A stretch of DNA of 64,000 nt, taken from assembly GCA_938041955.1 (NCBI GenBank), contig CALISD010000071.1, forward strand, positions 1-64,000, read 5' to 3'. The position numbers and the translations under genes were made by a program. Source of the stretch: an uncultured Granulosicoccaceae bacterium (GTDB taxonomy: Bacteria > Pseudomonadota > Gammaproteobacteria > Granulosicoccales > Granulosicoccaceae). The notes under the pieces are model-generated. The model saw nothing but the letters and a program-made list of their open reading frames with translations, ran no database searches and had not been told where the DNA came from. Position 1 is the first letter of the stretch; every line of letters starts with the position of its first letter. Of this stretch, positions 1-64,000 are shown piece by piece.

Positions 1-136
1 TTCGCCATCAGACGAAAATATCGCGTCACATATCGCATGATCAAGCTCGGCACGTGGCGGGCCACGTTTCTCACTCGATTATGCGACCTGTTTAGCGCTA
101 TTTCCGCTGAGTGACGAATCCTCATGAATAATGCAG

Positions 137-190
137 GCTAGTGGGCTGTTTGGAAAGTTTGTTACCGTACTTCCCGCACAGCCCACTAGC
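137..190. repeat. Perfect 13-bp inverted repeat with 28-nt loop
   Basis: GCTAGTGGGCTGT at 137-149 is answered by its exact reverse complement at 178-190. There is no T-tract on either side, so this is not a classical intrinsic terminator. It lies just beyond the stop codon of the minus-strand gene at 244-1044 and could cap its mRNA 3' end. The rest of bases 1-243 shows no gene I can support. Confidence 0.6.
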
Positions 191-243
191 ATAACAGGCT
201 GTGTAACCTCTCGGGGTTATCATGCTGTAGTAGTCGCGCGCGC

Positions 244-1044
244 TCAACACTGCGTGAATAACCGACCGTAGCCTGCGACCTTTGCACCAACACCCGCGCG
301 CCGCAGACAGTGCCACAGGCTGGCCTGATTGGCTGTAATCACCGGCACGTTTATCGAATATTCCAGTCTTTCAATGATGGCAACCGACCGGAACCCGGTA
401 CCAACCACTAGCACGCCGTCGACACTCGAATCACAGGCGTTGATGATCTGCTGGTATAACGGTTCGATCTCTTGCTCGAAACCAAAGCCCTTGGCATACA
501 TTGACCCGGGTGCAACGCCGCGCCATTGACTACCCGGATCAAACGACAACGTTGCAGCAGGTGCAACGCCGAGTTCAGAGAAATACTGCTCACCAGCGGC
601 GATTATCTTAGGGCCAAACCATGCAGGAAATACCACCAACGGTCTGTGGATACCACTGGCTCGTAACGCCGCCAGACAATCCAGACCGTTTGTAGTGATA
701 AAGATATTTTCGCCAAGTGTGTCTGTGAGGCGTTCGATCACCGCCTCATCCCACCCTTTACCACCAAGAAAACTGCTAGAGCTATGGCCTACGACAACCG
801 CGGATAACTGCATGCTGGAGAACTGCTTTGCACCGCGCTGCACGTCTGCTGCTAACTCTACCGCTGTACGGTTCGCATTCCAGCCAGCCCATGGAGCACT
901 CGCGGTTACTCGAGCCGCATGTACTGATGTGTGCGGCGGTGCCATTGCCCACCATTCGGCTTCCGGCACGGCTTCATTGCCAACAATGAATATACCGACC
1001 CGAGCGGATGCTCCCCAATTATCGTTCTTTGTACCGTCGATCAT
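244..1044 (-). CDS. Asp/Glu racemase / arylmalonate decarboxylase / maleate isomerase-like protein lacking both catalytic cysteines
   Basis: This 266-residue protein has the two-lobed fold signature of the maleate isomerase / arylmalonate decarboxylase branch of the Asp/Glu racemase superfamily. The C-terminal stretch VPVITANQASLWHCLRRAG (about residues 233-251) matches the conserved family end, and LDCLAALRASG (121-131) matches the middle. Family members use one or two cysteines: one in a CTSxS-like loop and one in a strand ending CTGxRT. Here those positions read GHSSSS (His87) and VVGTGFRS (Gly215), so neither cysteine is present. The ATG at 1044 was chosen because the upstream extension (to 1167) runs through non-family sequence. 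The gene stands alone. The reaction cannot be assigned; a non-catalytic or altered role is possible. Confidence 0.75.
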   Translation of the reverse strand: MIDGTKNDNWGASARVGIFIVGNEAVPEAEWWAMAPPHTSVHAARVTASAPWAGWNANRTAVELAADVQRGAKQFSSMQLSAVVVGHSSSSFLGGKGWDEAVIERLTDTLGENIFITTNGLDCLAALRASGIHRPLVVFPAWFGPKIIAAGEQYFSELGVAPAATLSFDPGSQWRGVAPGSMYAKGFGFEQEIEPLYQQIINACDSSVDGVLVVGTGFRSVAIIERLEYSINVPVITANQASLWHCLRRAGVGAKVAGYGRLFTQC

Positions 1045-1126
1045 TACGTTCCCTGCGCGATTAGAAGCATAGGCGTTACGTTTAATAAACGCGCCGCTGT
1101 ACATCGTTACATGCAGTAAACCACAA

Positions 1127-1155
1127 ATAAAAAAAGCCGTAGCAAACGCTACGGC
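1127..1155 (-). terminator. Rho-independent terminator of the cold-shock gene
   Basis: An 8-bp perfect stem, GCCGTAGC (1136-1143) with GCTACGGC (1148-1155), has a 4-nt loop. Read on the minus strand it is followed by a T-rich run (A-rich 1127-1135 on plus). It lies 48 bp past the stop codon of the csp gene. Confidence 0.85.
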
Positions 1156-1202
1156 TTCGGTTAACACTACGTACGCGTTTCTACGCGATACGTTAACAAA
1201 CT

Positions 1203-1409
1203 TTAGATAGCTTGCACTTTGTTAGCACAAGGGCCTTTTTGCCCCTCTCCAACTTCATACTCTACGGCTTGCCCGTCATTTAGGCTTGCGTATCCACCGC
1301 CAGCCTGAATTTCAGAATGGTGAACAAACAAATCATTGCCGCCGTCTTCCGGTGTAATGAATCCAAAACCTTTATCAGCGCTGAACCACTTAACTGTACC
1401 TTTACTCAT
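1203..1409 (-). CDS. Cold-shock domain protein (CspA family)
   Basis: A 68-residue single OB-fold RNA/DNA chaperone. RNP1 (KGFGFI, residues 13-18) and RNP2 (LFVHH, 27-31) are both intact, and the start MSKGTVKWF is typical. It binds single-stranded RNA and melts secondary structure in the cytosol. It is monocistronic: its own terminator follows at 1127-1155, and a leader of at least 60 nt precedes it with a hairpin at 1442-1467. Length and motifs are canonical. Cold induction cannot be read from the sequence, because constitutive paralogues look the same. Confidence 0.95.
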
Positions 1410-1441
1410 ACTTTTACTCTTAACTTGGTGAAATTAAATCG

Positions 1442-1467
1442 ACCTTCGCTATCACCATTGCGAAGGT
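1442..1467 (-). promoter_or_regulatory. Hairpin in the csp 5' leader
   Basis: ACCTTCGC (1442-1449) pairs perfectly with GCGAAGGT (1460-1467) across a 10-nt loop, 33-58 nt upstream of the csp start codon. Structured leaders that change fold with temperature are known for cspA-type mRNAs; that this one does so is inference. Confidence 0.4.
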
Positions 1468-2268
1468 AATGTACCTCGCTATTCGGATGAAACTACAGCT
1501 AAAAGCTCAGCCTTACCAAATAACGATAACAAGGCGAACAACACTGCCGCCTCTTATAATAATAGGGTCTGGTTTCTTATATAAAAAGACTTAGAGAATA
1601 TTAATTCACTTATTGGTGTGCATCAACAAGATGCCAGACCGGTTCGCAACAGTTATCTGAACGCCAACCAAACAATGGAGTGTTTGTATCAATTATTCAT
1701 CTGTTTTCTATGCAGCACAGTAAAACCATTTACACTCACGCTTCATTTCAGCATTTCGCTATTGACCTGTTAGACGAGCAACATAGCTTGCTCATCCGAC
1801 GGGTTACCCTGATTGTATAACGCAGGAACCCGATGGCACTTTTTCTGTCGGTCAGGGCGGCAACGAAAATCATGATCTTGCGGTACAAGCGGACTTAAAG
1901 TCTGTTCCGGGTATTGTTCTGGCCGAATGGCCGAATGGCGAGTAGCTCCACTCTTCGTTTAATCTTCGTTTAAGAAGAGCGGACGCAGCGCTTTATATAG
2001 AGAAAGACAGAGAAGTAATCAAATGAGATGAACTAAATAACATTCGCAGCAATGCTAACGTCAGTATGCGCCCACTGTTCAAGTTCGGCGGTTGCGTAAG
2101 TTTATCCCCCCTACGGTACTACACTCTGGATCAAGCTATAGGTCGTAGTTCATGTGTAGGGGGGATAAGCTTACGCAACCACCGTTGATCGCTGTGCCGC
2201 TAATCAACGATTGTCTTCAGGTAGGGTGAGAGTTGTTTTACAACGTGTCTCATAGCACTACCCTGCAA
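1468..2268. other. Gene-poor intergenic region
   Basis: About 800 bp with no open frame showing a start, a ribosome-binding site and a recognisable family. It holds the csp promoter side, a short open stretch near 1780-1944 (see rejected items) and the long hairpin at 2086-2184. Confidence 0.6.
2086..2184. repeat. Long imperfect inverted repeat (28-bp arms)
   Basis: The left arm 2086-2113 and right arm 2157-2184 are inverted copies matching at 26 of 28 positions (shared core GGTTGCGTAAG, then TTATCCCCCCTA). The 43-nt spacer is unrelated to either arm. As a transcript it would form a very stable hairpin. It could be a small non-autonomous element or a strong processing/termination structure; no flanking target duplication is evident. 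Confidence 0.75.
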
Positions 2269-3753
2269 CTACTTGTAATCCGTAAACACCTTCCAGGCCG
2301 GATCTTCCTGATCAGATTTAATCACCCTGGCTTGCACAGTTGATTGTCGATCGGTATAGCGTGATGTGCACCAACCGTCACCCACTCGCAACGGTTTGGC
2401 TCGCCCGAGACCCGTGGCGAAGAAGCTACTCATTACCCCTGACGAAGCAATCATTCTATTCACAACAAACTCTGCTCTTGGCGCAACCAAAACCGATGCC
2501 AGGCGATTACGGACACCCCATGCAACTTTGTATTCGTCACAACTTGCCTCCGGGTAATTGGCGGGCTTGTTCGAGAAAGCCGTATGAGTCTCTACATCGT
2601 AGTGAAACTTGAGCATTGCCGCTTCCAGCAATGTTGCGGAATCTTCAAAGATTGACGAGTAGGAATAAAAAGTTGCTTTTCCTTCGGTACCCATTTCAGC
2701 ACCAACGAAGTCGGCCAGCACGCTCCGATGAAAATCACTTGGATCATCATCATAGTATCGCACTCCACCTAATTCATATAAGTACGACTGTTGTGCTGTT
2801 AGCGCTTCCTGGGCATAAAGCTGCATGGAAACCGATGTATCAAAGAGTTGTTCATAAGCTTGCAACGGCGTTGAATCAAGGGACAAATCAGAGAGTTTAG
2901 TGCGTTCCACAATATCATTAGCGTGTGCCAGCTCATGGTACATCACACCAGCGAGACCTATTTCCAAATCACCCAGAGTTCGCTCCTGATCATCATTGAG
3001 GGAGTAATAGTCGACGGCGTAGTTGTCTCCGATCATCTCCCTCCAGAGTGCGACAAACTGCAATTCAGCCCCATACTCGGAGCGTGGATCAGCATCACTT
3101 GAGATTGTGCGTTTCTCGTCTACGTTTAGCCAAAGATACCGTGGATCTAAACGGATGACACCGGTCGTTGGCCAAAAGCTTGATGGTCGTACATCGCTGC
3201 CAATCACCACAGCTGTTACGGTTGAGAACATGCCCAGCATATCGGCCGGCATCCGATGCAGCATTTCTTCAAACCGCACCCCCATCCAATCGTGGGTCAC
3301 TACCAGTCGTTGCATCACATCTTCCACTGAGGGCGACAACGTGTTTAAGCCAATATATGGCAATGTCGCCAGCTCACACAAACTCTCCTGCTCAGCAAAC
3401 GCGCACTCTGTTAAAACAGAAGCGTACCGTGCCGTTGGCCTATAAGAGCGGGATTCTGTGATGGGGATAATGCGCTTCTGGTCAACCGGCACGATCTCCC
3501 CAACAGGACCGATCGGTGCCGTTGAGGTCTGTGAAGATACAGACGTACTCGGTGTAGAGGTACGCATCCCTCCACTACTGCCACCACCACCACAGGCGGT
3601 GAGCATTGCTACGCAGGCTATGGCAACTAACCAGCGTGAAAGGTGAGATGAGTCTTTTCCTGAATTTGAAACGAGCAATACAACCACTCCTGAACCAATG
3701 ACGATACCAAATGACTCGTTTTCAACAACGTACGGCCTGTCAGTCAGGGCCAT
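2269..3753 (-). CDS. Putative lipoprotein with HExxH metallopeptidase-like motif
   Basis: I do not recognise a named family. The N-terminal region has a hydrophobic stretch ending in a lipobox LTAC (Cys54 from the ATG) followed by GGGGSSGG and a Ser/Thr/Pro linker, so the protein is probably lipid-anchored. HELAH at 273-277 (MYHELAHAND) resembles a zinc-protease HExxH site. The start is uncertain. The ATG at 3753 gives an unusual 53-residue leader, whereas a TTG at 3676-3678 preceded at 8 nt by AGGAG (3687-3691 on minus) gives a normal lipoprotein signal peptide starting LVSNSGKDSS. The gene has no operon partners. Confidence 0.7.
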   Translation of the reverse strand: MALTDRPYVVENESFGIVIGSGVVVLLVSNSGKDSSHLSRWLVAIACVAMLTACGGGGSSGGMRTSTPSTSVSSQTSTAPIGPVGEIVPVDQKRIIPITESRSYRPTARYASVLTECAFAEQESLCELATLPYIGLNTLSPSVEDVMQRLVVTHDWMGVRFEEMLHRMPADMLGMFSTVTAVVIGSDVRPSSFWPTTGVIRLDPRYLWLNVDEKRTISSDADPRSEYGAELQFVALWREMIGDNYAVDYYSLNDDQERTLGDLEIGLAGVMYHELAHANDIVERTKLSDLSLDSTPLQAYEQLFDTSVSMQLYAQEALTAQQSYLYELGGVRYYDDDPSDFHRSVLADFVGAEMGTEGKATFYSYSSIFEDSATLLEAAMLKFHYDVETHTAFSNKPANYPEASCDEYKVAWGVRNRLASVLVAPRAEFVVNRMIASSGVMSSFFATGLGRAKPLRVGDGWCTSRYTDRQSTVQARVIKSDQEDPAWKVFTDYK

Positions 3754-4117
3754 GATAACGGCCTTTCTTGCTCAATCTTTAGCTAAAACACACCGCCAGG
3801 AGGGGCACTTTGGCGTGCATTAATCAACAACTTAAAGGATCAAACCAGTTCAGGAATCTTTCAGAAGCAGGTAAAAATACCTGCAAATTTAATCATCTAT
3901 AACGTATCTCTGCTCTGGGTTCTCACTCATTGTTTTTCCGTCACAAATATCTGAATATTTTCTGGTTTTTTTGTTTTTCACATTCTGATAATTTATTACT
4001 TTTTTATTAATCCATATGCTTGAGTTATTACAAACCAATTTACTCAGGGCATTGACTACCTGTGGTTAGCTCGTTAACACGTCAACCGTGAGCTAACATT
4101 TCTCTCTTCCCGAATGC
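3754..4117. other. AT-rich intergenic region with a hairpin near the ABC operon end
   Basis: 364 bp without a gene. The centre (3930-4020) is T-rich. GTTAGCTC near 4065 and GAGCTAAC near 4090 form an 8-bp inverted repeat just past the stop of the ABC ATPase gene. There is no T-tract, so a terminator role is only possible, not shown. Confidence 0.5.
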
Positions 4118-5110
4118 TTACACCCTAGAGCCGTCCGCGTCGAAGTAGAATGTTTTACCGGATAAATAGTTCAGGCGGATTTGAGCGTTCTCCTTAATAT
4201 TGTGCTGCCCGAATAATCTAATAGTGAGCTGATGATCATCGCTTCGCACAATCAGATTGGTGTCACCACCCAACTGCTCGACATGCTCCACTGTGACAGA
4301 AAGCGGGCCTTGATCATCGATGATCAGATCCTCAGGGCGTACTCCAAGCGTTCTATTATCGCCCTCATTGATCATACTGGCAGGGAGAAAGTTCATGGAA
4401 GGAGCGCCGAGAAACCCTGCAACAAACTGATTGCACGGATCGTTGTAAAGCTCCATGGGTGAGCCTATCTGCTCGACCAGACCGTCTTTTAAAACAACGA
4501 TCTTATCGGCTAGCGTCATGGCTTCGGTTTGATCGTGCGTGACATATACCATTGAGGTTGAAAGCTGTTTATGTAAATTCGCAATTTCAATGCGGGTGTT
4601 CATACGTAATGCAGCATCAAGATTAGACAACGGTTCATCAAAGAGAAACAACTTGGGTTCACGAACGATGGCTCTACCGATCGCCACTCGCTGTCGTTGT
4701 CCGCCGGAGAGTTCTGACGGGTATCTGTCGAGGTAAGATTCCAGATTAAGCATTCGGGCGGCTTTTGATATTCGTTGTTCAATGATTTCTTTTTTCTGTT
4801 TTTCCTGCTTTAACGCCAGGGACATATTGCCTCTGACATTGAGATGGGGATACAAGGCATAGCTTTGAAACACCATAGCAATTCCGCGCTTCGACGGGGC
4901 TGCCCGTGTCACCTCCGTTCCATCAATACTTACAGTGCCTGAACTCGGGCCTTCAAGACCAGCAATGATACGAAGCAAAGTGGATTTTCCGCAGCCTGAT
5001 GGCCCGACAAAAACCACGAACTCGCCTTCTTCCACGTCAATGTTGATATCTTTCAATACCTGCACTGCACCAAATGATTTATTCACCCCCTTCAAAGAAA
5101 GCGCAGTCAT
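4118..5110 (-). CDS. ABC transporter ATP-binding protein, sugar type (MalK/UgpC-like)
   Basis: This 330-residue ATPase powers the sugar importer encoded just upstream. Walker A GPSGCGKST is at 36-44, the signature LSGGQ at 134-138 and Walker B LFLFDEP at 154-160. A C-terminal TOBE-like regulatory region (about 240-330, containing LGVRPEDL) places it in the carbohydrate-uptake CUT1 group. Its start overlaps the stop of the oxidoreductase gene by 4 bp, which suggests translational coupling. It is the last gene of the minus-strand operon murQ / binding protein / two permeases / oxidoreductase / ATPase. Confidence 0.93.
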   Translation of the reverse strand: MTALSLKGVNKSFGAVQVLKDINIDVEEGEFVVFVGPSGCGKSTLLRIIAGLEGPSSGTVSIDGTEVTRAAPSKRGIAMVFQSYALYPHLNVRGNMSLALKQEKQKKEIIEQRISKAARMLNLESYLDRYPSELSGGQRQRVAIGRAIVREPKLFLFDEPLSNLDAALRMNTRIEIANLHKQLSTSMVYVTHDQTEAMTLADKIVVLKDGLVEQIGSPMELYNDPCNQFVAGFLGAPSMNFLPASMINEGDNRTLGVRPEDLIIDDQGPLSVTVEHVEQLGGDTNLIVRSDDHQLTIRLFGQHNIKENAQIRLNYLSGKTFYFDADGSRV

Positions 5111-6138
5111 AACAGATCTCCAGCCAACTCCACTACTTTTCCGGTGCGGATGCTCTCATCAGCAGCAATACAAATGGCAAGAGATTGCACCGCATCATTC
5201 ATATGCCGACCCAGATCGATGTCTTCGTCTATTGCTTTACTCGTGAACGCTTGCTCTGCATCACAGAGCGCCTGATGATCGGGCTCATCAGGCATAGTGA
5301 TCAATCGATCACCATCAATCGTGTGCACCAGAATACCGCCAACACGGGTATGACCATCTACATCAGCAGAAGCCCCCTTATTGCCTTCTGTTATAGAAAC
5401 AGCACCGTTGGGTGACACAATGTCTTTTACAAAAAACGCGGTTTCAGACATCATTGGCCCCCAGCCGGCTTCGTACCATCCGACAGAGCCATCTGAAAAC
5501 ATCACTTGAAATTGACCGTAGTTGTACATGTCATCTGCTATTTCATCACTTAGTCGTAAACCCATGCCATGTACACGAAGTGGTTGTGAATCTGTTATCT
5601 GACACATGACATCAACATAGTGAACGCCGCAATCGACAATAGGAGACGTAGTTTGCATAAGCGCTTTATGCGTCTCCCAGTGTGACCCGGTAGATTGCTG
5701 ATTAAGGTTTAAACGAAATACAAACGGCGGGCCGAGTTTGCGCGCCTCATCTATTAACGTGATCCATGACGGGTGATGCCGAAGAATATATCCGACCACC
5801 AGCTTGCGATTGGTTTGCCTGGCTTTTTTAACCACCCGTACTGCATCTACGACCGTAGTCGCAAGAGGCTTTTCGACAAATACATGCGCTCCTGAATCCA
5901 TCGCTATGCATGCATAGTCGGCATGGCTGTCTGAATAAGTGGCAATAACAACCAGATCAGGGTTGGCCTGCAGCCCTTCGTCGAATGAATGAAAGAACGG
6001 ATAATCTGCAAGTTCAGCAGGCAATTCAACTGGCGATCGATTAACCAGACCGACAATTTCAGACTGCTGCAATTTATGGTGGGCAAGCGCATGACTGATA
6101 CCCATTTGCCCCAGGCCTGCAATTAGCACGCGATTCAT
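5107..6138 (-). CDS. Gfo/Idh/MocA family NAD(P)-dependent oxidoreductase
   Basis: 343 residues. A Rossmann dinucleotide-binding start (GLGQMG, residues 9-14) and the family lysine motif VEKPLA (near 93-98) are present, followed by the mixed C-terminal substrate domain. Members oxidise or reduce sugars and inositols, and some families in this fold are NAD-dependent glycosidases. It overlaps its neighbours by 4 bp on both sides, so it is locked into the sugar-transport operon and probably acts on the imported sugar. Which reaction it performs (dehydrogenation, epimerisation or glycosidic cleavage) cannot be decided from sequence. Confidence 0.85.
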   Translation of the reverse strand: MNRVLIAGLGQMGISHALAHHKLQQSEIVGLVNRSPVELPAELADYPFFHSFDEGLQANPDLVVIATYSDSHADYACIAMDSGAHVFVEKPLATTVVDAVRVVKKARQTNRKLVVGYILRHHPSWITLIDEARKLGPPFVFRLNLNQQSTGSHWETHKALMQTTSPIVDCGVHYVDVMCQITDSQPLRVHGMGLRLSDEIADDMYNYGQFQVMFSDGSVGWYEAGWGPMMSETAFFVKDIVSPNGAVSITEGNKGASADVDGHTRVGGILVHTIDGDRLITMPDEPDHQALCDAEQAFTSKAIDEDIDLGRHMNDAVQSLAICIAADESIRTGKVVELAGDLL

Positions 6139-6980
6139 TTAACAGCTCCAGAAGTAATACCGCGGATAAGTTGCCGTGAAAAGATAACGTATAAGATAAG
6201 CACTGGAAGGATAGCCATCGACAGCGCTGACAACACCGCATTCCAGTTAGTGACATACTGCCCGATGAACACCTGCGAGCCCAACGTCAGAGTTTTGGTT
6301 GCTTCCGCTGGTGCAAGGATAAGCGGGAACCATAAGTCGTTCCATATGGGAATCATATTGAACACCGCGACCGTTGCCATGGCTGGTCGAACCAATGGCA
6401 GCACAATAGATAAAAATATTCTGTATTCGGACAAGCCGTCCACCCGGGCAGCATTTTTTAGATCATCTGACACCTGATTCATGAATTCACTTAGTATAAA
6501 TACTGCAAGTGGCAACCCCTGCGCTACGTATACCAGTATTAGGGCGGTTAACGTATTGACCAGACCGGTAGATACCATTAGCTCAAGGATTGCGACTGTC
6601 CCTATTCGTATGGGAATCATAATTCCCAGCGCCAGATAAAGCGCCATCCACCTATTGCCTCTAAATCGATATTCTGACAACGCATAGGCGGCCATCGCGC
6701 CAAATAACAGAATGAAGAACAAAGAAACAACAGTGACAATCATTGAGTTTTGAAAGTAGGAAAAGAACTGCCCCTGCTTCAGTACGGTTTCATAGCCTAT
6801 CAATGAAAAGGTATCTGCATTTGGCAGGCTCAACGGATCGTTAAAAATTGATTTTCGTTTTTTAAAACTGTTGATCAGTATCACGAACACCGGAAACAGT
6901 GCGATCAATGTGTACAGAATAAGGGCGCCGTGCATAAGTACGGCGCTTGCTATATTGGTGCGCTGCGTCTGCGTAGTCAT
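6135..6980 (-). CDS. ABC sugar transporter permease (MalG-like)
   Basis: A 281-residue inner-membrane protein with about six hydrophobic segments and the binding-protein-dependent permease EAA loop (DGLSEYRIFLSIVLPLV, about residues 190-206), which docks onto the ATPase. An N-terminal hydrophobic segment followed by a conserved ALFPVFVILINSFK-type stretch is typical of the MalG/UgpE half. It pairs with the permease just upstream and overlaps the oxidoreductase gene by 4 bp. Confidence 0.92.
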   Translation of the reverse strand: MTTQTQRTNIASAVLMHGALILYTLIALFPVFVILINSFKKRKSIFNDPLSLPNADTFSLIGYETVLKQGQFFSYFQNSMIVTVVSLFFILLFGAMAAYALSEYRFRGNRWMALYLALGIMIPIRIGTVAILELMVSTGLVNTLTALILVYVAQGLPLAVFILSEFMNQVSDDLKNAARVDGLSEYRIFLSIVLPLVRPAMATVAVFNMIPIWNDLWFPLILAPAEATKTLTLGSQVFIGQYVTNWNAVLSALSMAILPVLILYVIFSRQLIRGITSGAVK

Positions 6981-6998
6981 GGGTGTAGCTGGTGGTGT

Positions 6999-7913
6999 TT
7001 AGAGTTGATAGCGGCGCAGCCTGGTTTGTATGCCAAACAAATAGATACAGACACCAATAAGTATGATGGCGAACATGGCGCTGGCGATTGCCGAGCCCAT
7101 ATGCGGGTCCCCAAGCTGCAATTGAAACCCGAAAAACGTTCGATACATCAATGTACCCAAAATGTCTGTTGAGTAGTTTGGTCCTGCCAACGCTCCCTGG
7201 GTTGCATAGATCAAATCAAAGGCATTGAAATTGGCAACAAAGGTGAGAATCGAAATGATGCCTATCGATGGCAGGATTAACGGCAGTTTGATTTTCCAGA
7301 ATGCAGACCAACCGGTGATGCCGTCGACCTCGCCTACTTCAAGAATTTCCTCAGGAATAGACAACAGAGCAGCGTAAATCAGCATCATTGGAATACCGAC
7401 AAATTGCCACACCGAGACAAGCGCCAAAGTCGTTAGCGCGTAAGCTTCTTTGCCAAGCCACGGTGCGAATAGAGATTTTAATCCGACGGCGTCCAGCATT
7501 GACGGCGCAATACCCCAGATCGGAGACAGGATCAACTTCCATGCAAAGCCGACTATAACGAACGAGAGTATCGTCGGGATAAAGATAGCTGACCGATAGA
7601 GTGCCGCGAAGCGCAGCCTTGGTTGGCTGAGAATGGCAGCCAATGCAATACCTATAGGGTTTTGCACAAGCATATGAATTACAAAAAACCAGAAATTGTT
7701 ACCCAGCGCATTCCAGAACTGCTCTGACCATACTGCTTCACCAAAAAGGGTTTTGAAGTTCTCCAGGCCTACAAAAACCCGCTCTTGATCTATGCGACTA
7801 TACAATGCGAGTCGCAAGGTATTAAACAGCGGAAAAATCATCACCGCTGTATACACCAATACCGCAGGTGCCAGGAACACGGCAATATGCCAGCGACTGC
7901 CTGTGCGTTGCAT
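6999..7913 (-). CDS. ABC sugar transporter permease (MalF/UgpA-like)
   Basis: A 304-residue inner-membrane permease with six predicted membrane segments and an EAA loop (EVDGITGWSAFWKIKLPL). It forms the heterodimeric channel with the downstream MalG-like subunit. The gene sits between the solute-binding protein and the second permease, the usual CUT1 order. Confidence 0.92.
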   Translation of the reverse strand: MQRTGSRWHIAVFLAPAVLVYTAVMIFPLFNTLRLALYSRIDQERVFVGLENFKTLFGEAVWSEQFWNALGNNFWFFVIHMLVQNPIGIALAAILSQPRLRFAALYRSAIFIPTILSFVIVGFAWKLILSPIWGIAPSMLDAVGLKSLFAPWLGKEAYALTTLALVSVWQFVGIPMMLIYAALLSIPEEILEVGEVDGITGWSAFWKIKLPLILPSIGIISILTFVANFNAFDLIYATQGALAGPNYSTDILGTLMYRTFFGFQLQLGDPHMGSAIASAMFAIILIGVCIYLFGIQTRLRRYQL

Positions 7914-7979
7914 GAAAGGGATGCTCCAGTGAAGCCCGGACAGAACGTCCGGGCACTCTTCTACAAATGACTTAAGCAG

Positions 7980-9227
7980 TTACGGCTTGTACCAGCTATC
8001 AAGACCTTCCTGAAGTTTCTTGCTTAACTCTTCCGGTGTACCGGCGCCCTTAATGGCTGCAACTGATGCACCCCAGGTATCGTTTTCAAGGTTTGGTGTG
8101 CCACGCGACAGAATTTGATAGGTAGAACGAATGGTGCTTTCACACTCACCCCGCCAGCTGACAAACTCTTTGGCAAGCGCATCATCAAGCTCTACCGGTG
8201 CGCTGGAGAGTGGGAAAAAACCAGGTAACGCATTGCCAAATATTGAGGCGAAGGTCGGGCTGGCTACCCACGACAAAAACTTCTTGGCAGCGTCGGCATT
8301 TTTAGATGCCGCATTCATACCCAGACCGATGTCCGTATGATCTGAAATATAACAAGTATCTCCGTTAGCCTTAACCGGTGGCTTGAACGCCCCCATTTCG
8401 AAGTCTGCCTGCTCATTAAAGCCAGAGATCTCCCAGCTACCTGCAGGGTAGATCGCACCACGACCGAGCGTAAACATATTCTGGCTATCCGGATAAGTTT
8501 GTGCTTCGTACCCATCACCCATATAAGCGCCCCACTTAGCCAGGGTTGCATAAGGCGCTACCCACTGTTCGTCCGTCAGCTTTTGCTCACCCTTTAACAG
8601 TGCCAGCCGGCCCTCTTCGCCTTTCCAATAATTCGGGCCGATGTTGTTATAACCCATGGTGGCTGCTTCCCACTGGTCATTGGTGCCCATGACCAATGGA
8701 ATGTACGAGCCTTCTGCCTTGATTTTCTCAAGCACTGCGAAAAACTCTTCCTCGGTAGTGGGTGCTTCTACACCTATTTCTTTGAAGGCGTCTTTGTTGT
8801 AGATGAATCCATGGATAACTGATGCCATAGGCACACAAAAGCTGGCGCTGCCGTCATCGGTTTGCCAGGCAGACTTTGCTACATCAGAAAAGTTTGACAT
8901 CGATTCCATGTCATCAAGATCGGCTAAATGACCGGCATCAAATAGTGCGAGCGACGCATCAAATGGTCTGCAGGTGATCAGGTCACCAGCGCTGCCCGCT
9001 TCAAGCTTTGAATTAAGTGCAGCGTTATATTCCGTTGGTGCCGATGGCGTGAATTCTACTTTAATTCCCGGATTTTCAGATTCAAACGCCGGAATGATTT
9101 TATCCTGCCAGAGGGCGAGATCATCGTTGCGCCAGCTTTCAATAGTGATCGTTACATCTGCCGCCATAGCACTACCGGCAAACAGTAAGGCTCCGCTTAA
9201 CGCAGCGGTACAAAATGCTTTATTCAT
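7980..9227 (-). CDS. Extracellular sugar-binding protein of the ABC importer
   Basis: About 415 residues, with a classical Sec signal peptide (MNKAFCTAALSGALLFAGSA, cleaved after AMA). The mature protein begins DVTITIESW and shows the Family 1 binding-protein pattern (FESENPGIKVEF, YNKDAFKEIGV, and a PAGSWEISGF-type core). It captures the substrate in the periplasm and delivers it to the permeases. The ATG at 9227 is preferred to the in-frame GTG three codons earlier, because AGGTGA lies at proper distance from the ATG. Neighbours suggest an amino sugar (MurNAc, GlcNAc or an oligosaccharide) as ligand; this is inference. Confidence 0.92.
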   Translation of the reverse strand: MNKAFCTAALSGALLFAGSAMAADVTITIESWRNDDLALWQDKIIPAFESENPGIKVEFTPSAPTEYNAALNSKLEAGSAGDLITCRPFDASLALFDAGHLADLDDMESMSNFSDVAKSAWQTDDGSASFCVPMASVIHGFIYNKDAFKEIGVEAPTTEEEFFAVLEKIKAEGSYIPLVMGTNDQWEAATMGYNNIGPNYWKGEEGRLALLKGEQKLTDEQWVAPYATLAKWGAYMGDGYEAQTYPDSQNMFTLGRGAIYPAGSWEISGFNEQADFEMGAFKPPVKANGDTCYISDHTDIGLGMNAASKNADAAKKFLSWVASPTFASIFGNALPGFFPLSSAPVELDDALAKEFVSWRGECESTIRSTYQILSRGTPNLENDTWGASVAAIKGAGTPEELSKKLQEGLDSWYKP

Positions 9228-9264
9228 TATTCTCACCTTTATTCTCTGTAAAAAATTGGATGTA

Positions 9265-10152
9265 TCAATTGTTTAACCGCGATAGCGCAGTTCTAAGTTG
9301 GCCACCACTGTTATCTAACAGCTGACTGGCCGAATGGGTTGAGGCAGCACCCGCCGCAAGCAACACAGCGAGTTTCACATTACCACGACTTTGTTTTAAG
9401 GCCTTCAATGCGACTTCATCAGACACCTGAACAGAGTGGACAACTATTTTGAAAGCGCGTTGCCTGAGCTTTGCGTTGTCGGCACGCAGATTTACCATCA
9501 TGCCATCGTAAATATGTCCGAGCTCAATTGCCATAAGTGTTGATAGTGAATTTAATGCTATTTTTTGCGCTGTGCCCGCACCCAGCCGTGTAGAACCTGC
9601 GACCACTTCGGCTGGTGTATTAAGAAAAACAGGATAATCGGAAAGTTCTAAAAGCTTGCACCGGTCATTGTTTGCAATACCAATCACGGTAGCGCCTGCC
9701 TTTTTGGCAACCTCCGCAGCCGCCACTGTAAAAGGCGTATTGCCACTAGCAGAAACGGCAATCATGGTATCACCCGACTTGATCGCACTTAGCTCATGCT
9801 GCGCAGTTTCAGTTTGATCTTCAGTGTCTCCGGGCATAGAGGCACTCCCCGGAAGACCGCCCGCCATAACAATTTTTACCTGTGAACCAGGCACATTGAA
9901 TGTGCCACCCAGCTCCATCGCATCAGCAGCCGCCATCAGGCCCGACGAGCCAGCAGCGGCGTAGTACAGAACATTGCCGGCCCGGATCGAATCAGCCATA
10001 CAGCCCGCGCCCTGACTCACCACTGCACTTACCGCAGATACACTTTGAGCAGCTATCACCTGGCGCTCAGCAATAAATTTTGCGGCGTCGATCGAGCCTT
10101 GCAAATCGATGCGGATTGCGTCGCTCAAAACCTGTTCGGTCACATCAGGCAA
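9265..10152 (-). CDS. murQ: N-acetylmuramic acid 6-phosphate etherase
   Basis: MurQ cleaves the D-lactyl ether of MurNAc-6-phosphate to give GlcNAc-6-phosphate and D-lactate. The 295-residue length is typical. A SIS sugar-phosphate domain occupies about 50-210, with the family stretches AAGSSGLMAAADAMELGGTF, GDTMIAVSASGNTPF and STRLGAGTAQKIALN all present. The start is a TTG at 10152, supported by AGGAG 8-9 nt upstream. It is the first gene of the minus-strand operon, controlled from the promoter and putative operator at 10177-10204. Confidence 0.95.
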   Translation of the reverse strand: MPDVTEQVLSDAIRIDLQGSIDAAKFIAERQVIAAQSVSAVSAVVSQGAGCMADSIRAGNVLYYAAAGSSGLMAAADAMELGGTFNVPGSQVKIVMAGGLPGSASMPGDTEDQTETAQHELSAIKSGDTMIAVSASGNTPFTVAAAEVAKKAGATVIGIANNDRCKLLELSDYPVFLNTPAEVVAGSTRLGAGTAQKIALNSLSTLMAIELGHIYDGMMVNLRADNAKLRQRAFKIVVHSVQVSDEVALKALKQSRGNVKLAVLLAAGAASTHSASQLLDNSGGQLRTALSRLNN

Positions 10153-10176
10153 GTTCTATTTCTCCTGTTTGTTCCA

Positions 10177-10204
10177 ATAATACCATTATGATACCATTTG
10201 TCTA
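10177..10204 (-). promoter_or_regulatory. Sigma-70-type promoter of the murQ/ABC operon
   Basis: On the minus strand, TAGACA (10199-10204; 5 of 6 to the -35 consensus) and TATTAT (10177-10182; 5 of 6 to the -10 consensus) are separated by 16 bp. It lies 25 nt upstream of the murQ TTG start. The putative operator 10179-10195 fills the spacer, an arrangement expected for repression. Confidence 0.6.
10179..10195 (-). promoter_or_regulatory. Putative GntR-type operator, site 1
   Basis: Read on minus this is GGTATCATAATGGTATT, two GGTAT half-sites spaced 11 bp start to start. The same 17-mer with three central changes occurs at 10320-10336 on the plus strand, in the same orientation relative to transcription of the gene it precedes. 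The GntR-family gene at 11215-11970 is the obvious candidate regulator. GGTAT half-sites resemble the TGGT-based sites of HutC-subfamily regulators, although here they are direct rather than inverted. Confidence 0.55.
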
Positions 10205-10319
10205 CACCTCCTGACATTGTACGCAGGCAGATATCGCTATGCGCTGCCTGTCTCACTATAAGAGTCAGGTTTAATCTCACTTTCTGCAGTTCCGAGTTGA
10301 TGATTATGAGTTATTTAAA

Positions 10320-10336
10320 GGTATCTTATAGGTATT
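10320..10336 (+). promoter_or_regulatory. Putative GntR-type operator, site 2
   Basis: GGTATCTTATAGGTATT matches site 1 at 14 of 17 positions and ends 6 nt before the ATG of the kinase gene, so binding here would block transcription or early elongation of the plus-strand operon. The core promoter of that operon is not clear to me. Confidence 0.5.
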
Positions 10337-10342
10337 GTTTAA

Positions 10343-11218
10343 ATGCCTTCTGAGAATTACAAAGCCCTTGCAATTGATGGCGGCGGCACAAAATGCCGCC
10401 TGGCGATGGTATCTGAGTCGAGCTACGAGTATGTCGTCTCAGGCAGCGCAAATGCCTGCGCAGATTTTAATGGCACGGTGGGTTCAATTTTATCCGGAGT
10501 GGAACAGCTTGCTGAGCACCTGGCGATTTCACCACAGACAGTAATCAGCCAACCTGCGTATATAGGCCTCGCAGGTGTTGTCGATGCAGAAATTGCGGAA
10601 CAACTGCGTCTGGCATTGCCATTTTCACAAATGATAATTGAAGATGATCGTCGCTCAGCTCTGCGCGGCGCTCAAGGCACGGACAATGGATTTATTGCGC
10701 ACTGCGGTACCGGTTCTTTCTTTGCGGTACAGGAAAATGGCGTCCAAAAATTCGCCGGTGGCTGGGGCCCGGTACTGGACGATGTTGCATCTGCATATTG
10801 GGTTGGCAGACAAGCACTGTCATTAACCTTGTATGCGTTTGACGGTTTAGAGAAGCACTCTGATATGACGGATGCGCTACTCAGTAAATATGGCGACACC
10901 GCATCTGTTGTTGGGTTCGCAAGCAATGCATCATCAGCCGACATAGCGCATATTGCTCAATCTGTTACGCAATATGCCGAACAAAAAGATCCCAATGCAA
11001 TAAACATTATGCAGCAAGGTGCATCATTGATTAATCATAGACTATTGCAACTTGGCTGGACCGATGGCGCAGCAATCTGTTTGACTGGCGGCATCGGTGG
11101 TCAGTACCAGCGTTTTTTACCGCAGATAATGCAATCTGCCATTGTTACCGCCAAAGGCGAGCCACTGGATGGAGCGGTTGCACTGGCCCGGCAGTTTCAA
11201 CAGGGACTGAGCACATGA
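10343..11218 (+). CDS. BadF/BcrA-type ATPase: N-acetylglucosamine / N-acetylmuramic acid kinase
   Basis: A 291-residue sugar kinase of the BadF/BadG/BcrA ASKHA group. The phosphate-1 motif DGGGTKCRLA is at about 11-20, a second phosphate-binding segment HCGTGSFFAV is in the middle, and the adenosine segment CLTGGIGGQY is near the C-terminus. The N-acetyl-sugar kinases of this fold include GlcNAc kinases and the dual MurNAc/GlcNAc kinase MurK. With murQ and nagA next door, a kinase acting on MurNAc as well as GlcNAc would complete the route, but substrate choice is inference. It is the first gene of the plus-strand operon; its stop overlaps the next start by 4 bp. Confidence 0.85.
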   Translation: MPSENYKALAIDGGGTKCRLAMVSESSYEYVVSGSANACADFNGTVGSILSGVEQLAEHLAISPQTVISQPAYIGLAGVVDAEIAEQLRLALPFSQMIIEDDRRSALRGAQGTDNGFIAHCGTGSFFAVQENGVQKFAGGWGPVLDDVASAYWVGRQALSLTLYAFDGLEKHSDMTDALLSKYGDTASVVGFASNASSADIAHIAQSVTQYAEQKDPNAINIMQQGASLINHRLLQLGWTDGAAICLTGGIGGQYQRFLPQIMQSAIVTAKGEPLDGAVALARQFQQGLST

Positions 11219-11970
11219 ATGCTCATGAATTTCTAAAACCGGATGGCTGGCTCGGAGTATCCGGCGGGCCGCGCTATGTGCAGCTAAAGCGCAGACTGGA
11301 AGAAGGTATCTCATCGGGGGTTCTGCCTGCCGATAGCTCGCTTCCCCCGGAGCGGGAAATTGCCGAGCTAACTGACCTGTCGCGTGTCACAGTGCGCAAG
11401 GCAATTCAGGAACTGGTTAAAGACGGCAGCATTGAACAACGCCAGGGCTCGGGCTCGTTTGTTCGCAAAGGGCTCCCGCGCCTTGAGCAATCGTTGTCAC
11501 ACTTAACTTCATTCACTGAAGACATGCGACGCAGAGGCCTTGAAACCACCTCCACCTGGCTGGAGCGGGGTATCGTTTTGCCCTCACCAGAAGAATTTGT
11601 AGCACTCGGTTTGGCAGCTGGCGATTCCGTAGCACGCATTCATCGCCTGCGCGAAGCCGGAGGACAGCCGATGGCTTTGGAGCGGGCTGTATTGCCTCTG
11701 GATATTCTGCCCAACCCTGCGCAAGTAGACCAATCACTGTATCTGGTACTTGAACATAACGGCCATCGACCGGTTCGAGCCATACAGAAAATTTCTGCTA
11801 TTAATCTTGCTCGTACTGAAGCTGACCTTCTTGCCGTAGCGGAAGGGACTGCGGGATTGAGTATTACGCGTACCTCTTACCTTGAAAGTGGTCGAGTCGC
11901 AGAACTCACGAAGTCGGTATACCGCGGCGATGCATATGATTTTGTTGCCGAACTCCGTCTGTCATATTAG
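11215..11970 (+). CDS. GntR-family (HutC subfamily) regulator of amino-sugar use
   Basis: 251 residues. The winged-helix domain (about 20-90) contains the signature LPPEREIAELTDLSRVTVRKA, followed by a UTRA effector domain (about 100-245). In the NagR/DasR branch the effector is a phosphorylated amino sugar such as GlcN-6-P or GlcNAc-6-P. Its position between kinase and deaminase genes, and the twin 17-bp sites upstream of both operons, make it the likely local repressor. Confidence 0.88.
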   Translation: MNAHEFLKPDGWLGVSGGPRYVQLKRRLEEGISSGVLPADSSLPPEREIAELTDLSRVTVRKAIQELVKDGSIEQRQGSGSFVRKGLPRLEQSLSHLTSFTEDMRRRGLETTSTWLERGIVLPSPEEFVALGLAAGDSVARIHRLREAGGQPMALERAVLPLDILPNPAQVDQSLYLVLEHNGHRPVRAIQKISAINLARTEADLLAVAEGTAGLSITRTSYLESGRVAELTKSVYRGDAYDFVAELRLSY

Positions 11971-11979
11971 AGAGGTATT

Positions 11980-13032
11980 ATGACAATCGCGATAACGCCT
12001 ACCACGCATAGTAAAACCACTATGCGCCGAGAAATAGAAGAAATTCCCCATGCGGTAGAGCGCCTGCTTAGCAATGGTCAAAAGCTTATATCAGCGACCG
12101 CCGGGCAAATTCGACAGCGCGATGTGAGGTTTTTACTGTCGGTTGCCAGAGGATCGTCCGATCATGCCTGTTCATATCTTAAATACGCAAGCGAATTGCT
12201 ATTGCAATTGCCAATGGCCTCGATGGGACCGTCTGTGGCATCGCTATACAACAGGTCGATTCACGCGAACAACACATTATGCATTGCAATATCCCAGTCA
12301 GGCAAAAGCCCCGACATCGTAGATATGGTCCGTGCAACTGCCAATGGCGGCGCATTTACTGTCGCGATAACCAATGACAACCAGTCACCGTTAGCGCAGG
12401 CAGTAGATGCAAGCCTGCCACTTTATTCCGGCAAAGAAGTCAGTGTCGCAGCGACTAAAACATTTATCACCTCAATCGTTACCGGACTTTGGTTGCTTGC
12501 AGAGATAAAAGGCGATGAACACCTGCGAATGGCGCTATTCGATCTGCCAGCCAGGCTTGAAAAAGCGATACAAAACGACTGGTCGCCGGCTGCCTCAGCA
12601 CTGGCAAAAAGCAGCTCACTCTTCACTTTGGGTCGAGGACCGTCGTGGGCGATATCAAATGAAGCCGCACTAAAACTAAAAGAGACCTGCCAGATACATG
12701 CAGAGAGCTATTCTTCTGCAGAAGTATTGCACGGACCCGTCTCGATTGTAGGTAAGGGTTTTCCAGTCATCGGTTTTGCAACCGAAGACGCGACTGGAGA
12801 TTCGCTTGTGGAAGTATGCGACAACCTTGCTTTGAAAGGTGCAAACGTTTTTGTCAGCAGTTCGAAAGCGCGCCAGGCAGTCTGCCTGCCGTCAACCAGA
12901 ACAAATCATTGGCTTACTGACCCGCTAGCGATCATGGTGACTTTCTATGCAATGGTTGAACAGCTTGCCGCCACAAAGGGCATGAACCCTGATACCCCCC
13001 GCCATTTAAACAAGGTCACCGAAACAGTATGA
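11980..13032 (+). CDS. SIS-domain glucosamine-6-phosphate deaminase (NagB-II type)
   Basis: 350 residues with two SIS domains, equivalent to the isomerase half of GlmS without the glutaminase half. Visible are CIAISQSGKSPDIV in the first SIS, LGRGPSWAISNEAALKLKET in the second, and the GlmS-like end NPDTPRHLNKVTETV. Such stand-alone proteins convert glucosamine-6-phosphate to fructose-6-phosphate and ammonia, replacing the unrelated NagB-I. It follows nagR by 9 bp and overlaps nagA by 4 bp. Confidence 0.9.
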   Translation: MTIAITPTTHSKTTMRREIEEIPHAVERLLSNGQKLISATAGQIRQRDVRFLLSVARGSSDHACSYLKYASELLLQLPMASMGPSVASLYNRSIHANNTLCIAISQSGKSPDIVDMVRATANGGAFTVAITNDNQSPLAQAVDASLPLYSGKEVSVAATKTFITSIVTGLWLLAEIKGDEHLRMALFDLPARLEKAIQNDWSPAASALAKSSSLFTLGRGPSWAISNEAALKLKETCQIHAESYSSAEVLHGPVSIVGKGFPVIGFATEDATGDSLVEVCDNLALKGANVFVSSSKARQAVCLPSTRTNHWLTDPLAIMVTFYAMVEQLAATKGMNPDTPRHLNKVTETV

Positions 13033-14177
13033 GTAGTGCGACAATCATCTACACAGGCGGGTTAATTTTTGATGGTCACCAACTGCTGAGAAATTACAGT
13101 GCAGTGTTTTCAAACAATACTTGCACATCGCTTATTCCTGATGCTGAGTTGTGCCAAAGCTCAACAGTAATCGAACTGAATGGCGACATTCTCAGCGCCG
13201 GATACGCCGACTTACAGGTCAACGGCGGCGGCGGCATACTATTCAATGACGACCCGTCGATTGCTACACTAACAACAATAGCCGATGCCCATAACACCAT
13301 GGGTACCACACACTTGCTACCCACACTGATAACGGATGCGCCACAGATAACAGAAGCCGCCATAGAAGCTACGATTGAAGCAACAACAGCAGCGGCGCAC
13401 TCACGGCTTGGCGCTATTGTCGGTCTACACCTGGAGGGGCCGCATATATCTATAGAAAAAAAAGGGGCGCACGATGCCAATCTGATCAGACCAATGCAGC
13501 CAGGTGATTTGAATCTGCTACTGCAGGCCGCACAGCATCTCCCGATACTACAAGTTACATTGGCACCGGAAAACGTTTCCATCAAACAAGTTCAAGCACT
13601 CGCAGAAGCAGGTATTATTGTCGCACTAGGTCATACCAACGCTGACTACAAAACCTGCATCGCATACCATCAAGCCGGCGCTCGATGTGTTACCCATCTG
13701 TTCAATGCCATGAGTCAGCTAGGTAGTCGTGAACCGGGCCTGGTGGGTGCCGCCTTCGATACAGACGAACTCTCAGTGGGACTTATCGCCGACGGCGTAC
13801 ATGTACACCCGGCTTCAATCAAAGCCGCATGGAAGATAAAAGCACTTGCCGGGCGCTGCTACCTGGTAACAGATGCGATGACACCCGCCGGAACAACCCT
13901 CGACGCATTTAAGCTTAACGGACGAAATATTAAACGCCAGAATGGCCGCCTGACTCTTGAAGATGGCACCCTCGCCGGTGCTGATATCGAACTGACACAT
14001 GCAATCCGGTTTCTGTGTACCGAAGTCGGCGTTGACCTCGAAGACGCACTAAGGGCTGCGATTGAAGTACCGCGCCAGGTATTGGGGATGGACAAAGCCG
14101 AGGCAAGCATCGTTGGCCAGTCGGCTGGACGCATTATTAGAATAAGCGCCGCACTGGATAAGGTCTGCCATCTGTAA
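13029..14177 (+). CDS. nagA: N-acetylglucosamine-6-phosphate deacetylase
   Basis: This 382-residue amidohydrolase removes acetate from GlcNAc-6-P to give GlcN-6-P for the deaminase upstream. Family motifs are complete: LHLEGPHIS (metal Glu), GHTNADY and CVTHLFNAM (metal His residues), GLIADGVHV and LVTDAMTPAG (catalytic Asp). Length is typical. It is the last gene of the operon. Confidence 0.95.
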   Translation: MSSATIIYTGGLIFDGHQLLRNYSAVFSNNTCTSLIPDAELCQSSTVIELNGDILSAGYADLQVNGGGGILFNDDPSIATLTTIADAHNTMGTTHLLPTLITDAPQITEAAIEATIEATTAAAHSRLGAIVGLHLEGPHISIEKKGAHDANLIRPMQPGDLNLLLQAAQHLPILQVTLAPENVSIKQVQALAEAGIIVALGHTNADYKTCIAYHQAGARCVTHLFNAMSQLGSREPGLVGAAFDTDELSVGLIADGVHVHPASIKAAWKIKALAGRCYLVTDAMTPAGTTLDAFKLNGRNIKRQNGRLTLEDGTLAGADIELTHAIRFLCTEVGVDLEDALRAAIEVPRQVLGMDKAEASIVGQSAGRIIRISAALDKVCHL

Positions 14178-14422
14178 GCCGACTGCCACATACACCACCA
14201 TGAAAGGTAGTGGTAACCGACTTCTTACAGGAGTAAAAAACTATACCCTCTCTTTCGGATATATTACGAAAGTAAGGTGGAACCTTTATGCATTCCGATA
14301 GTGCTCGACGCATTAGCGTCGCAGGAAATTAAGAACTGCACCTGAACCCGATGATTCACAAGTTCGATGTCATATCGCCATACATAATTAAACCTGGCTA
14401 ATGAAACAACAGGATATATGCG

Positions 14423-15532
14423 ATGAGCAAACCACGCGCTCGAGATCTGGGGCTTGATTTTAACGGTACGACCGGCCGCAATAACTCATTAACTGACATA
14501 CCCGGTGTGCTGGTGGGCGTAAAAACCCGGATCGAAGGTAACGGCCCACTGGTCACTGGTGCAGGGCCGGTACGCACAGGCGTTACAGCAATATTACCCA
14601 GAGGCTTTGACTCGCAACCTAAACCGGTATGGGCGGGTATGTACGCCTTGAATGGCAACGGCGAGATGACCGGCGCACACTGGGTGCGCGATGGGGGTTA
14701 TTTTGTCGGCCCGCTGTGTATTAGCAATACCCACGCGGTGGGTATGGTTCACCATGCAGCAACACAATGGATGATCAAACACTACGCCCGCGACTGGGAA
14801 GACGAACATCTGTGGGCCATGCCGGTCGTGGCTGAAACCTATGATGGAGTGCTGAACGACATTAACGGCCTGCATATACGCGCTGAAGACGCACTCGACG
14901 CGATCAATGCAGCCAACAACAATGAACCCGTACCTGAAGGAAACACTGGCGGCGGTACAGGTATGATTTGCTATGAATTCAAAGGCGGGACTGGAACCTC
15001 ATCTCGTCTGATCAACATCGATGGTGAATCCTATACGGTCGGCACACTGGTTCAGGCAAACCATGGTGTCCGACCCTGGTTTTCGGCACTGGGTGTGCCG
15101 GTTGGCAAACACCTTACCGATGACCGCCTGCTAGACAACACCGAGCGTGGTTCGATCATCGTCATTATCGGCACAGACGCACCGCTGCTACCACATCAAC
15201 TGGACAGGCTCGCCCGACGTGCCGCCATTGGCGTCGGGCGCGGTGGCTCACCGGGTGGCAACAATTCCGGTGATATTTTTCTCGCCTTCTCAACTGCCAA
15301 TGAAAGACCACTGATGCAGTTGTCTGAGGCACGCTTTACATTGGATTGCCTGAACGACAACGCGCTCGACGATCTCTATCTGGCAGCGGTAGAGGCTGTT
15401 GAGGAAGCAGTATTAAACGCACTGGTTGCCGCAGAGGACATGACTACCTTACGCCCGGCCGGCAAAATATGCCGTGCGATCAATCACGAACAACTGGTGA
15501 AGGTTATGCGCCAGTTCGGGCGATGTACTTAA
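14423..15532 (+). CDS. P1-family peptidase (DmpA / L-aminopeptidase-D-esterase type)
   Basis: 369 residues. DmpA-type N-terminal-nucleophile hydrolases cut themselves before a serine to expose the catalytic residue. The expected cleavage region GRGGSPGGNNSGDIF is present at about residues 272-286, and the N-terminal SLTDIPGVLVG and VRTGVTAILP blocks match the family. AGGA stands 8 nt before the ATG. It probably acts on short peptides or beta-amino acyl compounds. It is monocistronic and converges on the amine oxidase gene, with a shared hairpin between them. Confidence 0.9.
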   Translation: MSKPRARDLGLDFNGTTGRNNSLTDIPGVLVGVKTRIEGNGPLVTGAGPVRTGVTAILPRGFDSQPKPVWAGMYALNGNGEMTGAHWVRDGGYFVGPLCISNTHAVGMVHHAATQWMIKHYARDWEDEHLWAMPVVAETYDGVLNDINGLHIRAEDALDAINAANNNEPVPEGNTGGGTGMICYEFKGGTGTSSRLINIDGESYTVGTLVQANHGVRPWFSALGVPVGKHLTDDRLLDNTERGSIIVIIGTDAPLLPHQLDRLARRAAIGVGRGGSPGGNNSGDIFLAFSTANERPLMQLSEARFTLDCLNDNALDDLYLAAVEAVEEAVLNALVAAEDMTTLRPAGKICRAINHEQLVKVMRQFGRCT

Positions 15533-15638
15533 CACGTGGCATGACAATACCGTAGAACGATTGCTTAACAACAATGAGTTGCAACACCGACACTACCAGC
15601 CACCACTCCGCTATTCATATGAAGATACTGATTCAACA

Positions 15639-15671
15639 CCATAGGTGGATAAGAAACTTACCCACCTATGG
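15639..15671. terminator. Bidirectional hairpin terminator between convergent genes
   Basis: Fifteen-bp arms (15639-15653 and 15657-15671) match at 14 of 15 positions across a 3-nt loop. The hairpin lies between the convergent peptidase and amine oxidase stop codons. It lacks a long T-run, so it may end transcription weakly or stabilise the 3' ends. Confidence 0.65.
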
Positions 15672-15681
15672 CTGACTTGAA

Positions 15682-17619
15682 TTAGTCGATTACGGCGTGG
15701 CAGCTTGCGCCATTGGTTTTAGCCGGTAAGTCAAGGGCCGGGTTACGATCAAAGAATCCCGCCGGATGCAATGTAAAGCCTGTGCGCACCACCGGTTGCA
15801 CCGGATAATCTTCCAGTCGTGGCATATGGTTAATGCCGAACACCGGCCATGCAACCAGTGGCACTGCTTCAATTGAACGTGGTTCGGCAGCCCAGATGGC
15901 AACACCGTCGCTACCAACAGACTGGTTTACAAACTCACCTGCCGGATAGCGCTGATGTGCATCTTCCGCTGTGACCCAAAGGTGATTATAGGTAAAAGCC
16001 ATACGCTTACCCGTGGGGCTATCTGGCCGCACAAACGATCTGACACTGCCAGTGGGTTCAAGTTTATAGGCCGTGGGCCGCCCCATGGCATTTTTTGCAT
16101 CGCTGCTGATGAACTTCCAGTAGCGCTCGGCGTCGGGGTCGCGTTGGCGTCCACACTGCTCCGGTAATAATGTTTCGCGTTGATAGAACGCGTTGCCATA
16201 GGGATTATCCGGACCTTCCGGCTCGACAATGGTGTCGCACTCAACCACGGAGTTGCGATCCCCGTCTACGGCCATGTCTAATTTCGCACAAAACAAGTGC
16301 TGGTGAATTTGTCCGACGACACCCGGTGCCACTTCGATACCGTATTTTTGTGCGGTACCTGGAACGCACGCAGCGGTATTAATAATGCCGGTCGCTTTCA
16401 TCTCGAACTCTATCGAGCCGTCAAGATGAAAATACCAATAAGACCCATATTCATAGTTGCCAACCGTAGCGATGGTCGAAATGACCAGTCGCCGCGCCCG
16501 CCTTACCTCAGTATTTTCGGTGCGAAAATCAAAGTGCTTCCAGAGGATGCCGTCATCTTCCTCGTGAATACAGATGGCATTGTCTATTTTCATTGGCTCA
16601 CCGTGAATGTCTGACATTAAGGCATCCATGTAGTGAATTACGCCAAGGCAATCGCAACCCAACGCTAATGAGTTACATAGTTTTCCAATTCCGTACTCAC
16701 CAATATCAAACACACTCTTGCGCGCATGATTCGGTAGCGGGCTGCCATACGGCACAACCATCTCTGCCAATGCTGCGCGGTAAAGTACACTGCGCTCTGC
16801 AAAACTAATATTGTGCAGCGTTAAACCTTCACGCGCGTTAAAGCCCACCTGAATATTCCAGTCGTGCCATTTGATACAGCGGTTATCAATCGTAAACGAC
16901 ACACCGTCCGGCTGTTGAACATCAATGGGTTTTAGATCATCACGCGGTGTGCCATTAGCGCCTTCTGTATAGTTGGCCAGATTGGCTGGTATGGGCGTAT
17001 CACCATTATCTTCAATACGCAGTACCCTGGTGTTTTTAATATCTATTACCGGGTTAAGACCCTCTATTGGATGGGCGTATTGATTGTCCCCTTCAGCAGC
17101 ACGCAACCAACAGAACGCATAGGAAATGTGTTTATCGTGTTCCTCAGCGCCGGGAAGACTACCTGCAGACCAGGGATCAACACACACCTGTTCAGGGTTG
17201 GCAATGCCACGCCTGCGGCAAGCGGCAAGAAAGTCGGGGTGCGTTTTGACTGCCTGTTCTAACTCAAGAAATTCCTCAAGTTGTATCGTCGGACGCGCAG
17301 TCGGGTGCTGTGTTTGCGACAGCACCGTGCCATCTGTTAGCGACACAATAAATGCATGCACACCGATCTGCCCGACCCAATACACGTTAACGCGTGCTTG
17401 CCGGGTAATCGGATCACCCGTCGTGAAAGCCCTGACCACTGCTCTTTCGGGTTCGTGCAGTTCGATAATTTCGATGCGCAGCGTGTCAAGCTGATCAACT
17501 GCCTGCCGGATAATAGCCGCCGCTGCTCTGATCTCGTCACCGGTGAGGGAATCGAGCGGATGTGTTACCACGGCTTGAGACGTACTTGATCCAAGGATAG
17601 TAGCTTCTGGTGTGCTCAC
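15682..17619 (-). CDS. Primary-amine oxidase (copper / topaquinone)
   Basis: A 645-residue copper amine oxidase that oxidises primary amines to aldehydes with release of ammonia and H2O2. The tyrosine converted to topaquinone lies in the consensus VGNYEYG, followed by YWYFHLDGSIEFE. The HxH copper pair is in GQIHQHLF, and a third histidine is further on (HLWVT region). Length matches the bacterial family. No signal peptide is apparent, so it is probably cytosolic, as in Arthrobacter-type enzymes. No transporter or regulator is adjacent. Confidence 0.94.
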   Translation of the reverse strand: MSTPEATILGSSTSQAVVTHPLDSLTGDEIRAAAAIIRQAVDQLDTLRIEIIELHEPERAVVRAFTTGDPITRQARVNVYWVGQIGVHAFIVSLTDGTVLSQTQHPTARPTIQLEEFLELEQAVKTHPDFLAACRRRGIANPEQVCVDPWSAGSLPGAEEHDKHISYAFCWLRAAEGDNQYAHPIEGLNPVIDIKNTRVLRIEDNGDTPIPANLANYTEGANGTPRDDLKPIDVQQPDGVSFTIDNRCIKWHDWNIQVGFNAREGLTLHNISFAERSVLYRAALAEMVVPYGSPLPNHARKSVFDIGEYGIGKLCNSLALGCDCLGVIHYMDALMSDIHGEPMKIDNAICIHEEDDGILWKHFDFRTENTEVRRARRLVISTIATVGNYEYGSYWYFHLDGSIEFEMKATGIINTAACVPGTAQKYGIEVAPGVVGQIHQHLFCAKLDMAVDGDRNSVVECDTIVEPEGPDNPYGNAFYQRETLLPEQCGRQRDPDAERYWKFISSDAKNAMGRPTAYKLEPTGSVRSFVRPDSPTGKRMAFTYNHLWVTAEDAHQRYPAGEFVNQSVGSDGVAIWAAEPRSIEAVPLVAWPVFGINHMPRLEDYPVQPVVRTGFTLHPAGFFDRNPALDLPAKTNGASCHAVID

Positions 17620-18129
17620 ACGATTCTCCAGTTGGGCAGCAATTTTTATCAGAACTCATAGTCGACGGTAGCCGAAACTCGCTTGCTTGCCAAGCACCGA
17701 AACTCCCCCCCATGTTAAGAGGGCCGATGGTGCGAAGCCAACGCGAACCTGTGAAGATCACTTCGAGTTACCCCTCACTCGTTGTCAGCGACCATATGAA
17801 TTCAGCATTGATAAACGATAAAGGCAACTGTTGAAGTCCAAACCACGCCTTACAGTAGAGGTACTGACACCCATTCTACCCAGGCTGCGGGAGTGAACCT
17901 CATTTGATAGAAGTTAAAATCACGTTCACGGTTGAAGTATCTGTCACTGCGGACCAGATGACTCTTTGTCCGCAGCCGAAGAACAATAACCTGCGTGAAG
18001 CCGTGCGGTCTTCATTGAGCCTCAGCATGGGCAGATCCTTGAGGCGTCAGGCTGGCCCATCAATACCCTATAGCGCAAGGGTATGATATTGTGGTTTTGC
18101 CCGTTCGGGCAACAACGGAGGAAGACAAA
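17620..18129. other. Divergent intergenic region
   Basis: About 510 bp between divergently transcribed genes, so it should hold both promoters, but I see no convincing -35/-10 pair. Just before the downstream ribosome-binding site TTGCCC-GTTC-GGGCAA (about 18098-18113) forms a small hairpin. Confidence 0.5.
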
Positions 18130-19644
18130 ATGCCAAACCAAACTATGGCAAGAATAGCGCTCACCACCATGACGGTGGTAAGCCTTTTGAGTGGAGCCGC
18201 GATGGCTGCTAACAGAATTGATACACAATTACCGGGGGCGCCAGAGCTTGCGGCTTACGGAAATTACAACGTTGGTGTTCGAACCATGGACGTCACCAAC
18301 CCTGATCAAATCGATATCCTGCAACTCGATAATGCGGTTCCACTGCCAGACCCGCTACCACTTTATGATCGTCCACTGACGCTTGAAGTCTGGTATCCCG
18401 CTGACACAACCGCTACTGGCAGTACCACATTGAATGTCTACCTGCGGGATGCAACCACAGAGGTTGAAATTGAAGGCCAGGCAATCCGCGATGCAGCACC
18501 GGTAATGAATGATGGTCCGTTTCCACTTGTGATTGTGTCGCACGGTTATCCCGGTAATCGATATCTGTTGTCTCACCTGGCCGAAAATATCGCCTCCAAA
18601 GGTTATGTGGTTGCGTCCATCGATCATACTGATTCCACTTATCGTACACAGGCGGCATTCGGTTCCACATTGGTTAACCGGTCTCTTGATCAAGTGTTTG
18701 TATTGAATGAAATGGAAAAAATGTCTGCTGATAGTTCCAGCGCCTTGTCCGGATTGATCGATGCTTCAAACACTGCAGTGATCGGTTACTCGATGGGTGG
18801 CTACGGCGCAGTAATTACCGCCGGTGCAGGTGTCACACAAACCTCCATTGACTATGGTTTCGGCGCTCCTCACGGTCAACTTGGCGTGCACAAAGCCGGT
18901 AGTGACAGTCACAACGCGCTTGTTGATCCACGAATTCGTACTGCTGTGGCGTTTGCGCCGTGGGGCATGAACTTAGCCTTTTGGGATGCCGATGGCTTAT
19001 CAAATATTGGCATACCAATGATGTTCGTCGCGGGTTCTGAAGATGATGTCTCAGGATATGAAACTGGCATACGTGCTATCTGGGAAGGAGCCACCAGTGT
19101 TGAGCGCGCGTTGCTTACTTTCGACAATGCCAACCACAACGCAGGTGCCCCTATGCCTGCACCTGCTGAGGCTTATGGTTTTAACGAGCGGCTGGGATTC
19201 AACCTGTATGAACACTATGCTGATGCGGTATGGCAGACTGAACGCATGAACAATATTTCACAGCACTTTGTCACTGCGTGGCTTGGTAAGTACTTAAAAT
19301 CGGAGTCAGAGGCTGCAACGTACCTTGATCTGATTCCGAATTCTAACGATGGTGAGTATGCGACAGAAGACGGTGCATTCACAGATGCCCACACTTATTG
19401 GAAAGGCTTTGCAGACCGCAGCGCTAAAGGCCTGCACTTTGAATGGTTGCAGGCTTCAACACAACCCGATAGTTGTGACTATAGCAACGCTTCCGACAAT
19501 GAAGGCTGGGGCTGGAATCCGTACACTCGACAAAGCTGTGCGCCGGTCAATGCACCTGTGGACAATTGCGATTATACCGATGCCGATCAGAACGGTGGGT
19601 TCGGATGGGATCCGGTGGCTCGCGTGAGTTGCCCTGCGCAGTAA
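18130..19644 (+). CDS. Secreted alpha/beta hydrolase with two C-terminal CBM10-like motifs
   Basis: About 504 residues. The signal peptide (MPNQTMARIALTTMTVV..., cleaved after GAAMA) directs export. The core is an alpha/beta hydrolase of the dienelactone-hydrolase / PAF-acetylhydrolase type: VIVSHGYPGNR forms the oxyanion region and GYSMGGYG carries the serine nucleophile. The C-terminus holds two tandem copies of a roughly 30-residue Cys motif (CDYSNASDNEGWGWNP..SC and CDYTDADQNGGFGWDP..SC) resembling small CBM10-type cellulose-binding modules. GGAGG at 7 nt fixes the ATG at 18130. It probably acts on an ester bound near polysaccharide; substrate unknown. Confidence 0.85.
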   Translation: MPNQTMARIALTTMTVVSLLSGAAMAANRIDTQLPGAPELAAYGNYNVGVRTMDVTNPDQIDILQLDNAVPLPDPLPLYDRPLTLEVWYPADTTATGSTTLNVYLRDATTEVEIEGQAIRDAAPVMNDGPFPLVIVSHGYPGNRYLLSHLAENIASKGYVVASIDHTDSTYRTQAAFGSTLVNRSLDQVFVLNEMEKMSADSSSALSGLIDASNTAVIGYSMGGYGAVITAGAGVTQTSIDYGFGAPHGQLGVHKAGSDSHNALVDPRIRTAVAFAPWGMNLAFWDADGLSNIGIPMMFVAGSEDDVSGYETGIRAIWEGATSVERALLTFDNANHNAGAPMPAPAEAYGFNERLGFNLYEHYADAVWQTERMNNISQHFVTAWLGKYLKSESEAATYLDLIPNSNDGEYATEDGAFTDAHTYWKGFADRSAKGLHFEWLQASTQPDSCDYSNASDNEGWGWNPYTRQSCAPVNAPVDNCDYTDADQNGGFGWDPVARVSCPAQ

Positions 19645-19760
19645 TGCCAGTGCGGTGCGTTGGCATTGTAGTTGCGCCGGACGCTTATGATCACTACCGG
19701 CCTGTCGCAATTCTATCAAGCCGCGTTCCTGACTTAAGCGCCAGGCACTTTAACCACGAG

Positions 19761-19786
19761 GCAGCGACATGTGTCGCTGCTTTTTG
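19761..19786 (+). terminator. Rho-independent terminator
   Basis: GCAGCGACA (19761-19769) pairs perfectly with TGTCGCTGC (19772-19780), followed by five Ts. It ends the hydrolase transcript. Confidence 0.9.
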
Positions 19787-19831
19787 TGTTTTCATGAATT
19801 CAATATCTCAACCAACTCAAAATTTTTACCC

Positions 19832-20575
19832 ATGATCGCCAGCCTGCCAATGTACCTACGACCAGAACTGGTCGATGCCCATGATACTTACTGGGCGCTT
19901 ATAAATAAAAATTTGAGAGCTCATAACATTAGCGCACCCGATCGCTTGTCTAGCCCGTCAGACATATACGCGAGTTGGATTGACCCTGATTTGATTTTGA
20001 GCCAAACGTGCGGCATGCCGTATCGCAACTACCTGCATAGCAAAGTCCAATTGGTAGGCACACCCGATTTCAACATCACAGGGTGCGAGCCGGGATACTA
20101 CCGGAGTGCCATTATTGTACGCAATTCCGACACCGACAAAACGCCCGTCGAATTCAAAGACGCCACCCTAGCCTTCAATTCAACAGATTCACAATCAGGT
20201 TACGCCGCAGCCTTCAGTTTTTTTAAAAAACATGGATTTTGGTTTGCCAAGCGCTACACCTCAGAGGCTCATCTTGCGTCAGCGCTTGCAGTGGCTGAAG
20301 GCCGTGCTGATATCGCAGCCATAGATGCAGTTACGTGGCGGTTGATACTTGCGTACGAGAGCTTCAGCGAGGAACTGAGCGTACTCGACTGGACTGATCC
20401 CACCCCGGGACTGCCGTACATCACTGCTATCGGTCATGATAAACGTAGGGTATTTGAGTCGGTCAGCGCTGCAATTGACGCGCTGCCACTAGACACTAAA
20501 AACCTGCTTGGTATTCACGGCTTGATTGAAATAGATGCTGCGGAATACCTTCGCGTTAGCAACCCGGACGAATAG
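19832..20575 (+). CDS. PhnD-like phosphate/phosphonate-type substrate-binding-fold protein, no signal peptide
   Basis: About 247 residues with the pattern of periplasmic binding-protein-like PhnD/SsuA domains: SLPMYLRPELVDAHDTYWALI at the start, DATLAFNSTDSQSGYAAAF in the middle and GRADIAAIDAVTWRLI further on. The ATG at 19832 starts at the first conserved strand and leaves no room for a signal peptide, and no transport genes are nearby, so this is probably a cytosolic sensor or enzyme-like relative rather than a transporter part. The upstream in-frame ATG at 19769 lies inside the preceding terminator and is rejected. The stop abuts the convergent neighbour. Confidence 0.78.
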   Translation: MIASLPMYLRPELVDAHDTYWALINKNLRAHNISAPDRLSSPSDIYASWIDPDLILSQTCGMPYRNYLHSKVQLVGTPDFNITGCEPGYYRSAIIVRNSDTDKTPVEFKDATLAFNSTDSQSGYAAAFSFFKKHGFWFAKRYTSEAHLASALAVAEGRADIAAIDAVTWRLILAYESFSEELSVLDWTDPTPGLPYITAIGHDKRRVFESVSAAIDALPLDTKNLLGIHGLIEIDAAEYLRVSNPDE

Positions 20576-21025
20576 CTACTGCAACTCAAAAGCACGAGCG
20601 TCCTGCTCATAAACGCTATCGAAGTAACCCTCTATGAGAACTGATTTTATATAATCTGTTACAAAGCTCTCTCTGGAGCTGGCATTTTCAAATTGATATA
20701 CGTGTCTGAATTCATGCCTGAGCAATGCTCTGCTGGATTGACCATTTACAATCTCAATACCATAGCCCACTGTTCGACCCGATACTGACTCACCTAACAA
20801 ACCTGTCTCTTTACCGGCTTTTAGCAACACAGGGTGTTCAGGTTGGGCCACAGTATCAACCATAAGCACGCGTATGTTTTCAGGTGCTTTTACGCCAACT
20901 GAGCGGGCATCAGCAATCTCCGCAGCAGTGAGCGCTCTGCCTTCGGCAAGAATTGTGGTCTCTACACCTAACAACCATGTGACGACGAGAGGAATCAGCT
21001 CTTTATAGTTTTCCCATTCAAGCAT
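20576..21025 (-). CDS. Small HExxH-containing hypothetical protein
   Basis: 149 residues, no named family recognised. HEFRH (104-108) in the setting RALLRHEFRHVYQFE looks like a zinc-metallopeptidase site, with a possible third ligand Glu142 or Glu147 in YEQDARAFELQ. No signal peptide or membrane segment is clear. Its stop is adjacent to the stop of the convergent PhnD-like gene, leaving no intergenic space. Confidence 0.7.
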   Translation of the reverse strand: MLEWENYKELIPLVVTWLLGVETTILAEGRALTAAEIADARSVGVKAPENIRVLMVDTVAQPEHPVLLKAGKETGLLGESVSGRTVGYGIEIVNGQSSRALLRHEFRHVYQFENASSRESFVTDYIKSVLIEGYFDSVYEQDARAFELQ

Positions 21026-21097
21026 TGAGGCTAATCTGAGTGTACTGTTGAATCAAATCACAAGCTCTCATATGACCATACTATTTGATACAGCAAA

Positions 21098-21658
21098 CTA
21101 GTCAGCTGACTCGTTTGGTTTAAATGCCGCCATGACGTAGTCCACCATTGACCAGATAGTCAGTGCAGCCGCGAAATATAGTGCGACGATTCCGATGTTG
21201 TAGGTGGGCAAACCAAAAATATCGACCTGGTACAGCAGCATCGCAAGGGCGGTTATTTGCAAGGTTGTTTTTAACTTGCCAAGGTAGCTCACGGCGACCT
21301 TGGCTCGCGAACCAACACTTGCCATCCACTCACGCAGTGCAGAAATGGTTATCTCACGACTGATAATGACAATGGCTGGTAGGGTGATCCACCAATTAGA
21401 CGCATCTTCAACAATCAGAATTAATACTGTGGCGACCATGAGTTTATCTGCCACCGGGTCCAGGAAAGCACCGAATTCGGATTCAACATTCCATTTTCGA
21501 GCAAGATAACCATCCAGCCAATCTGTGATTGCTGCGACGATAAATATCGCACAGCAGAGCGGTCGAGCCCACGGCGCTTTGAGATAAAACACGAGAACGA
21601 TCACGGGCAACAACAGGATGCGGGCGACAGTTAAAATGGTTGGTATATTAAGGACCAT
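21098..21658 (-). CDS. pgsA: CDP-diacylglycerol-glycerol-3-phosphate 3-phosphatidyltransferase
   Basis: A 186-residue integral inner-membrane enzyme making phosphatidylglycerol phosphate. The CDP-alcohol phosphatidyltransferase motif DG-x2-AR-x8-G-x3-D-x3-D is intact (DWLDGYLARKW...FGAFLDPVADK). It follows uvrC, the usual gammaproteobacterial order uvrY-uvrC-pgsA. Confidence 0.96.
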   Translation of the reverse strand: MVLNIPTILTVARILLLPVIVLVFYLKAPWARPLCCAIFIVAAITDWLDGYLARKWNVESEFGAFLDPVADKLMVATVLILIVEDASNWWITLPAIVIISREITISALREWMASVGSRAKVAVSYLGKLKTTLQITALAMLLYQVDIFGLPTYNIGIVALYFAAALTIWSMVDYVMAAFKPNESAD

Positions 21659-21701
21659 ACGTGAACCGCTTATTCTGAGTGTTCTATTTGATTAAATGTG
21701 T

Positions 21702-23705
21702 TCATGCGTTGCTCTCATGAAAAAATTCATACACCAGCTGCGCTAGATGCTTGCTTATTCCGGGAACACTCGCAATGTCTTCTTCACTGGCCAGCTTTAA
21801 TTCTTTGATACCACCAAAATGCGTGAGTAATGCTTTCCTGCGTTTCGGACCCAGGCCGGCAATATCTTCTAACACAGATTTTCGGCGAATTTTTGATCTG
21901 GATGCGCGATGCCCCGCGACCGCAAAACGATGCGCTTCATCGCGTATTTGCTGAATCAGGTGCAAAGCCGGTGAATCATGATTCATATGAATCTCCCTGC
22001 CTTGACGACAAAGCAATAAAGATTCCTCCCCGGGCCTTCTGGCCGGACCTTTAGACACTCCGACTATTTGCATATCCGCTCCCAGCTGCAATTCGCCAAT
22101 GACCTCCTGAGCAATGTTAACTTGTCCTATCCCGCCATCGATGAACAATACTTCAGGAATTCGTTGCTGTTCCTTAATTAATCGAGTGTAGCGCCGTGTG
22201 AGCGCCTGCCTCATGGCAGCATAATCATCACCCGGCGTAATGTCACTGATCTTAAAACGACGATACTCGGCTTTAATAGCCCCCTCGACGCCAAACACCA
22301 CACATGATGCCGTTGTGGCTTCACCCGACAGATGACTGATGTCAAAGCATTCAAGCCTGTTTGGCAGCTCATCAAGCTCTAGTAGCTGGCGGAGTTTGTC
22401 TTGCCGTTCTGCCATTCCGCTGCGTGACGCCAGCCGCGCCTCAAGTGCGATTTTTCCGTTCTCATAGGCATTCTCGAGCCAGCGTCGCTGCTCACCACGG
22501 ACATTATGTACAAACTCGACGGTGGTTCCGACGCGTAAATGCAGCGCTTGCTGGATGAGATCTGCACCTTCTATTTCGCACTGCGTAATAATGCGTTGCG
22601 GCACTTCGTGCTGCAGATAAAATTGCGAGACAAAACTGCTTACCACCTCTTCCAGTGTGGCGTCAGCCGGTGCTGCTGGAAAAAACGCTTTGTTGCCTAA
22701 ACTCACTCCGTTGCGAATGAAAAAGATCTGCACGCAGCTCTTGCCGCTATTTTGATAACACGCCACTACGTCAATGTTGCCCTTGCCTCCCTCGACGTAT
22801 TGGGACTGATTCACTGATTTGAGGTTTTTTATTTGATCTCTCAGCCGTGCGGCTGTTTCAAATTGCAGCGCCGCAGATGCTGTTTCCATTTCATTGACTA
22901 ACCCAGTGAGTACTTCATTAGTTCTACCTTGAAGTACTTTGATAGTCATATCGACGTCACGGCGATAGTCTTTTTCATCGATTAAACCAACACACGGAGC
23001 GGTACAGCGGTTGATTTGATATTGCAGGCACGGCCGTGATCTGTTTTTGAAATACGTGTCTTCACACTGACGAACCTTGAAAAGCTTTTGTATGTACCGG
23101 AGTGATTTTTTTACCGCTCCGGCATGTGGATACGGGCCAATGGTTTTTCCGGATTGTTTTTTACCGCCACGTCGATAAGAGATTCGCGGGTATTCCTGAT
23201 CGGTCGTAATGTGCACGAAAGGATAACTTTTGTCATCACGTAGCAATACGTTGTAACGCGGCCGCTTCTCTTTTATTAAATTGTTTTCAAGAATCAGTGC
23301 TTCAATTTCATTATTAGTGACGGTAAGTTCAACGCCGCAAATTTGCGCCACCATAATACGTGTTTTTGCAGATCCCGGATCCTTCTGAAAGTAGCTTGAT
23401 ACCCTCTTTTTAAGATTGCCGGCTTTACCCACATAGATCGTATCGCCAGCATGATTCTGCATTTGATACACGCCGGGCCTTTGCGTGACCGTTTTCAGAA
23501 ATGCCTGGGAATCAAACTCAGGTTTCGCCTCTTCCTGCGCTTCCTCATCCTGCGTTACCAGTGACTCATTATTTTTTTGTTCTGTTGCTTGCCGGAGTGA
23601 GCCATCTGCAGCGGGAATGTCTGAATCAACTGCATCGGTAGGATCCTTCCCGGCAACACCTGCGGCGGGAGCATCTGTCGATTCTTGTGGCTTACCAATA
23701 GACAT
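21702..23705 (-). CDS. uvrC: UvrABC excinuclease subunit C with N-terminal extension
   Basis: 667 residues, against about 600 for most homologues. UvrC makes the dual incisions of nucleotide-excision repair. The GIY-YIG nuclease begins PGVY (77-80) and YVGK (91-94). The UVR motif lies near 280, the RNase-H-like endonuclease starts at LECFDISHLSG, and the C-terminal helix-hairpin-helix contains LEDIAGLGPKRRKALL. The first 65 or so residues are an acidic, low-complexity Ala/Asp/Glu/Gln segment not found in standard UvrC; a later start is possible but no better ATG precedes the nuclease domain. Confidence 0.95.
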   Translation of the reverse strand: MSIGKPQESTDAPAAGVAGKDPTDAVDSDIPAADGSLRQATEQKNNESLVTQDEEAQEEAKPEFDSQAFLKTVTQRPGVYQMQNHAGDTIYVGKAGNLKKRVSSYFQKDPGSAKTRIMVAQICGVELTVTNNEIEALILENNLIKEKRPRYNVLLRDDKSYPFVHITTDQEYPRISYRRGGKKQSGKTIGPYPHAGAVKKSLRYIQKLFKVRQCEDTYFKNRSRPCLQYQINRCTAPCVGLIDEKDYRRDVDMTIKVLQGRTNEVLTGLVNEMETASAALQFETAARLRDQIKNLKSVNQSQYVEGGKGNIDVVACYQNSGKSCVQIFFIRNGVSLGNKAFFPAAPADATLEEVVSSFVSQFYLQHEVPQRIITQCEIEGADLIQQALHLRVGTTVEFVHNVRGEQRRWLENAYENGKIALEARLASRSGMAERQDKLRQLLELDELPNRLECFDISHLSGEATTASCVVFGVEGAIKAEYRRFKISDITPGDDYAAMRQALTRRYTRLIKEQQRIPEVLFIDGGIGQVNIAQEVIGELQLGADMQIVGVSKGPARRPGEESLLLCRQGREIHMNHDSPALHLIQQIRDEAHRFAVAGHRASRSKIRRKSVLEDIAGLGPKRRKALLTHFGGIKELKLASEEDIASVPGISKHLAQLVYEFFHESNA

Positions 23706-23816
23706 AGAAAACGGTGCTTAGCTCCGACACTTGACGTGAGTTTAGGTTGGCAGGGAAAGACATCTTGTATTATCTGACCGGGTGTATTGGCAAACAAAGA
23801 AACATCAGCATCGCCG

Positions 23817-24473
23817 TTACTGTGTTTGTCCGAGAAAGCCGCTGTTGATCCCCATCTCAACTAACTCAGCCAAGGAATTGACGTGAAGCTTTTCATACGC
23901 ACGTCGTTTATAAGTACTTACTGTTTTAGCACTCAAAAACAACATATCTCCCACTTCAGTGGGCTTGTGCCCGTTCATCAACAGCAAAGCGACCTGCAAT
24001 TCACGCCGTGACAGATTGTCTAACGGATTCGTTTTGCCGCCGCTGTTTAAAGATTCCATCGCCATCTGACTGGCAATTTCCCGCGATAGGTAAGTGCCGC
24101 CTCGCATTACACTTTCTATTGCCAGGCCCACTTCACTGGTCGCGGAAGACTTGGTCATGTAACCGCGAATGCCCGCTTGCAAAACAACACGGGACAACGG
24201 CCGTTGTTTCAAACCAGTGAGGACAATAATTTTCATATCTTCATCAATCTGAAGCAATCTTAAGGCTGCAGAAAGACCGTCCATACCGGGTAGACCAATA
24301 TCCATGAACACAACATCAAATGAGTGTTCCCGGGTGAGTGCAATGCACTCTTCCCCTGATGACGCTTCCCATACCTTATCGACGCACTCCACTGCTTCGA
24401 AGATCAGTCCCAATCCAGCGCGAACCAGATCGTGATCTTCAACAAGTAATATATTGAGCGAGGGGTTTTCCAT
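23817..24473 (-). CDS. uvrY: LuxR-type response regulator, UvrY/GacA
   Basis: About 218 residues from the ATG at 24473 (ENPSLNILLVEDHD). Receiver domain: Asp pair in VEDHD, phospho-accepting Asp in FMDIGLPGMDG. The C-terminal HTH (NLSRRELQVALLLMNG...AKTVSTYKRRAYEKL) binds DNA. GacA/UvrY acts with a BarA/GacS kinase to switch on CsrA-titrating small RNAs. The location upstream of uvrC and pgsA supports the name. A longer frame (to 24593) has no receiver homology in its extra 40 residues. Confidence 0.9.
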   Translation of the reverse strand: MENPSLNILLVEDHDLVRAGLGLIFEAVECVDKVWEASSGEECIALTREHSFDVVFMDIGLPGMDGLSAALRLLQIDEDMKIIVLTGLKQRPLSRVVLQAGIRGYMTKSSATSEVGLAIESVMRGGTYLSREIASQMAMESLNSGGKTNPLDNLSRRELQVALLLMNGHKPTEVGDMLFLSAKTVSTYKRRAYEKLHVNSLAELVEMGINSGFLGQTQ

Positions 24474-24709
24474 CAAATTAGACTTCGTCTTATGACCCCG
24501 CCAGTGTAAAACATTAAAGCGAGCTGAGAAACTAAAACGCCCGAGAGCTCTTTGAATGCGACATTTTCGATACAATTGCTTCGCCAGCAACACGCTTACG
24601 CCGCAGAACCGGCCGTGCGCTCGGAATTACTGACTAATTAAAATGGGATCCGATGTTTGCAGGCAGGCAGACGTCGTTATTCAACAACAAGCCAACTGAT
24701 CTCAACCCC

Positions 24710-25681
24710 TTATAAGGTGATCAGCGCTCCACCCCAGGTAAAACCACCACCAAACCCTTCGAGCAACAGCTTCTCGCCGGCTTTAATCCGACCATCGCGA
24801 ACCGCAACGTCTAGTGCCAACGGAATAGATGCCGCCGATGTGTTGCCATGGTCCTGCACCGTAACCACAACTTTATCAAGCGTCATAGACAGCTTTCTTG
24901 CCGTCGCCTTTATTATTCTAAGATTTGCCTGGTGTGGCACCAGCCAATCAATTTCCGACTTATCAAGGTTGTTGGCCAACAGTGCTTCATCAACCACCTC
25001 ACTGAGCTTCGTGACCGCAGTGCGAAACACTTCGCTGCCACGCATTTCCACAAACGCGCCTTGTTCCTGCATTTCTGTATAGCCGCGCGATATCCCCTGA
25101 GGCACGTGCAACAGCTCCGCGTAGCGGCCATCTGCATGTAGATGGGTGCTGTGGATGCCAGGAGTTTCTGACGCCTGCACCACCACGGCGCCCGCGCCAT
25201 CACCAAACAGAACGCAGGTATTTCTGTCCTTCCAGTTCAGTATGCGTGAGAAAGTCTCAGCACCAACCACGAGCACATTGCGAGCACTGCCCGCCTTGAT
25301 GAAAGTGTTGGCGATACCGAGCGCATAAACAAAACCTGCACACACTGCCTGAACATCAAAGGCGGGAGACGCATTGGTTATTTTCAACCGTTGCTGCAGC
25401 AGACAGGCGACACTCGGGAATACACAATCCGCGGTGGTGGTAGCGACAATGATGAGATCAATGTCGTTTGCCTCTATTCCGGCTGCCTCGATAGCGTGTC
25501 GGGCCGCGCTTTCAGCAAGATCACAAGTGGTTTCGCCTTCAGCAGCGATGTGTCGGCGCTCAATACCTGTGCGCTCACGGATCCACTGGTCAGTGGTATC
25601 CACCATTTGTTCTAATTCAGAATTTTCTAACACCCTGGCAGGTAGATAGCTGCCGGTGCCTACAATTCTTGCGTAATTCAA
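24710..25681 (-). CDS. fabH: 3-oxoacyl-ACP synthase III
   Basis: 323 residues. FabH condenses acetyl-CoA with malonyl-ACP to start fatty-acid synthesis. The catalytic triad Cys114 (AVCAGF), His250 (VPHQANLRI) and Asn280 (DHGNTSAAS) is complete. It overlaps plsX by 4 bp. In many relatives fabD and fabG follow; here the next gene is uvrY, so the fatty-acid cluster is cut short. Confidence 0.96.
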
Positions 25682-26712
25682 TCGATCTGAACCGTTGTCT
25701 TGAGAATGTTCTCTGTGGTCGAGTTAATCACCGACACGAGGTCTTTTTTGGCCTCTATCCGCGCTACATTAATGGCATTTTCAATCGCTACGGCGTCGGC
25801 ACTGCCATGGCTCTTTATAACAAGGCCTCGAAGACCAAGCAAGCTGGCACCATTGTAACTGCGCGGGTCAATTCGGCTTTTGAGCCTGTTTAATACCGGG
25901 CTCGCCAACAGCGCCATTAATTTGGTTATCGGAGAGCGCGTAAACTCCTCGCGCATAAATGTAGTGATGAGTTTTGCTACGCCTTCTGAGGTTTTAAGTG
26001 CAACATTGCCTACAAAACCGTCTGTGACCACAACATCAACATCACCCAGGTAGACTTGATCGCCCTCAACAAAGCCAATGTAATTAATTCGAGCTTGCTG
26101 CAGCAAGGCATCTGTTTCCTTCACCAGCTCATTGCCTTTAATGTCTTCAGAGCCAATATTCAACAGACCGACACGCGGTGACTCAGTAGAGTCAACAACA
26201 CTTGCCAGAGCTGACCCCATGATCGCGAACTGGTACAACTGCTCTGCGGTGCAGTCTACGTTGGCACCAAGATCGAGCATGTGCACATGACCATTGATGT
26301 TCGGAATAGATGTGACAATGGCAGGTCGATCAACACCGGGCAGAGTTTTCAGAACGAACTTCGCTGTGCCCATTAATGCACCGGTGTTACCACTGCTTAC
26401 GCAGGCACTGGCGGCACCACTATGAACGAGGTTGATTGCAACCCGCATGGAAGAATCTTTTTTGGTACGCATGGCATGCGCCGCAGAGTCTTCCATGGTG
26501 ACCACTTCCGAGGCGTGTTGCACAGAGAGTCGGTCACGGTTTTTATTTTTCAGCAGAGGAGTGAGTTCGGTCTCGTCACCCACCAGAATCATGCTGATGT
26601 CTGAATGCTTGTCGAGCACCGCAAGCGCTGCATCCACAGCGGTCGCAGCACCGAGGTCGCCACTCATGGCGTCCAGCGCTATTGTTACCGAGGACAACTT
26701 TTCACTGGACAC
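25678..26712 (-). CDS. plsX: Phosphate acyltransferase
   Basis: 344 residues. PlsX turns acyl-ACP into acyl-phosphate for phospholipid synthesis. Family blocks [11 protein letters not shown] at the start, [15 protein letters not shown] in the middle and [16 protein letters not shown] near the end are present. It lies between rpmF and fabH. Confidence 0.95.
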
Positions 26713-26765
26713 AGTTGGCTACTAGCCTGAGTCGACGTGTTTATTTACGCAAATAAACCTGGGGT

Positions 26766-26963
26766 CTATTCGTCGTCGTCTTCAACTTCTACTGCAGTAT
26801 CAATTACTTTGCGACCACGGTAGTAACCGTCGGGCGATACGTTGTGACGCAAATGCACTTCACCAGTGGTTGGATCAGTAGACAATGCCGGGCTCTTAAG
26901 AGCGTCGTGCGAACGTCGCATGCCACGGCGTGAACGGGTAACTTTGTGTTTTTGAACAGCCAT
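26766..26963 (-). CDS. rpmF: 50S ribosomal protein L32
   Basis: 65 residues. The conserved [21 protein letters not shown] start and [17 protein letters not shown] end are typical; it has the cysteine-free gammaproteobacterial form. An acidic tail (VEVEDDDE) is a little longer than usual. It sits between yceD and plsX, as in Escherichia coli. Confidence 0.96.
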
Positions 26964-26979
26964 TTTAGGCGCTCTCCAA

Positions 26980-27510
26980 TTAGTTTTTCAGCAATTCATC
27001 CAACCCTTTAAAAGGATTGTGTGTCCCAGCCGATGCTTCCTTTTCACCGGACTTCTCGCCACCCAAAACAGCTAACACCGTCGGGTCGCACTCTGACTCC
27101 ACTTCGTGCACCACCCGTACGGGTAACTGCAATATGAGTTCGTCTTCTATGAAATCAACAACGCTAATATCTTCGCTCTCACCCATTACCACTGGATCAG
27201 TATCATCAGGCAGTTCTGAAGCATCAGACTCTGTGGCGATGAATACCAATCTAAACTGGCTAGTAATTTCGCTAGCCATGGGCTTCTGACAACGTTGACA
27301 AGTCACGTTAACTTTACTTGTCTGACTTCCCGCCGCCACCGGCAGCCTGTCTTCCGTCCATCCAAAAGTTGCATCGATCACCACCTCACCAGAATCATCA
27401 GCCAAGGTGGCTGAAAATCGGGCAAAATGGGATACTGGCAAGGTGATTTGGGTGGCTCGGCCAGAGCGGGCTAATTCAGCAGGATTGAACCTGACAGGAA
27501 GATGATCCAT
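26980..27510 (-). CDS. yceD: YceD / DUF177 family protein, 23S rRNA accumulation factor
   Basis: 176 residues of the DUF177 family, with the central Cys pair CQRCQKPM and the acidic [13 protein letters not shown] segment. The E. coli homologue is needed for normal 23S rRNA levels. It is always linked to rpmF, as here, and is divergent from yceF with about 80 bp shared for both promoters. Confidence 0.9.
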
Positions 27511-27590
27511 AAACCCTCAATAGTAATAGTGTTTGCCCGATTAGTCAAAATTCGAGCAAAAGAATCTCTTCCACCCAACCAAGCAATGTC

Positions 27591-28172
27591 ATGAAACCTT
27601 CCGTTATTCTAGCTTCTACATCGCGCTATCGTGCAGAACTGTTGCAGCGCCTTCATATTCAGTTCTCACAAATCGCCCCAAGTTGTGATGAAACACCGCT
27701 TGCAAACGAAACCGCCCTCGCCTTGGTTGAAAGGCTCGCGATCGGAAAAGCAACCTCCATTGCAGAACATCATCCGGAATGCCTGGTCATCGGGTCGGAT
27801 CAGGTAGCCAGTTGTGCCGGGAACATTATAGGTAAACCGGAAAACCACTCGGCAGCGATAGAACAGCTAAATACGCTGAGCGGTCAAACCGTAGACTTTC
27901 ATACCGGTCTTTGTGTGATGAATCACCGAAGCCAACAGGTATTGCAGTGCGTGATCACTACCAATGTAGTTTTCAAAACGCTAAATTCAGAACAGATCGA
28001 ACGCTACCTGTTGACCGACAAACCTTACGATTGTGCTGCGAGCTTTCGATCTGAAGGTTACGGCAGCACGATCGTTGATCGCATCACGACAGATGATCCG
28101 ACAGCGTTGATCGGCTTGCCTATTATTCGGGTGGCTGATTATTTGGACCAGCTTGGGGTGACGCTGCCCTAA
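27591..28172 (+). CDS. yceF: Maf-family nucleotide pyrophosphatase, YceF type
   Basis: A 193-residue house-cleaning pyrophosphatase. ILASTSRYRAELL at the start, IGSDQV in the middle and the KP-rich IIGKPENHSAAIEQL stretch fit the Maf fold. Location beside yceD-rpmF and the opening residues point to the YceF (7-methyl-GTP) branch rather than YhdE. Confidence 0.93.
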   Translation: MKPSVILASTSRYRAELLQRLHIQFSQIAPSCDETPLANETALALVERLAIGKATSIAEHHPECLVIGSDQVASCAGNIIGKPENHSAAIEQLNTLSGQTVDFHTGLCVMNHRSQQVLQCVITTNVVFKTLNSEQIERYLLTDKPYDCAASFRSEGYGSTIVDRITTDDPTALIGLPIIRVADYLDQLGVTLP

Positions 28173-28217
28173 ACGGCGTTGGTTTCCGGGCTGCATCGCA
28201 GCGCTCGCTGATCGCCT

Positions 28218-28725
28218 GGCCTTGCTTACGCGGCAGGTTGCCTTGATCAGTCTATTACTGTTGAGGCGTTATTCTTTCGCGTTTCCAGTTGCCGGACGTG
28301 GCATGGCAAGGGACACGTGGCTCCATGAATCTATCTTAGCTAACCCGCTGCGTGAGCAAGGATCTCTTGCGCTCTCGCCTTGCTGAACGAGCGTTGCGGC
28401 CTTGCTCGGCGGGTTGCCTTGATCAATCTATTACTGATGAGGCGTTATTCTTTCGCGCTTCCAGTTGCCGGACGTGGCATGGCAAGGGACACGTGGCTCC
28501 GTGAATCTATCTTAGCTAACCCGCTGCGTGAGCAAGGATCTCTTGCGCTCTCGCCTTGCTGGACGAGCGTTGCGGCCTTGCTCAGGCGGCGGGTTGCCTT
28601 GATTCGTCTATTACTGATGAGGTGTAATTCTTTCGCGCTTCCGTTGCTGGACGAGGCATAGCAAGGAGCACGAGGCAGCCGTGAATCGATCTTAGCTAAC
28701 CCGCTGCGTGAGCAAGGAAATGCAT
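28218..28725. repeat. Tandem repeat array, about 2.9 units of 176-180 bp
   Basis: Three copies of one unit start near 28218, 28398 and 28574; the landmark GAGGCG/GAGGTG recurs at 28263, 28439 and 28619, giving periods of 176 and 180 bp. The first two are almost identical and the third is diverged and shortened. Each contains AACCCGCTGCGTGAGCAAGG, close to the dispersed repeat core seen at 32.8, 33.0, 48.3 and 51.5 kb. The frame across it (28380-28661) is not treated as a gene. The rest of the 28173-28934 gap holds no supported gene. Confidence 0.85.
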
Positions 28726-28934
28726 TTACGCTGTCACTCCGCTTGATCAGCGGTATCTATTAGTGTTCATGGCGTGATTCTGCAAACGAGCAGTCACCTT
28801 GATCATCTTTTTTCAACAAACGTTAAGAGAGTTTCTCGCGCGATTTATTGCTTTTTAATGTCGGAGTGGCGTGCCGTTCATGAATGGTAAATCGCATTGA
28901 GCACAGCGAATGCAACCCACGGAGACGAAAAAAA

Positions 28935-29396
28935 TCAGATAAAGGCGGGAAACCACCAGTGCGACGCATGCAGAATCACACAACAAATCAACCCCGCTAT
29001 TACATCATCAAGCATTATCCCCAGCCCCCCTTTAACCTGTTTGTCAGCCCACGAAATAGGCCAGGGTTTGGCAATATCAAACAATCTGAAAAGCACAAAG
29101 CCAACTACCATGGCAGTCAATGAAAATGGAATGGCAAAAACCGCTATCAGGTAGCCGACAATTTCATCCCACACAATACTCCCGTGGTCGTGATGACCTG
29201 AGCTGTCTGAGGCTTTTTGGCAAATCCAGATGCCTGCCACTGCCATAGCGGTCACTATCGCTAGATAGACTGACCAATGCAGATTGCTTAGCGGTATCCA
29301 TAACAGCAGTGCTGGAAGTGTACCGAATGTGCCGGGAGCGACCGGGGCCAGTCCAGTGCCGAAACCGAGCGCTATAAAATTAATCGGGGAGCGCAT
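28935..29396 (-). CDS. pgpA: Phosphatidylglycerophosphatase A
   Basis: A 153-residue inner-membrane phosphatase completing phosphatidylglycerol synthesis. Characteristic stretches: FGTGLAPVAPGTFGTLPA at the N-terminus, WDEIVGYLIA, and the C-terminal GGLGIMLDDVIAGL. It is followed on the same strand 65 bp away from nusB; the thiL gene usually lying between them is missing. Confidence 0.94.
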   Translation of the reverse strand: MRSPINFIALGFGTGLAPVAPGTFGTLPALLLWIPLSNLHWSVYLAIVTAMAVAGIWICQKASDSSGHHDHGSIVWDEIVGYLIAVFAIPFSLTAMVVGFVLFRLFDIAKPWPISWADKQVKGGLGIMLDDVIAGLICCVILHASHWWFPAFI

Positions 29397-29461
29397 TAGC
29401 TCCGGCCCGTCGATTTGGTTTTTTATAACTCGTCCCCTAATCGTTCGCTAAGCTAGCAGCG

Positions 29462-30529
29462 TTATTCTTTCTTTTTACCGGCATCTTGATCGTCGTCATC
29501 GGTTTGCTCTGGCGTTGACGATTTTTTGGCCCACGGCGATTGAGCCCAGGGGCTGTCTGCCGGAAGCTCTTCCTCAGAATCCTGATCCGGAAGTTCACTC
29601 TCCACCAAGTCGCTGCCAGACGGATCGGCCTGGCTTACTTCCGTCTTACGGTCTTCAGTCAATTTATCTTCAGTTGACGCTTCTTTAGATAACTCTTCAT
29701 TCGCTAAACCACGATCCTTAGTGGTTCCATCACCTGTGGAATCATCTTTTTCCAAGCTGGCTTCTGGCGCTTTTTCCGTGGATGAATTTTCTGCAGACTG
29801 CTTTCGCTTGGCAGATCTGTCTTCCGGGTTTTCTGTAGTTACAGGTTTCTCTAGCTGGTGCTTTTTGTCTGCAGGGCCACTATGGCGCGGCTCTTTACCG
29901 GGGACTTTCCTGTCAGGCCCAGCGTACCTGTCAGCAGACGACCTCGACTTACCTTCGTCTGTCGCCTCTGGCTTTTCCTTCATCGAAATCTTTACGTTAC
30001 TTTGCGGCGTGGTTCGCGCCCTTGGCTCCTTGATTTCCTGTTCTGACAGCGGGTTGCCATCCGGGTGATCCCGCGTATACTCGATTTTTCGCAGCGATCC
30101 TGCGAGCTTATCGGCAATGCCGTTGATGTAGCGATAGCCTTTGTCAGCACCAAAATCCTTACTGATCTCAAGTGCTTCATTTACCACCACTTTGTATGGC
30201 GTTCCAAGCTGCGTTTTCAGTTCTGTGCAGCAAACCCTCAGAACTGAGCGCTCTATGGGATCGAGTTGGTCAAGCTTGCGATCAAGATGGGCGCTGATCT
30301 CAGCGTCAATGTCGGCGACATTCTCTGCCGCATAAGTAAACAAAGCTTCAAAGTATTCTACGTCTACCTTGTCCATATTCTGCATACTGCAGAACTGCTC
30401 AACAATATGCTCAGGGCTGTGGGCAGCCTGATCGAAGTCCCATTGATACAACGCCTGCATGGCCTTCTGGCGTGCACCACGACGTCGCTTGGCAGTACTG
30501 CCGCGTCTACGCGACTGAGGCTCTTGCAT
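29462..30529 (-). CDS. nusB: NusB with a long charged C-terminal extension
   Basis: About 355 residues. Residues 17-149 form a normal NusB (RQKAMQALYQWDF..., LDPIERSVLRVCCTEL, PYKVVVNEALEISKDFG), the antitermination factor that joins NusE/S10 at boxA of rRNA transcripts. After that comes an extension of about 205 residues rich in Lys, Glu, Asp, Ser and Thr, with no hydrophobic core, ending in the twice-repeated motif SPWA and an acidic-then-lysine tail. The extension is in the same open frame, so it is real in the sequence. Start: ATG 30529, because the longer frame begins with a GTG without a spaced ribosome site. Confidence 0.93.
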   Translation of the reverse strand: MQEPQSRRRGSTAKRRRGARQKAMQALYQWDFDQAAHSPEHIVEQFCSMQNMDKVDVEYFEALFTYAAENVADIDAEISAHLDRKLDQLDPIERSVLRVCCTELKTQLGTPYKVVVNEALEISKDFGADKGYRYINGIADKLAGSLRKIEYTRDHPDGNPLSEQEIKEPRARTTPQSNVKISMKEKPEATDEGKSRSSADRYAGPDRKVPGKEPRHSGPADKKHQLEKPVTTENPEDRSAKRKQSAENSSTEKAPEASLEKDDSTGDGTTKDRGLANEELSKEASTEDKLTEDRKTEVSQADPSGSDLVESELPDQDSEEELPADSPWAQSPWAKKSSTPEQTDDDDQDAGKKKE

Positions 30530-30715
30530 GCTGGTCACACTCGCCTTGAAACGGGAGCGCAGATTGTTGAATACCCCAAACCGGGTTTCCGACACACCTG
30601 AGGATGGCGCGAGTTCACGGTTGGTTGCGGAATGTGCAGCACGGTTCTGTTATCGCCTTTAGCTTTAATCCGAGATAGTATAAACAGACTGACTCTTCTT
30701 CGCAGAGATATACCC

Positions 30716-31393
30716 TTGCACAATTCACCACTTCACACCTTTTGCCATCGTGTAATCAGCTTTACTTCAATTATGCTATTCACCTTGCTGCTCGGCTTCG
30801 CAGCACAAGGCCACACTCAGGAGGCAACCACTGGTGCAGTCGCGTTAGACGAAGCCACTTCCGAGGCCATTGCAACTGCAAAAAAGAACGGCAACCGTGT
30901 CGTTGAGCTGCAAACCAACCTCGGCCTGCTCCACCTGGAATTATTTACTGAAAAAGCGCCGAAAAGTGTGGCGAATTTTATCGCCTACGTAGAATCTGAA
31001 TTCTACAATGGCACCGTGTTCCATCGCGTCATTGAAGGCTTCATGATCCAGGGCGGTGGGATGGACCTCCGGCTTGAAGCGAAAGAAACCAGGGACCCGG
31101 TTCAGAATGAGGCGGACAACGGACTGAAGAACGAAAAGTTCACTATCGCCATGGCACGCACCGGTGACCCGCACTCCGCTACCGCACAGTTCTTTATTAA
31201 CACCGCTGACAACGGTTTTCTAGACCATAAATCTAAAACGCCATCAGGCTGGGGTTATGCCGTTATCGGGAAACTGATTGGCGGTAAAGCAATAGCTGAA
31301 TGGATGAGCAAGGCACCGACTGGACCCGCTGGTCCCTTCCCCTCAGATGTTCCGGCGATTCCGTTGGTCATTGAAAAGGCCGTTGTTCTTTAA
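30716..31393 (+). CDS. ppiA: Periplasmic cyclophilin-type peptidyl-prolyl isomerase
   Basis: A cyclophilin (FHRVIEGFMIQGGG, MARTGDPHSATAQFFIN, GWGYAVIGKLIGG) with an N-terminal export signal (hydrophobic MLFTLLLGFAAQG, cleaved near HTQ). It catalyses cis/trans proline isomerisation during folding in the periplasm. The start is uncertain. The frame opens with ATG at 30632, which would place over 45 residues before the hydrophobic core; a TTG at 30716 gives a normal signal peptide (HNSPLHTFCHRV...). It is followed 35 bp later by a cytosolic paralogue. Confidence 0.88.
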   Translation: MHNSPLHTFCHRVISFTSIMLFTLLLGFAAQGHTQEATTGAVALDEATSEAIATAKKNGNRVVELQTNLGLLHLELFTEKAPKSVANFIAYVESEFYNGTVFHRVIEGFMIQGGGMDLRLEAKETRDPVQNEADNGLKNEKFTIAMARTGDPHSATAQFFINTADNGFLDHKSKTPSGWGYAVIGKLIGGKAIAEWMSKAPTGPAGPFPSDVPAIPLVIEKAVVL

Positions 31394-31428
31394 TCACACT
31401 TAGATCTAATTAATTTTTGGCGACTAAC

Positions 31429-31923
31429 ATGATCAGAATTACTACCAATAAAGGCCCCATTGATGTTGAGCTCAACCCTGAGCTCGCACCGATATCCTGT
31501 GCAAATTTTTTACAGTACGTTGAGAGCGGCCACTATAGCAACACCATATTCCATCGCTGCATACCAGGTTTTATGGTTCAAGGCGGCGGCATGGATACTG
31601 ACATGCAACAAAAAGCCACCAAGCCAACCATTGAAAACGAAGCTGACAACGGGCTGGAAAATATAACCGGCTCACTTGCGATGGCACGAACCGGTGATCC
31701 GCACTCGGCGAGTAGCCAGTTTTTTATCAACGTGAACGACAACAAATTTTTAAACCACACCGCTAAAACACCCGCCGGTTGGGGCTATTGTGTTTTTGCC
31801 AAGGTCACGGCCGGCATGGACCTGGTCATGGAAATGAGTATGACTCCGACGGGCAATCATGGTGGACATGAGAACGTGCCACTAGAGCAAATTATTATGG
31901 AAAAGGTTGAGGTAATCGACTAG
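31429..31923 (+). CDS. ppiB: Cytosolic cyclophilin-type peptidyl-prolyl isomerase
   Basis: A 164-residue cyclophilin without signal peptide. FHRCIPGFMVQGGG, MARTGDPHSASSQFFIN and GWGYCVFAKVTAGMD mark the active site. The ATG at 31429 is chosen over an in-frame TTG at 31417. It pairs with the periplasmic form upstream and precedes lpxH, a common gammaproteobacterial arrangement. Confidence 0.94.
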   Translation: MIRITTNKGPIDVELNPELAPISCANFLQYVESGHYSNTIFHRCIPGFMVQGGGMDTDMQQKATKPTIENEADNGLENITGSLAMARTGDPHSASSQFFINVNDNKFLNHTAKTPAGWGYCVFAKVTAGMDLVMEMSMTPTGNHGGHENVPLEQIIMEKVEVID

Positions 31924-31968
31924 CCAATTACCTGAAGGCATAGATAATAACCTGAAATAATAAAATTC

Positions 31969-32718
31969 ATGAAAACTACCCTCTATATCTCTGACCTGCA
32001 TTTGCAGGCCAGTGAGCCAAAACTCACTGAGCTCGCTTTTGAGCTATTCAATCACGTTGAGTGTGATCAGCTCTATATTCTCGGTGACCTGTTTGAATAC
32101 TGGATCGGTGACGACAGCGTTGATCAAACCGCAGCTGCCGTAAAACAGAAACTCAACACTCTGCATAATCGTGGCACGCAAATCCATGTGATGCACGGCA
32201 ACAGGGATTTTCTTCTTGGTGAAGCATTCATCACAAGTTTTGGTGGTCAGCTCATATTCGAAGACACCATTACCATCGACATTGCTGGAACACCGACTCT
32301 GTTAATGCACGGGGATACTCTATGCACCGATGACTCCCAGTATCAGTTTTATCGTCGTATGGTCAGGAACCGGGACTGGCAGAAGGATTTCCTGGCAAAG
32401 AGCGTTTCAGAACGCGAATCTACAGCGCGAATGATAAGAAACACCAGCAAGGTTCGCGGCGGTCGTGCGCACAAAAATCAAATAGCCGATATTAACCAGG
32501 CAACTTTACTTGAAACATTAGCAACACATGACGTCACTCGCGTGATTCACGGCCATACCCATCGACCAGCGCGCCACCTGCACAATGACGATAAGTACGA
32601 GCGGTTAGTCCTTGGGGATTGGCATGCGGATCACGCCATCATTGCCGTAAGCGACAATGAAAACTGTGAACTCGTGAAGTGGGATGGGAGCAGCCTGACT
32701 CCCTATAAAACACCGTAG
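31969..32718 (+). CDS. lpxH: UDP-2,3-diacylglucosamine diphosphatase
   Basis: A 249-residue metallophosphoesterase of lipid A synthesis that releases lipid X from UDP-diacylglucosamine at the inner membrane. All metal motifs are visible: SDLHL, LGDLFEYWIGDD, HGNRDFLLG, LMHGDTLCTDD and HGHTHRPA. Length is standard. Confidence 0.96.
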   Translation: MKTTLYISDLHLQASEPKLTELAFELFNHVECDQLYILGDLFEYWIGDDSVDQTAAAVKQKLNTLHNRGTQIHVMHGNRDFLLGEAFITSFGGQLIFEDTITIDIAGTPTLLMHGDTLCTDDSQYQFYRRMVRNRDWQKDFLAKSVSERESTARMIRNTSKVRGGRAHKNQIADINQATLLETLATHDVTRVIHGHTHRPARHLHNDDKYERLVLGDWHADHAIIAVSDNENCELVKWDGSSLTPYKTP

Positions 32719-32765
32719 ACTTAATGCCACCTGTCCCCGACCGTCGCGTATCGCAGTACAGACCC

Positions 32766-33139
32766 CAGGAAACCCGACGCGTGAGCGAGTGGCAAGTTAT
32801 GCATTACCTGCCCATCAATACAAGAAGCATCCGAACACTTTGAAAACCTACGACGTGTAGAACCTGCGGTACTTTTTTTCGGTGGATGCGCTTGACACTT
32901 ATACGCTCTACATAAAACCCACATGCAGACGCCACATTCGAAGTCGGGCTATCAAGACCCAACCTGCGTCTGCACGCTCCAGGAAACCCGACGCGTGAGC
33001 GAGTGGCAAGTCGTGCATTACCAGCCCATCAATACAAGAAGCATCCGAACACTTTGAAGACCTGCATAGTGCAGAACCTGCGGTACTTCTTCTTCGGCGT
33101 ACGCGTTTGACACTTACACCCACACCGACATAAACCACA
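32766..33139. repeat. Two direct repeats of about 155 bp, each headed by the dispersed core
   Basis: Copy A begins at 32766 and copy B at 32980 (offset 214 bp). Both start CAGGAAACCCGACGCGTGAG and go on through CATCAATACAAGAAGCATCC and AACCTGCGGTACTT to about 32924 and 33139. They occupy the whole gap between the convergent lpxH and DUF455 genes. No gene is supported here; the frames at 32721-32924 and 32908-33144 are shadows of the repeat. Confidence 0.85.
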
Positions 33140-33148
33140 TTCACATTG

Positions 33149-33976
33149 TTAACAGGTTGCAGCTTCTTGCTTAAATAATAGCTCTATATTTTCGAGTTCC
33201 TCCAGCTCTGCTTCACTAAACCCTGCTTTAAGTCTGGCGGGTTTATTAAACGGGCCTCGTAGCGCAGCTCTGCCGTGTTTGTACAGCAGCTCTCTGAATG
33301 TTTTTTCTACCGACAAACCCCGCTCTTCGCAAAGTGCGTTAAACCATCGATTACCTATTCTGACATGCTCAACCTCCTCTTTAAGAATGCGTGTGAGAAT
33401 AGCAACGGTTTTTTCATCTTTAACGTTAGCTAATTTTTCTAACATTGGTGGCGTAACATCAAGACCTCTCGCCTCAAGCACTCTCGGCACCAAAGCCATC
33501 CTGACCATTACGTCGTAGTCTGTGTCGACCGCCATTGCCCACATGCCGCCGTGTGCGGGCAACGCACCATAAAACGAGCCTAGCTCGTTGAGTCTGTGAG
33601 ATAGCAGCGTGAAATGCGTTGATTCCTCGCTGGCAACCAGCATCCAATCACGATAATAGTCGCATGGCATACCGCGAAAGCGATAGACCGCATCAAGCGC
33701 TAAGTTCATGGCGTTAAACTCTATATGCGCTATCGCATGAATAAGCGCGATTCTGCCATCTACGGAGCCGAGTCGTCTGCGTTTTACTTCAGCCGGGTGA
33801 ACGTGGATCGGGAGCACAGGCCTGCCCGGCTCGGGAACGGCTAATACAACGCCATCAAAATCAGTTTCAAACTCAGCGCCGTTTACGTGCTGATATAAAT
33901 TGTTTATCAATTCGATTTTTCTATCAGCACCACAACAACGCAACGCATGCAGACTAAGAACGAAAATATTATCCAT
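33149..33976 (-). CDS. DUF455 family ferritin-like protein
   Basis: 275 residues. Helical carboxylate/histidine motifs HAIAHIEFNA, SEESTHFTLL and KEEVEHVRIG suggest a ferritin-like four-helix bundle that binds two metal ions. The family's function is not established to my knowledge. It overlaps recO by 8 bp and takes the place where pdxJ/acpS often follow recO. Confidence 0.88.
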   Translation of the reverse strand: MDNIFVLSLHALRCCGADRKIELINNLYQHVNGAEFETDFDGVVLAVPEPGRPVLPIHVHPAEVKRRRLGSVDGRIALIHAIAHIEFNAMNLALDAVYRFRGMPCDYYRDWMLVASEESTHFTLLSHRLNELGSFYGALPAHGGMWAMAVDTDYDVMVRMALVPRVLEARGLDVTPPMLEKLANVKDEKTVAILTRILKEEVEHVRIGNRWFNALCEERGLSVEKTFRELLYKHGRAALRGPFNKPARLKAGFSEAELEELENIELLFKQEAATC

Positions 33977-34724
33977 TAGACTTTACACCGGATGTGCCCA
34001 TGCTTTTGAACAAGGCTCGTGACATCAACTGCTTACCATCAAGATGATAGTGAATCAACGCGCGGGTGAGTTTCTTGGACTCAGTGAGCGTTTGCGGTGC
34101 GGAAAAATCCATGTCAGCGATACTTAGCAGGGTCGCACCGGAAATTTCTATGCCGACCCTGGTACCATCGATACTCACTTCCGCATCAGCCTCATGCACT
34201 GGTCCTTCAGGAATTTTGTAGTAGTACAGTCCGTTTGCGTCAATCGGTGCGCCACCGTTAGTATCGCGGTCAAGCATCGGGGATAAACCCAACTGCTCGA
34301 GCAGGGTAATTTCAAAATACCGCAACCCCCTATCCCGCTCTTCAGGCTCAGTGCAGGCTTGCAATGTCGGCCCGTAATGCGCAAATAGATCATGCGCCGG
34401 TGAATGCTTGGACACCATGTGATAGATGAGTTCATTAACGTAGTAGCCACAAGCGAGTGCCTCTCCTTGCAAGTACAAGGAATTGCCAGCCTCCTCGGCG
34501 GCGGTCAGCACGGGTAATTCGCCACGACCTGTCCATGAAACATGCAGGCTTTTAAACGGCTGCAACAATAGGGCTTTCTGTGATTTTCCCCGCTTCACAC
34601 CGCGCGCAAGTACAGACACTCTTCCCTGTGCCGGCGTCAGTAGCTCTACGATTAAACTGGTATCGCCATAAGGGCGGCGATGAATTACGTAAGCTGGCTC
34701 CAGAGGCTTACGTCCGGCACTCAT
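33969..34724 (-). CDS. recO: DNA repair protein RecO
   Basis: 251 residues. N-terminal OB fold (AYVIHRRPYGDTSLIVELLT, GRVSVLARGVKRGKS) then a helical domain. RecO loads RecA with RecR and anneals SSB-coated DNA. It overlaps era by 1 bp and the next gene by 8 bp, in the standard rnc-era-recO order. Confidence 0.94.
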   Translation of the reverse strand: MSAGRKPLEPAYVIHRRPYGDTSLIVELLTPAQGRVSVLARGVKRGKSQKALLLQPFKSLHVSWTGRGELPVLTAAEEAGNSLYLQGEALACGYYVNELIYHMVSKHSPAHDLFAHYGPTLQACTEPEERDRGLRYFEITLLEQLGLSPMLDRDTNGGAPIDANGLYYYKIPEGPVHEADAEVSIDGTRVGIEISGATLLSIADMDFSAPQTLTESKKLTRALIHYHLDGKQLMSRALFKSMGTSGVKSNG

Positions 34725-35614
34725 TAGTCTGTCTCGTAGCCAAGGCTTCGGATCATGGCGGCATCATCTGACCAGCCATCTTTGACCTTCACCCAAAGCT
34801 CTAGATGCACTTTACTATCAAAAAGCGTCTGCATTGTCTTTCTGGCCCGGCTTCCAATCTCTTTTAAACTGGCGCCACCCTTGCCAATCACAATCGACTT
34901 TTGACTCGCTTTTTCTACCCAGATAATGGCTGATATTCTTATTATCTTCGTGTCTTCTTCGAACTTTTCAATCTCAACGCTTATCGAATACGGAAGTTCC
35001 TGCGATAGAAATCGGGTAAGTTGTTCACGCACCAGCTCTGATGCCAGAAACTTTGATGACCGGTCAGTGATCTCTGACTCACCATACTGAAACGGTGCTT
35101 CGGGTAATCGTGATTCAATATCAGCTTCAAGCGTTTTTATGTTGTCGCCCTGGATTGCGCAAGTGGGAATCACTGAATCAGCAAGTTGTGCTGCTTCGAG
35201 CTCCGACAACCACGGCAGTAACCGTTCCTTGGGATTCACCCGATCTATCTTGTTGACCACCAGCAACCACGGTTTTTCCTGCCTCTGAATTGTCTCCAGC
35301 GCCATTTGATCATGCTCGTCGAATACCAGCGCCTGCACTACCAACACATGCACATCAGCGCCGGTGGCGGCACTTGCTGCTGTTTTGTTTAGCACTCGAT
35401 TCAGGGTTCGCTTGCCACCTCGGTGAATACCGGGGGTATCAATATAAATAAACTGGGTGGTCGCCGTGGTGTTGATACCCAGTAAGGCATGACGGGTGGT
35501 TTGCGGCTTGTGAGCGGTGATACTCAACTTCTGGCCAATGAGTCGATTCAGCAGCGTCGATTTGCCAACATTCGGGCGCCCGGTGATCGCGATAGTACCG
35601 CATTTAGTCTTCAA
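34724..35614 (-). CDS. era: GTPase Era
   Basis: 296 residues. G1 GRPNVGKST, G3 DTPG, G4 NKID, and a C-terminal KH domain containing VIGKGGASLKEIG that binds the 3' end of 16S rRNA. It assists 30S subunit assembly. Confidence 0.96.
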   Translation of the reverse strand: MKTKCGTIAITGRPNVGKSTLLNRLIGQKLSITAHKPQTTRHALLGINTTATTQFIYIDTPGIHRGGKRTLNRVLNKTAASAATGADVHVLVVQALVFDEHDQMALETIQRQEKPWLLVVNKIDRVNPKERLLPWLSELEAAQLADSVIPTCAIQGDNIKTLEADIESRLPEAPFQYGESEITDRSSKFLASELVREQLTRFLSQELPYSISVEIEKFEEDTKIIRISAIIWVEKASQKSIVIGKGGASLKEIGSRARKTMQTLFDSKVHLELWVKVKDGWSDDAAMIRSLGYETD

Positions 35615-35668
35615 AATAGTATCGCTGTGGTTACCAGAAACGTGCTGTAGCTTACGCTAAAAAACGAG

Positions 35669-36340
35669 CTACTTGTCAATCTGAGTAAGTATATCAGCGG
35701 CAGCGCACTGTTCCGCCTTTCGACGGCTGGCACCCTTTGCTTTCACCTTGATTCCCAGCGGCTCAATATCACAGCCGACAACAAAAGTTCGGTCATGGGC
35801 TTCACCGAGTGTTTGCAGCAATCGATACTCGGGCAGCTCAAAACCACGGCCTTGCAATAGTTCCTGCAGGATGGTCTTGGGGTCTTTTACCGGTTCACTG
35901 CATGGAAGACTGTTAAAACGATCTGCATAGAGATGATGGATAGTGCTTTTGGCCGAATCAAAGCCACCGTCCAGATAGACAGCGCCGATTACAGCTTCCA
36001 GGGCGTCTGCCAGAATAGACGCGCGTTTGTAGCCGCCACTTTTAAGTTCGCCTGAGCCGAGCTTCAGCAAATCACCCAATTCGATATCACGGGCGATTTC
36101 CGCCAGCGTCTCACCGCGCACAAGGTTTGCCCGCAATCGCGTCAGTCGGCCTTCATCGTAGTTCGGTCTGAGCCGGTAGATCTCTGCGGCGACAACAAAA
36201 TTTAAAATGCTGTCACCGAGAAATTCGAGCCTTTCATTGTTACGAGCACCGACACTGCGGTGAGTAAGAGCTGATAGCAGTAGCTCTGGCTTGTCGAACT
36301 CGTACTTGAGTTTTGAAGTAAGTGTTTTACCGGGGTTCAA
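35669..36340 (-). CDS. rnc: Ribonuclease III
   Basis: 223 residues. The RNase III signature NERLEFLGDSILN lies near residues 34-46, and the double-stranded-RNA-binding domain is at the C-terminus (PKTILQELLQGRG..., KGASRRKAEQCAA). It processes rRNA precursors and other duplex RNA. It is 2 bp from the DUF4845 gene. Confidence 0.96.
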   Translation of the reverse strand: MNPGKTLTSKLKYEFDKPELLLSALTHRSVGARNNERLEFLGDSILNFVVAAEIYRLRPNYDEGRLTRLRANLVRGETLAEIARDIELGDLLKLGSGELKSGGYKRASILADALEAVIGAVYLDGGFDSAKSTIHHLYADRFNSLPCSEPVKDPKTILQELLQGRGFELPEYRLLQTLGEAHDRTFVVGCDIEPLGIKVKAKGASRRKAEQCAAADILTQIDK

Positions 36341-36342
36341 TT

Positions 36343-36678
36343 CTAGTTGGTGATTTGATCATCAAAGGCCGCCACAATGTGAAGATTGTACAGCAATTTG
36401 CGGCGCTCTTCGTATTTGACGCCCATCACCCATTCACCAGCGTTGTCACGACTTACAACAACGGCTTCTTTGGCGTCCAGATCGATATCGTTGCTGGCAA
36501 AAAGCTCTGTCACACGCTTTGTTACCTCACGCTTGGGTCGATTGGCGAGCTCACTGTCGGAGACGACCTCGTGAGCAATCTTCTTAACCGCATGATTTTG
36601 AATGTATACCGGCACTAACTGCATACTGGTCACGATCAGAACCGCGGCGACTGCAATGATGCCAAACCATTTAAACAT
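36343..36678 (-). CDS. DUF4845 small membrane protein
   Basis: 111 residues with one N-terminal membrane segment (IIAVAAVLIVTSMQLVPVYIQ) and a short soluble domain. This family regularly lies between lepB and rnc in gammaproteobacteria; its function is unknown to me. Confidence 0.88.
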   Translation of the reverse strand: MFKWFGIIAVAAVLIVTSMQLVPVYIQNHAVKKIAHEVVSDSELANRPKREVTKRVTELFASNDIDLDAKEAVVVSRDNAGEWVMGVKYEERRKLLYNLHIVAAFDDQITN

Positions 36679-36691
36679 TTTAATCCCTGCC

Positions 36692-37435
36692 TTATTTTAT
36701 ACGATCTCCAATCCGGCTCCACTCAATACCACCGTTCTTCAAGTTGAAGTGCATCCAAACAAGGAATGCTTTGCCAACCAGATTCTCTTCCGGTACCGGG
36801 CCCCAATATCGACTATCGTTGCTGTTGTCTCTATTGTCTCCTACAGCAAAATACGTTCCCTTGGGGACGGTAAACTCCATCTCGCCGTTATTTCCATTAG
36901 CCGTTATGAGTATTTGATGTTCAATATCTCCCAGCGTTTCTGTTTTCTCTACAATTTTAGATCTACCGCCGTCAGGATCAAGATAGTCACCTATCAGTTC
37001 CTGAGAAGCGACAACGCCGTTTACAGTCAAGGTTTTGTCACGATACTGAATATGATCGCCCGGTAAACCCACGATACGTTTAATGTAATCCAGCCTTGGA
37101 TCACGCGGAAACCTGAATACCGCAACATCACCACGCTCAGGCATGCCAACATCTATAAATTTCTTATGGATTACCGGCAAACGTACCCCATAGGCAAACT
37201 TATTCACCAGAATAAAATCACCGATCCACAAGGTGGGTTTCATTGAACCGGAAGGAATTCTAAACGGTTCAAAAATGAACGAGCGCAACACCAACACAAG
37301 CAGTAAGAGCGGAAAAAAAGACCGCGCATATTCAACCGGCCAGGAGTTGCCTTGTTTTAGTAGCGCACCCAGTGCCCAAACGATTCCGCAAAACAGAACC
37401 AGCAGCACCAACAATAATGAAAAATCTATATTCAT
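36692..37435 (-). CDS. lepB: Signal peptidase I
   Basis: 247 residues. Membrane segments at the N-terminus, catalytic Ser64 in PSGSM and Lys119 in DYIKRIVGLPGD. It removes Sec signal peptides on the periplasmic side. It follows lepA in the same transcript. Confidence 0.96.
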   Translation of the reverse strand: MNIDFSLLLVLLVLFCGIVWALGALLKQGNSWPVEYARSFFPLLLLVLVLRSFIFEPFRIPSGSMKPTLWIGDFILVNKFAYGVRLPVIHKKFIDVGMPERGDVAVFRFPRDPRLDYIKRIVGLPGDHIQYRDKTLTVNGVVASQELIGDYLDPDGGRSKIVEKTETLGDIEHQILITANGNNGEMEFTVPKGTYFAVGDNRDNSNDSRYWGPVPEENLVGKAFLVWMHFNLKNGGIEWSRIGDRIK

Positions 37436-37485
37436 AGTTTCTTACGGACCTGTTTCCGGCCTGGTTTTCGGACCGTGGTCCATCC

Positions 37486-39294
37486 TTAAGATTTGTTATC
37501 GACCTGTAGCACTGCGAGAAACGCTTCCTGCGGGATTTCAACCCGCCCGATTTGTTTCATCCGTCGCTTACCGGCTTTTTGTTTTTCGAGTAACTTTTTC
37601 TTACGTGTGATGTCACCGCCATAGCATTTGGCGGTGACGTTTTTGCGCAATGCTTTGACATTGCTACGCGCAATAATATGGCTTCCAATTGCCGCTTGTA
37701 CTGCGACATCAAACATCTGCCGCGGTATCAGCTCTTTCATTTTTTCGGCAAGTACGCGACCCCGCGCCAGAGAGCGATCACGATGCACAATGAGCGCAAG
37801 CGCATCCACAGCATCACCATTGATCAGCACATCAACCTTGACCAGATCTGCCGCTTGAAAACGCAGAAAACTGTAGTCGAATGATGCAAAACCACGACTC
37901 ACGGACTTGAGTCGATCAAAGAAATCTAACACCACCTCACTCAGCGGCAGTTCGTACTGAAGTGATACCTGACGGCCAACGTAACTCATGTTTTTTTGCA
38001 CGCCACGTTTTTCCACACACAGGGTAATTACATCACCGAGATACTCTTGTGGCACCAGAATATTGGCCTGAATGATCGGCTCTCTTACTTCATCCAACTG
38101 ATTTGGCGCAAGCAGTTGCGACGGATTATGGATATAGCTGACCTCTCCCTGTGTATCGAGCAGTTCGTAGATAACCGTGGGAGCCGTCGTTATCAGATCC
38201 AGATCGTATTCACGCTCAAGGCGCTCCTGCACAATTTCCATGTGTAGCATGCCCAAAAAGCCACAGCGAAAACCAAATCCAAGTGCATCCGAAGTTTCTG
38301 GTTCATAGGCCAAAGCTGAATCGTTCAGCTTGAGCTTCTGCAGTGCATCACGAAAAGACTCATAGTCATCTGAGCTCGATGGGTACAGTCCAGCGAAAAC
38401 CCGTGGCTGCACTTCTTTAAAACCTTCCAAGGCCTCTTCACAAGGCCTGCTCTCAAGCGTGATGGTATCTCCGACACGCGCAGCATCAATCTCTTTGATA
38501 CCGGCAATAAGATAGCCCACCTGCCCGGTCTGAAGCCCGTCCGGGGTTTCTGTTCTTTTAGGGGTAAAGACACCGACCGAGTCGGCTTGAAAGCTACGAC
38601 CGGTTGAGAAAATTCTTATCTTGTCGCGCTTTTTAACGCTGCCATTCATGATTCTAATGAGCGAGATTACACCGACAAAATTATCAAACCATGAATCAAT
38701 GATGAGTGCTTGCAGCGGTGCATCGGGATCACCATCCGGTGGCGGCACGCGCTCGACCAACATCTCCAGCAACTCATCAATACCTTCACCGGTCTTGGCA
38801 CTGCAGAGCAAGGCATCGTGTGCCTCAAGGCCAATGATCTCTTCTATTTCATCCACCACCCGCTCAGGCTCTGAAGCCGGCAGGTCAATTTTGTTTAATA
38901 CCGGTATCACTTCAAGGTCTTGTTCGATCGCGGTATAGCAGTTGGCTACACTTTGCGCCTCAACACCTTGAGATGCATCGACCACCAGAAGTGCGCCTTC
39001 GCAGGCGGCCAGGGAACGGGATACCTCGTACGAGAAATCCACATGCCCGGGAGTATCAATGAAGTTTAATTGATAGACCTGCCCGTCTTTCGAACTCGTG
39101 TACTCAAGGGACACCGACTGAGCCTTGATGGTGATCCCTCGCTCACGCTCAAGGTCCATCGAGTCCAGCACCTGGGCTGACATTTCACGAGCATCAAGCC
39201 CGCCACAACGCTGAATAAATCGATCAGCCAGTGTCGACTTTCCATGATCAATATGAGCAATGATGGAAAAGTTTCTTAAATTAGACTGCTGCAT
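37486..39294 (-). CDS. lepA: Elongation factor 4 (LepA)
   Basis: 602 residues. GTPase motifs [17 protein letters not shown] and NKIDLP, then EF-G-like domains and the LepA-specific C-terminus. It remodels stalled ribosomes and supports 30S biogenesis. It overlaps the glutaredoxin-like gene by 1 bp. Confidence 0.97.
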
Positions 39295-39575
39295 CAGCTG
39301 GGGGTAGGCTCCGCACCAAGCGACTTGTAGAGCGCTTGCCGGTCAAAAAAATGGTGGCATATTACTTCGTCGCCAAGCTTCAACACTGGCACGAGATCGT
39401 TAAACTGCTGTTTTATCTTGGGGTCCTCATCAATATCGATGAGGGTGACTGAAAAATTCAGTTCACTGGAAAAGTCGTTCAATGTGTAAAGCATGTCTTC
39501 ACACAAGCCGCAATTATGCCTTGTAAAGAGAGTCAGTACGACTGGATTCATCACTTGGGCATGCTGGTTGGTCAT
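39294..39575 (-). CDS. Glutaredoxin-like protein (DUF836)
   Basis: 93 residues with a thioredoxin fold: [15 protein letters not shown] carries a CxxC (CGLC) and [16 protein letters not shown] the cis-Pro region. It lies between mucD and lepA, overlapping lepA by 1 bp. It is probably a thiol-disulfide exchange protein of the cytosol. Confidence 0.88.
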
Positions 39576-39583
39576 TTAGTCGA

Positions 39584-41050
39584 CTATTGAACCGTCAATG
39601 CGAGGAATATCGGGCCCTGTTCGCGCTGTACCAGCACCGCAACGCTTGATCCTCCCTCAACAGCGTCCATCGCCTTTTCAAAGTCTTCAACCGACTTTAT
39701 GGTCGTGTTGTCTATCATTGTGATTACATCACCGACTCGAACGCCCGCCATCGCCGCCGGACCTTCACCGACTTTAGTGACCAGTACCCCCTCACCATCA
39801 AGCTCCAGGGCATTGTTGATTTCATCGTCAACCACCGTAACATCCACGCCAAGCTTGTTATTGATGGTAGGACTTTTAGGCTTGCCCGCTGACGCCAATT
39901 CGTTCGCCCCCGGCAACTCACCAATTAACACGCTCAACGTTTCACGCTTACCCTCTCTGATGACATCAACCGAGGCCTCTCTGCCGGCGCGAACCTGACC
40001 GACCAGCGGCGGCAATGAGCTGGATTTATCCACGTAGCCACCGTTGAATGCGACAATAATATCACCCACTTTCAGGTCTGACGACGCTGCGGGGCTGTCA
40101 GGAAGAATCCTGGAGATCAGTGCACCATGAGCTATATCCATAGAGAAAGACTCGGCTAAATCGCGGGTCACTTCCTGAATGATCACGCCCAGCCATCCAC
40201 GTGATACTTTACCGTCCTCCTTGAGTTGATCTGCAATATCAACAGCCATCTCAATGGGGATAGAGAATGACAAACCCATAAACCCACCGGTGCGGCTGTA
40301 AATTTGCGAGTTGATTCCGACCACTTCGCCGTCAAGGTTGAACAACGGACCACCTGAGTTACCTGGATTGATGGCCACATCCGTTTGAATAAAAGGGACA
40401 TAATTCTCGCGAGGCAGTGATCGGCCAGTGGCACTGACAATACCTGCGGTGACCGAGAAATCGAATCCAAATGGTGAGCCAATTGCCAACACCCACTCAC
40501 CGACGGCCAACTCACTTGATTTGCCAATTCTTGCCGCGGGCAGACCCGTGGCATCAATTTTTAAAACAGCGACATCACTACGAGGATCCCGGCCGATCAA
40601 CTCTGCGACATATTGACGACGGTCGTAGAGCCGGACAACAATTTCTTCCGCCCCTTCAATCACGTGATTGTTGGTTAAAATAAAGCCGTCTGACGAAACG
40701 ATAAAACCGGAACCCAGGGAATCAGAATCAAATTGTGACTTGAGTTGGTTCTGTTGCCTGAAATCATTCTGGCGATAGCCCTGCTCTTGCGAGCCAGGCC
40801 CGTTTTCCTGCTCTTCAAGAAACTTTCGAAAGAATTCACTGAATGGAGAATCTTCGGCTCCCGGGCCACCCAGGCCTGACGGGGAGCGATCAACTTCACT
40901 TGTAGTACTGATATTCACCACTGACATGTGGTTCTGCTCGACCAGTTCAGTAAAATCAGGGAGGTCTGCAACGCCAATCATCGGCCAGCAAAGTACGGTC
41001 AAAATCACCATCATTCGAGCAAATGGTTTTACCAGAACATCAGCATTCAT
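39584..41050 (-). CDS. mucD: Periplasmic serine protease of the DegQ/MucD type
   Basis: About 488 residues. Signal peptide MNADVLVKPFARMMVIL..., cleaved after GVA. Triad His129 (TNNHVIEGA), Asp159 (DPRSDVAVLK) and Ser232 (NPGNSGGPLF); two PDZ domains follow, with RGWLGVIIQEV at the first. The ATG at 41050 has AGGAGA at 6 nt. The location after rpoE-rseA-rseB-rseC matches mucD, which degrades misfolded envelope proteins and damps sigma-E. Confidence 0.95.
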   Translation of the reverse strand: MNADVLVKPFARMMVILTVLCWPMIGVADLPDFTELVEQNHMSVVNISTTSEVDRSPSGLGGPGAEDSPFSEFFRKFLEEQENGPGSQEQGYRQNDFRQQNQLKSQFDSDSLGSGFIVSSDGFILTNNHVIEGAEEIVVRLYDRRQYVAELIGRDPRSDVAVLKIDATGLPAARIGKSSELAVGEWVLAIGSPFGFDFSVTAGIVSATGRSLPRENYVPFIQTDVAINPGNSGGPLFNLDGEVVGINSQIYSRTGGFMGLSFSIPIEMAVDIADQLKEDGKVSRGWLGVIIQEVTRDLAESFSMDIAHGALISRILPDSPAASSDLKVGDIIVAFNGGYVDKSSSLPPLVGQVRAGREASVDVIREGKRETLSVLIGELPGANELASAGKPKSPTINNKLGVDVTVVDDEINNALELDGEGVLVTKVGEGPAAMAGVRVGDVITMIDNTTIKSVEDFEKAMDAVEGGSSVAVLVQREQGPIFLALTVQ

Positions 41051-41206
41051 GCTTATTCTCCTGCTAATCAGTGCTGCTGGACGCATAATTCTCGTCATAG
41101 TGTTGGCTGCAAGACCCGGTTTTGGGGCTCGCAAAAGGTGGCCGGATGATACTCCCGCTTATGGATAGCATGGGCGGGACCCTTCTATGCATTGCTGCGT
41201 ATGGCG

Positions 41207-41650
41207 CTACAAACCTTGCCGCAAACCGCTGTGGCTGTGCTTAACTGCGAGGTGATTACCTAGCTGACTGCGCAACATACCACCGCCAATGAGGTAAATA
41301 GCCCCCAGCCCTACGCCCAGACCGACGGCAGCAGATAAAGCAACCATCGCTTCTGAAGCAGGATAGATTAAGCTGCAGCAAACACTGAATAATAGCATAA
41401 GCAGGACAGGCGAGAGATATACCAGCGATGACAAGGCTAACAGCATCAGGCCGGAGGCTTCGAACTGGACAGAATCGCCAACAGAATTCACCTTGCCGCC
41501 GATGAGATCGGCCGGCAGCGCCATCAGTTCATTTGAACGCGAACAGCCACTGCAGCCGGCACCGCAGTTAGTCGCTCTTTCTACCCGACACAGCAATTGA
41601 TCAGCTGACTTTTCGACCACCACCATGGTTCGACGGTGAGGAGGATGCAA
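41207..41650 (-). CDS. rseC: RseC / MucC-family membrane protein
   Basis: 147 residues. An N-terminal Cys cluster CGAGCSGC is followed by two hydrophobic segments (LALSSLVYLSPVLLMLLFSVCC and VALSAAVGLGVGLGAIYLIGG). RseC proteins are linked to SoxR reduction and modulate sigma-E. The start is a TTG at 41650; the upstream residues align with the beginning of known RseC better than the internal ATG at 41626. Confidence 0.88.
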   Translation of the reverse strand: MHPPHRRTMVVVEKSADQLLCRVERATNCGAGCSGCSRSNELMALPADLIGGKVNSVGDSVQFEASGLMLLALSSLVYLSPVLLMLLFSVCCSLIYPASEAMVALSAAVGLGVGLGAIYLIGGGMLRSQLGNHLAVKHSHSGLRQGL

Positions 41651-41655
41651 GGAGT

Positions 41656-42669
41656 TTACTTCGCTGCCAGAGACAGGGAATCTCCAACCATCTTGACCGT
41701 TGCTTTCGGCACTTCACCCACCACGGTAACATGCCAGTCTTGCTGCATGACACCATATGCATGCACAGCACCCATGCCGGTTAAGCCCATCAGCACGTTA
41801 TTGGCATCACCAGCTGAGGGTGCAACATAAACAGACAGGGACGCAAGGCCATCGGTGTACATCACTCGTCTGACGACAGAATCCTCTGGCAACATAAGTA
41901 TTTTATCCGACATCAAAGTAAATCCAGCCGGCGTTTTGGTTAGCGTGATGGTGGGAATATCACTGTCAGGTGCAGGCTGTAACAATGGCTTATCTAAATC
42001 AACCACCCACTCCTGTCTTTCGCCTTCAACAGAGGTACGAAAAGTTTCAAGCGGAATCTGGTCAACATATTCCACCTCTGTGAACATCACCTGTTCGATA
42101 ATTCTTTGGTGGTTGTTACTCATCACCGAGCGCAACATCAAATAGGTTTCGGCATCAATCCACAAGCGGTAGCCGTAGCGATAGTCGTCAAGCGGTTTGA
42201 TATCGACGACTTCAGCCACTCGCCCCGCTACCCGGTCCATCCCGTTACGGGTAAATTCATATAACTCTGCAAGCTGTGCGAGCTGGTCTGCATCAAACTC
42301 GGGGAATGGTGTACGAGGTGCTGATTTGCTTACAGAAACGGTCTTGGTGCCCGGCCAAATACACACTACATTTTCAGCGTTGCGAATAATCTCACGCGCT
42401 TCACCGTTGAGCGAAAACAGGCGCTCACGCTCTATACCATCAGCACTACTGTGATGAATACGCATGGTTTCAACATCACCATCATGCGCATACACAAACG
42501 TCCCGGCATAGTTAAGCCCTTGCATGGCAGTGGACATTTTTTCTATTAAATCCCGACCACTGGCAAAGGAGTCTGCAAAAGAGGCAGATGACGCGAGTAA
42601 GCAGGCAAAGGCCACCGAAGCTTTGGCGCCCCGACTATTAGCCCAACAACTAAAAAGAAACTTTGGCAC
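41656..42669 (-). CDS. rseB: Sigma-E regulator RseB / MucB
   Basis: 337 residues, with signal peptide (ACLLASSASFADS). RseB binds the periplasmic part of RseA and senses misfolded outer-membrane proteins and lipopolysaccharide. The family stretch YAGTFVYAHDGDVETMRIHHS is near the start, and the C-terminal domain continues to LSLAAK. It overlaps rseA by 1 bp. Confidence 0.94.
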   Translation of the reverse strand: MPKFLFSCWANSRGAKASVAFACLLASSASFADSFASGRDLIEKMSTAMQGLNYAGTFVYAHDGDVETMRIHHSSADGIERERLFSLNGEAREIIRNAENVVCIWPGTKTVSVSKSAPRTPFPEFDADQLAQLAELYEFTRNGMDRVAGRVAEVVDIKPLDDYRYGYRLWIDAETYLMLRSVMSNNHQRIIEQVMFTEVEYVDQIPLETFRTSVEGERQEWVVDLDKPLLQPAPDSDIPTITLTKTPAGFTLMSDKILMLPEDSVVRRVMYTDGLASLSVYVAPSAGDANNVLMGLTGMGAVHAYGVMQQDWHVTVVGEVPKATVKMVGDSLSLAAK

Positions 42670-43451
42670 TAGAAACCTTCATTCTTGGCAGGCATGGAAT
42701 CGTAACTGACTACTCTCGAGTGCGACAACATGCCGTGAACCCGACCCATGCTCGCATCTTCAAGATGGTTGGTAAGCAGCGTGTTGAGCCGTTGCTCTAT
42801 CTGTTGATTGCGCGGTAGTGTTGAATCAGTGCGCCATCGTGTTCCTGCATTGCCAACTTGCATTGAAGGCTCACCACTTTGGAAGGCGACAGTCTGGACA
42901 TCGCTAGCATTTGTATTGGTCACCGCATTGGCCACCGGCGTCGTATTGGCTACCGCAGTCACTGGCGTATCGGCTATTTGCGCAATCTGTTGGTCAAGCG
43001 ACGCTTCAGACTTCCACAGTTGGGAAAATAGAAAAGCGGCTCCCGCTAAACTCGCTGCAAGGCCTAAACCCGCTACAGGTTTCCATAAAGAAAACGGTGC
43101 TGACTGCGGTGGGGTGCTGCTCGAACGCGCTCTACGGCGGGTATCTCGTGCAGCTGCAAATGACACCACAGAATCTTGATGCGGTGGTTCTTCGCGTTCA
43201 ATTTGGCGACTTAACCGCGCTGCAAACCCAGCATCAAGCGCACTGTGATAGTCGGCTTGCAGCACATCGCGTGTGAGATGCATACTCTGCCAGGCACAAC
43301 GCGCGTCATGATCAGTGCAGGCTAACTCTATGGCGCCGTTGTGATCATCGGTTGCGAGCTCGTCGTCAGCCATAGCCGATAAGACTTCTCTTAACGTTCC
43401 GGCTGACTCTGCCCTGACTGTTGCCGGGCGATTATTTGTTTTTCTATCCAC
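42669..43451 (-). CDS. rseA: Anti-sigma-E factor RseA / MucA
   Basis: 260 residues. The cytoplasmic anti-sigma domain (LREVLSAMADDELA, CDHDARCAWQSMHLTRDVL-like) is followed by a membrane segment (VAGLGLAASLAGAAFLFSQLW) and a long Ala/Thr/Asn-rich periplasmic part. It holds sigma-E at the membrane until cut by regulated proteolysis. It begins 3 bp after rpoE. Confidence 0.92.
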   Translation of the reverse strand: MDRKTNNRPATVRAESAGTLREVLSAMADDELATDDHNGAIELACTDHDARCAWQSMHLTRDVLQADYHSALDAGFAARLSRQIEREEPPHQDSVVSFAAARDTRRRARSSSTPPQSAPFSLWKPVAGLGLAASLAGAAFLFSQLWKSEASLDQQIAQIADTPVTAVANTTPVANAVTNTNASDVQTVAFQSGEPSMQVGNAGTRWRTDSTLPRNQQIEQRLNTLLTNHLEDASMGRVHGMLSHSRVVSYDSMPAKNEGF

Positions 43452-43454
43452 GAT

Positions 43455-44057
43455 TTATACTTCGGCCTTGCCTGTGTTATCTATTAAAGGGCGGAGTTGC
43501 TGATCTATAGCGTCTCTTGCCCTGAAGATTCTCGAACGCACCGTTCCGATCGGGCATTCCATAATCTCTGCAATTTCTTCGTATGACAGCCCTTTCAACT
43601 CTCTGAGCGTAATTGCGGTCTGAAGTTCAGGCGGTAGTCCATTTATCGCCGTTCTGACTGTGGCAGCAATCTGATCCGTCATCATTTCGCTTTGCGGGTC
43701 AGCGATATCTCGTAAGCCAGATGCGCTTTCAAAATACTCTGCATCATCACTGTCAACACTGCCATCAGTGGGTCGCCGCGAGAGCGATACCAGGTGATTC
43801 TTGGCCGTGTTGATCGCTATCCGGTAAAGCCACGTGTAAAAAGCGCTCTCGCCACGAAAATTTTTTAATCCCCGGTAGGCTTTGATGAAAGCTTCCTGCG
43901 TGACGTCCTGCACCTCGTGGTGATCATGAACGAAGCGTGAGACCAGATTTGCGATCTTGTGCTGATATTTCAATACCAACAAATCGAACGCGCGCTTGTC
44001 CCCCGCCTGGACCTTCCTCACCAAAATCAGGTCATTGCTCTTTTCACTCACAAGCAA
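43455..44057 (-). CDS. rpoE: RNA polymerase sigma-E factor (AlgU type)
   Basis: 200 residues. Region 2 (YQHKIANLVSRFVHDHHEVQDVTQEAFIKAYRGL) and region 4 (GLSYEEIAEIMECPIGTVRSRIFRARDAI) are intact. It directs the envelope-stress regulon. It is the first gene of rpoE-rseA-rseB-rseC-mucD and is preceded by a sigma-E-type promoter at 44088-44116, consistent with autoregulation. Confidence 0.96.
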   Translation of the reverse strand: MLVSEKSNDLILVRKVQAGDKRAFDLLVLKYQHKIANLVSRFVHDHHEVQDVTQEAFIKAYRGLKNFRGESAFYTWLYRIAINTAKNHLVSLSRRPTDGSVDSDDAEYFESASGLRDIADPQSEMMTDQIAATVRTAINGLPPELQTAITLRELKGLSYEEIAEIMECPIGTVRSRIFRARDAIDQQLRPLIDNTGKAEV

Positions 44058-44087
44058 AACCCGAACTGTGCTGATGGCTGCCAGTAG

Positions 44088-44116
44088 TTATGACCGGTAC
44101 CGCCTGTAATAAGTTC
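44088..44116 (-). promoter_or_regulatory. Sigma-E-dependent promoter of rpoE
   Basis: On the minus strand GAACTT (44111-44116) is an exact sigma-E -35, and TCATAA (44088-44093) is close to the TCTGA-type -10, with a 17-bp spacer. The distance from the -10 to the rpoE ATG is 30 nt. Autoregulated promoters of this form are the rule for rpoE/algU. Confidence 0.7.
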
Positions 44117-44208
44117 TGGCACGTATCCATATTTTCGTTATTTTTCACATGCAATTGCGGAAGATGCCCGATTATGCCTGCCAATCACAACCAACGGCCA
44201 TAGATTGT

Positions 44209-44763
44209 TCAATGGAAATCCTGGAAAAAATGCCGTTTGTAGTGACGCAGTTCGCTGATGGAATCCCGGATATCGCTCAACGCCAGGTGCTGAGACTCTT
44301 TCTTGAAGCCGGATGCCACCTGCGGCGCCCACCTTGTCGCAAGAATTTTTATCGTACTGACATCCAGATTTCGATAGTGAAAATAGTCCTCTAATATGGG
44401 CATCTGACGCGCCATGAACCTGCGATCCTGGCAAATACTGTTGCCGGCCATCGGACTGACACCCTTTCTGACCCACTTTGACAGAAACTCAATAGTGACC
44501 TTCTCTGCGTCCCGGGCGGTCTGATCGCTTGATTTAACCCGGTCCACCAGCCCTGAGCTTGTATGGTGAGAGGTATTCCATTCATCCATTTTGTCTAAGA
44601 TTGAATCCGGCTGATGAATCGCAACGACCGGGCCCTCAGCTAAAATCTCCAGTTGGGAGTTAGTAATGATCGTAGCGATCTCAATAATTTGATCACCCTC
44701 CGGGTCGAGACCGGTCATCTCCAAATCGATCCAGATCAAATTGTCGTCGCTCAATTGCGCCAT
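44209..44763 (-). CDS. orn: Oligoribonuclease
   Basis: About 184 residues. DEDDh exonuclease that degrades 2-5-nt RNAs and pGp[12 protein letters not shown] holds the first Asp and Glu, then FLSKWVRKG and [12 protein letters not shown], and [14 protein letters not shown] the His-x4-Asp. The ATG at 44763 has AGGAG 7 nt upstream; the longer frame to 44805 adds non-family residues. It is divergent from rsgA, as in many gammaproteobacteria. Confidence 0.95.
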
Positions 44764-44882
44764 CCGCAAACTCCTGCTGCCATCATAAGTGCTCGCAGAG
44801 TACAATGGTCGCTCGCTCGCTTCAAATACAGATCTGTGAGGACTCCTCTGATACTCAACCCTATTTATAGACTGCCAGACGC

Positions 44883-45791
44883 TTGAGCACCGATAAAGTT
44901 GAAAATATTGCTCGCGTAGTAGCCAACCATGGCACCGAACTGACCCTAGCCACCGAAAGCGGTGATCGAATAGTCGCCAGCCCGAAAAAGAAGCTTGGCC
45001 TGATCGTCACGGGAGATTTAGTTCAGTGGCACCCGGAGGAACACGGCAATGCTCGCGTCACCGAGGTGTTGGACAGGCACGGCACACTGGCCAGAACCGA
45101 CAGGCTCGGGCACGCTAAACCAATAGCAGCCAATGTGAGCCAACTGCTTGCGGTAACTGCACCAAAACCGCCGTTTGACACCTTACTTATCGATCGCTAC
45201 TGCATCGCAGCGCATAACATCGGTGCTGACCTGGCTGTCGTGATCAACAAGGAAGATCTGATAGACGGCGATACAGCACAACAAGCTGACGACATCGAAT
45301 CGCTCTATAGCAAAATTGGATATCCAGTCGTTCGCTGCAGTGTAAAACAAGATCACGGCCTGGATAACATTCGCAAAATACTCAACGATCAGGTGAGTAT
45401 TCTTGTCGGGCAATCGGGCGTCGGAAAATCTTCACTGCTCAATGCGCTCTTACCAGAACAAGGCATTAAGACCGGACCGCTATCAGTAAACTCTGGTCTT
45501 GGACGGCACACAACAACCGTCACCAACTGGTACGACCTGCCCAACAGCGGCGCGATCATAGATTCACCCGGAGTACGTCAGTTTTCACTCGAACATCTGG
45601 CAGGTGTAGATATTCAAGCCGGGTTTCGAGAAATCTCCACATTGGCCGCGAGCTGCAAATTCAACGACTGCAGCCACGTGCACGAGCCAAGCTGTGCGGT
45701 GTTAGATGCCTTAGCTGCAGATGAAATAAGCGCCCAACGCTACCAGCACTTTCAACAACTCGCGGGCGCGAGCGATCCTTCCGGTGGGTAA
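44883..45791 (+). CDS. rsgA: Small ribosomal subunit biogenesis GTPase RsgA
   Basis: 302 residues. OB fold, then a circularly permuted GTPase (G4 NKED before G1 GQSGVGKSS, then DSPG), and a C-terminal zinc finger with [14 protein letters not shown]. It checks 30S maturation. The start is a TTG at 44883. Confidence 0.95.
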
Positions 45792-45825
45792 GACCTAAGA
45801 AAAATAGCTTTTCACGAAAATAGTT

Positions 45826-45831
45826 TATAAT
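45826..45831 (+). promoter_or_regulatory. Perfect -10 hexamer upstream of idh
   Basis: TATAAT stands 80 nt before the idh ATG. No good -35 is found at 16-18 bp (TAGCTT at 15 bp is the best), so the promoter call is tentative. GTCGG-TTA-CCGAC directly follows as a small palindrome. Confidence 0.35.
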
Positions 45832-45910
45832 TGTCGGTTACCGACGCCGTTCACGTCGAATTCAAAACAATGCAACGGGCGCAGCGCGCCCAAATCTCCA
45901 GGCGACATTT

Positions 45911-48142
45911 ATGTCTGATACAAAAATAATATATACCAAAACTGATGAAGCACCGGCACTTGCCACTTTGTCGTTACTTCCTATTGTCAGAGCGTTTTCC
46001 AAGTCTGCCAATATATCGATTGAAACTGCAGATATTTCACTGGCGGCACGCCTCCTGAGCGTCTTCAATGACAAACTACCTGCAGACCAGCAGGCTGAAG
46101 ATTACCTGCAAACATTGGGAGCGCTGGCTAAAACACCTGAAGCCAACATCATAAAATTACCCAACATCAGCGCATCCGTTCCACAACTGAAGGCAGCCAT
46201 CGCCGAGCTTCAGGCGAACGGATACAAAATACCAGACTACCCTGACGAACCGTCAAACGACGAAGAAAAAGACAATCGTAGCCGCTATGACAAAGTCAAA
46301 GGCAGCGCAGTTAACCCGGTTTTACGTGAGGGCAACTCTGACAGGCGAGCTCCAGCCGCCGTTAAAAACTACGCCAAAATTAACCCACACAGAATGGGTG
46401 CATGGTCTGCAGATTCAAAAACATCGGTTGCCACAATGGGTGATGGTGATTTTCAGGCGAATGAAAAATCTATCACTATGAGCGCAGCGGACAAGCTTAG
46501 TGTTGTGCATATCGCAAAAGACGGAAGCTCCACCACCCTTAAAGACTCTATTCCTGTGCTTGACGGGGAGATTATCGATGCCACTTACCTGAGTAAGCGG
46601 GCTCTAATAGATTTTCTAGGTAAGCAAATCCAGTCTGCCAAAGATCAAAATCTGTTGTTCTCATTGCACCTGAAAGCAACAATGATGAAAGTATCTGATC
46701 CCATTATTTTCGGCCATGCGGTGGAAGTATTTTTTGCAGATCTTTTTGCCAAGCACAGCGATGCACTCAATGAAGCGGGTGTTGACGTGAGAAACGGCTT
46801 TGGCAACCTGGTGAAAAACATTGAAGCCCTGCCGGCTGAAAAACAAGCTGACATAAACAAAGACATTGACGCTGTTTATCAGACACGTCCTGATATCGCC
46901 ATGGTCAACTCGGACAAAGGCATCTCTAATCTGCATGTGCCCAGTGACATTATTATTGATGCATCAATGCCAGCTATGATCCGCAGCTCCGGGAAGATGT
47001 GGAACCATGAAGGCGCTCAGCAGGATGCGCTCGCTGTGATCCCGGACAGCAGTTACGCTGATTTATACACCCGGACAGTACAGTTCCACAAAGACAATGG
47101 TGCATTTGATCCCACCACCATGGGGACGTGCCCGAATGTCGGCCTGATGGCGCAAAAAGCTGAAGAATACGGATCACACGATAAAACATTTGAGATACCA
47201 GCAGATGGATCAGTACAGCTGAAAAACTCAATAGGTGAGGTATTAATAGAGCACGACGTAGAAGCCGGTGACATCTGGCGCTGCTGTCAGGTGAAAGATG
47301 CGCCTATTAAAGATTGGGTAAAACTCGCTGTTGCCCGTGCAAAAGCCACCCAATGGCCAGCGGTTTTCTGGCTCAACTCCGAGCGCGCGCACGATGCCGA
47401 GTTGATCAAAAAGGTAAAACACTACTTAAACGAACATGACACAGCACAGCTCGATATAAAGATAATGTCAGTCGGGGAAGCCACTGACTACACACTTGAA
47501 CGCATAAAGAATGGTGAAAACACGATCTCGGTCACCGGCAATGTGTTACGAGACTACCTTACCGATCTGTTCCCTATTCTTGAACTTGGTACCAGTGCAA
47601 AAATGCTGTCCATCGTTCCGCTTATGAACGGTGGCGGGTTGTTTGAAACAGGCGCAGGCGGCTCTGCCCCGAAACACGTGCAGCAGTTTGTACAGGAAAA
47701 TCATTTACGTTGGGACTCGCTCGGAGAGTTTCTCGCACTTGCCGTGTCACTTGAGCACCTGTCAGAAACTACCGGCAACGAAGCGGCTGCTATTCTCGGC
47801 GATACACTGAACGACGCGACCGAGAAACTCTTAACCAATAGAAAATCCCCTTCTCGCAAAGTACGTGAACTTGATACGCGAGGCAGCCACTTTTATCTTG
47901 CAATGTACTGGGCTGAAGCGCTGGCCTCTCAAAAAGAAGACACCAAACTCGCCGCTGTTTTTACTACCTTGGCCCAGGCACTTAAAGACGATGAAGATAA
48001 GATTGTCGCTGAACTGAATACTGTTCAGGGCAAGCAGGTAGACATTGGTGGTTACTACTTCCCTAACGATGAAAAAGCTTCTGAAGCCATGCGCCCAAGT
48101 AAAACGCTCAACAGTCATTTAGAACAGTTTGCTACAGCATAA
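45911..48142 (+). CDS. icd2: Monomeric NADP-dependent isocitrate dehydrogenase
   Basis: 743 residues, the size of the monomeric class and unrelated in sequence to dimeric Icd. It oxidatively decarboxylates isocitrate to 2-oxoglutarate in the TCA cycle. Family blocks include [39 protein letters not shown] and [22 protein letters not shown]. Length and ends are complete. It is monocistronic, with a hairpin following at 48200-48228. Confidence 0.97.
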
Positions 48143-48199
48143 AGATAAAGGCCAGCCAGATCAGATTGAGCAGTTGGCAAACAAAGACATCGCCACGCC

Positions 48200-48228
48200 A
48201 GTGTGCTGAATTCTTAATTCAGCACACT
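48200..48228 (+). terminator. Strong hairpin after idh
   Basis: A perfect 13-bp stem, AGTGTGCTGAATT (48200-48212) with its complement (48216-48228), has a 3-nt loop. There is only a short AT-rich tail, so it may work as a Rho-assisted terminator or 3' protection. Confidence 0.6.
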
Positions 48229-48325
48229 TAATATTCTGTGGCCCACGACTAACACCGCCTCTCTGATTAAGCGGCGCATCTTGCATCGCCCTAATTTTTC
48301 GGTAAATCGACCAAGCCCTGCTCGA

Positions 48326-48391
48326 CGGACACGCGACGCGTCAGCGAGTGGGCAACCCCTCTCGTAGGAAACCCAAGGCGTCAGCGAGTGG
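48326..48391. repeat. Two 40-bp tandem copies of the dispersed repeat
   Basis: Copies begin at 48326 and 48366, exactly 40 bp apart. Shared core: GACGCGTCAGCGAGTGG in the first and AAGGCGTCAGCGAGTGG in the second. They lie in the 300-bp gap between idh and the histidine kinase gene, which has no supported gene. Confidence 0.8.
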
Positions 48392-48445
48392 ATCAAGCCC
48401 CCACACGCAAAACGTAGCGACAGTACCATGATCAGACACAAACCC

Positions 48446-50554
48446 TCAGGCCTCCGCAAACCGTGGGAACGAAACCGAAAATATCACCGACCCCCTATCG
48501 CTGATATTCTGCGCGCTACACCCTGCCTGATGAAAATCTGCAATGAGCTTGACTATATGCAAACCGAACCCCATATGCGGTTGGTCATCTCTTGAGTCTC
48601 TGACACTCACCATCGGTTCAAATAACTCGCTTGATGGCAGCGGCAGGGCGCTGCCAGTATTTTCAATTGCCAGATCAATGTTGTGCTCAGTTCCACTCAG
48701 CCACATTATTATTTCGCTTCCCGGCGTACTAAAATCAACCGCGTTTGAGATGAGCTTATCCAACATTTGATGAAGCAACTCAACCGATGCCTCAACAGTG
48801 GCTGTGGTTAGGCTATTTTCAATTCGTAACACCACGCCCCTGTCTGCGTGCAAACTGTCATAAACTTCTCTCGCAACTTTTATCCAGTCAATCAGATCAA
48901 CCTGCACTTTAGTTGAGCGCTGTATGGTTTGTTCCACACTACTGGCTTCAGATAAATTTCTAATCAATCGTTGCAGCCTTTCAGCACCAAGCTCTGCGCG
49001 CTCGATCGACGCGGTAGTTTTTGCATCGAGTGCAGACTTATCAATACCTTCAAGCGAGGTAGACACCACACTTAGCGGCGTTCTTAACTCGTGCGACAAT
49101 CGAGAACCAAGCGACTGCAGGTAACTTGTATAGCCATCCAGCCTTTTTATAATGGTATGAAAACTTCGCGACAAATCACCTATTTCATCTGGCGCTACAG
49201 AGCCTTCAACCGACCCGACAATCACCCCGTCACGTGTGACCGATTGTTCAATACTGTCACGAAGCATTTTAACCCGCCATGAAATCAGTGATGCGAAGCC
49301 AATTAACACCAACGCAATCAGAGACACAGCAAGACCGAATATCTTGACCAGCCTGAGCATTGCCGCCTCGGTAAAAGCAGTCAGAGATGCTCTGGGTTGC
49401 TGCACCAATAGGTACCCGTAAAGATCATCATCACGACTAATATCAAAAACCGAGGCATGAAACACACGTCGGTATTTGTCCTTTAGAAATTCCGGCTTTT
49501 CTTTGAGATCGGCAAATAGCTGAAACTCGCGCACGCCCAACTTGCCGTTGTCAATCTCCGGGAATTTTCGGGTCTTTACATTGCGCTCAAGCGACCACGT
49601 GATAAACCGGTACAACACCGCATCAAACAGATTCTTGTCTGCAGGTGCAAAGTCGCGTACTGCGGTATCTGGCAGGCGCTGATCGGAGTCTGCAAGCATC
49701 CATCCCTGCCCGTTAAAAACGCGTACCCGCATGCCGGGCTCAGTAAACAATGCCAATTGATCACTTAACCCCTTGTCTACAACATGGAGCTGGCCCACGT
49801 CATCAGGCTCATCCGGATCAAACATTCCGGTCCACCGATGTACCGGATCATTTGCATCAACATCAATCACCGACAACGCAAACTTACCCTCTAAGGGCAT
49901 CGGCATTCTCAATTCGACATGGTAGCCATCTGCAGACTCAGCCAGCGCCGCGCGAAAATCATTGCCAGTACGTATCGGGCGCACTCCCTCCACAGCGGCA
50001 TCAAAATATCGCCCCACTTCTAATCCCGGCGCCTCCCATCGGAATGTATAGCGTCTAATATTTGAATTCGAATCAGGAACCCGAATAACCAACTGATCAC
50101 CCGTCGCCATTTTGTTGCTTGTCGGCTGGTGATAGTTGATTTGCTGATCTTTAACTTTCACAAAAAGGTATAAATAACTGCCACGTACGGCACTGAGCAC
50201 TGTGAATGAACTGGCAGAGTCCTGGTCTATCGGCTCTACCGAGACCTTATTCATTGAATAACCGAATGCCCGTGGATCCATCTCAAACGCTGACCAATCA
50301 TCTGCATAACCGTCGAGTAAAATGTTGTTGCTTAATCGTCCTGCAAGTAGCGTTTTCGATTCTGGCCGGACGCGAGCACTAAGATTTGCCAATCCGTCGA
50401 TAACCGAACTGGCCGCAGCAACAGAGTCTTCCTGTGACTGATCGAGTTGATCCTCCCGCAAGTTGCGATCAAGCTCCCCAATGAACAGAAACAAAGCCCA
50501 GGGCAGTATCAGTAGAGACAGACACACAAGCGCTAATTGCGCACGCAAATTCAT
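48446..50554 (-). CDS. pdsS: Sensor histidine kinase of the marine-sortase-associated type
   Basis: 702 residues. A first membrane segment (about 7-27) and second (401-425) enclose a large periplasmic domain with a beta-sandwich, CBM9-like pattern (ILLDGYADDWSAF at 78-90, LYLFVKVKDQQIN at 128-140, TGDQLVIRVPD at 151-161). HAMP follows, then HisKA with His488 in LSHELRTPL, and an HATPase with MGFGLHIVKLI. Length, domain order and partner match the kinase that accompanies a proteobacterial dedicated sortase (recalled as TIGR03785). No sortase or LPxTG target gene is in this window. Confidence 0.85.
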   Translation of the reverse strand: MNLRAQLALVCLSLLILPWALFLFIGELDRNLREDQLDQSQEDSVAAASSVIDGLANLSARVRPESKTLLAGRLSNNILLDGYADDWSAFEMDPRAFGYSMNKVSVEPIDQDSASSFTVLSAVRGSYLYLFVKVKDQQINYHQPTSNKMATGDQLVIRVPDSNSNIRRYTFRWEAPGLEVGRYFDAAVEGVRPIRTGNDFRAALAESADGYHVELRMPMPLEGKFALSVIDVDANDPVHRWTGMFDPDEPDDVGQLHVVDKGLSDQLALFTEPGMRVRVFNGQGWMLADSDQRLPDTAVRDFAPADKNLFDAVLYRFITWSLERNVKTRKFPEIDNGKLGVREFQLFADLKEKPEFLKDKYRRVFHASVFDISRDDDLYGYLLVQQPRASLTAFTEAAMLRLVKIFGLAVSLIALVLIGFASLISWRVKMLRDSIEQSVTRDGVIVGSVEGSVAPDEIGDLSRSFHTIIKRLDGYTSYLQSLGSRLSHELRTPLSVVSTSLEGIDKSALDAKTTASIERAELGAERLQRLIRNLSEASSVEQTIQRSTKVQVDLIDWIKVAREVYDSLHADRGVVLRIENSLTTATVEASVELLHQMLDKLISNAVDFSTPGSEIIMWLSGTEHNIDLAIENTGSALPLPSSELFEPMVSVRDSRDDQPHMGFGLHIVKLIADFHQAGCSAQNISDRGSVIFSVSFPRFAEA

Positions 50555-50608
50555 AGCGATTTACAACGAAGGTGCGTTATATAGCAACACGATGCGCAAA
50601 AGCTTTGG

Positions 50609-51298
50609 CTATGCAAGCCAGCGGTAACCCATACCGTATGCAGTTTCAATTTGATCAAACTGCTGATCTACCGCTAAAAACTTTCGTCGAATCCTTTTGA
50701 CATGTGATGTGACGGTAGCATCGTCCAGTACTACGTTGGCAGCATCCATTAGCTGTTGGCGGGACTTAACATGCCCAGGAAACACCACTAACGCATGCAC
50801 CATCCATAACTCCGTTACTGATAGGGTCACCGCTTGTGACTGCCACGTGGCGGTCATACGCTTCATGTCTAATTCCAATCCACCCGTTTTAATGGTGTCT
50901 TCAGGAAGATCCGGTTGATTGTGGGCATCGACCCGCCTGAAAAGAGCAACCACTCGCGCAACGAGATGAGCAAGACTGATGTCTTTGGTGAGATAGTCGT
51001 CAGCACCCAATCTCAATCCTGAAATGGTGTCGAGCTCGGAATCAAGTGCCGTTAAAAAAACAATAGGCAGCACGGGAGCCATGTTACGCAATTGACGACA
51101 CAGCTCAAAGCCACCCTCGGCTTCGTCGCCCAGTCCGACATCGATAATGGCGAGATCGGGCAATTGCTGTTCAAACGCTGCCATTGCATCAGGGCGATTA
51201 CCGTACACAGCGACTTCATAACCATACCGCTCCAGCGCATCACGATAATTCACCTGCAGCGATGGCTCGTCTTCGACTAATGCTACTGATCTACCCAT
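50609..51298 (-). CDS. pdsR: OmpR-type response regulator paired with the sortase-type kinase
   Basis: 229 residues. Receiver domain with VEDEP (8-12) and phospho-acceptor Asp53 in LAIIDVGLGD; the run EGGFELCRQLR and LRLGADDYLTKDISLAHL match the sortase-associated regulator (recalled as TIGR03787). The C-terminal winged helix (ATVTSHVKRIRRKFLAVD...YGMGYRWLA) binds DNA. It sits 54 bp upstream of its kinase gene on the same strand. Confidence 0.88.
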   Translation of the reverse strand: MGRSVALVEDEPSLQVNYRDALERYGYEVAVYGNRPDAMAAFEQQLPDLAIIDVGLGDEAEGGFELCRQLRNMAPVLPIVFLTALDSELDTISGLRLGADDYLTKDISLAHLVARVVALFRRVDAHNQPDLPEDTIKTGGLELDMKRMTATWQSQAVTLSVTELWMVHALVVFPGHVKSRQQLMDAANVVLDDATVTSHVKRIRRKFLAVDQQFDQIETAYGMGYRWLA

Positions 51299-51866
51299 TG
51301 GCTTTAATGACTTGAGTTAACACGGCTGGACATTCGGGTTAGAGGTAAAAATGGCTCTTGCCTGAAGCAGTATGCTACCACAAGCCCCCTGCTCGGCATC
51401 GATCACCCCCGCCCAACTCAGTCATTTTCCTACCTTTAACCGCTAACTGCCAGAGTTGACGAAGCCCGCCCAAAGGAAGCCGACGCATCAGCGAGTGGAC
51501 AAACCCAGCTCGCAGGAAACCCGACGCGTCAGTGAGTGGACAAACCCGCTCGTAGGAAATCCGACGCGTCAGCAAGTGGACAAACCCGAAGCCTCAGCAA
51601 AGAACCATCCCCCGCCCAAAGACCCCTTCCGAAAGACCAGCCACAGAGGCATTATTGCCCCTAAACGCCTGGTATTAACTAGCAGGCCCAGATTGCCGCT
51701 AAACTATTAATTATCACAATTATGACCAAACGGACGTTGGAACTCGCATTGTGGTCGCAGCTATTATAATCGTGCAGCCTAATCTCTGGCACCGTAAGTC
51801 AGAACAATTTAACCACCGCCTCATTTGGCAACATCATCTTATTGGCGAAATACCGGAGTCACTACA
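51299..51866. other. Intergenic region with tandem repeats
   Basis: About 568 bp between divergent genes. It carries the 40-bp tandem array at 51474-51590 and probably the promoters of both neighbours, which I cannot place. No gene is supported. Confidence 0.6.
51474..51590. repeat. Three 40-bp tandem copies of the dispersed repeat
   Basis: Copies begin at 51474, 51514 and 51554, exactly 40 bp apart, with a degenerate fourth. Each reads AGGAA-CCGACGCGTCAG-AGTGG-ACAAACCC with few changes. The whole unit is repeated, with no unique spacers, so this is not CRISPR. Confidence 0.85.
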
Positions 51867-53528
51867 TTGGAAACTGAACGCGAATCAATGGACTTTGACG
51901 TTGTCATTGTGGGCGGCGGACCCGCCGGACTGGCCACAGCCTGTAAATTGATGCAGCTGGCAAAAGAAAGCGAGACCGAACTGTCCGTGGTAGTGCTTGA
52001 AAAAGGCTCAGAGATCGGAGCGCATATTCTGTCGGGCGCGATTCTCGAACCCAAAGCGCTAAACGAACTTTTCCCGGACTGGAAAGAAAAAGGTGCTCCG
52101 CTCAACACAGAAGTCACCGGCGATGAAATGCATTTCTATACCGGTATGGAAAAGTCCATAAAAGTACCGAACTTCATGATTCCAAAGCCCATGCACAACG
52201 ATGGCAATTACATCGTCAGCCTCGGCAATGTCGCCCGCTGGATGGGTGAACAGGCAGAAGCACTGGGGGTGGAAATATTTCCAGGCTTCGCAGCCGCAGA
52301 AATTCTTTATAGCGAAGACGGAAGCGTTGCAGGTGTTGCAACCGGTGACATGGGCATCGGCGCTGATGGTGAGAAAAAAGACAGCTTTGAACCGGGTATG
52401 GAACTGCGCGCTAAGTACACTATTTTTGCAGAAGGATGCCGCGGGCATCTGGGCAAGCAACTCATCAAAAAATACAATCTTGATGAAGGCAAAAGTCCGC
52501 AGCACTATGGCATAGGGTTAAAAGAGCTTTGGAAAGTAGACAAAGAGAAGCACCAACCAGGCCTGGTAGTTCATGGTGCAGGCTGGCCACTTGGTGAAAG
52601 CGGCGCCACGGGTGGATCGTTCCTGTACCACCTGGAAGATCAAATGGTAGTCGTCGGGTTAATAGTTGACCTCAACTACAGCAACACACACTTAAGCCCG
52701 TTTGATGAATTTCAAGTATTCAAACACCACAAGTCAGTCAAAACTGTACTTGAAGGTGGCGAGCGCATTTCGTATGGCGCAAGGGCTATTGTCAAAGGCG
52801 GATTGAACTCACTGCCGAAGATGACCTTCCCGGGCGGACTGATTGTCGGTTGCGATGCCGGTACATTGAATTTCGCAAAAATCAAAGGCAGCCACACCGC
52901 AATGAAAAGCGGAATGATCGCCGCGGAAACACTCTTTGAGGAATTAACAACAAACGCGGAAAGCACAGGCAAAGAGCTTGAATCGTTTACCGAAAACTTC
53001 AACAACAGCTGGCTTTATCAAGAGCTACACGCATCGCGCAACTTCGGCCCTGCAATGCACAAGTTCGGCACCTACATTGGCGGCGCATTCAACTACATTG
53101 ATCAAAACCTTCTAGGCGGCAAAATGCCGTTCACTCTAAAAGATGACACGCCCGACCACGCCACACTGAAAACCGCAGAGGAAAGCCCGAGCATCGAATA
53201 CCCCAGCCCGGACGGAAAAATCAGCTTTGACAAACCAAGCTCTGTTTTCCTGTCAAATACAAACCACGAGGAAGACCAGCCCGCGCATCTAACCTTAATC
53301 GACCCATTGATTCCCATTGGAACCAACCTGCCCAAATGGGATGAACCCGCTCAAAGATATTGTCCGGCGGGTGTGTATGAAGTCGTCGAGAAAGACAACG
53401 ACAAGCAGTTGCAGATTAATGCACAAAACTGTGTTCACTGTAAGACTTGCGATATAAAAGACCCTAGTCAGAATATTACCTGGGTGGTACCTGAAGGCGG
53501 TGGCGGGCCGAATTATCCTAATATGTAA
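51867..53528 (+). CDS. Electron-transfer flavoprotein-ubiquinone oxidoreductase
   Basis: About 553 residues. FAD-binding GGGPAGLATA near the start; C-terminal 4Fe-4S cysteines (YCPAGVYEV and CVHCKTCDIKDP). It passes electrons from fatty-acid and amino-acid dehydrogenases via ETF to ubiquinone at the inner membrane. The TTG at 51867 is preferred (GGAG at 8 nt; gives ETERESMDFDVV, the usual start) over the ATG at 51825, whose extra residues are not family-like. The ETF subunits are not in this window. Confidence 0.95.
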   Translation: METERESMDFDVVIVGGGPAGLATACKLMQLAKESETELSVVVLEKGSEIGAHILSGAILEPKALNELFPDWKEKGAPLNTEVTGDEMHFYTGMEKSIKVPNFMIPKPMHNDGNYIVSLGNVARWMGEQAEALGVEIFPGFAAAEILYSEDGSVAGVATGDMGIGADGEKKDSFEPGMELRAKYTIFAEGCRGHLGKQLIKKYNLDEGKSPQHYGIGLKELWKVDKEKHQPGLVVHGAGWPLGESGATGGSFLYHLEDQMVVVGLIVDLNYSNTHLSPFDEFQVFKHHKSVKTVLEGGERISYGARAIVKGGLNSLPKMTFPGGLIVGCDAGTLNFAKIKGSHTAMKSGMIAAETLFEELTTNAESTGKELESFTENFNNSWLYQELHASRNFGPAMHKFGTYIGGAFNYIDQNLLGGKMPFTLKDDTPDHATLKTAEESPSIEYPSPDGKISFDKPSSVFLSNTNHEEDQPAHLTLIDPLIPIGTNLPKWDEPAQRYCPAGVYEVVEKDNDKQLQINAQNCVHCKTCDIKDPSQNITWVVPEGGGGPNYPNM

Positions 53529-53544
53529 GTATGGTTGCCTTGAT

Positions 53545-53570
53545 GTGATAGGAATCCGCCTATCACTTTC
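53545..53570 (+). terminator. Hairpin terminator after ETF-QO
   Basis: GTGATAGG (53545-53552) pairs with CCTATCAC (53559-53566), followed by TTTC. It separates ETF-QO from the convergent sulfotransferase gene. Confidence 0.7.
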
Positions 53571-53623
53571 ATGTTAACCCCGCGGCAAGTCTTTTGCGCA
53601 CAGGATAAGAAGTCGAAATAAAA

Positions 53624-55909
53624 CTATTCTTCGGTGTGGGAAATCTCGCGATTAAGTTCCGCTATGCACTGCGTCCTAAAAAACAACCCTCGCTCATGCA
53701 CAGGGTCAAGTGCTAGCAAGCTATTAAAATATTCTATTGCGTCGGTGTTGTTTCCAGCTTTCATTAAATACACAGCGGCAGCATAATGGACTGCCGGCTC
53801 CGCACTAAAGATCCCGGCTACTTCAACCCATCGTCTTGCTGTTTCAGCCCAATCCTCAGTTCGTTTTGGGATATTCGCATAAACAGAATATAGCGGATAG
53901 AAATGCGGACAGTGACCACGAGCTTCTATCAATGTTTTGTCAGCATTCTCAATCATACCCAACTCGATTTCACACAGCGCCTTGTTAAGCCACCCGACCT
54001 TATGCTGTGGCGACAGGCTTATTAAACGGTCAAAATATTCAAGCGCTTCTTGATGTTCTTCGTTGTTAAGTTGGTTTAGACCTGCGTTATACAATATGTT
54101 GCTTTCCTTTGGAAACCGATCAGAGATCGCGCGCCACCTTACCGAGGCTTCAGTGAGATCATTCTTCTTCGTAGAGAGTCCTGCGTATTCATATGCAATC
54201 GGCAAACAATCAGGATGGAAGGATTGTGCCTTGCAAAGTATCAGGTCTGCTTCATCGTAGAGCTCCAACTGAATTAGAGATTGTGCCTTACGCAATAGTG
54301 CTTGTTCATGCAGGGGTTCAATGTCCAATAATTTATCAAAATACTCTACCGCTTTTTCGTGTTTTTGCGCTTTTGTAAAATAAACTGCTGCTGAATAATG
54401 CGCAGCCGGCTCAGCACTGAAGATCGCAGACACTTCACTCCATCGCAGTGCGACCGCGTCCCAATCCTCACATTCTTTAGGCATATTTGCGTACTTAGCA
54501 TATAACGGGTAATAGTCCGGAAAGTGGGCTCGCGCCGCTACTAAAGTCGTACTAGCTTGCTCAAATATTCCCAACTCGATCTCACACTGCGCCTTGTTAA
54601 GCCATCCCGACTTGTTTCCAGGCTCCAGCGCAAGCAAACGCTCATAGTAGGCAAGCGCATCTCCGTAAGACTCGAGATAAAAACAACACGAAGATAGATA
54701 ATTTAATACCTCAACATTTTCTGGTTTTTTTTCAACCACAATTTCAAGTAGCCTCTGCGCTCTGGAATATTCAGCTAACTGATAGCTTGCAACCGCACCT
54801 GCCAGGACAATTAAACCATCCTCTTTAACTGATTCTGACGCTATGTTTTCACGCTTTGAAACCTGACCAATTATCGGATCTACCGCCGTCGCTATGAGCT
54901 GATTTGCATAATGCTTAGCTTCCGAAAGAAGCAACTCTTTGTCTTCGACAGTACAATCACCACTACTCTTTGGACTGGCTTTATTAAACAGGCTGATCCG
55001 CTCCGGGAAATACTCAGTTTTCACCTGTTCATTAACGTTCAAATAGTAATCTTCGTAAGCGCCGTATAATTCATCACTCATTCGATAACTACTATCATTG
55101 TATTGTCGCTCTACAAAAGCTAAGATCTCTTTTCGGAACGGGTTCAAACTACCATCAATCCATCTGGGGAATAATTTATTCAAATAACAAAGCACATCGA
55201 TTCCATCATTGGATAGACTTTCATTTTTGTTTTTTGGTATTGCGAATTCTCGCCTAGGAACACAACCAATCGTATGCAGAAAATCATCCACGATTGAGTC
55301 GTTTACAATCTCACCTCTTTCAAAAATTCTCGGAATTATTTTCGACTTACCAAATACAGAGCTGTACCTGGATAGCGTTTTTAAATGATTACATAAATGG
55401 CTGTATCTTCCATCTATCATCGGACGCTGTGGACTGGACGCAATTTCACCAGCCTTTACAGAAGTGGAATAAAACGAACTGGCCAGATCAACCTGCTTTC
55501 TAAGGTATACAACAACATAGATATCGTGAAGGCCAGCACTGTGCAATATTTCCTTCACACGCTGCACCTCTTCCTGTGATGTAAGATTCAGATGAAAATA
55601 CTCAGAGGAAAAAACTATGCTTTTGACTTTCTTAGTGTCCAGAGTTTCCAGCTCGCCTCTTAAGTTGGAGGTGATTTTCTCTCTAAGCAGGAATAAATCT
55701 TCATCACAATGCACATTTAGAAAATGTGACAACCCGTCATTTCTAAACCGATCATAAGCAGAAACTACCAGACTAAAGTCATTGGTCGCACCAGTGGATG
55801 TCGGATAGAAGACCCCATCTTCTAATAGTAAATTTCTATTGTTGTTGAGAAACGCCTGCAGAGTTGTGGTGCCAGTTTTTGGCGAACCAATGTGTAGGTA
55901 AACCTTCAT
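53624..55909 (-). CDS. Sulfotransferase-like protein with C-terminal TPR repeats
   Basis: About 761 residues from MKVYLHIG (ATG 55909). The N-terminal half is sulfotransferase-like: GSPKTGTTTLQ forms the PAPS phosphate-binding loop, SSEYFHL and VYLRKQVDLASSFYS follow. The C-terminal half (about 365 onward) is tetratricopeptide repeats arranged as a duplicated block: GWLNKAQCEIELGIFEQA and GWLNKALCEIELGMIENA, each followed by ARAHFPDYYPLY / ARGHCPHFYPLY and IFSAEPA.HY.AAVY. It probably sulfates a surface glycan or protein, using the TPR region for binding; substrate unknown. The first frame start (55984) adds 25 unlikely residues. Confidence 0.85.
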   Translation of the reverse strand: MKVYLHIGSPKTGTTTLQAFLNNNRNLLLEDGVFYPTSTGATNDFSLVVSAYDRFRNDGLSHFLNVHCDEDLFLLREKITSNLRGELETLDTKKVKSIVFSSEYFHLNLTSQEEVQRVKEILHSAGLHDIYVVVYLRKQVDLASSFYSTSVKAGEIASSPQRPMIDGRYSHLCNHLKTLSRYSSVFGKSKIIPRIFERGEIVNDSIVDDFLHTIGCVPRREFAIPKNKNESLSNDGIDVLCYLNKLFPRWIDGSLNPFRKEILAFVERQYNDSSYRMSDELYGAYEDYYLNVNEQVKTEYFPERISLFNKASPKSSGDCTVEDKELLLSEAKHYANQLIATAVDPIIGQVSKRENIASESVKEDGLIVLAGAVASYQLAEYSRAQRLLEIVVEKKPENVEVLNYLSSCCFYLESYGDALAYYERLLALEPGNKSGWLNKAQCEIELGIFEQASTTLVAARAHFPDYYPLYAKYANMPKECEDWDAVALRWSEVSAIFSAEPAAHYSAAVYFTKAQKHEKAVEYFDKLLDIEPLHEQALLRKAQSLIQLELYDEADLILCKAQSFHPDCLPIAYEYAGLSTKKNDLTEASVRWRAISDRFPKESNILYNAGLNQLNNEEHQEALEYFDRLISLSPQHKVGWLNKALCEIELGMIENADKTLIEARGHCPHFYPLYSVYANIPKRTEDWAETARRWVEVAGIFSAEPAVHYAAAVYLMKAGNNTDAIEYFNSLLALDPVHERGLFFRTQCIAELNREISHTEE

Positions 55910-56245
55910 AGCTTTCTTTGTTGTTATTGTTTGGTTGTGCTCGCATGGCAGGATTCGAACTGGAGATTGAATACTTCTATTCATAGGACTCTGTTCAATC
56001 TAGTTGTGCGCATTTACTATGCCAGAGCGCAATAAAATCTATAAGTTACACCGCCCGCCCCTCTAGTTAAAACGATCTATCTCGAGTCAGAATTCTGTTA
56101 TTCGACGCACCACCCAAGATCACACACTAAATCGTTAACAATATTGCATTTTCTGCCAACCGAAAAACTAATGTGATCTCTGTCACATAAACACAGCGTA
56201 TATTGTGTGAATATCTGTCGACTTAGCGATCACGTGTAAACATTA
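55910..56245. other. Divergent control region
   Basis: 336 bp between the divergent sulfotransferase and SGNH hydrolase genes. The right half is AT-rich and holds the CRP site. A short stretch at 55942-55962 resembles a tRNA T-arm but no tRNA can be folded (see rejected items). Confidence 0.6.
56172..56187 (+). promoter_or_regulatory. CRP (cAMP receptor protein) binding site
   Basis: TGTGATCTCTGTCACA matches the consensus TGTGA-N6-TCACA at all ten key bases. Its centre (56179.5) lies about 41 bp before a possible start at 56221, which would follow the -10-like GAATAT (56209-56214), a class II spacing. An alternative -10, TATATT at 56199-56204, would bring it nearer. It should control the SGNH hydrolase gene and perhaps the oxidase after it. 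Confidence 0.75.
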
Positions 56246-58225
56246 ATGAACAAATATATCTCTTGGAAGTCAATAAACTGCTCGATATTACTTCTCGCAT
56301 CATGGTGCTTTACAAGCATCGCCCATGCGCAAACGAGCACCATCACCACTTTCACAAATTCTTCCCTTGCTGGCACCGCTAGTGCAAGTGCACCAATAGC
56401 ACACGTTGACATATCAATTCAGCGCGGGAGCTTATTTTGGAATGGGACTGCTTTTACTGGTACATGGAAAAGATTCAGAACTGCGGTCAGCAATTCTGGA
56501 AACAACGCCACATGGAGCTATTCCATGTCGCTTCCAAGTGGCTTCAATTATATCGCTACCTCACGCGCAATAGATGTCAACGGGAATGTTCAAGCTCCGA
56601 TGGCAATCGCTTATACGGATCCCGTTAGACCCACTTCTACTATCACTTCAACCTCTTCCACTGTCATCACTGGTACGGCTAACGATAATATACAGTTGGA
56701 TCGTGTGGAACTGGCCATCAGAAATACCGCTCCGCAGTTCTGGAACGGCTCAGCATTGGTAAACGGTTATCGAAGAGTATCTGTCTCTCCACAATCCAAT
56801 GGAAACTGGGCGTACAATTTTGGCTCAGAACTGCCTCTTGGCCAGTACTATGTCACAGCCATAGCTTTCGACACAGCAGGTAATGCGCAACAACCTTTCA
56901 CGACCAAAGGATTTACAGTCACTATTGAAGACTCAATAAGACCAACATCCACAATATCCACCGCCACAGGCACCGCAATTAACGGTACCGCCGCCGACAA
57001 TATCGCTGTCGCCAGCGTGCAGCTTGCGATCAGAAATACCAACCTGCAATACTGGAACGGAACAGGAATGGGAGGCGCATATAACAGAGTCCCAGCCACA
57101 CTTTCGCAAAACGGAACAAGCTGGAGCTACAATATCAGTGGATCACTACCTTTGGGATCTTATGTCGTCACTTCCATAGCGTTTGATGCCGCTGGCAATG
57201 TGCAGAGTCCGTACGCAAATAAATCTTTTGTGGTAACTGTTCCTGACAACGCAAAACCCACGACTCAAATCACCAGCCCAACCAGTGGCTCCACTTTGAC
57301 CCAGTCCCCTGTTTTAATCAACGGCGTTGCAAACGATGATGTTGCCGTTGCCAGAGTCGAATTGGCGATTAGGAATCATTACGCCGAGACATTCTGGAAT
57401 GGCAGCAGTTGGCAACCCAGTTATGTCAGAGTTACAGCCAATGCGACAAACCCGGGTGCTTCATCTACCTCCTGGAGTTACTCGCTTCAACCCGAACTCG
57501 GCACTTTACTGGGCATCACTTCCTTTGCATTTGACACGGCGGGAAAAGCAAGTGCTCCAACCAGCATCAATGCCGGCGTCAAATTAAAAATAATGGCTCT
57601 CGGGGACTCCATTACCGAAGGCATCAGTGGCCAAATGAGCTATCGGATGCCTCTAACCACCGAGCTGGATTTAACCGGATGTGTGTATGAAATGGTGGGT
57701 ACAAAAACGCAGAACCTTACCAATACCGGATTCATATCAAGTCACGCAGGCTACTCGGGACACAGCACTCAGTATTTTCTTGACCACACTGCATACCCGA
57801 ACGCTCAAAATCCAGGTATAGATTTCATTATCAATAATAGCAATCCTGATGTCGTGCTGGTGCATCTTGGTTCCAACGACATGAATAGATCAGATTCGAT
57901 TTCAGGCACGGTCGCGGAGTTGGATTCGCTCGCGAGTAGAATATGGAGCATAAATTCAGACACGCAGATTTATGTCGCCAACGTTATCCCCTGGTATGGG
58001 AACAGCAACAACAGCAATATTGCTTCAGATGTTGCCACTCTGGGGAATCAGATTGAAAGCTGGATCAACAGCCAGGGAGATTCGCGGCTGCACAATGTTG
58101 ACGTTAAATCCGGCTATTCAACGTCTTACATGATCAGCGACGGGATTCATCCTAACGCGTTAGGAGATGCACATATCGCTGATGCGTTCTTAGCAAGCAT
58201 GGCGAATGAAAGTTTGTGTCCATAA
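56246..58225 (+). CDS. Secreted SGNH/GDSL hydrolase with four N-terminal Ig-like repeats
   Basis: 659 residues. Signal peptide of about 28 (cleaved after AHA). Four related repeats of about 100 residues (roughly 31-125, 130-230, 232-334, 337-445) each show a YWNG/FWNG motif and end in AFDTAGN-type strands. The C-terminal SGNH esterase has all blocks: GDSITEG with Ser455, Gly502 in AGYSG, GSND with Asn544, and DGIHP with Asp632 and His635. It probably removes acyl or acetyl groups from a polysaccharide outside the cell. The following gene starts 41 bp later and shares the repeat module. Confidence 0.9.
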   Translation: MNKYISWKSINCSILLLASWCFTSIAHAQTSTITTFTNSSLAGTASASAPIAHVDISIQRGSLFWNGTAFTGTWKRFRTAVSNSGNNATWSYSMSLPSGFNYIATSRAIDVNGNVQAPMAIAYTDPVRPTSTITSTSSTVITGTANDNIQLDRVELAIRNTAPQFWNGSALVNGYRRVSVSPQSNGNWAYNFGSELPLGQYYVTAIAFDTAGNAQQPFTTKGFTVTIEDSIRPTSTISTATGTAINGTAADNIAVASVQLAIRNTNLQYWNGTGMGGAYNRVPATLSQNGTSWSYNISGSLPLGSYVVTSIAFDAAGNVQSPYANKSFVVTVPDNAKPTTQITSPTSGSTLTQSPVLINGVANDDVAVARVELAIRNHYAETFWNGSSWQPSYVRVTANATNPGASSTSWSYSLQPELGTLLGITSFAFDTAGKASAPTSINAGVKLKIMALGDSITEGISGQMSYRMPLTTELDLTGCVYEMVGTKTQNLTNTGFISSHAGYSGHSTQYFLDHTAYPNAQNPGIDFIINNSNPDVVLVHLGSNDMNRSDSISGTVAELDSLASRIWSINSDTQIYVANVIPWYGNSNNSNIASDVATLGNQIESWINSQGDSRLHNVDVKSGYSTSYMISDGIHPNALGDAHIADAFLASMANESLCP

Positions 58226-58266
58226 CGTAGCATCTCGCATACCGGCAATAGAAGAAGGAAACGAAA

Positions 58267-61200
58267 TTGAGCAAGGACGCTTACATACGCTGGTCGTTCC
58301 TTATGCTTTTAGCTTGTTGTCCTGGGATGATACTAGCCCAGGACATCACCCCCCCGACCGCTACCATCAGCACTGCAGATGCAACTGGCATCTCCGGCAC
58401 TGCTGCCGACAACATCGCGCTAGACCGCGTAGAACTTGCTATCAGCAATCCCGCCTACCAGTACTGGAATGGCACTGAATTCGGGCCCTACACTCGGGTC
58501 CAAACATCGCTACAACCTGATGGCAGCTGGCAGTATCTGTTATCTCCTGGGCTTCCACCCGATAGATACACCGTTGTCAGCTTTGCTTTCGATTCCTCAG
58601 GTAACCCGCAAAACCCCAGAGACATTCTCTCTTTCACTGTCGCGCCGGAAGACAATATTCCCCCTACCGCTATCATCAGCGCTGCTGATGCAACCAGTAT
58701 CTCTGGCACTGCTTCTGACAACGTCTCACTAGACCGCGTAGAGCTCGCTATTAGCAATCCTGGCTACCAATACTGGGACGGGTCTGAATTCGGGTCCTAC
58801 ACCCGGGTCCAAACATCGCTACAACCTAATGGAAGCTGGCAGTATCTATTTTCTCCGCTGCTTCCACCCGATAGATACACCGTCGTCAGCTTTGCATTTG
58901 ATTCCTCAGGAAACCCGCAAAACCCCAGAGACATCCTCTCTTTCACTGTTGCACCGGAAGACAATATACCCCCTACCGCTACCATCACCGGTGCCGATGC
59001 AACCAGTATCTCCGGCACTGCTGCCGACAACATTGCGCTAGACCGTGTAGAACTTGCCATTAGCAATCCCGCCTACCAGTACTGGAATGGCACCGAATTC
59101 GGCCCTTACACCCGGGTCCAAACATCGCTGCAACCCGATGGCAGTTGGCAGTATCTGTTTTCTCCTACACTTTCAGCCGATAGGTACACCGTTGTCAGTT
59201 TTGCTTTCGATTCCTCCGGCAACCCGCAAAACCCCAGAGACGTTCTCTCTTTCACTGTTGCACCGGAAGACAATATTCCACCTACCGCTACCATAACCGC
59301 TGCCGATGCAACCAGTATCTCCGGCACTGCTGCCGACAACATTGCGCTAGACCGTGTAGAACTTGCCATTAGCAATCCCGCCTACCAATACTGGAATGGC
59401 ACTGAATTCGGCTCCTACACCCGAGTCCAAACCTCTCTGCAACCTGATGGCAGTTGGCAGTATCTGTTATCTCCTAGGTTTCCACCCGATAGATACACCG
59501 TTGTCAGTTTTGCTTTCGATTCCTCCGGCAACCCGCAAAACCCCAGAAACGTTCTCTCTTTCACTGTTGCACCGGAAGACAATATTCCACCTACCGCAGC
59601 CATCAGCAACGCCAATGGAACTGGGATCTCCGGCACTGCTTCCGACAACGTATCACTAGACCGCGTAGAACTGGCCATACGAAATTCCAGTTCACTGTAT
59701 TGGAATGGCTTAACATTTGGGGGCTATGCCCGGGTACAAACATCACTTAATACCGATGAGACCTGGCAATATCAGTTTTCAACTGCACTCCCACCTGGTA
59801 GCTATACAGTCGTAGTATTTCCGTTTGATCAATCACAAAACACACCAGCCGATAGAGATACTGTTTCATTTACAGTGGACCCTCCAAATAACTTTATCAG
59901 CCAAGGTCCAGGCGCGTGGGGCAATCCAATCAGCCTGCCATCTATCCCTGTGTCCGCCGCCAATCTGCCAGACGGTAGAATCTTAACCTGGGCTGCGTAC
60001 AATCAATTCGACTATCTTTACAATGTAGACAACCAACGCACCTACACAACTATTTTTAATCCTTTAACCGAGACAGCCAACGAAGAACTAGTAGCTAACA
60101 CTAACCACGATATGTTTTGCCCAGGCGCCAGTATGCTATCCGATGGAAGTATTATGGTGACAGGCGGTAGCAGTGTTGCCAGAACCAGCATTTTCAATCC
60201 CACTTCCGGGAGCTGGTCCTTTGAAGATAGCCTCAACATACCTCGCGCATATAATTCAAACACAACGGTACATGATGGATCAGTACTTACACTTGGTGGA
60301 TCCTGGGCAGAAGAGTCGTTATGCAGAACAGGTGTAACCTCTTCGCAGAACAACTGTCCTGACAAATTGGCCGAGATATGGAACCCCGCAACCGGCTGGA
60401 AAATACTGCCAGGCATTAGCGCAGATGTACTACGAACTAACGATCAAGATGGATTATTCAGGTCCGACAATCATATGTGGCTGTTCGCAGTACCTGGAGG
60501 TAAGGTTTTGCATGCTGGCCCATCAAAAAAGATGCACCTACTCAATCTCGCAGGAAACGGTTCAATCCAACCAGTGGGTAATCGAAGTGACGATAGCGAT
60601 GCGATGAACGGGAACGCAGTAATGTATGACGTAGGGTCACTGCTAACAATTGGAGGTGCTGCCGACTACGAAAACGCAAATGCCACTAACAACGCGTTTG
60701 TAGTTGAAGTCAGCGGCTCTGTTGTTTCAAGCAGGCGTACCGGTTCGTTGAGCTTTAGCAGGGCCTACCACAACAGTGTAGTTTTGCCCAATGGGGAAGT
60801 AGTTGTGATTGGCGGGCAATCATACCCGGTACCGTTTTCCGACAACACCTCTGTGTTACCTGCAGAATTGTGGAACCCCATCACAGAGAATTTTAGAACT
60901 CTTGCATCAATGTCGACACCAAGGAACTACCACAGCATCGCGTTGTTACTAAACGACGGAAGAATTATCGCCGGCGGAGGCGGACTTTGCGGAGACTGCT
61001 CAACAAACCATGCCGATGTTGAGATATTCTCTCCCCCGTATCTCTTCGATATAAACGGTAACCTAAAAACTCGTCCAGCGATCTCTTCCGCACCAAGCAC
61101 AGCATCTTACGGGCAAACAGTAACCATACAAACAAACAGCGCTGTTTCTTCTTTTGTATTGATCAGATCCGCAGTCGCTACACATTCTGTAAATAACGAC

Positions 61201-61374
61201 CAACGCCGTATACCACTCTTTTTTGCTCAAACGAACATTAACAACACATACTCTGCGGATATACCAACAGACCCCGGGGTCGTTACCCCGGGAAACTATA
61301 TGTTGTTCGCGCTAGATGAGCACGGCACACCGAGTATATCCACATTGATTAATATACGGGCCAACAATAACTAA
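58267..61374 (+). CDS. Galactose-oxidase-like copper-radical oxidase with five N-terminal repeats
   Basis: 1035 residues. A signal peptide (hydrophobic 9-24) is followed by five 103-residue repeats starting at residues 29, 132, 235, 338 and 441. From about 545 the protein is a galactose-oxidase-type beta-propeller with DUF1929-like C-terminal domain. All hallmark residues have counterparts: Cys618 (HDMFCPG) and Tyr662 (RAYNS) for the thioether cofactor, stacking Trp680 (GGSW), copper ligands Tyr888-His889 (RNYHS) and His973 (THSVNNDQRRIPL). The start is a TTG (58267) with AAGGA at 7 nt. Likely reaction: alcohol to aldehyde with H2O2 release; substrate unknown. Confidence 0.93.
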   Translation: MSKDAYIRWSFLMLLACCPGMILAQDITPPTATISTADATGISGTAADNIALDRVELAISNPAYQYWNGTEFGPYTRVQTSLQPDGSWQYLLSPGLPPDRYTVVSFAFDSSGNPQNPRDILSFTVAPEDNIPPTAIISAADATSISGTASDNVSLDRVELAISNPGYQYWDGSEFGSYTRVQTSLQPNGSWQYLFSPLLPPDRYTVVSFAFDSSGNPQNPRDILSFTVAPEDNIPPTATITGADATSISGTAADNIALDRVELAISNPAYQYWNGTEFGPYTRVQTSLQPDGSWQYLFSPTLSADRYTVVSFAFDSSGNPQNPRDVLSFTVAPEDNIPPTATITAADATSISGTAADNIALDRVELAISNPAYQYWNGTEFGSYTRVQTSLQPDGSWQYLLSPRFPPDRYTVVSFAFDSSGNPQNPRNVLSFTVAPEDNIPPTAAISNANGTGISGTASDNVSLDRVELAIRNSSSLYWNGLTFGGYARVQTSLNTDETWQYQFSTALPPGSYTVVVFPFDQSQNTPADRDTVSFTVDPPNNFISQGPGAWGNPISLPSIPVSAANLPDGRILTWAAYNQFDYLYNVDNQRTYTTIFNPLTETANEELVANTNHDMFCPGASMLSDGSIMVTGGSSVARTSIFNPTSGSWSFEDSLNIPRAYNSNTTVHDGSVLTLGGSWAEESLCRTGVTSSQNNCPDKLAEIWNPATGWKILPGISADVLRTNDQDGLFRSDNHMWLFAVPGGKVLHAGPSKKMHLLNLAGNGSIQPVGNRSDDSDAMNGNAVMYDVGSLLTIGGAADYENANATNNAFVVEVSGSVVSSRRTGSLSFSRAYHNSVVLPNGEVVVIGGQSYPVPFSDNTSVLPAELWNPITENFRTLASMSTPRNYHSIALLLNDGRIIAGGGGLCGDCSTNHADVEIFSPPYLFDINGNLKTRPAISSAPSTASYGQTVTIQTNSAVSSFVLIRSAVATHSVNNDQRRIPLFFAQTNINNTYSADIPTDPGVVTPGNYMLFALDEHGTPSISTLINIRANNN
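58351..59895 (+). repeat. Five tandem 309-bp repeats within the oxidase gene
   Basis: Units start at 58351, 58660, 58969, 59278 and 59587, each exactly 309 bp (103 codons). Units 1-4 are very similar in DNA (long shared runs such as CGGGTCCAAACATCGCTAC in several), and unit 5 is diverged. The exact period in codons means gain or loss of a unit keeps the reading frame. Confidence 0.95.
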
Positions 61375-61413
61375 ACGAACACCAAGCGACGCTGACGAGC
61401 CTTATTAGAGTTT

Positions 61414-62097
61414 TTACATCGCTTCGCAAACAAAATGATCATTGATATAACATTCTGGTCGAGCCTTGTTAAACTTCAGCACTTTCCAGTCATTGTTAGT
61501 AAGCAACTTTTCAAACGCAGCACTTTTGTGCTTAACAGTTCTTGAAGGATTTTGAGGGAATACCTCAATGTAATCCGCTTCAATATCATCATCAATAAAA
61601 ATTGAGAACAATATCTTAGACCCCTTCGGCAATGACGCTCTGAGAATCCGAAGCATATCATTTGAATCCGGACCATTCAGGTGCGTAAATACCGATATAA
61701 GGCAAGCATAACGCATGTCGCTTACGTCAGTAGGAAGCTTTTCAATAGTTGAAAACTTCTCACCTGCTTTATTATAAAGATTATTAAAAACATGCCAATA
61801 GTGGAAATCGAAATTACTATCCGGCACTTCGGATTTCAGCGCCTGAATAATATCCTCCTTTACATCGACACCACAGTACCTCCCGATTTTAATATCTCTG
61901 TTTAATAAGGTTTGGGTAAATCGAACGCCACATCCTATATCCAATAAACCTACATTCCCCCAGTCGTCAATGGCTAACTCTTCAGCCAAAAATTTAAGCA
62001 GAACTTCACCTGTTTTCTCGGTACCGATCTCCGCTATATTCTTAGCGTTAACGTTTAAATCAGCAAAATCGTATTTTCTAGCAGCAGAGGTCGTCAT
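61414..62097 (-). CDS. Class I SAM-dependent methyltransferase
   Basis: 227 residues. Motif I LLDIGCGVRFTQTLL (about 50-64), then YCGVDVKEDII and the later LISVFTHLNG segment fit the Rossmann methyltransferase fold. Substrate unknown. It lies with a sulfotransferase and an unknown zinc-ribbon gene on the same strand (gap of 70 bp to the sulfotransferase), so a role in making or decorating a surface glycan is plausible. Confidence 0.82.
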   Translation of the reverse strand: MTTSAARKYDFADLNVNAKNIAEIGTEKTGEVLLKFLAEELAIDDWGNVGLLDIGCGVRFTQTLLNRDIKIGRYCGVDVKEDIIQALKSEVPDSNFDFHYWHVFNNLYNKAGEKFSTIEKLPTDVSDMRYACLISVFTHLNGPDSNDMLRILRASLPKGSKILFSIFIDDDIEADYIEVFPQNPSRTVKHKSAAFEKLLTNNDWKVLKFNKARPECYINDHFVCEAM

Positions 62098-62167
62098 ATA
62101 TGCAGTCCAATAAGTATATTATCAATGTGAATTCGGTTGTAGGTATAGACCTTGGTAAGCTCTCTGT

Positions 62168-62956
62168 TTAACCAACAGAAGCTAACTCAGGAACCCGAAG
62201 CTTTCGTAATTTACCTACTCCATACCAGAACAGGTCATAGTCCATTGCGTTTTTTTCTTCAAACTCAATCAAAATAGAGCGAGGCAAACTAGTTTGGATT
62301 TTCTTAAGCTCCTCTTTCCAATCCGAGATAGCTTTCGTTCTATTGTCATGAGCCTTTCCAATTTTAAAACCCGGGAAGGACCCACCAACAAAAGCCTCGA
62401 GCAGTCGACAAGTGTCATCAAAGTACTCCACCACCCCAACCACCGGCATTTCGTCTACACGAGATTTTACTAACTCCAAATCTACCAACTTACCGCTAGC
62501 CTCCCCTCTACTAACATCAGGAATCGACAAAAGTGTTGTCTGATAATTCCTAGACTCTATATTTACCGCATTATTCATAGACCACTCCAACCACTCTGGG
62601 AAATCGAGTTTCTGAGCATATTCTTTACCTGGTTTATCATCGGGTCGAATTCTTTCGTATCGATAAACAGACCCTGCTCGTAAGAGCGGATGACGCACAC
62701 AAACCAGAGGAAGAATCTTATATTTCTTCGATCGATGAACAGTCGGTGTCATTCTATGTGAAGAGAAAGCAACATAATCCCCTCCGCTTTCAATTACCGA
62801 ATCAATTAGATCTTCGTTGAATTCGGCGCTGTCTTTATATCTCGGATCTTTATCAAGCTCCAACAGGGATGTTTTTCCAAACGAATTCCGAATAGCGTTA
62901 TCAATTGTGGATCCCGCATTCTTATAAATATGATAATGCACTAAATAACTTTTCAT
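62168..62956 (-). CDS. Sulfotransferase family protein
   Basis: 262 residues. HIYKNAGSTI (about 8-17) is the PAPS 5'-phosphosulfate loop, and LVCVRHPLLRAGSVYRYE holds the second (3'-phosphate) motif with RHP. It resembles carbohydrate sulfotransferases of cell-surface loci. The ATG at 62956 is chosen over the GTG one codon earlier. It starts 23 bp after the stop of the zinc-ribbon gene. Confidence 0.82.
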   Translation of the reverse strand: MKSYLVHYHIYKNAGSTIDNAIRNSFGKTSLLELDKDPRYKDSAEFNEDLIDSVIESGGDYVAFSSHRMTPTVHRSKKYKILPLVCVRHPLLRAGSVYRYERIRPDDKPGKEYAQKLDFPEWLEWSMNNAVNIESRNYQTTLLSIPDVSRGEASGKLVDLELVKSRVDEMPVVGVVEYFDDTCRLLEAFVGGSFPGFKIGKAHDNRTKAISDWKEELKKIQTSLPRSILIEFEEKNAMDYDLFWYGVGKLRKLRVPELASVG

Positions 62957-62978
62957 CACGCCTATCTCATCGGGCTAT

Positions 62979-63929
62979 CTAAGCCGCATCAACTATAAAT
63001 TGGGATTTCGCAAGATCAGCATTAAGATTTTCGCCGTCCAATTTTAAATCGGTCGCACAACCAATTAACGTATTCTCCAAATATACAATCCCTACTCTAC
63101 TGCTATCCATAAAATGATTTCCAGACATCCCTACAAACAAGGAAGCCCTCACCCCTTTCATTTTATTTATGGAGTTTATACTCACGTTCAATATGTCTCT
63201 CTGATAAGAATCATTCAACATATCTACCGGGATAATCTGATTCACAAACGCTTTATCAGGTATACTGGTTTCAAATTTCTCAACCTGCTCCAAACCTTGC
63301 AGGCTTAATCCATATATCTTCTGTTGATAGCTCTGCTTCTCTAAAAACAGATTTCTACATGACTTTATTGCATCATGAAATGGATTAGATACAGCCCGTA
63401 AAATATTTGCATCAAGTTCGCTAGCATATATATGGGCAGAACAAGACAACTTTAATTCTTGGTATAGGAAGGCATTTAGCAACCTAACTTCCTCAGTCCC
63501 CCCACACTGACACTTTTTGTTCATATCCCAATCGCTCGACGCTCTCCATCTAAAACAGCAATTGCAAAAAAGAAATTTATCTTCATCTTTGTAAAATTGC
63601 TGAATCGCAGTATCAACCCTTGTCAAAAACGACAACTCTTGGGCAATCCAGTCTTCATATTGCTCTACTGATTTAAACTGAGCCATATACATCCAATGGC
63701 TTCTTTCTAAAGGAGCAATGTCACCCTGTTCGGCAATAGACTGCGGAGTATGTTCATTGTCCTTCTCTGCGCTATTCCAGAAAAATGAATAGCCTTGCTC
63801 CAGATGAGTCTCGTGCATATTGCTTTCGACAGTCTGTGTCCAGTTATCAAGTAACTCACCATAGACTTGCTTATTTTTTCTAGTTAGATATTGGCAGTGC
63901 CTGGAGACCACCGGAGAATCTTTGCTCAT
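62979..63929 (-). CDS. Zinc-ribbon protein of unknown function
   Basis: About 316 residues from the ATG at 63929 (GGAG at 5 nt). A knuckle CNCC (122-125) and CQCGG (140-144) make a probable zinc ribbon, followed by LLNAFLYQEL and HIYASELDANILRAV. This order recalls zinc-ribbon-plus-methyltransferase proteins of surface-glycan loci, but no SAM-binding motif follows, so the catalytic identity is open. It is the first gene of the group of three on the minus strand. Base composition looks AT-richer than the housekeeping part. Confidence 0.65.
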   Translation of the reverse strand: MSKDSPVVSRHCQYLTRKNKQVYGELLDNWTQTVESNMHETHLEQGYSFFWNSAEKDNEHTPQSIAEQGDIAPLERSHWMYMAQFKSVEQYEDWIAQELSFLTRVDTAIQQFYKDEDKFLFCNCCFRWRASSDWDMNKKCQCGGTEEVRLLNAFLYQELKLSCSAHIYASELDANILRAVSNPFHDAIKSCRNLFLEKQSYQQKIYGLSLQGLEQVEKFETSIPDKAFVNQIIPVDMLNDSYQRDILNVSINSINKMKGVRASLFVGMSGNHFMDSSRVGIVYLENTLIGCATDLKLDGENLNADLAKSQFIVDAA

Positions 63930-64000
63930 GTTAGCTCCGCTAAAGTGCAGAAACCTCAATGGCTCACCGTTGACTAAAACCGAATCATCAGATTCCCGAA

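Follow-up and report, generated by a model that had tools for sequence, protein, structure and literature searches.

The 64,000-nucleotide stretch of an uncultured Granulosicoccaceae bacterium analysed here (the window) carries a gene whose product resembles fungal galactose oxidase, and the locus raises the question of whether this is a properly equipped copper radical oxidase, on what it would act, and where the gene came from. From its sequence and a structure model, the product is very probably a secreted copper radical oxidase of the galactose-oxidase type. It adds a well-formed member to an established enzyme family and is not something new in kind, because a bacterial galactose oxidase is already known.

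Gene and domain layout

The reading frame is that of the first-pass annotation, made from the letters alone, and divides as follows.

58267..61374, + strand: copper radical oxidase gene, TTG start, 1035 aa
58267..58338, + strand: probable signal peptide, aa 1-24, cut after ILA, N-terminus as read by eye
58345..58653, + strand: Ig-like repeat 1, from the 309-nt period and repeat alignment
58654..58962, + strand: Ig-like repeat 2, same basis
58963..59271, + strand: Ig-like repeat 3, 309-nt period; beta-sandwich in a two-repeat model, mean pLDDT 72
59272..59580, + strand: Ig-like repeat 4, 309-nt period, repeat alignment and two-repeat model
59581..59889, + strand: Ig-like repeat 5, the divergent one, its aa identity to the other four being 58-63%
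59899..61071, + strand: kelch-type propeller of the catalytic domain, aa 545-935, from Pfam, HMMER against PDB chains, and the model
61072..61356, + strand: galactose-oxidase (GO)-like early-set domain, aa 936-1030, from Pfam
60118..60120, + strand: Cys618, counterpart of GO Cys228, thioether partner
60250..60252, + strand: Tyr662, counterpart of GO Tyr272, radical tyrosine and copper ligand
60304..60306, + strand: Trp680, counterpart of GO Trp290, stacking tryptophan
60460..60462, + strand: Arg732, counterpart of GO Arg330, substrate arginine
60928..60933, + strand: Tyr888-His889, counterparts of GO Tyr495-His496, copper ligands
61183..61185, + strand: His973, counterpart of GO His581, copper ligand

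The six residue entries are from position and alignment. A wrong start codon was considered and rejected, because a good ribosome-binding sequence (AGAAGAAGGA, 58250-58259) ends 7 nt 5' of the TTG; an antisense 124-aa ORF (60042-60416), lying within the oxidase gene, is mechanical and was rejected as a gene. The Pfam scan matched PF09118 (GO-like_E_set, 1.9e-22) together with kelch profiles, and a structural match covers residues 544-1032, so that the order of propeller and early-set domain is that of family AA5; the chain stops 5 residues past the early-set domain.

The copper-radical site

In HMMER searches residues 546-1030 align with PDB chain 9g8h (486.8 bits, E 1.2e-144) and residues 545-1030 with the Fusarium enzyme, 1gof (373.4 bits, E 2.2e-110), values that exclude chance resemblance to galactose oxidase, rejected at E 1e-144. 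The PDB alignments, among the matches listed, comprise two bacterial entries and Fusarium variants. Cys618, Tyr662, Trp680, Tyr888, His889 and His973 all stand where the first-pass annotation had placed them, and the local runs that it had described as very close to the Fusarium enzyme are indeed so: HDMFCPG, RSDNH and DQRRIPL are identical in the Fusarium chain, and GGGGLCGDC-TNH differs at its open position only. Both thioether residues and all four copper-ligand counterparts (Tyr662, Tyr888, His889 and His973) are thus present, a statement of residue identity and not of metal binding, and these first-shell residues are the same in 124 of 124 alignment rows, two crystallised enzymes among them.

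The full-length structure model, which used an alignment of the window protein with 26 of 34 oxidase loci, is confident over most of the catalytic part and of low confidence at residues 689-695, in the loop just past Trp680. Sequence and modelled fold together uphold the earlier description of a galactose-oxidase homologue with every residue of the copper-radical site. The overlay that had been proposed as a check gave a superposition of 1.1-1.4 Å; on this and on residue identity, the site residues probably converge on one copper site. The loop after Trp680 (60304-60372) is 13 residues longer than in the Fusarium enzyme and contains two cysteines in the window protein and in the related oxidases L065 and L066, and none in L064; these could possibly form a disulphide beside the active site.

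By analogy with the family, Cys618 and Tyr662 would cross-link themselves in the presence of copper and oxygen, the resulting Tyr-Cys radical and Cu(II) would take two electrons from a primary alcohol to give an aldehyde, and O2 would then reoxidise the site to yield H2O2.

Substrate

With less certainty, the alcohol so oxidised would be the primary hydroxyl of a sugar, most likely that at C6 of galactose-like residues in an extracellular polysaccharide. We regard a galactose-like substrate as the likeliest because Trp680 and Arg732 keep the Trp290/Arg330 pair that marks galactose 6-oxidases (EC 1.1.3.9); Arg330 is kept in 37 of the 38 rows with tryptophan at position 290 (W290 rows). Gln326 and Gln406, which are favourable for galactose 6-oxidase and not strictly defining, are replaced by Asp and Glu, and for this reason we do not claim galactose as settled. 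According to the literature, enzymes missing one or both glutamines are generally no longer active on galactose; yet neither glutamine is present in the bacterial 9g8h (Gly and Asp stand in their place), which by its PDB title was solved with galactose, and this weakens the objection.

The same replacements, along with that of Tyr329 by Phe, count in favour of a general or aryl alcohol oxidase, with the same fold and chemistry and a non-sugar primary alcohol as its real substrate. We think this possible but on balance unlikely. According to PMC11267884, enzymes active on galactose and enzymes active on alcohols are scattered among the AA5_2 clades, so that clade does not predict substrate, which leaves room for such an enzyme; against it stand the retained Trp290/Arg330 pair and the sugar-binding modules of some relatives, CBM6/35 in L066 and ricin-type lectins in L030 and L028.

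Two oxidase types

The position of the stacking tryptophan divides the family. Our alignment of 124 rows consists of 122 bacterial rows, the window's included, and two PDB references; from 135 ORF hits, two duplicates (L067, L068) and 11 partial ORFs (two each from L054 and L056, and one each from L055, L108, L150, L152, L155, L156 and L157) were left out. Tryptophan occupies position 290, with none before Tyr272, in 38 rows, and directly precedes Tyr272 (motif RWY), with none at 290, in 86; no row has it at both positions or at neither. An unaligned motif count gave the same division, RWY occurring in 86/86 rows of the other type and 0/38 of the W290 type. On an unrooted 60-row tree, which took in every one of the 38 W290 rows with 22 of the 86 others and in which one row is fungal, a single 100/100 branch separates the W290 rows from all the rest; this indicates one switch on that tree and not many independent cases. 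The window protein, with Trp680 at 290 and Ala661 before the radical tyrosine (RAY), falls on the galactose-oxidase, AA5_2-like side. We take W288 of GlxA to adjoin its radical tyrosine. In the excerpt of PMC13094651, W509 of the fungal aldehyde oxidase FgrAldOx adjoins radical Y510, and GlxA W288 has the same flipped orientation; some AA5 members, bacterial ones included, lie outside the two subfamilies according to part of PMC11267884. With its either-or position, the tryptophan of the second sphere would allow alcohol-type and aldehyde-type members to be told apart simply from their sequence.

It is accordingly very unlikely that the window protein is a glyoxal-oxidase or GlxA-type aldehyde oxidase engaged in building the cell's own glycans. 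The NCBIfam GlxA model does match residues 642-1030, at 149 bits against a far higher cut-off of 800, and GlxA has a role in morphogenesis (PMC3543389, seen in part), but the tryptophan lies at 290 and not before Tyr272, which led us to reject this assignment, and the window protein stands across a 100/100 branch.

We also consider it highly improbable that the propeller serves only for binding or structure and that its site is a relic: kelch propellers are often non-enzymatic and nothing in a sequence proves catalysis, but the first shell is invariant and shared with two crystallised enzymes, and the second-shell Trp and Arg are both retained.

Origin of the gene

The first-pass annotation had raised the possibility of fungal-bacterial transfer, for which we find no support in this gene. 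It groups at 100/100 with L064, L065 and L066, from other genomes of the same genus, whose catalytic domains are 58-61% identical to it, and its GC3 (0.49) is like that of nearby housekeeping genes (isocitrate dehydrogenase 0.48, ETF-QO 0.53). Fusarium galactose oxidase, the sole fungal row, sits next to two Frankiales rows (85/75) within a 97/96 clade of otherwise bacterial rows. That the gene was taken recently from a fungus is therefore most improbable, and we reject it as the best reading on the tree and the GC3, even though the protein is 42% identical to the Fusarium enzyme over 473 residues and PMC3543389, as far as the excerpt goes, argues that glxA of streptomycetes was transferred from fungi and suggests that Proteobacteria underwent something similar. 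Approximately unbiased (AU) tests rejected neither a tree that unites the bacterial W290 rows to the exclusion of the fungus (p-AU 0.124) nor, narrowly, one that joins the fungus to the window's own clade (p-AU 0.0557), and an old transfer, in either direction, is for that reason possible on this unrooted tree with its one fungal row.

Ig-like repeats and secretion

The five tandem repeats that the first-pass annotation had described are confirmed by period, repeat alignment and Pfam; they occupy residues 27-541, the count of these near-identical copies being that of a draft assembly of 222 contigs. Nucleotide identity is 84-94% among repeats 1-4 and 64-67% between these and repeat 5. Where repeats 1-4 differ from one another in pairwise comparison, it is mostly in the third codon position (154/49/24 differences at positions 3/1/2), which indicates that they evolve, and the array is kept, as protein. 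They are bacterial Ig-like domains by their Pfam matches (Big_7, Big_13) and beta-sandwich fold, the latter from the two-repeat model (mean pLDDT 72, pTM 0.45); in the full-length model their confidence is low, mostly below 50. Among the 135 oxidase ORF hits the repeat profile matches the window protein and, once, L065, and elsewhere in its own genome the repeat is found in the upstream esterase and in a 934-aa protein on contig C83. The C83 protein also has a DUF3604 match. In Fusarium galactose oxidase a carbohydrate-binding domain lies where the window protein has its repeats, which would serve there as a spacer or binding arm.

The oxidase is probably secreted, judging from its N-terminus as read by eye. 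That it is held off the cell surface, as had been proposed, finds no support: a PROSITE-like lipobox pattern has no match in the first 60 residues, LPXTG is absent by pattern search from the last 60, and just 5 residues follow the early-set domain. Anchoring by other means is possible. Among ORFs with a readable start, the lipobox pattern occurs in the first 100 residues of 4/34 W290-type and 42/83 other-type sequences, so that many paralogues may be cell-bound, with no such sign in the window protein.

Neighbourhood

The oxidase gene is preceded, 41 bp upstream, by a gene with related repeats.

56246..58225, + strand: SGNH/GDSL esterase with four related Ig repeats, from Pfam and the repeat profile

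The Ser of GDS (454-455), GSND and DGIH are present, and the N-terminus, as read by eye, indicates that the esterase is secreted. Spacing and strand make co-transcription with the oxidase likely, and the esterase would probably act on the same polymer. The pairing is not conserved: at 20 related loci compared, some with short flanks, no esterase neighbour was found, and the sole match to the esterase there is the Ig part of L065's own oxidase.

Stretches of 39-43% GC, as against mostly 47-52% elsewhere in the window, flank the pair on the minus strand (53624-55984 and 61414-63998). They encode a TPR protein (its N-terminus sulfotransferase-like by eye, its Pfam matches repeats only), a Sulfotransfer_2 protein, a methyltransferase-like protein (weak matches), and one unassigned protein. 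Beyond the window on contig C71 (locus L171, + strand) lie a glucose/sorbosone dehydrogenase match (7005-9203), a protein with five CxxCH and a CCP_MauG match (9328-11076), and a CBM_10-matching protein (11218-13578), all ending at most about 13.2 kb from the oxidase end. In two other genomes a protein of 284-289 aa directly follows an oxidase (L030:7416-8285 and L038:7439-8293, both +) and has a signal-like N-terminus as read by eye; the 289-aa protein of L030 had no Pfam match.

Distribution, companion domains and paralogues

The window's own genome has five oxidase loci. PF09118 occurs in 34 of 48 family genomes (the genomes found for the order being the same 48), in 14/14 of the genus, own genome included, in 10 of 274 genomes drawn from the class (own included) and in none of 14 control genomes. 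Full-length rows come from 33 family genomes; 6 of these carry the W290-type gene (7 genes), and all six have the other type as well, so that the W290 type is an occasional addition in a lineage where the other type abounds. The genus Granulosicoccus is known to be associated with algae (PMC9238374). The catalytic unit is joined to RTX repeats in L064, one Ig domain and TSP3 in L065, CBM6/35 in L066, ricin-type lectins in L030 and L028, PKD, LamG and a T9SS tail in L046 and, in the own genome, PA14 repeats (L060) and CBM4/9 (L063); the Ig array is thus one of many companion sets, unusual in its copy number. What emerges is a fully equipped galactose-type catalytic domain with interchangeable accessory parts, in a lineage where such genes are common, and if the substrate is indeed a sugar, the enzyme would provide an oxidative step in the way bacteria deal with polysaccharides outside the cell. 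Beside the window oxidase itself, the most interesting features are that the oxidases fall into two types, that the family is rich in them, and that one paralogue is fused to a di-haem module.

This paralogue (L172:4814-12202, - strand, contig C217 of the own genome) is a 2462-aa chain that combines an oxidase domain of the Trp-before-Tyr272 type with a di-haem module whose CxxCH motifs lie at 1478 and 1608. L100, 89% identical to it, has Pfam matches to CCP_MauG and a RoxA-like cytochrome; among PDB entries it is similar to hydrazine synthase gamma and to cytochrome c peroxidases of bacteria. A CxxCH pair outside the oxidase domain is found in 18 of the 135 oxidase ORF hits, the own copy, which is cut there, not being among them. 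In a Pseudomonadota metagenome-assembled genome, L031:5806-11412 (+) combines a W290-type oxidase domain with a C-terminal part like that of L172, 48% identical over 711 aa as against only 34% between the oxidase domains, and looks like an oxidase domain swapped on the same di-haem chassis. By analogy, the L172 chain, which would unite an H2O2 maker with a peroxidase-like module, recalls the fungal alcohol oxidase-peroxidase pair described in the excerpt of PMC9770985; the literature matches listed include no paper on a copper radical oxidase fused to cytochrome c peroxidase or MauG.

One could envision these bacteria operating an extracellular oxidation system in which the window's galactose-type oxidase makes polysaccharide aldehydes, while the genome's GlxA-type paralogues, including the one fused to the di-haem peroxidase-like module, turn these into acids and consume or dispose of the H2O2, a single switch in tryptophan position parting the two types; we put this forward as speculation and think it doubtful.

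Comparison with known systems

Bacterial copper radical oxidases have been little studied: two functional studies were counted in 2013 (PMC3543389, in the part seen), and the matches listed of a broad literature search include none on them, and none on the solved bacterial enzyme (9g43/9g8h); a search for galactose oxidase with Granulosicoccus found no paper. That solved enzyme, the Pseudoarthrobacter siccitolerans galactose oxidase, has Gly at the Gln326 position where the window protein has Asp, and its 9g8h chain, with only about 148 residues ahead of the aligned region, has no room there for five Ig repeats. The Fusarium enzyme (1gof, CAZy AA5_2) is 42% identical in its catalytic domain and shares with the window protein all copper and cofactor residues as well as Trp290, Arg330, Tyr405 and Phe464; it differs at four positions (Gln326Asp, Tyr329Phe, Gln406Glu and Phe194Tyr, window residue last), and no F5/8-type carbohydrate-binding domain is among the window protein's Pfam matches. 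In contrast to the window protein, with its tryptophan at 290, Streptomyces GlxA and the fungal AA5_1 glyoxal oxidases supply the stacking tryptophan from another position, which in FgrAldOx is before the radical tyrosine. Closest of all are L065, L064 and L066, which form with the window gene a joint 100/100 clade with catalytic domains 58-61% identical, but in which the accessory parts have been swapped for one Ig domain with TSP3, RTX repeats and CBM6/35, respectively.
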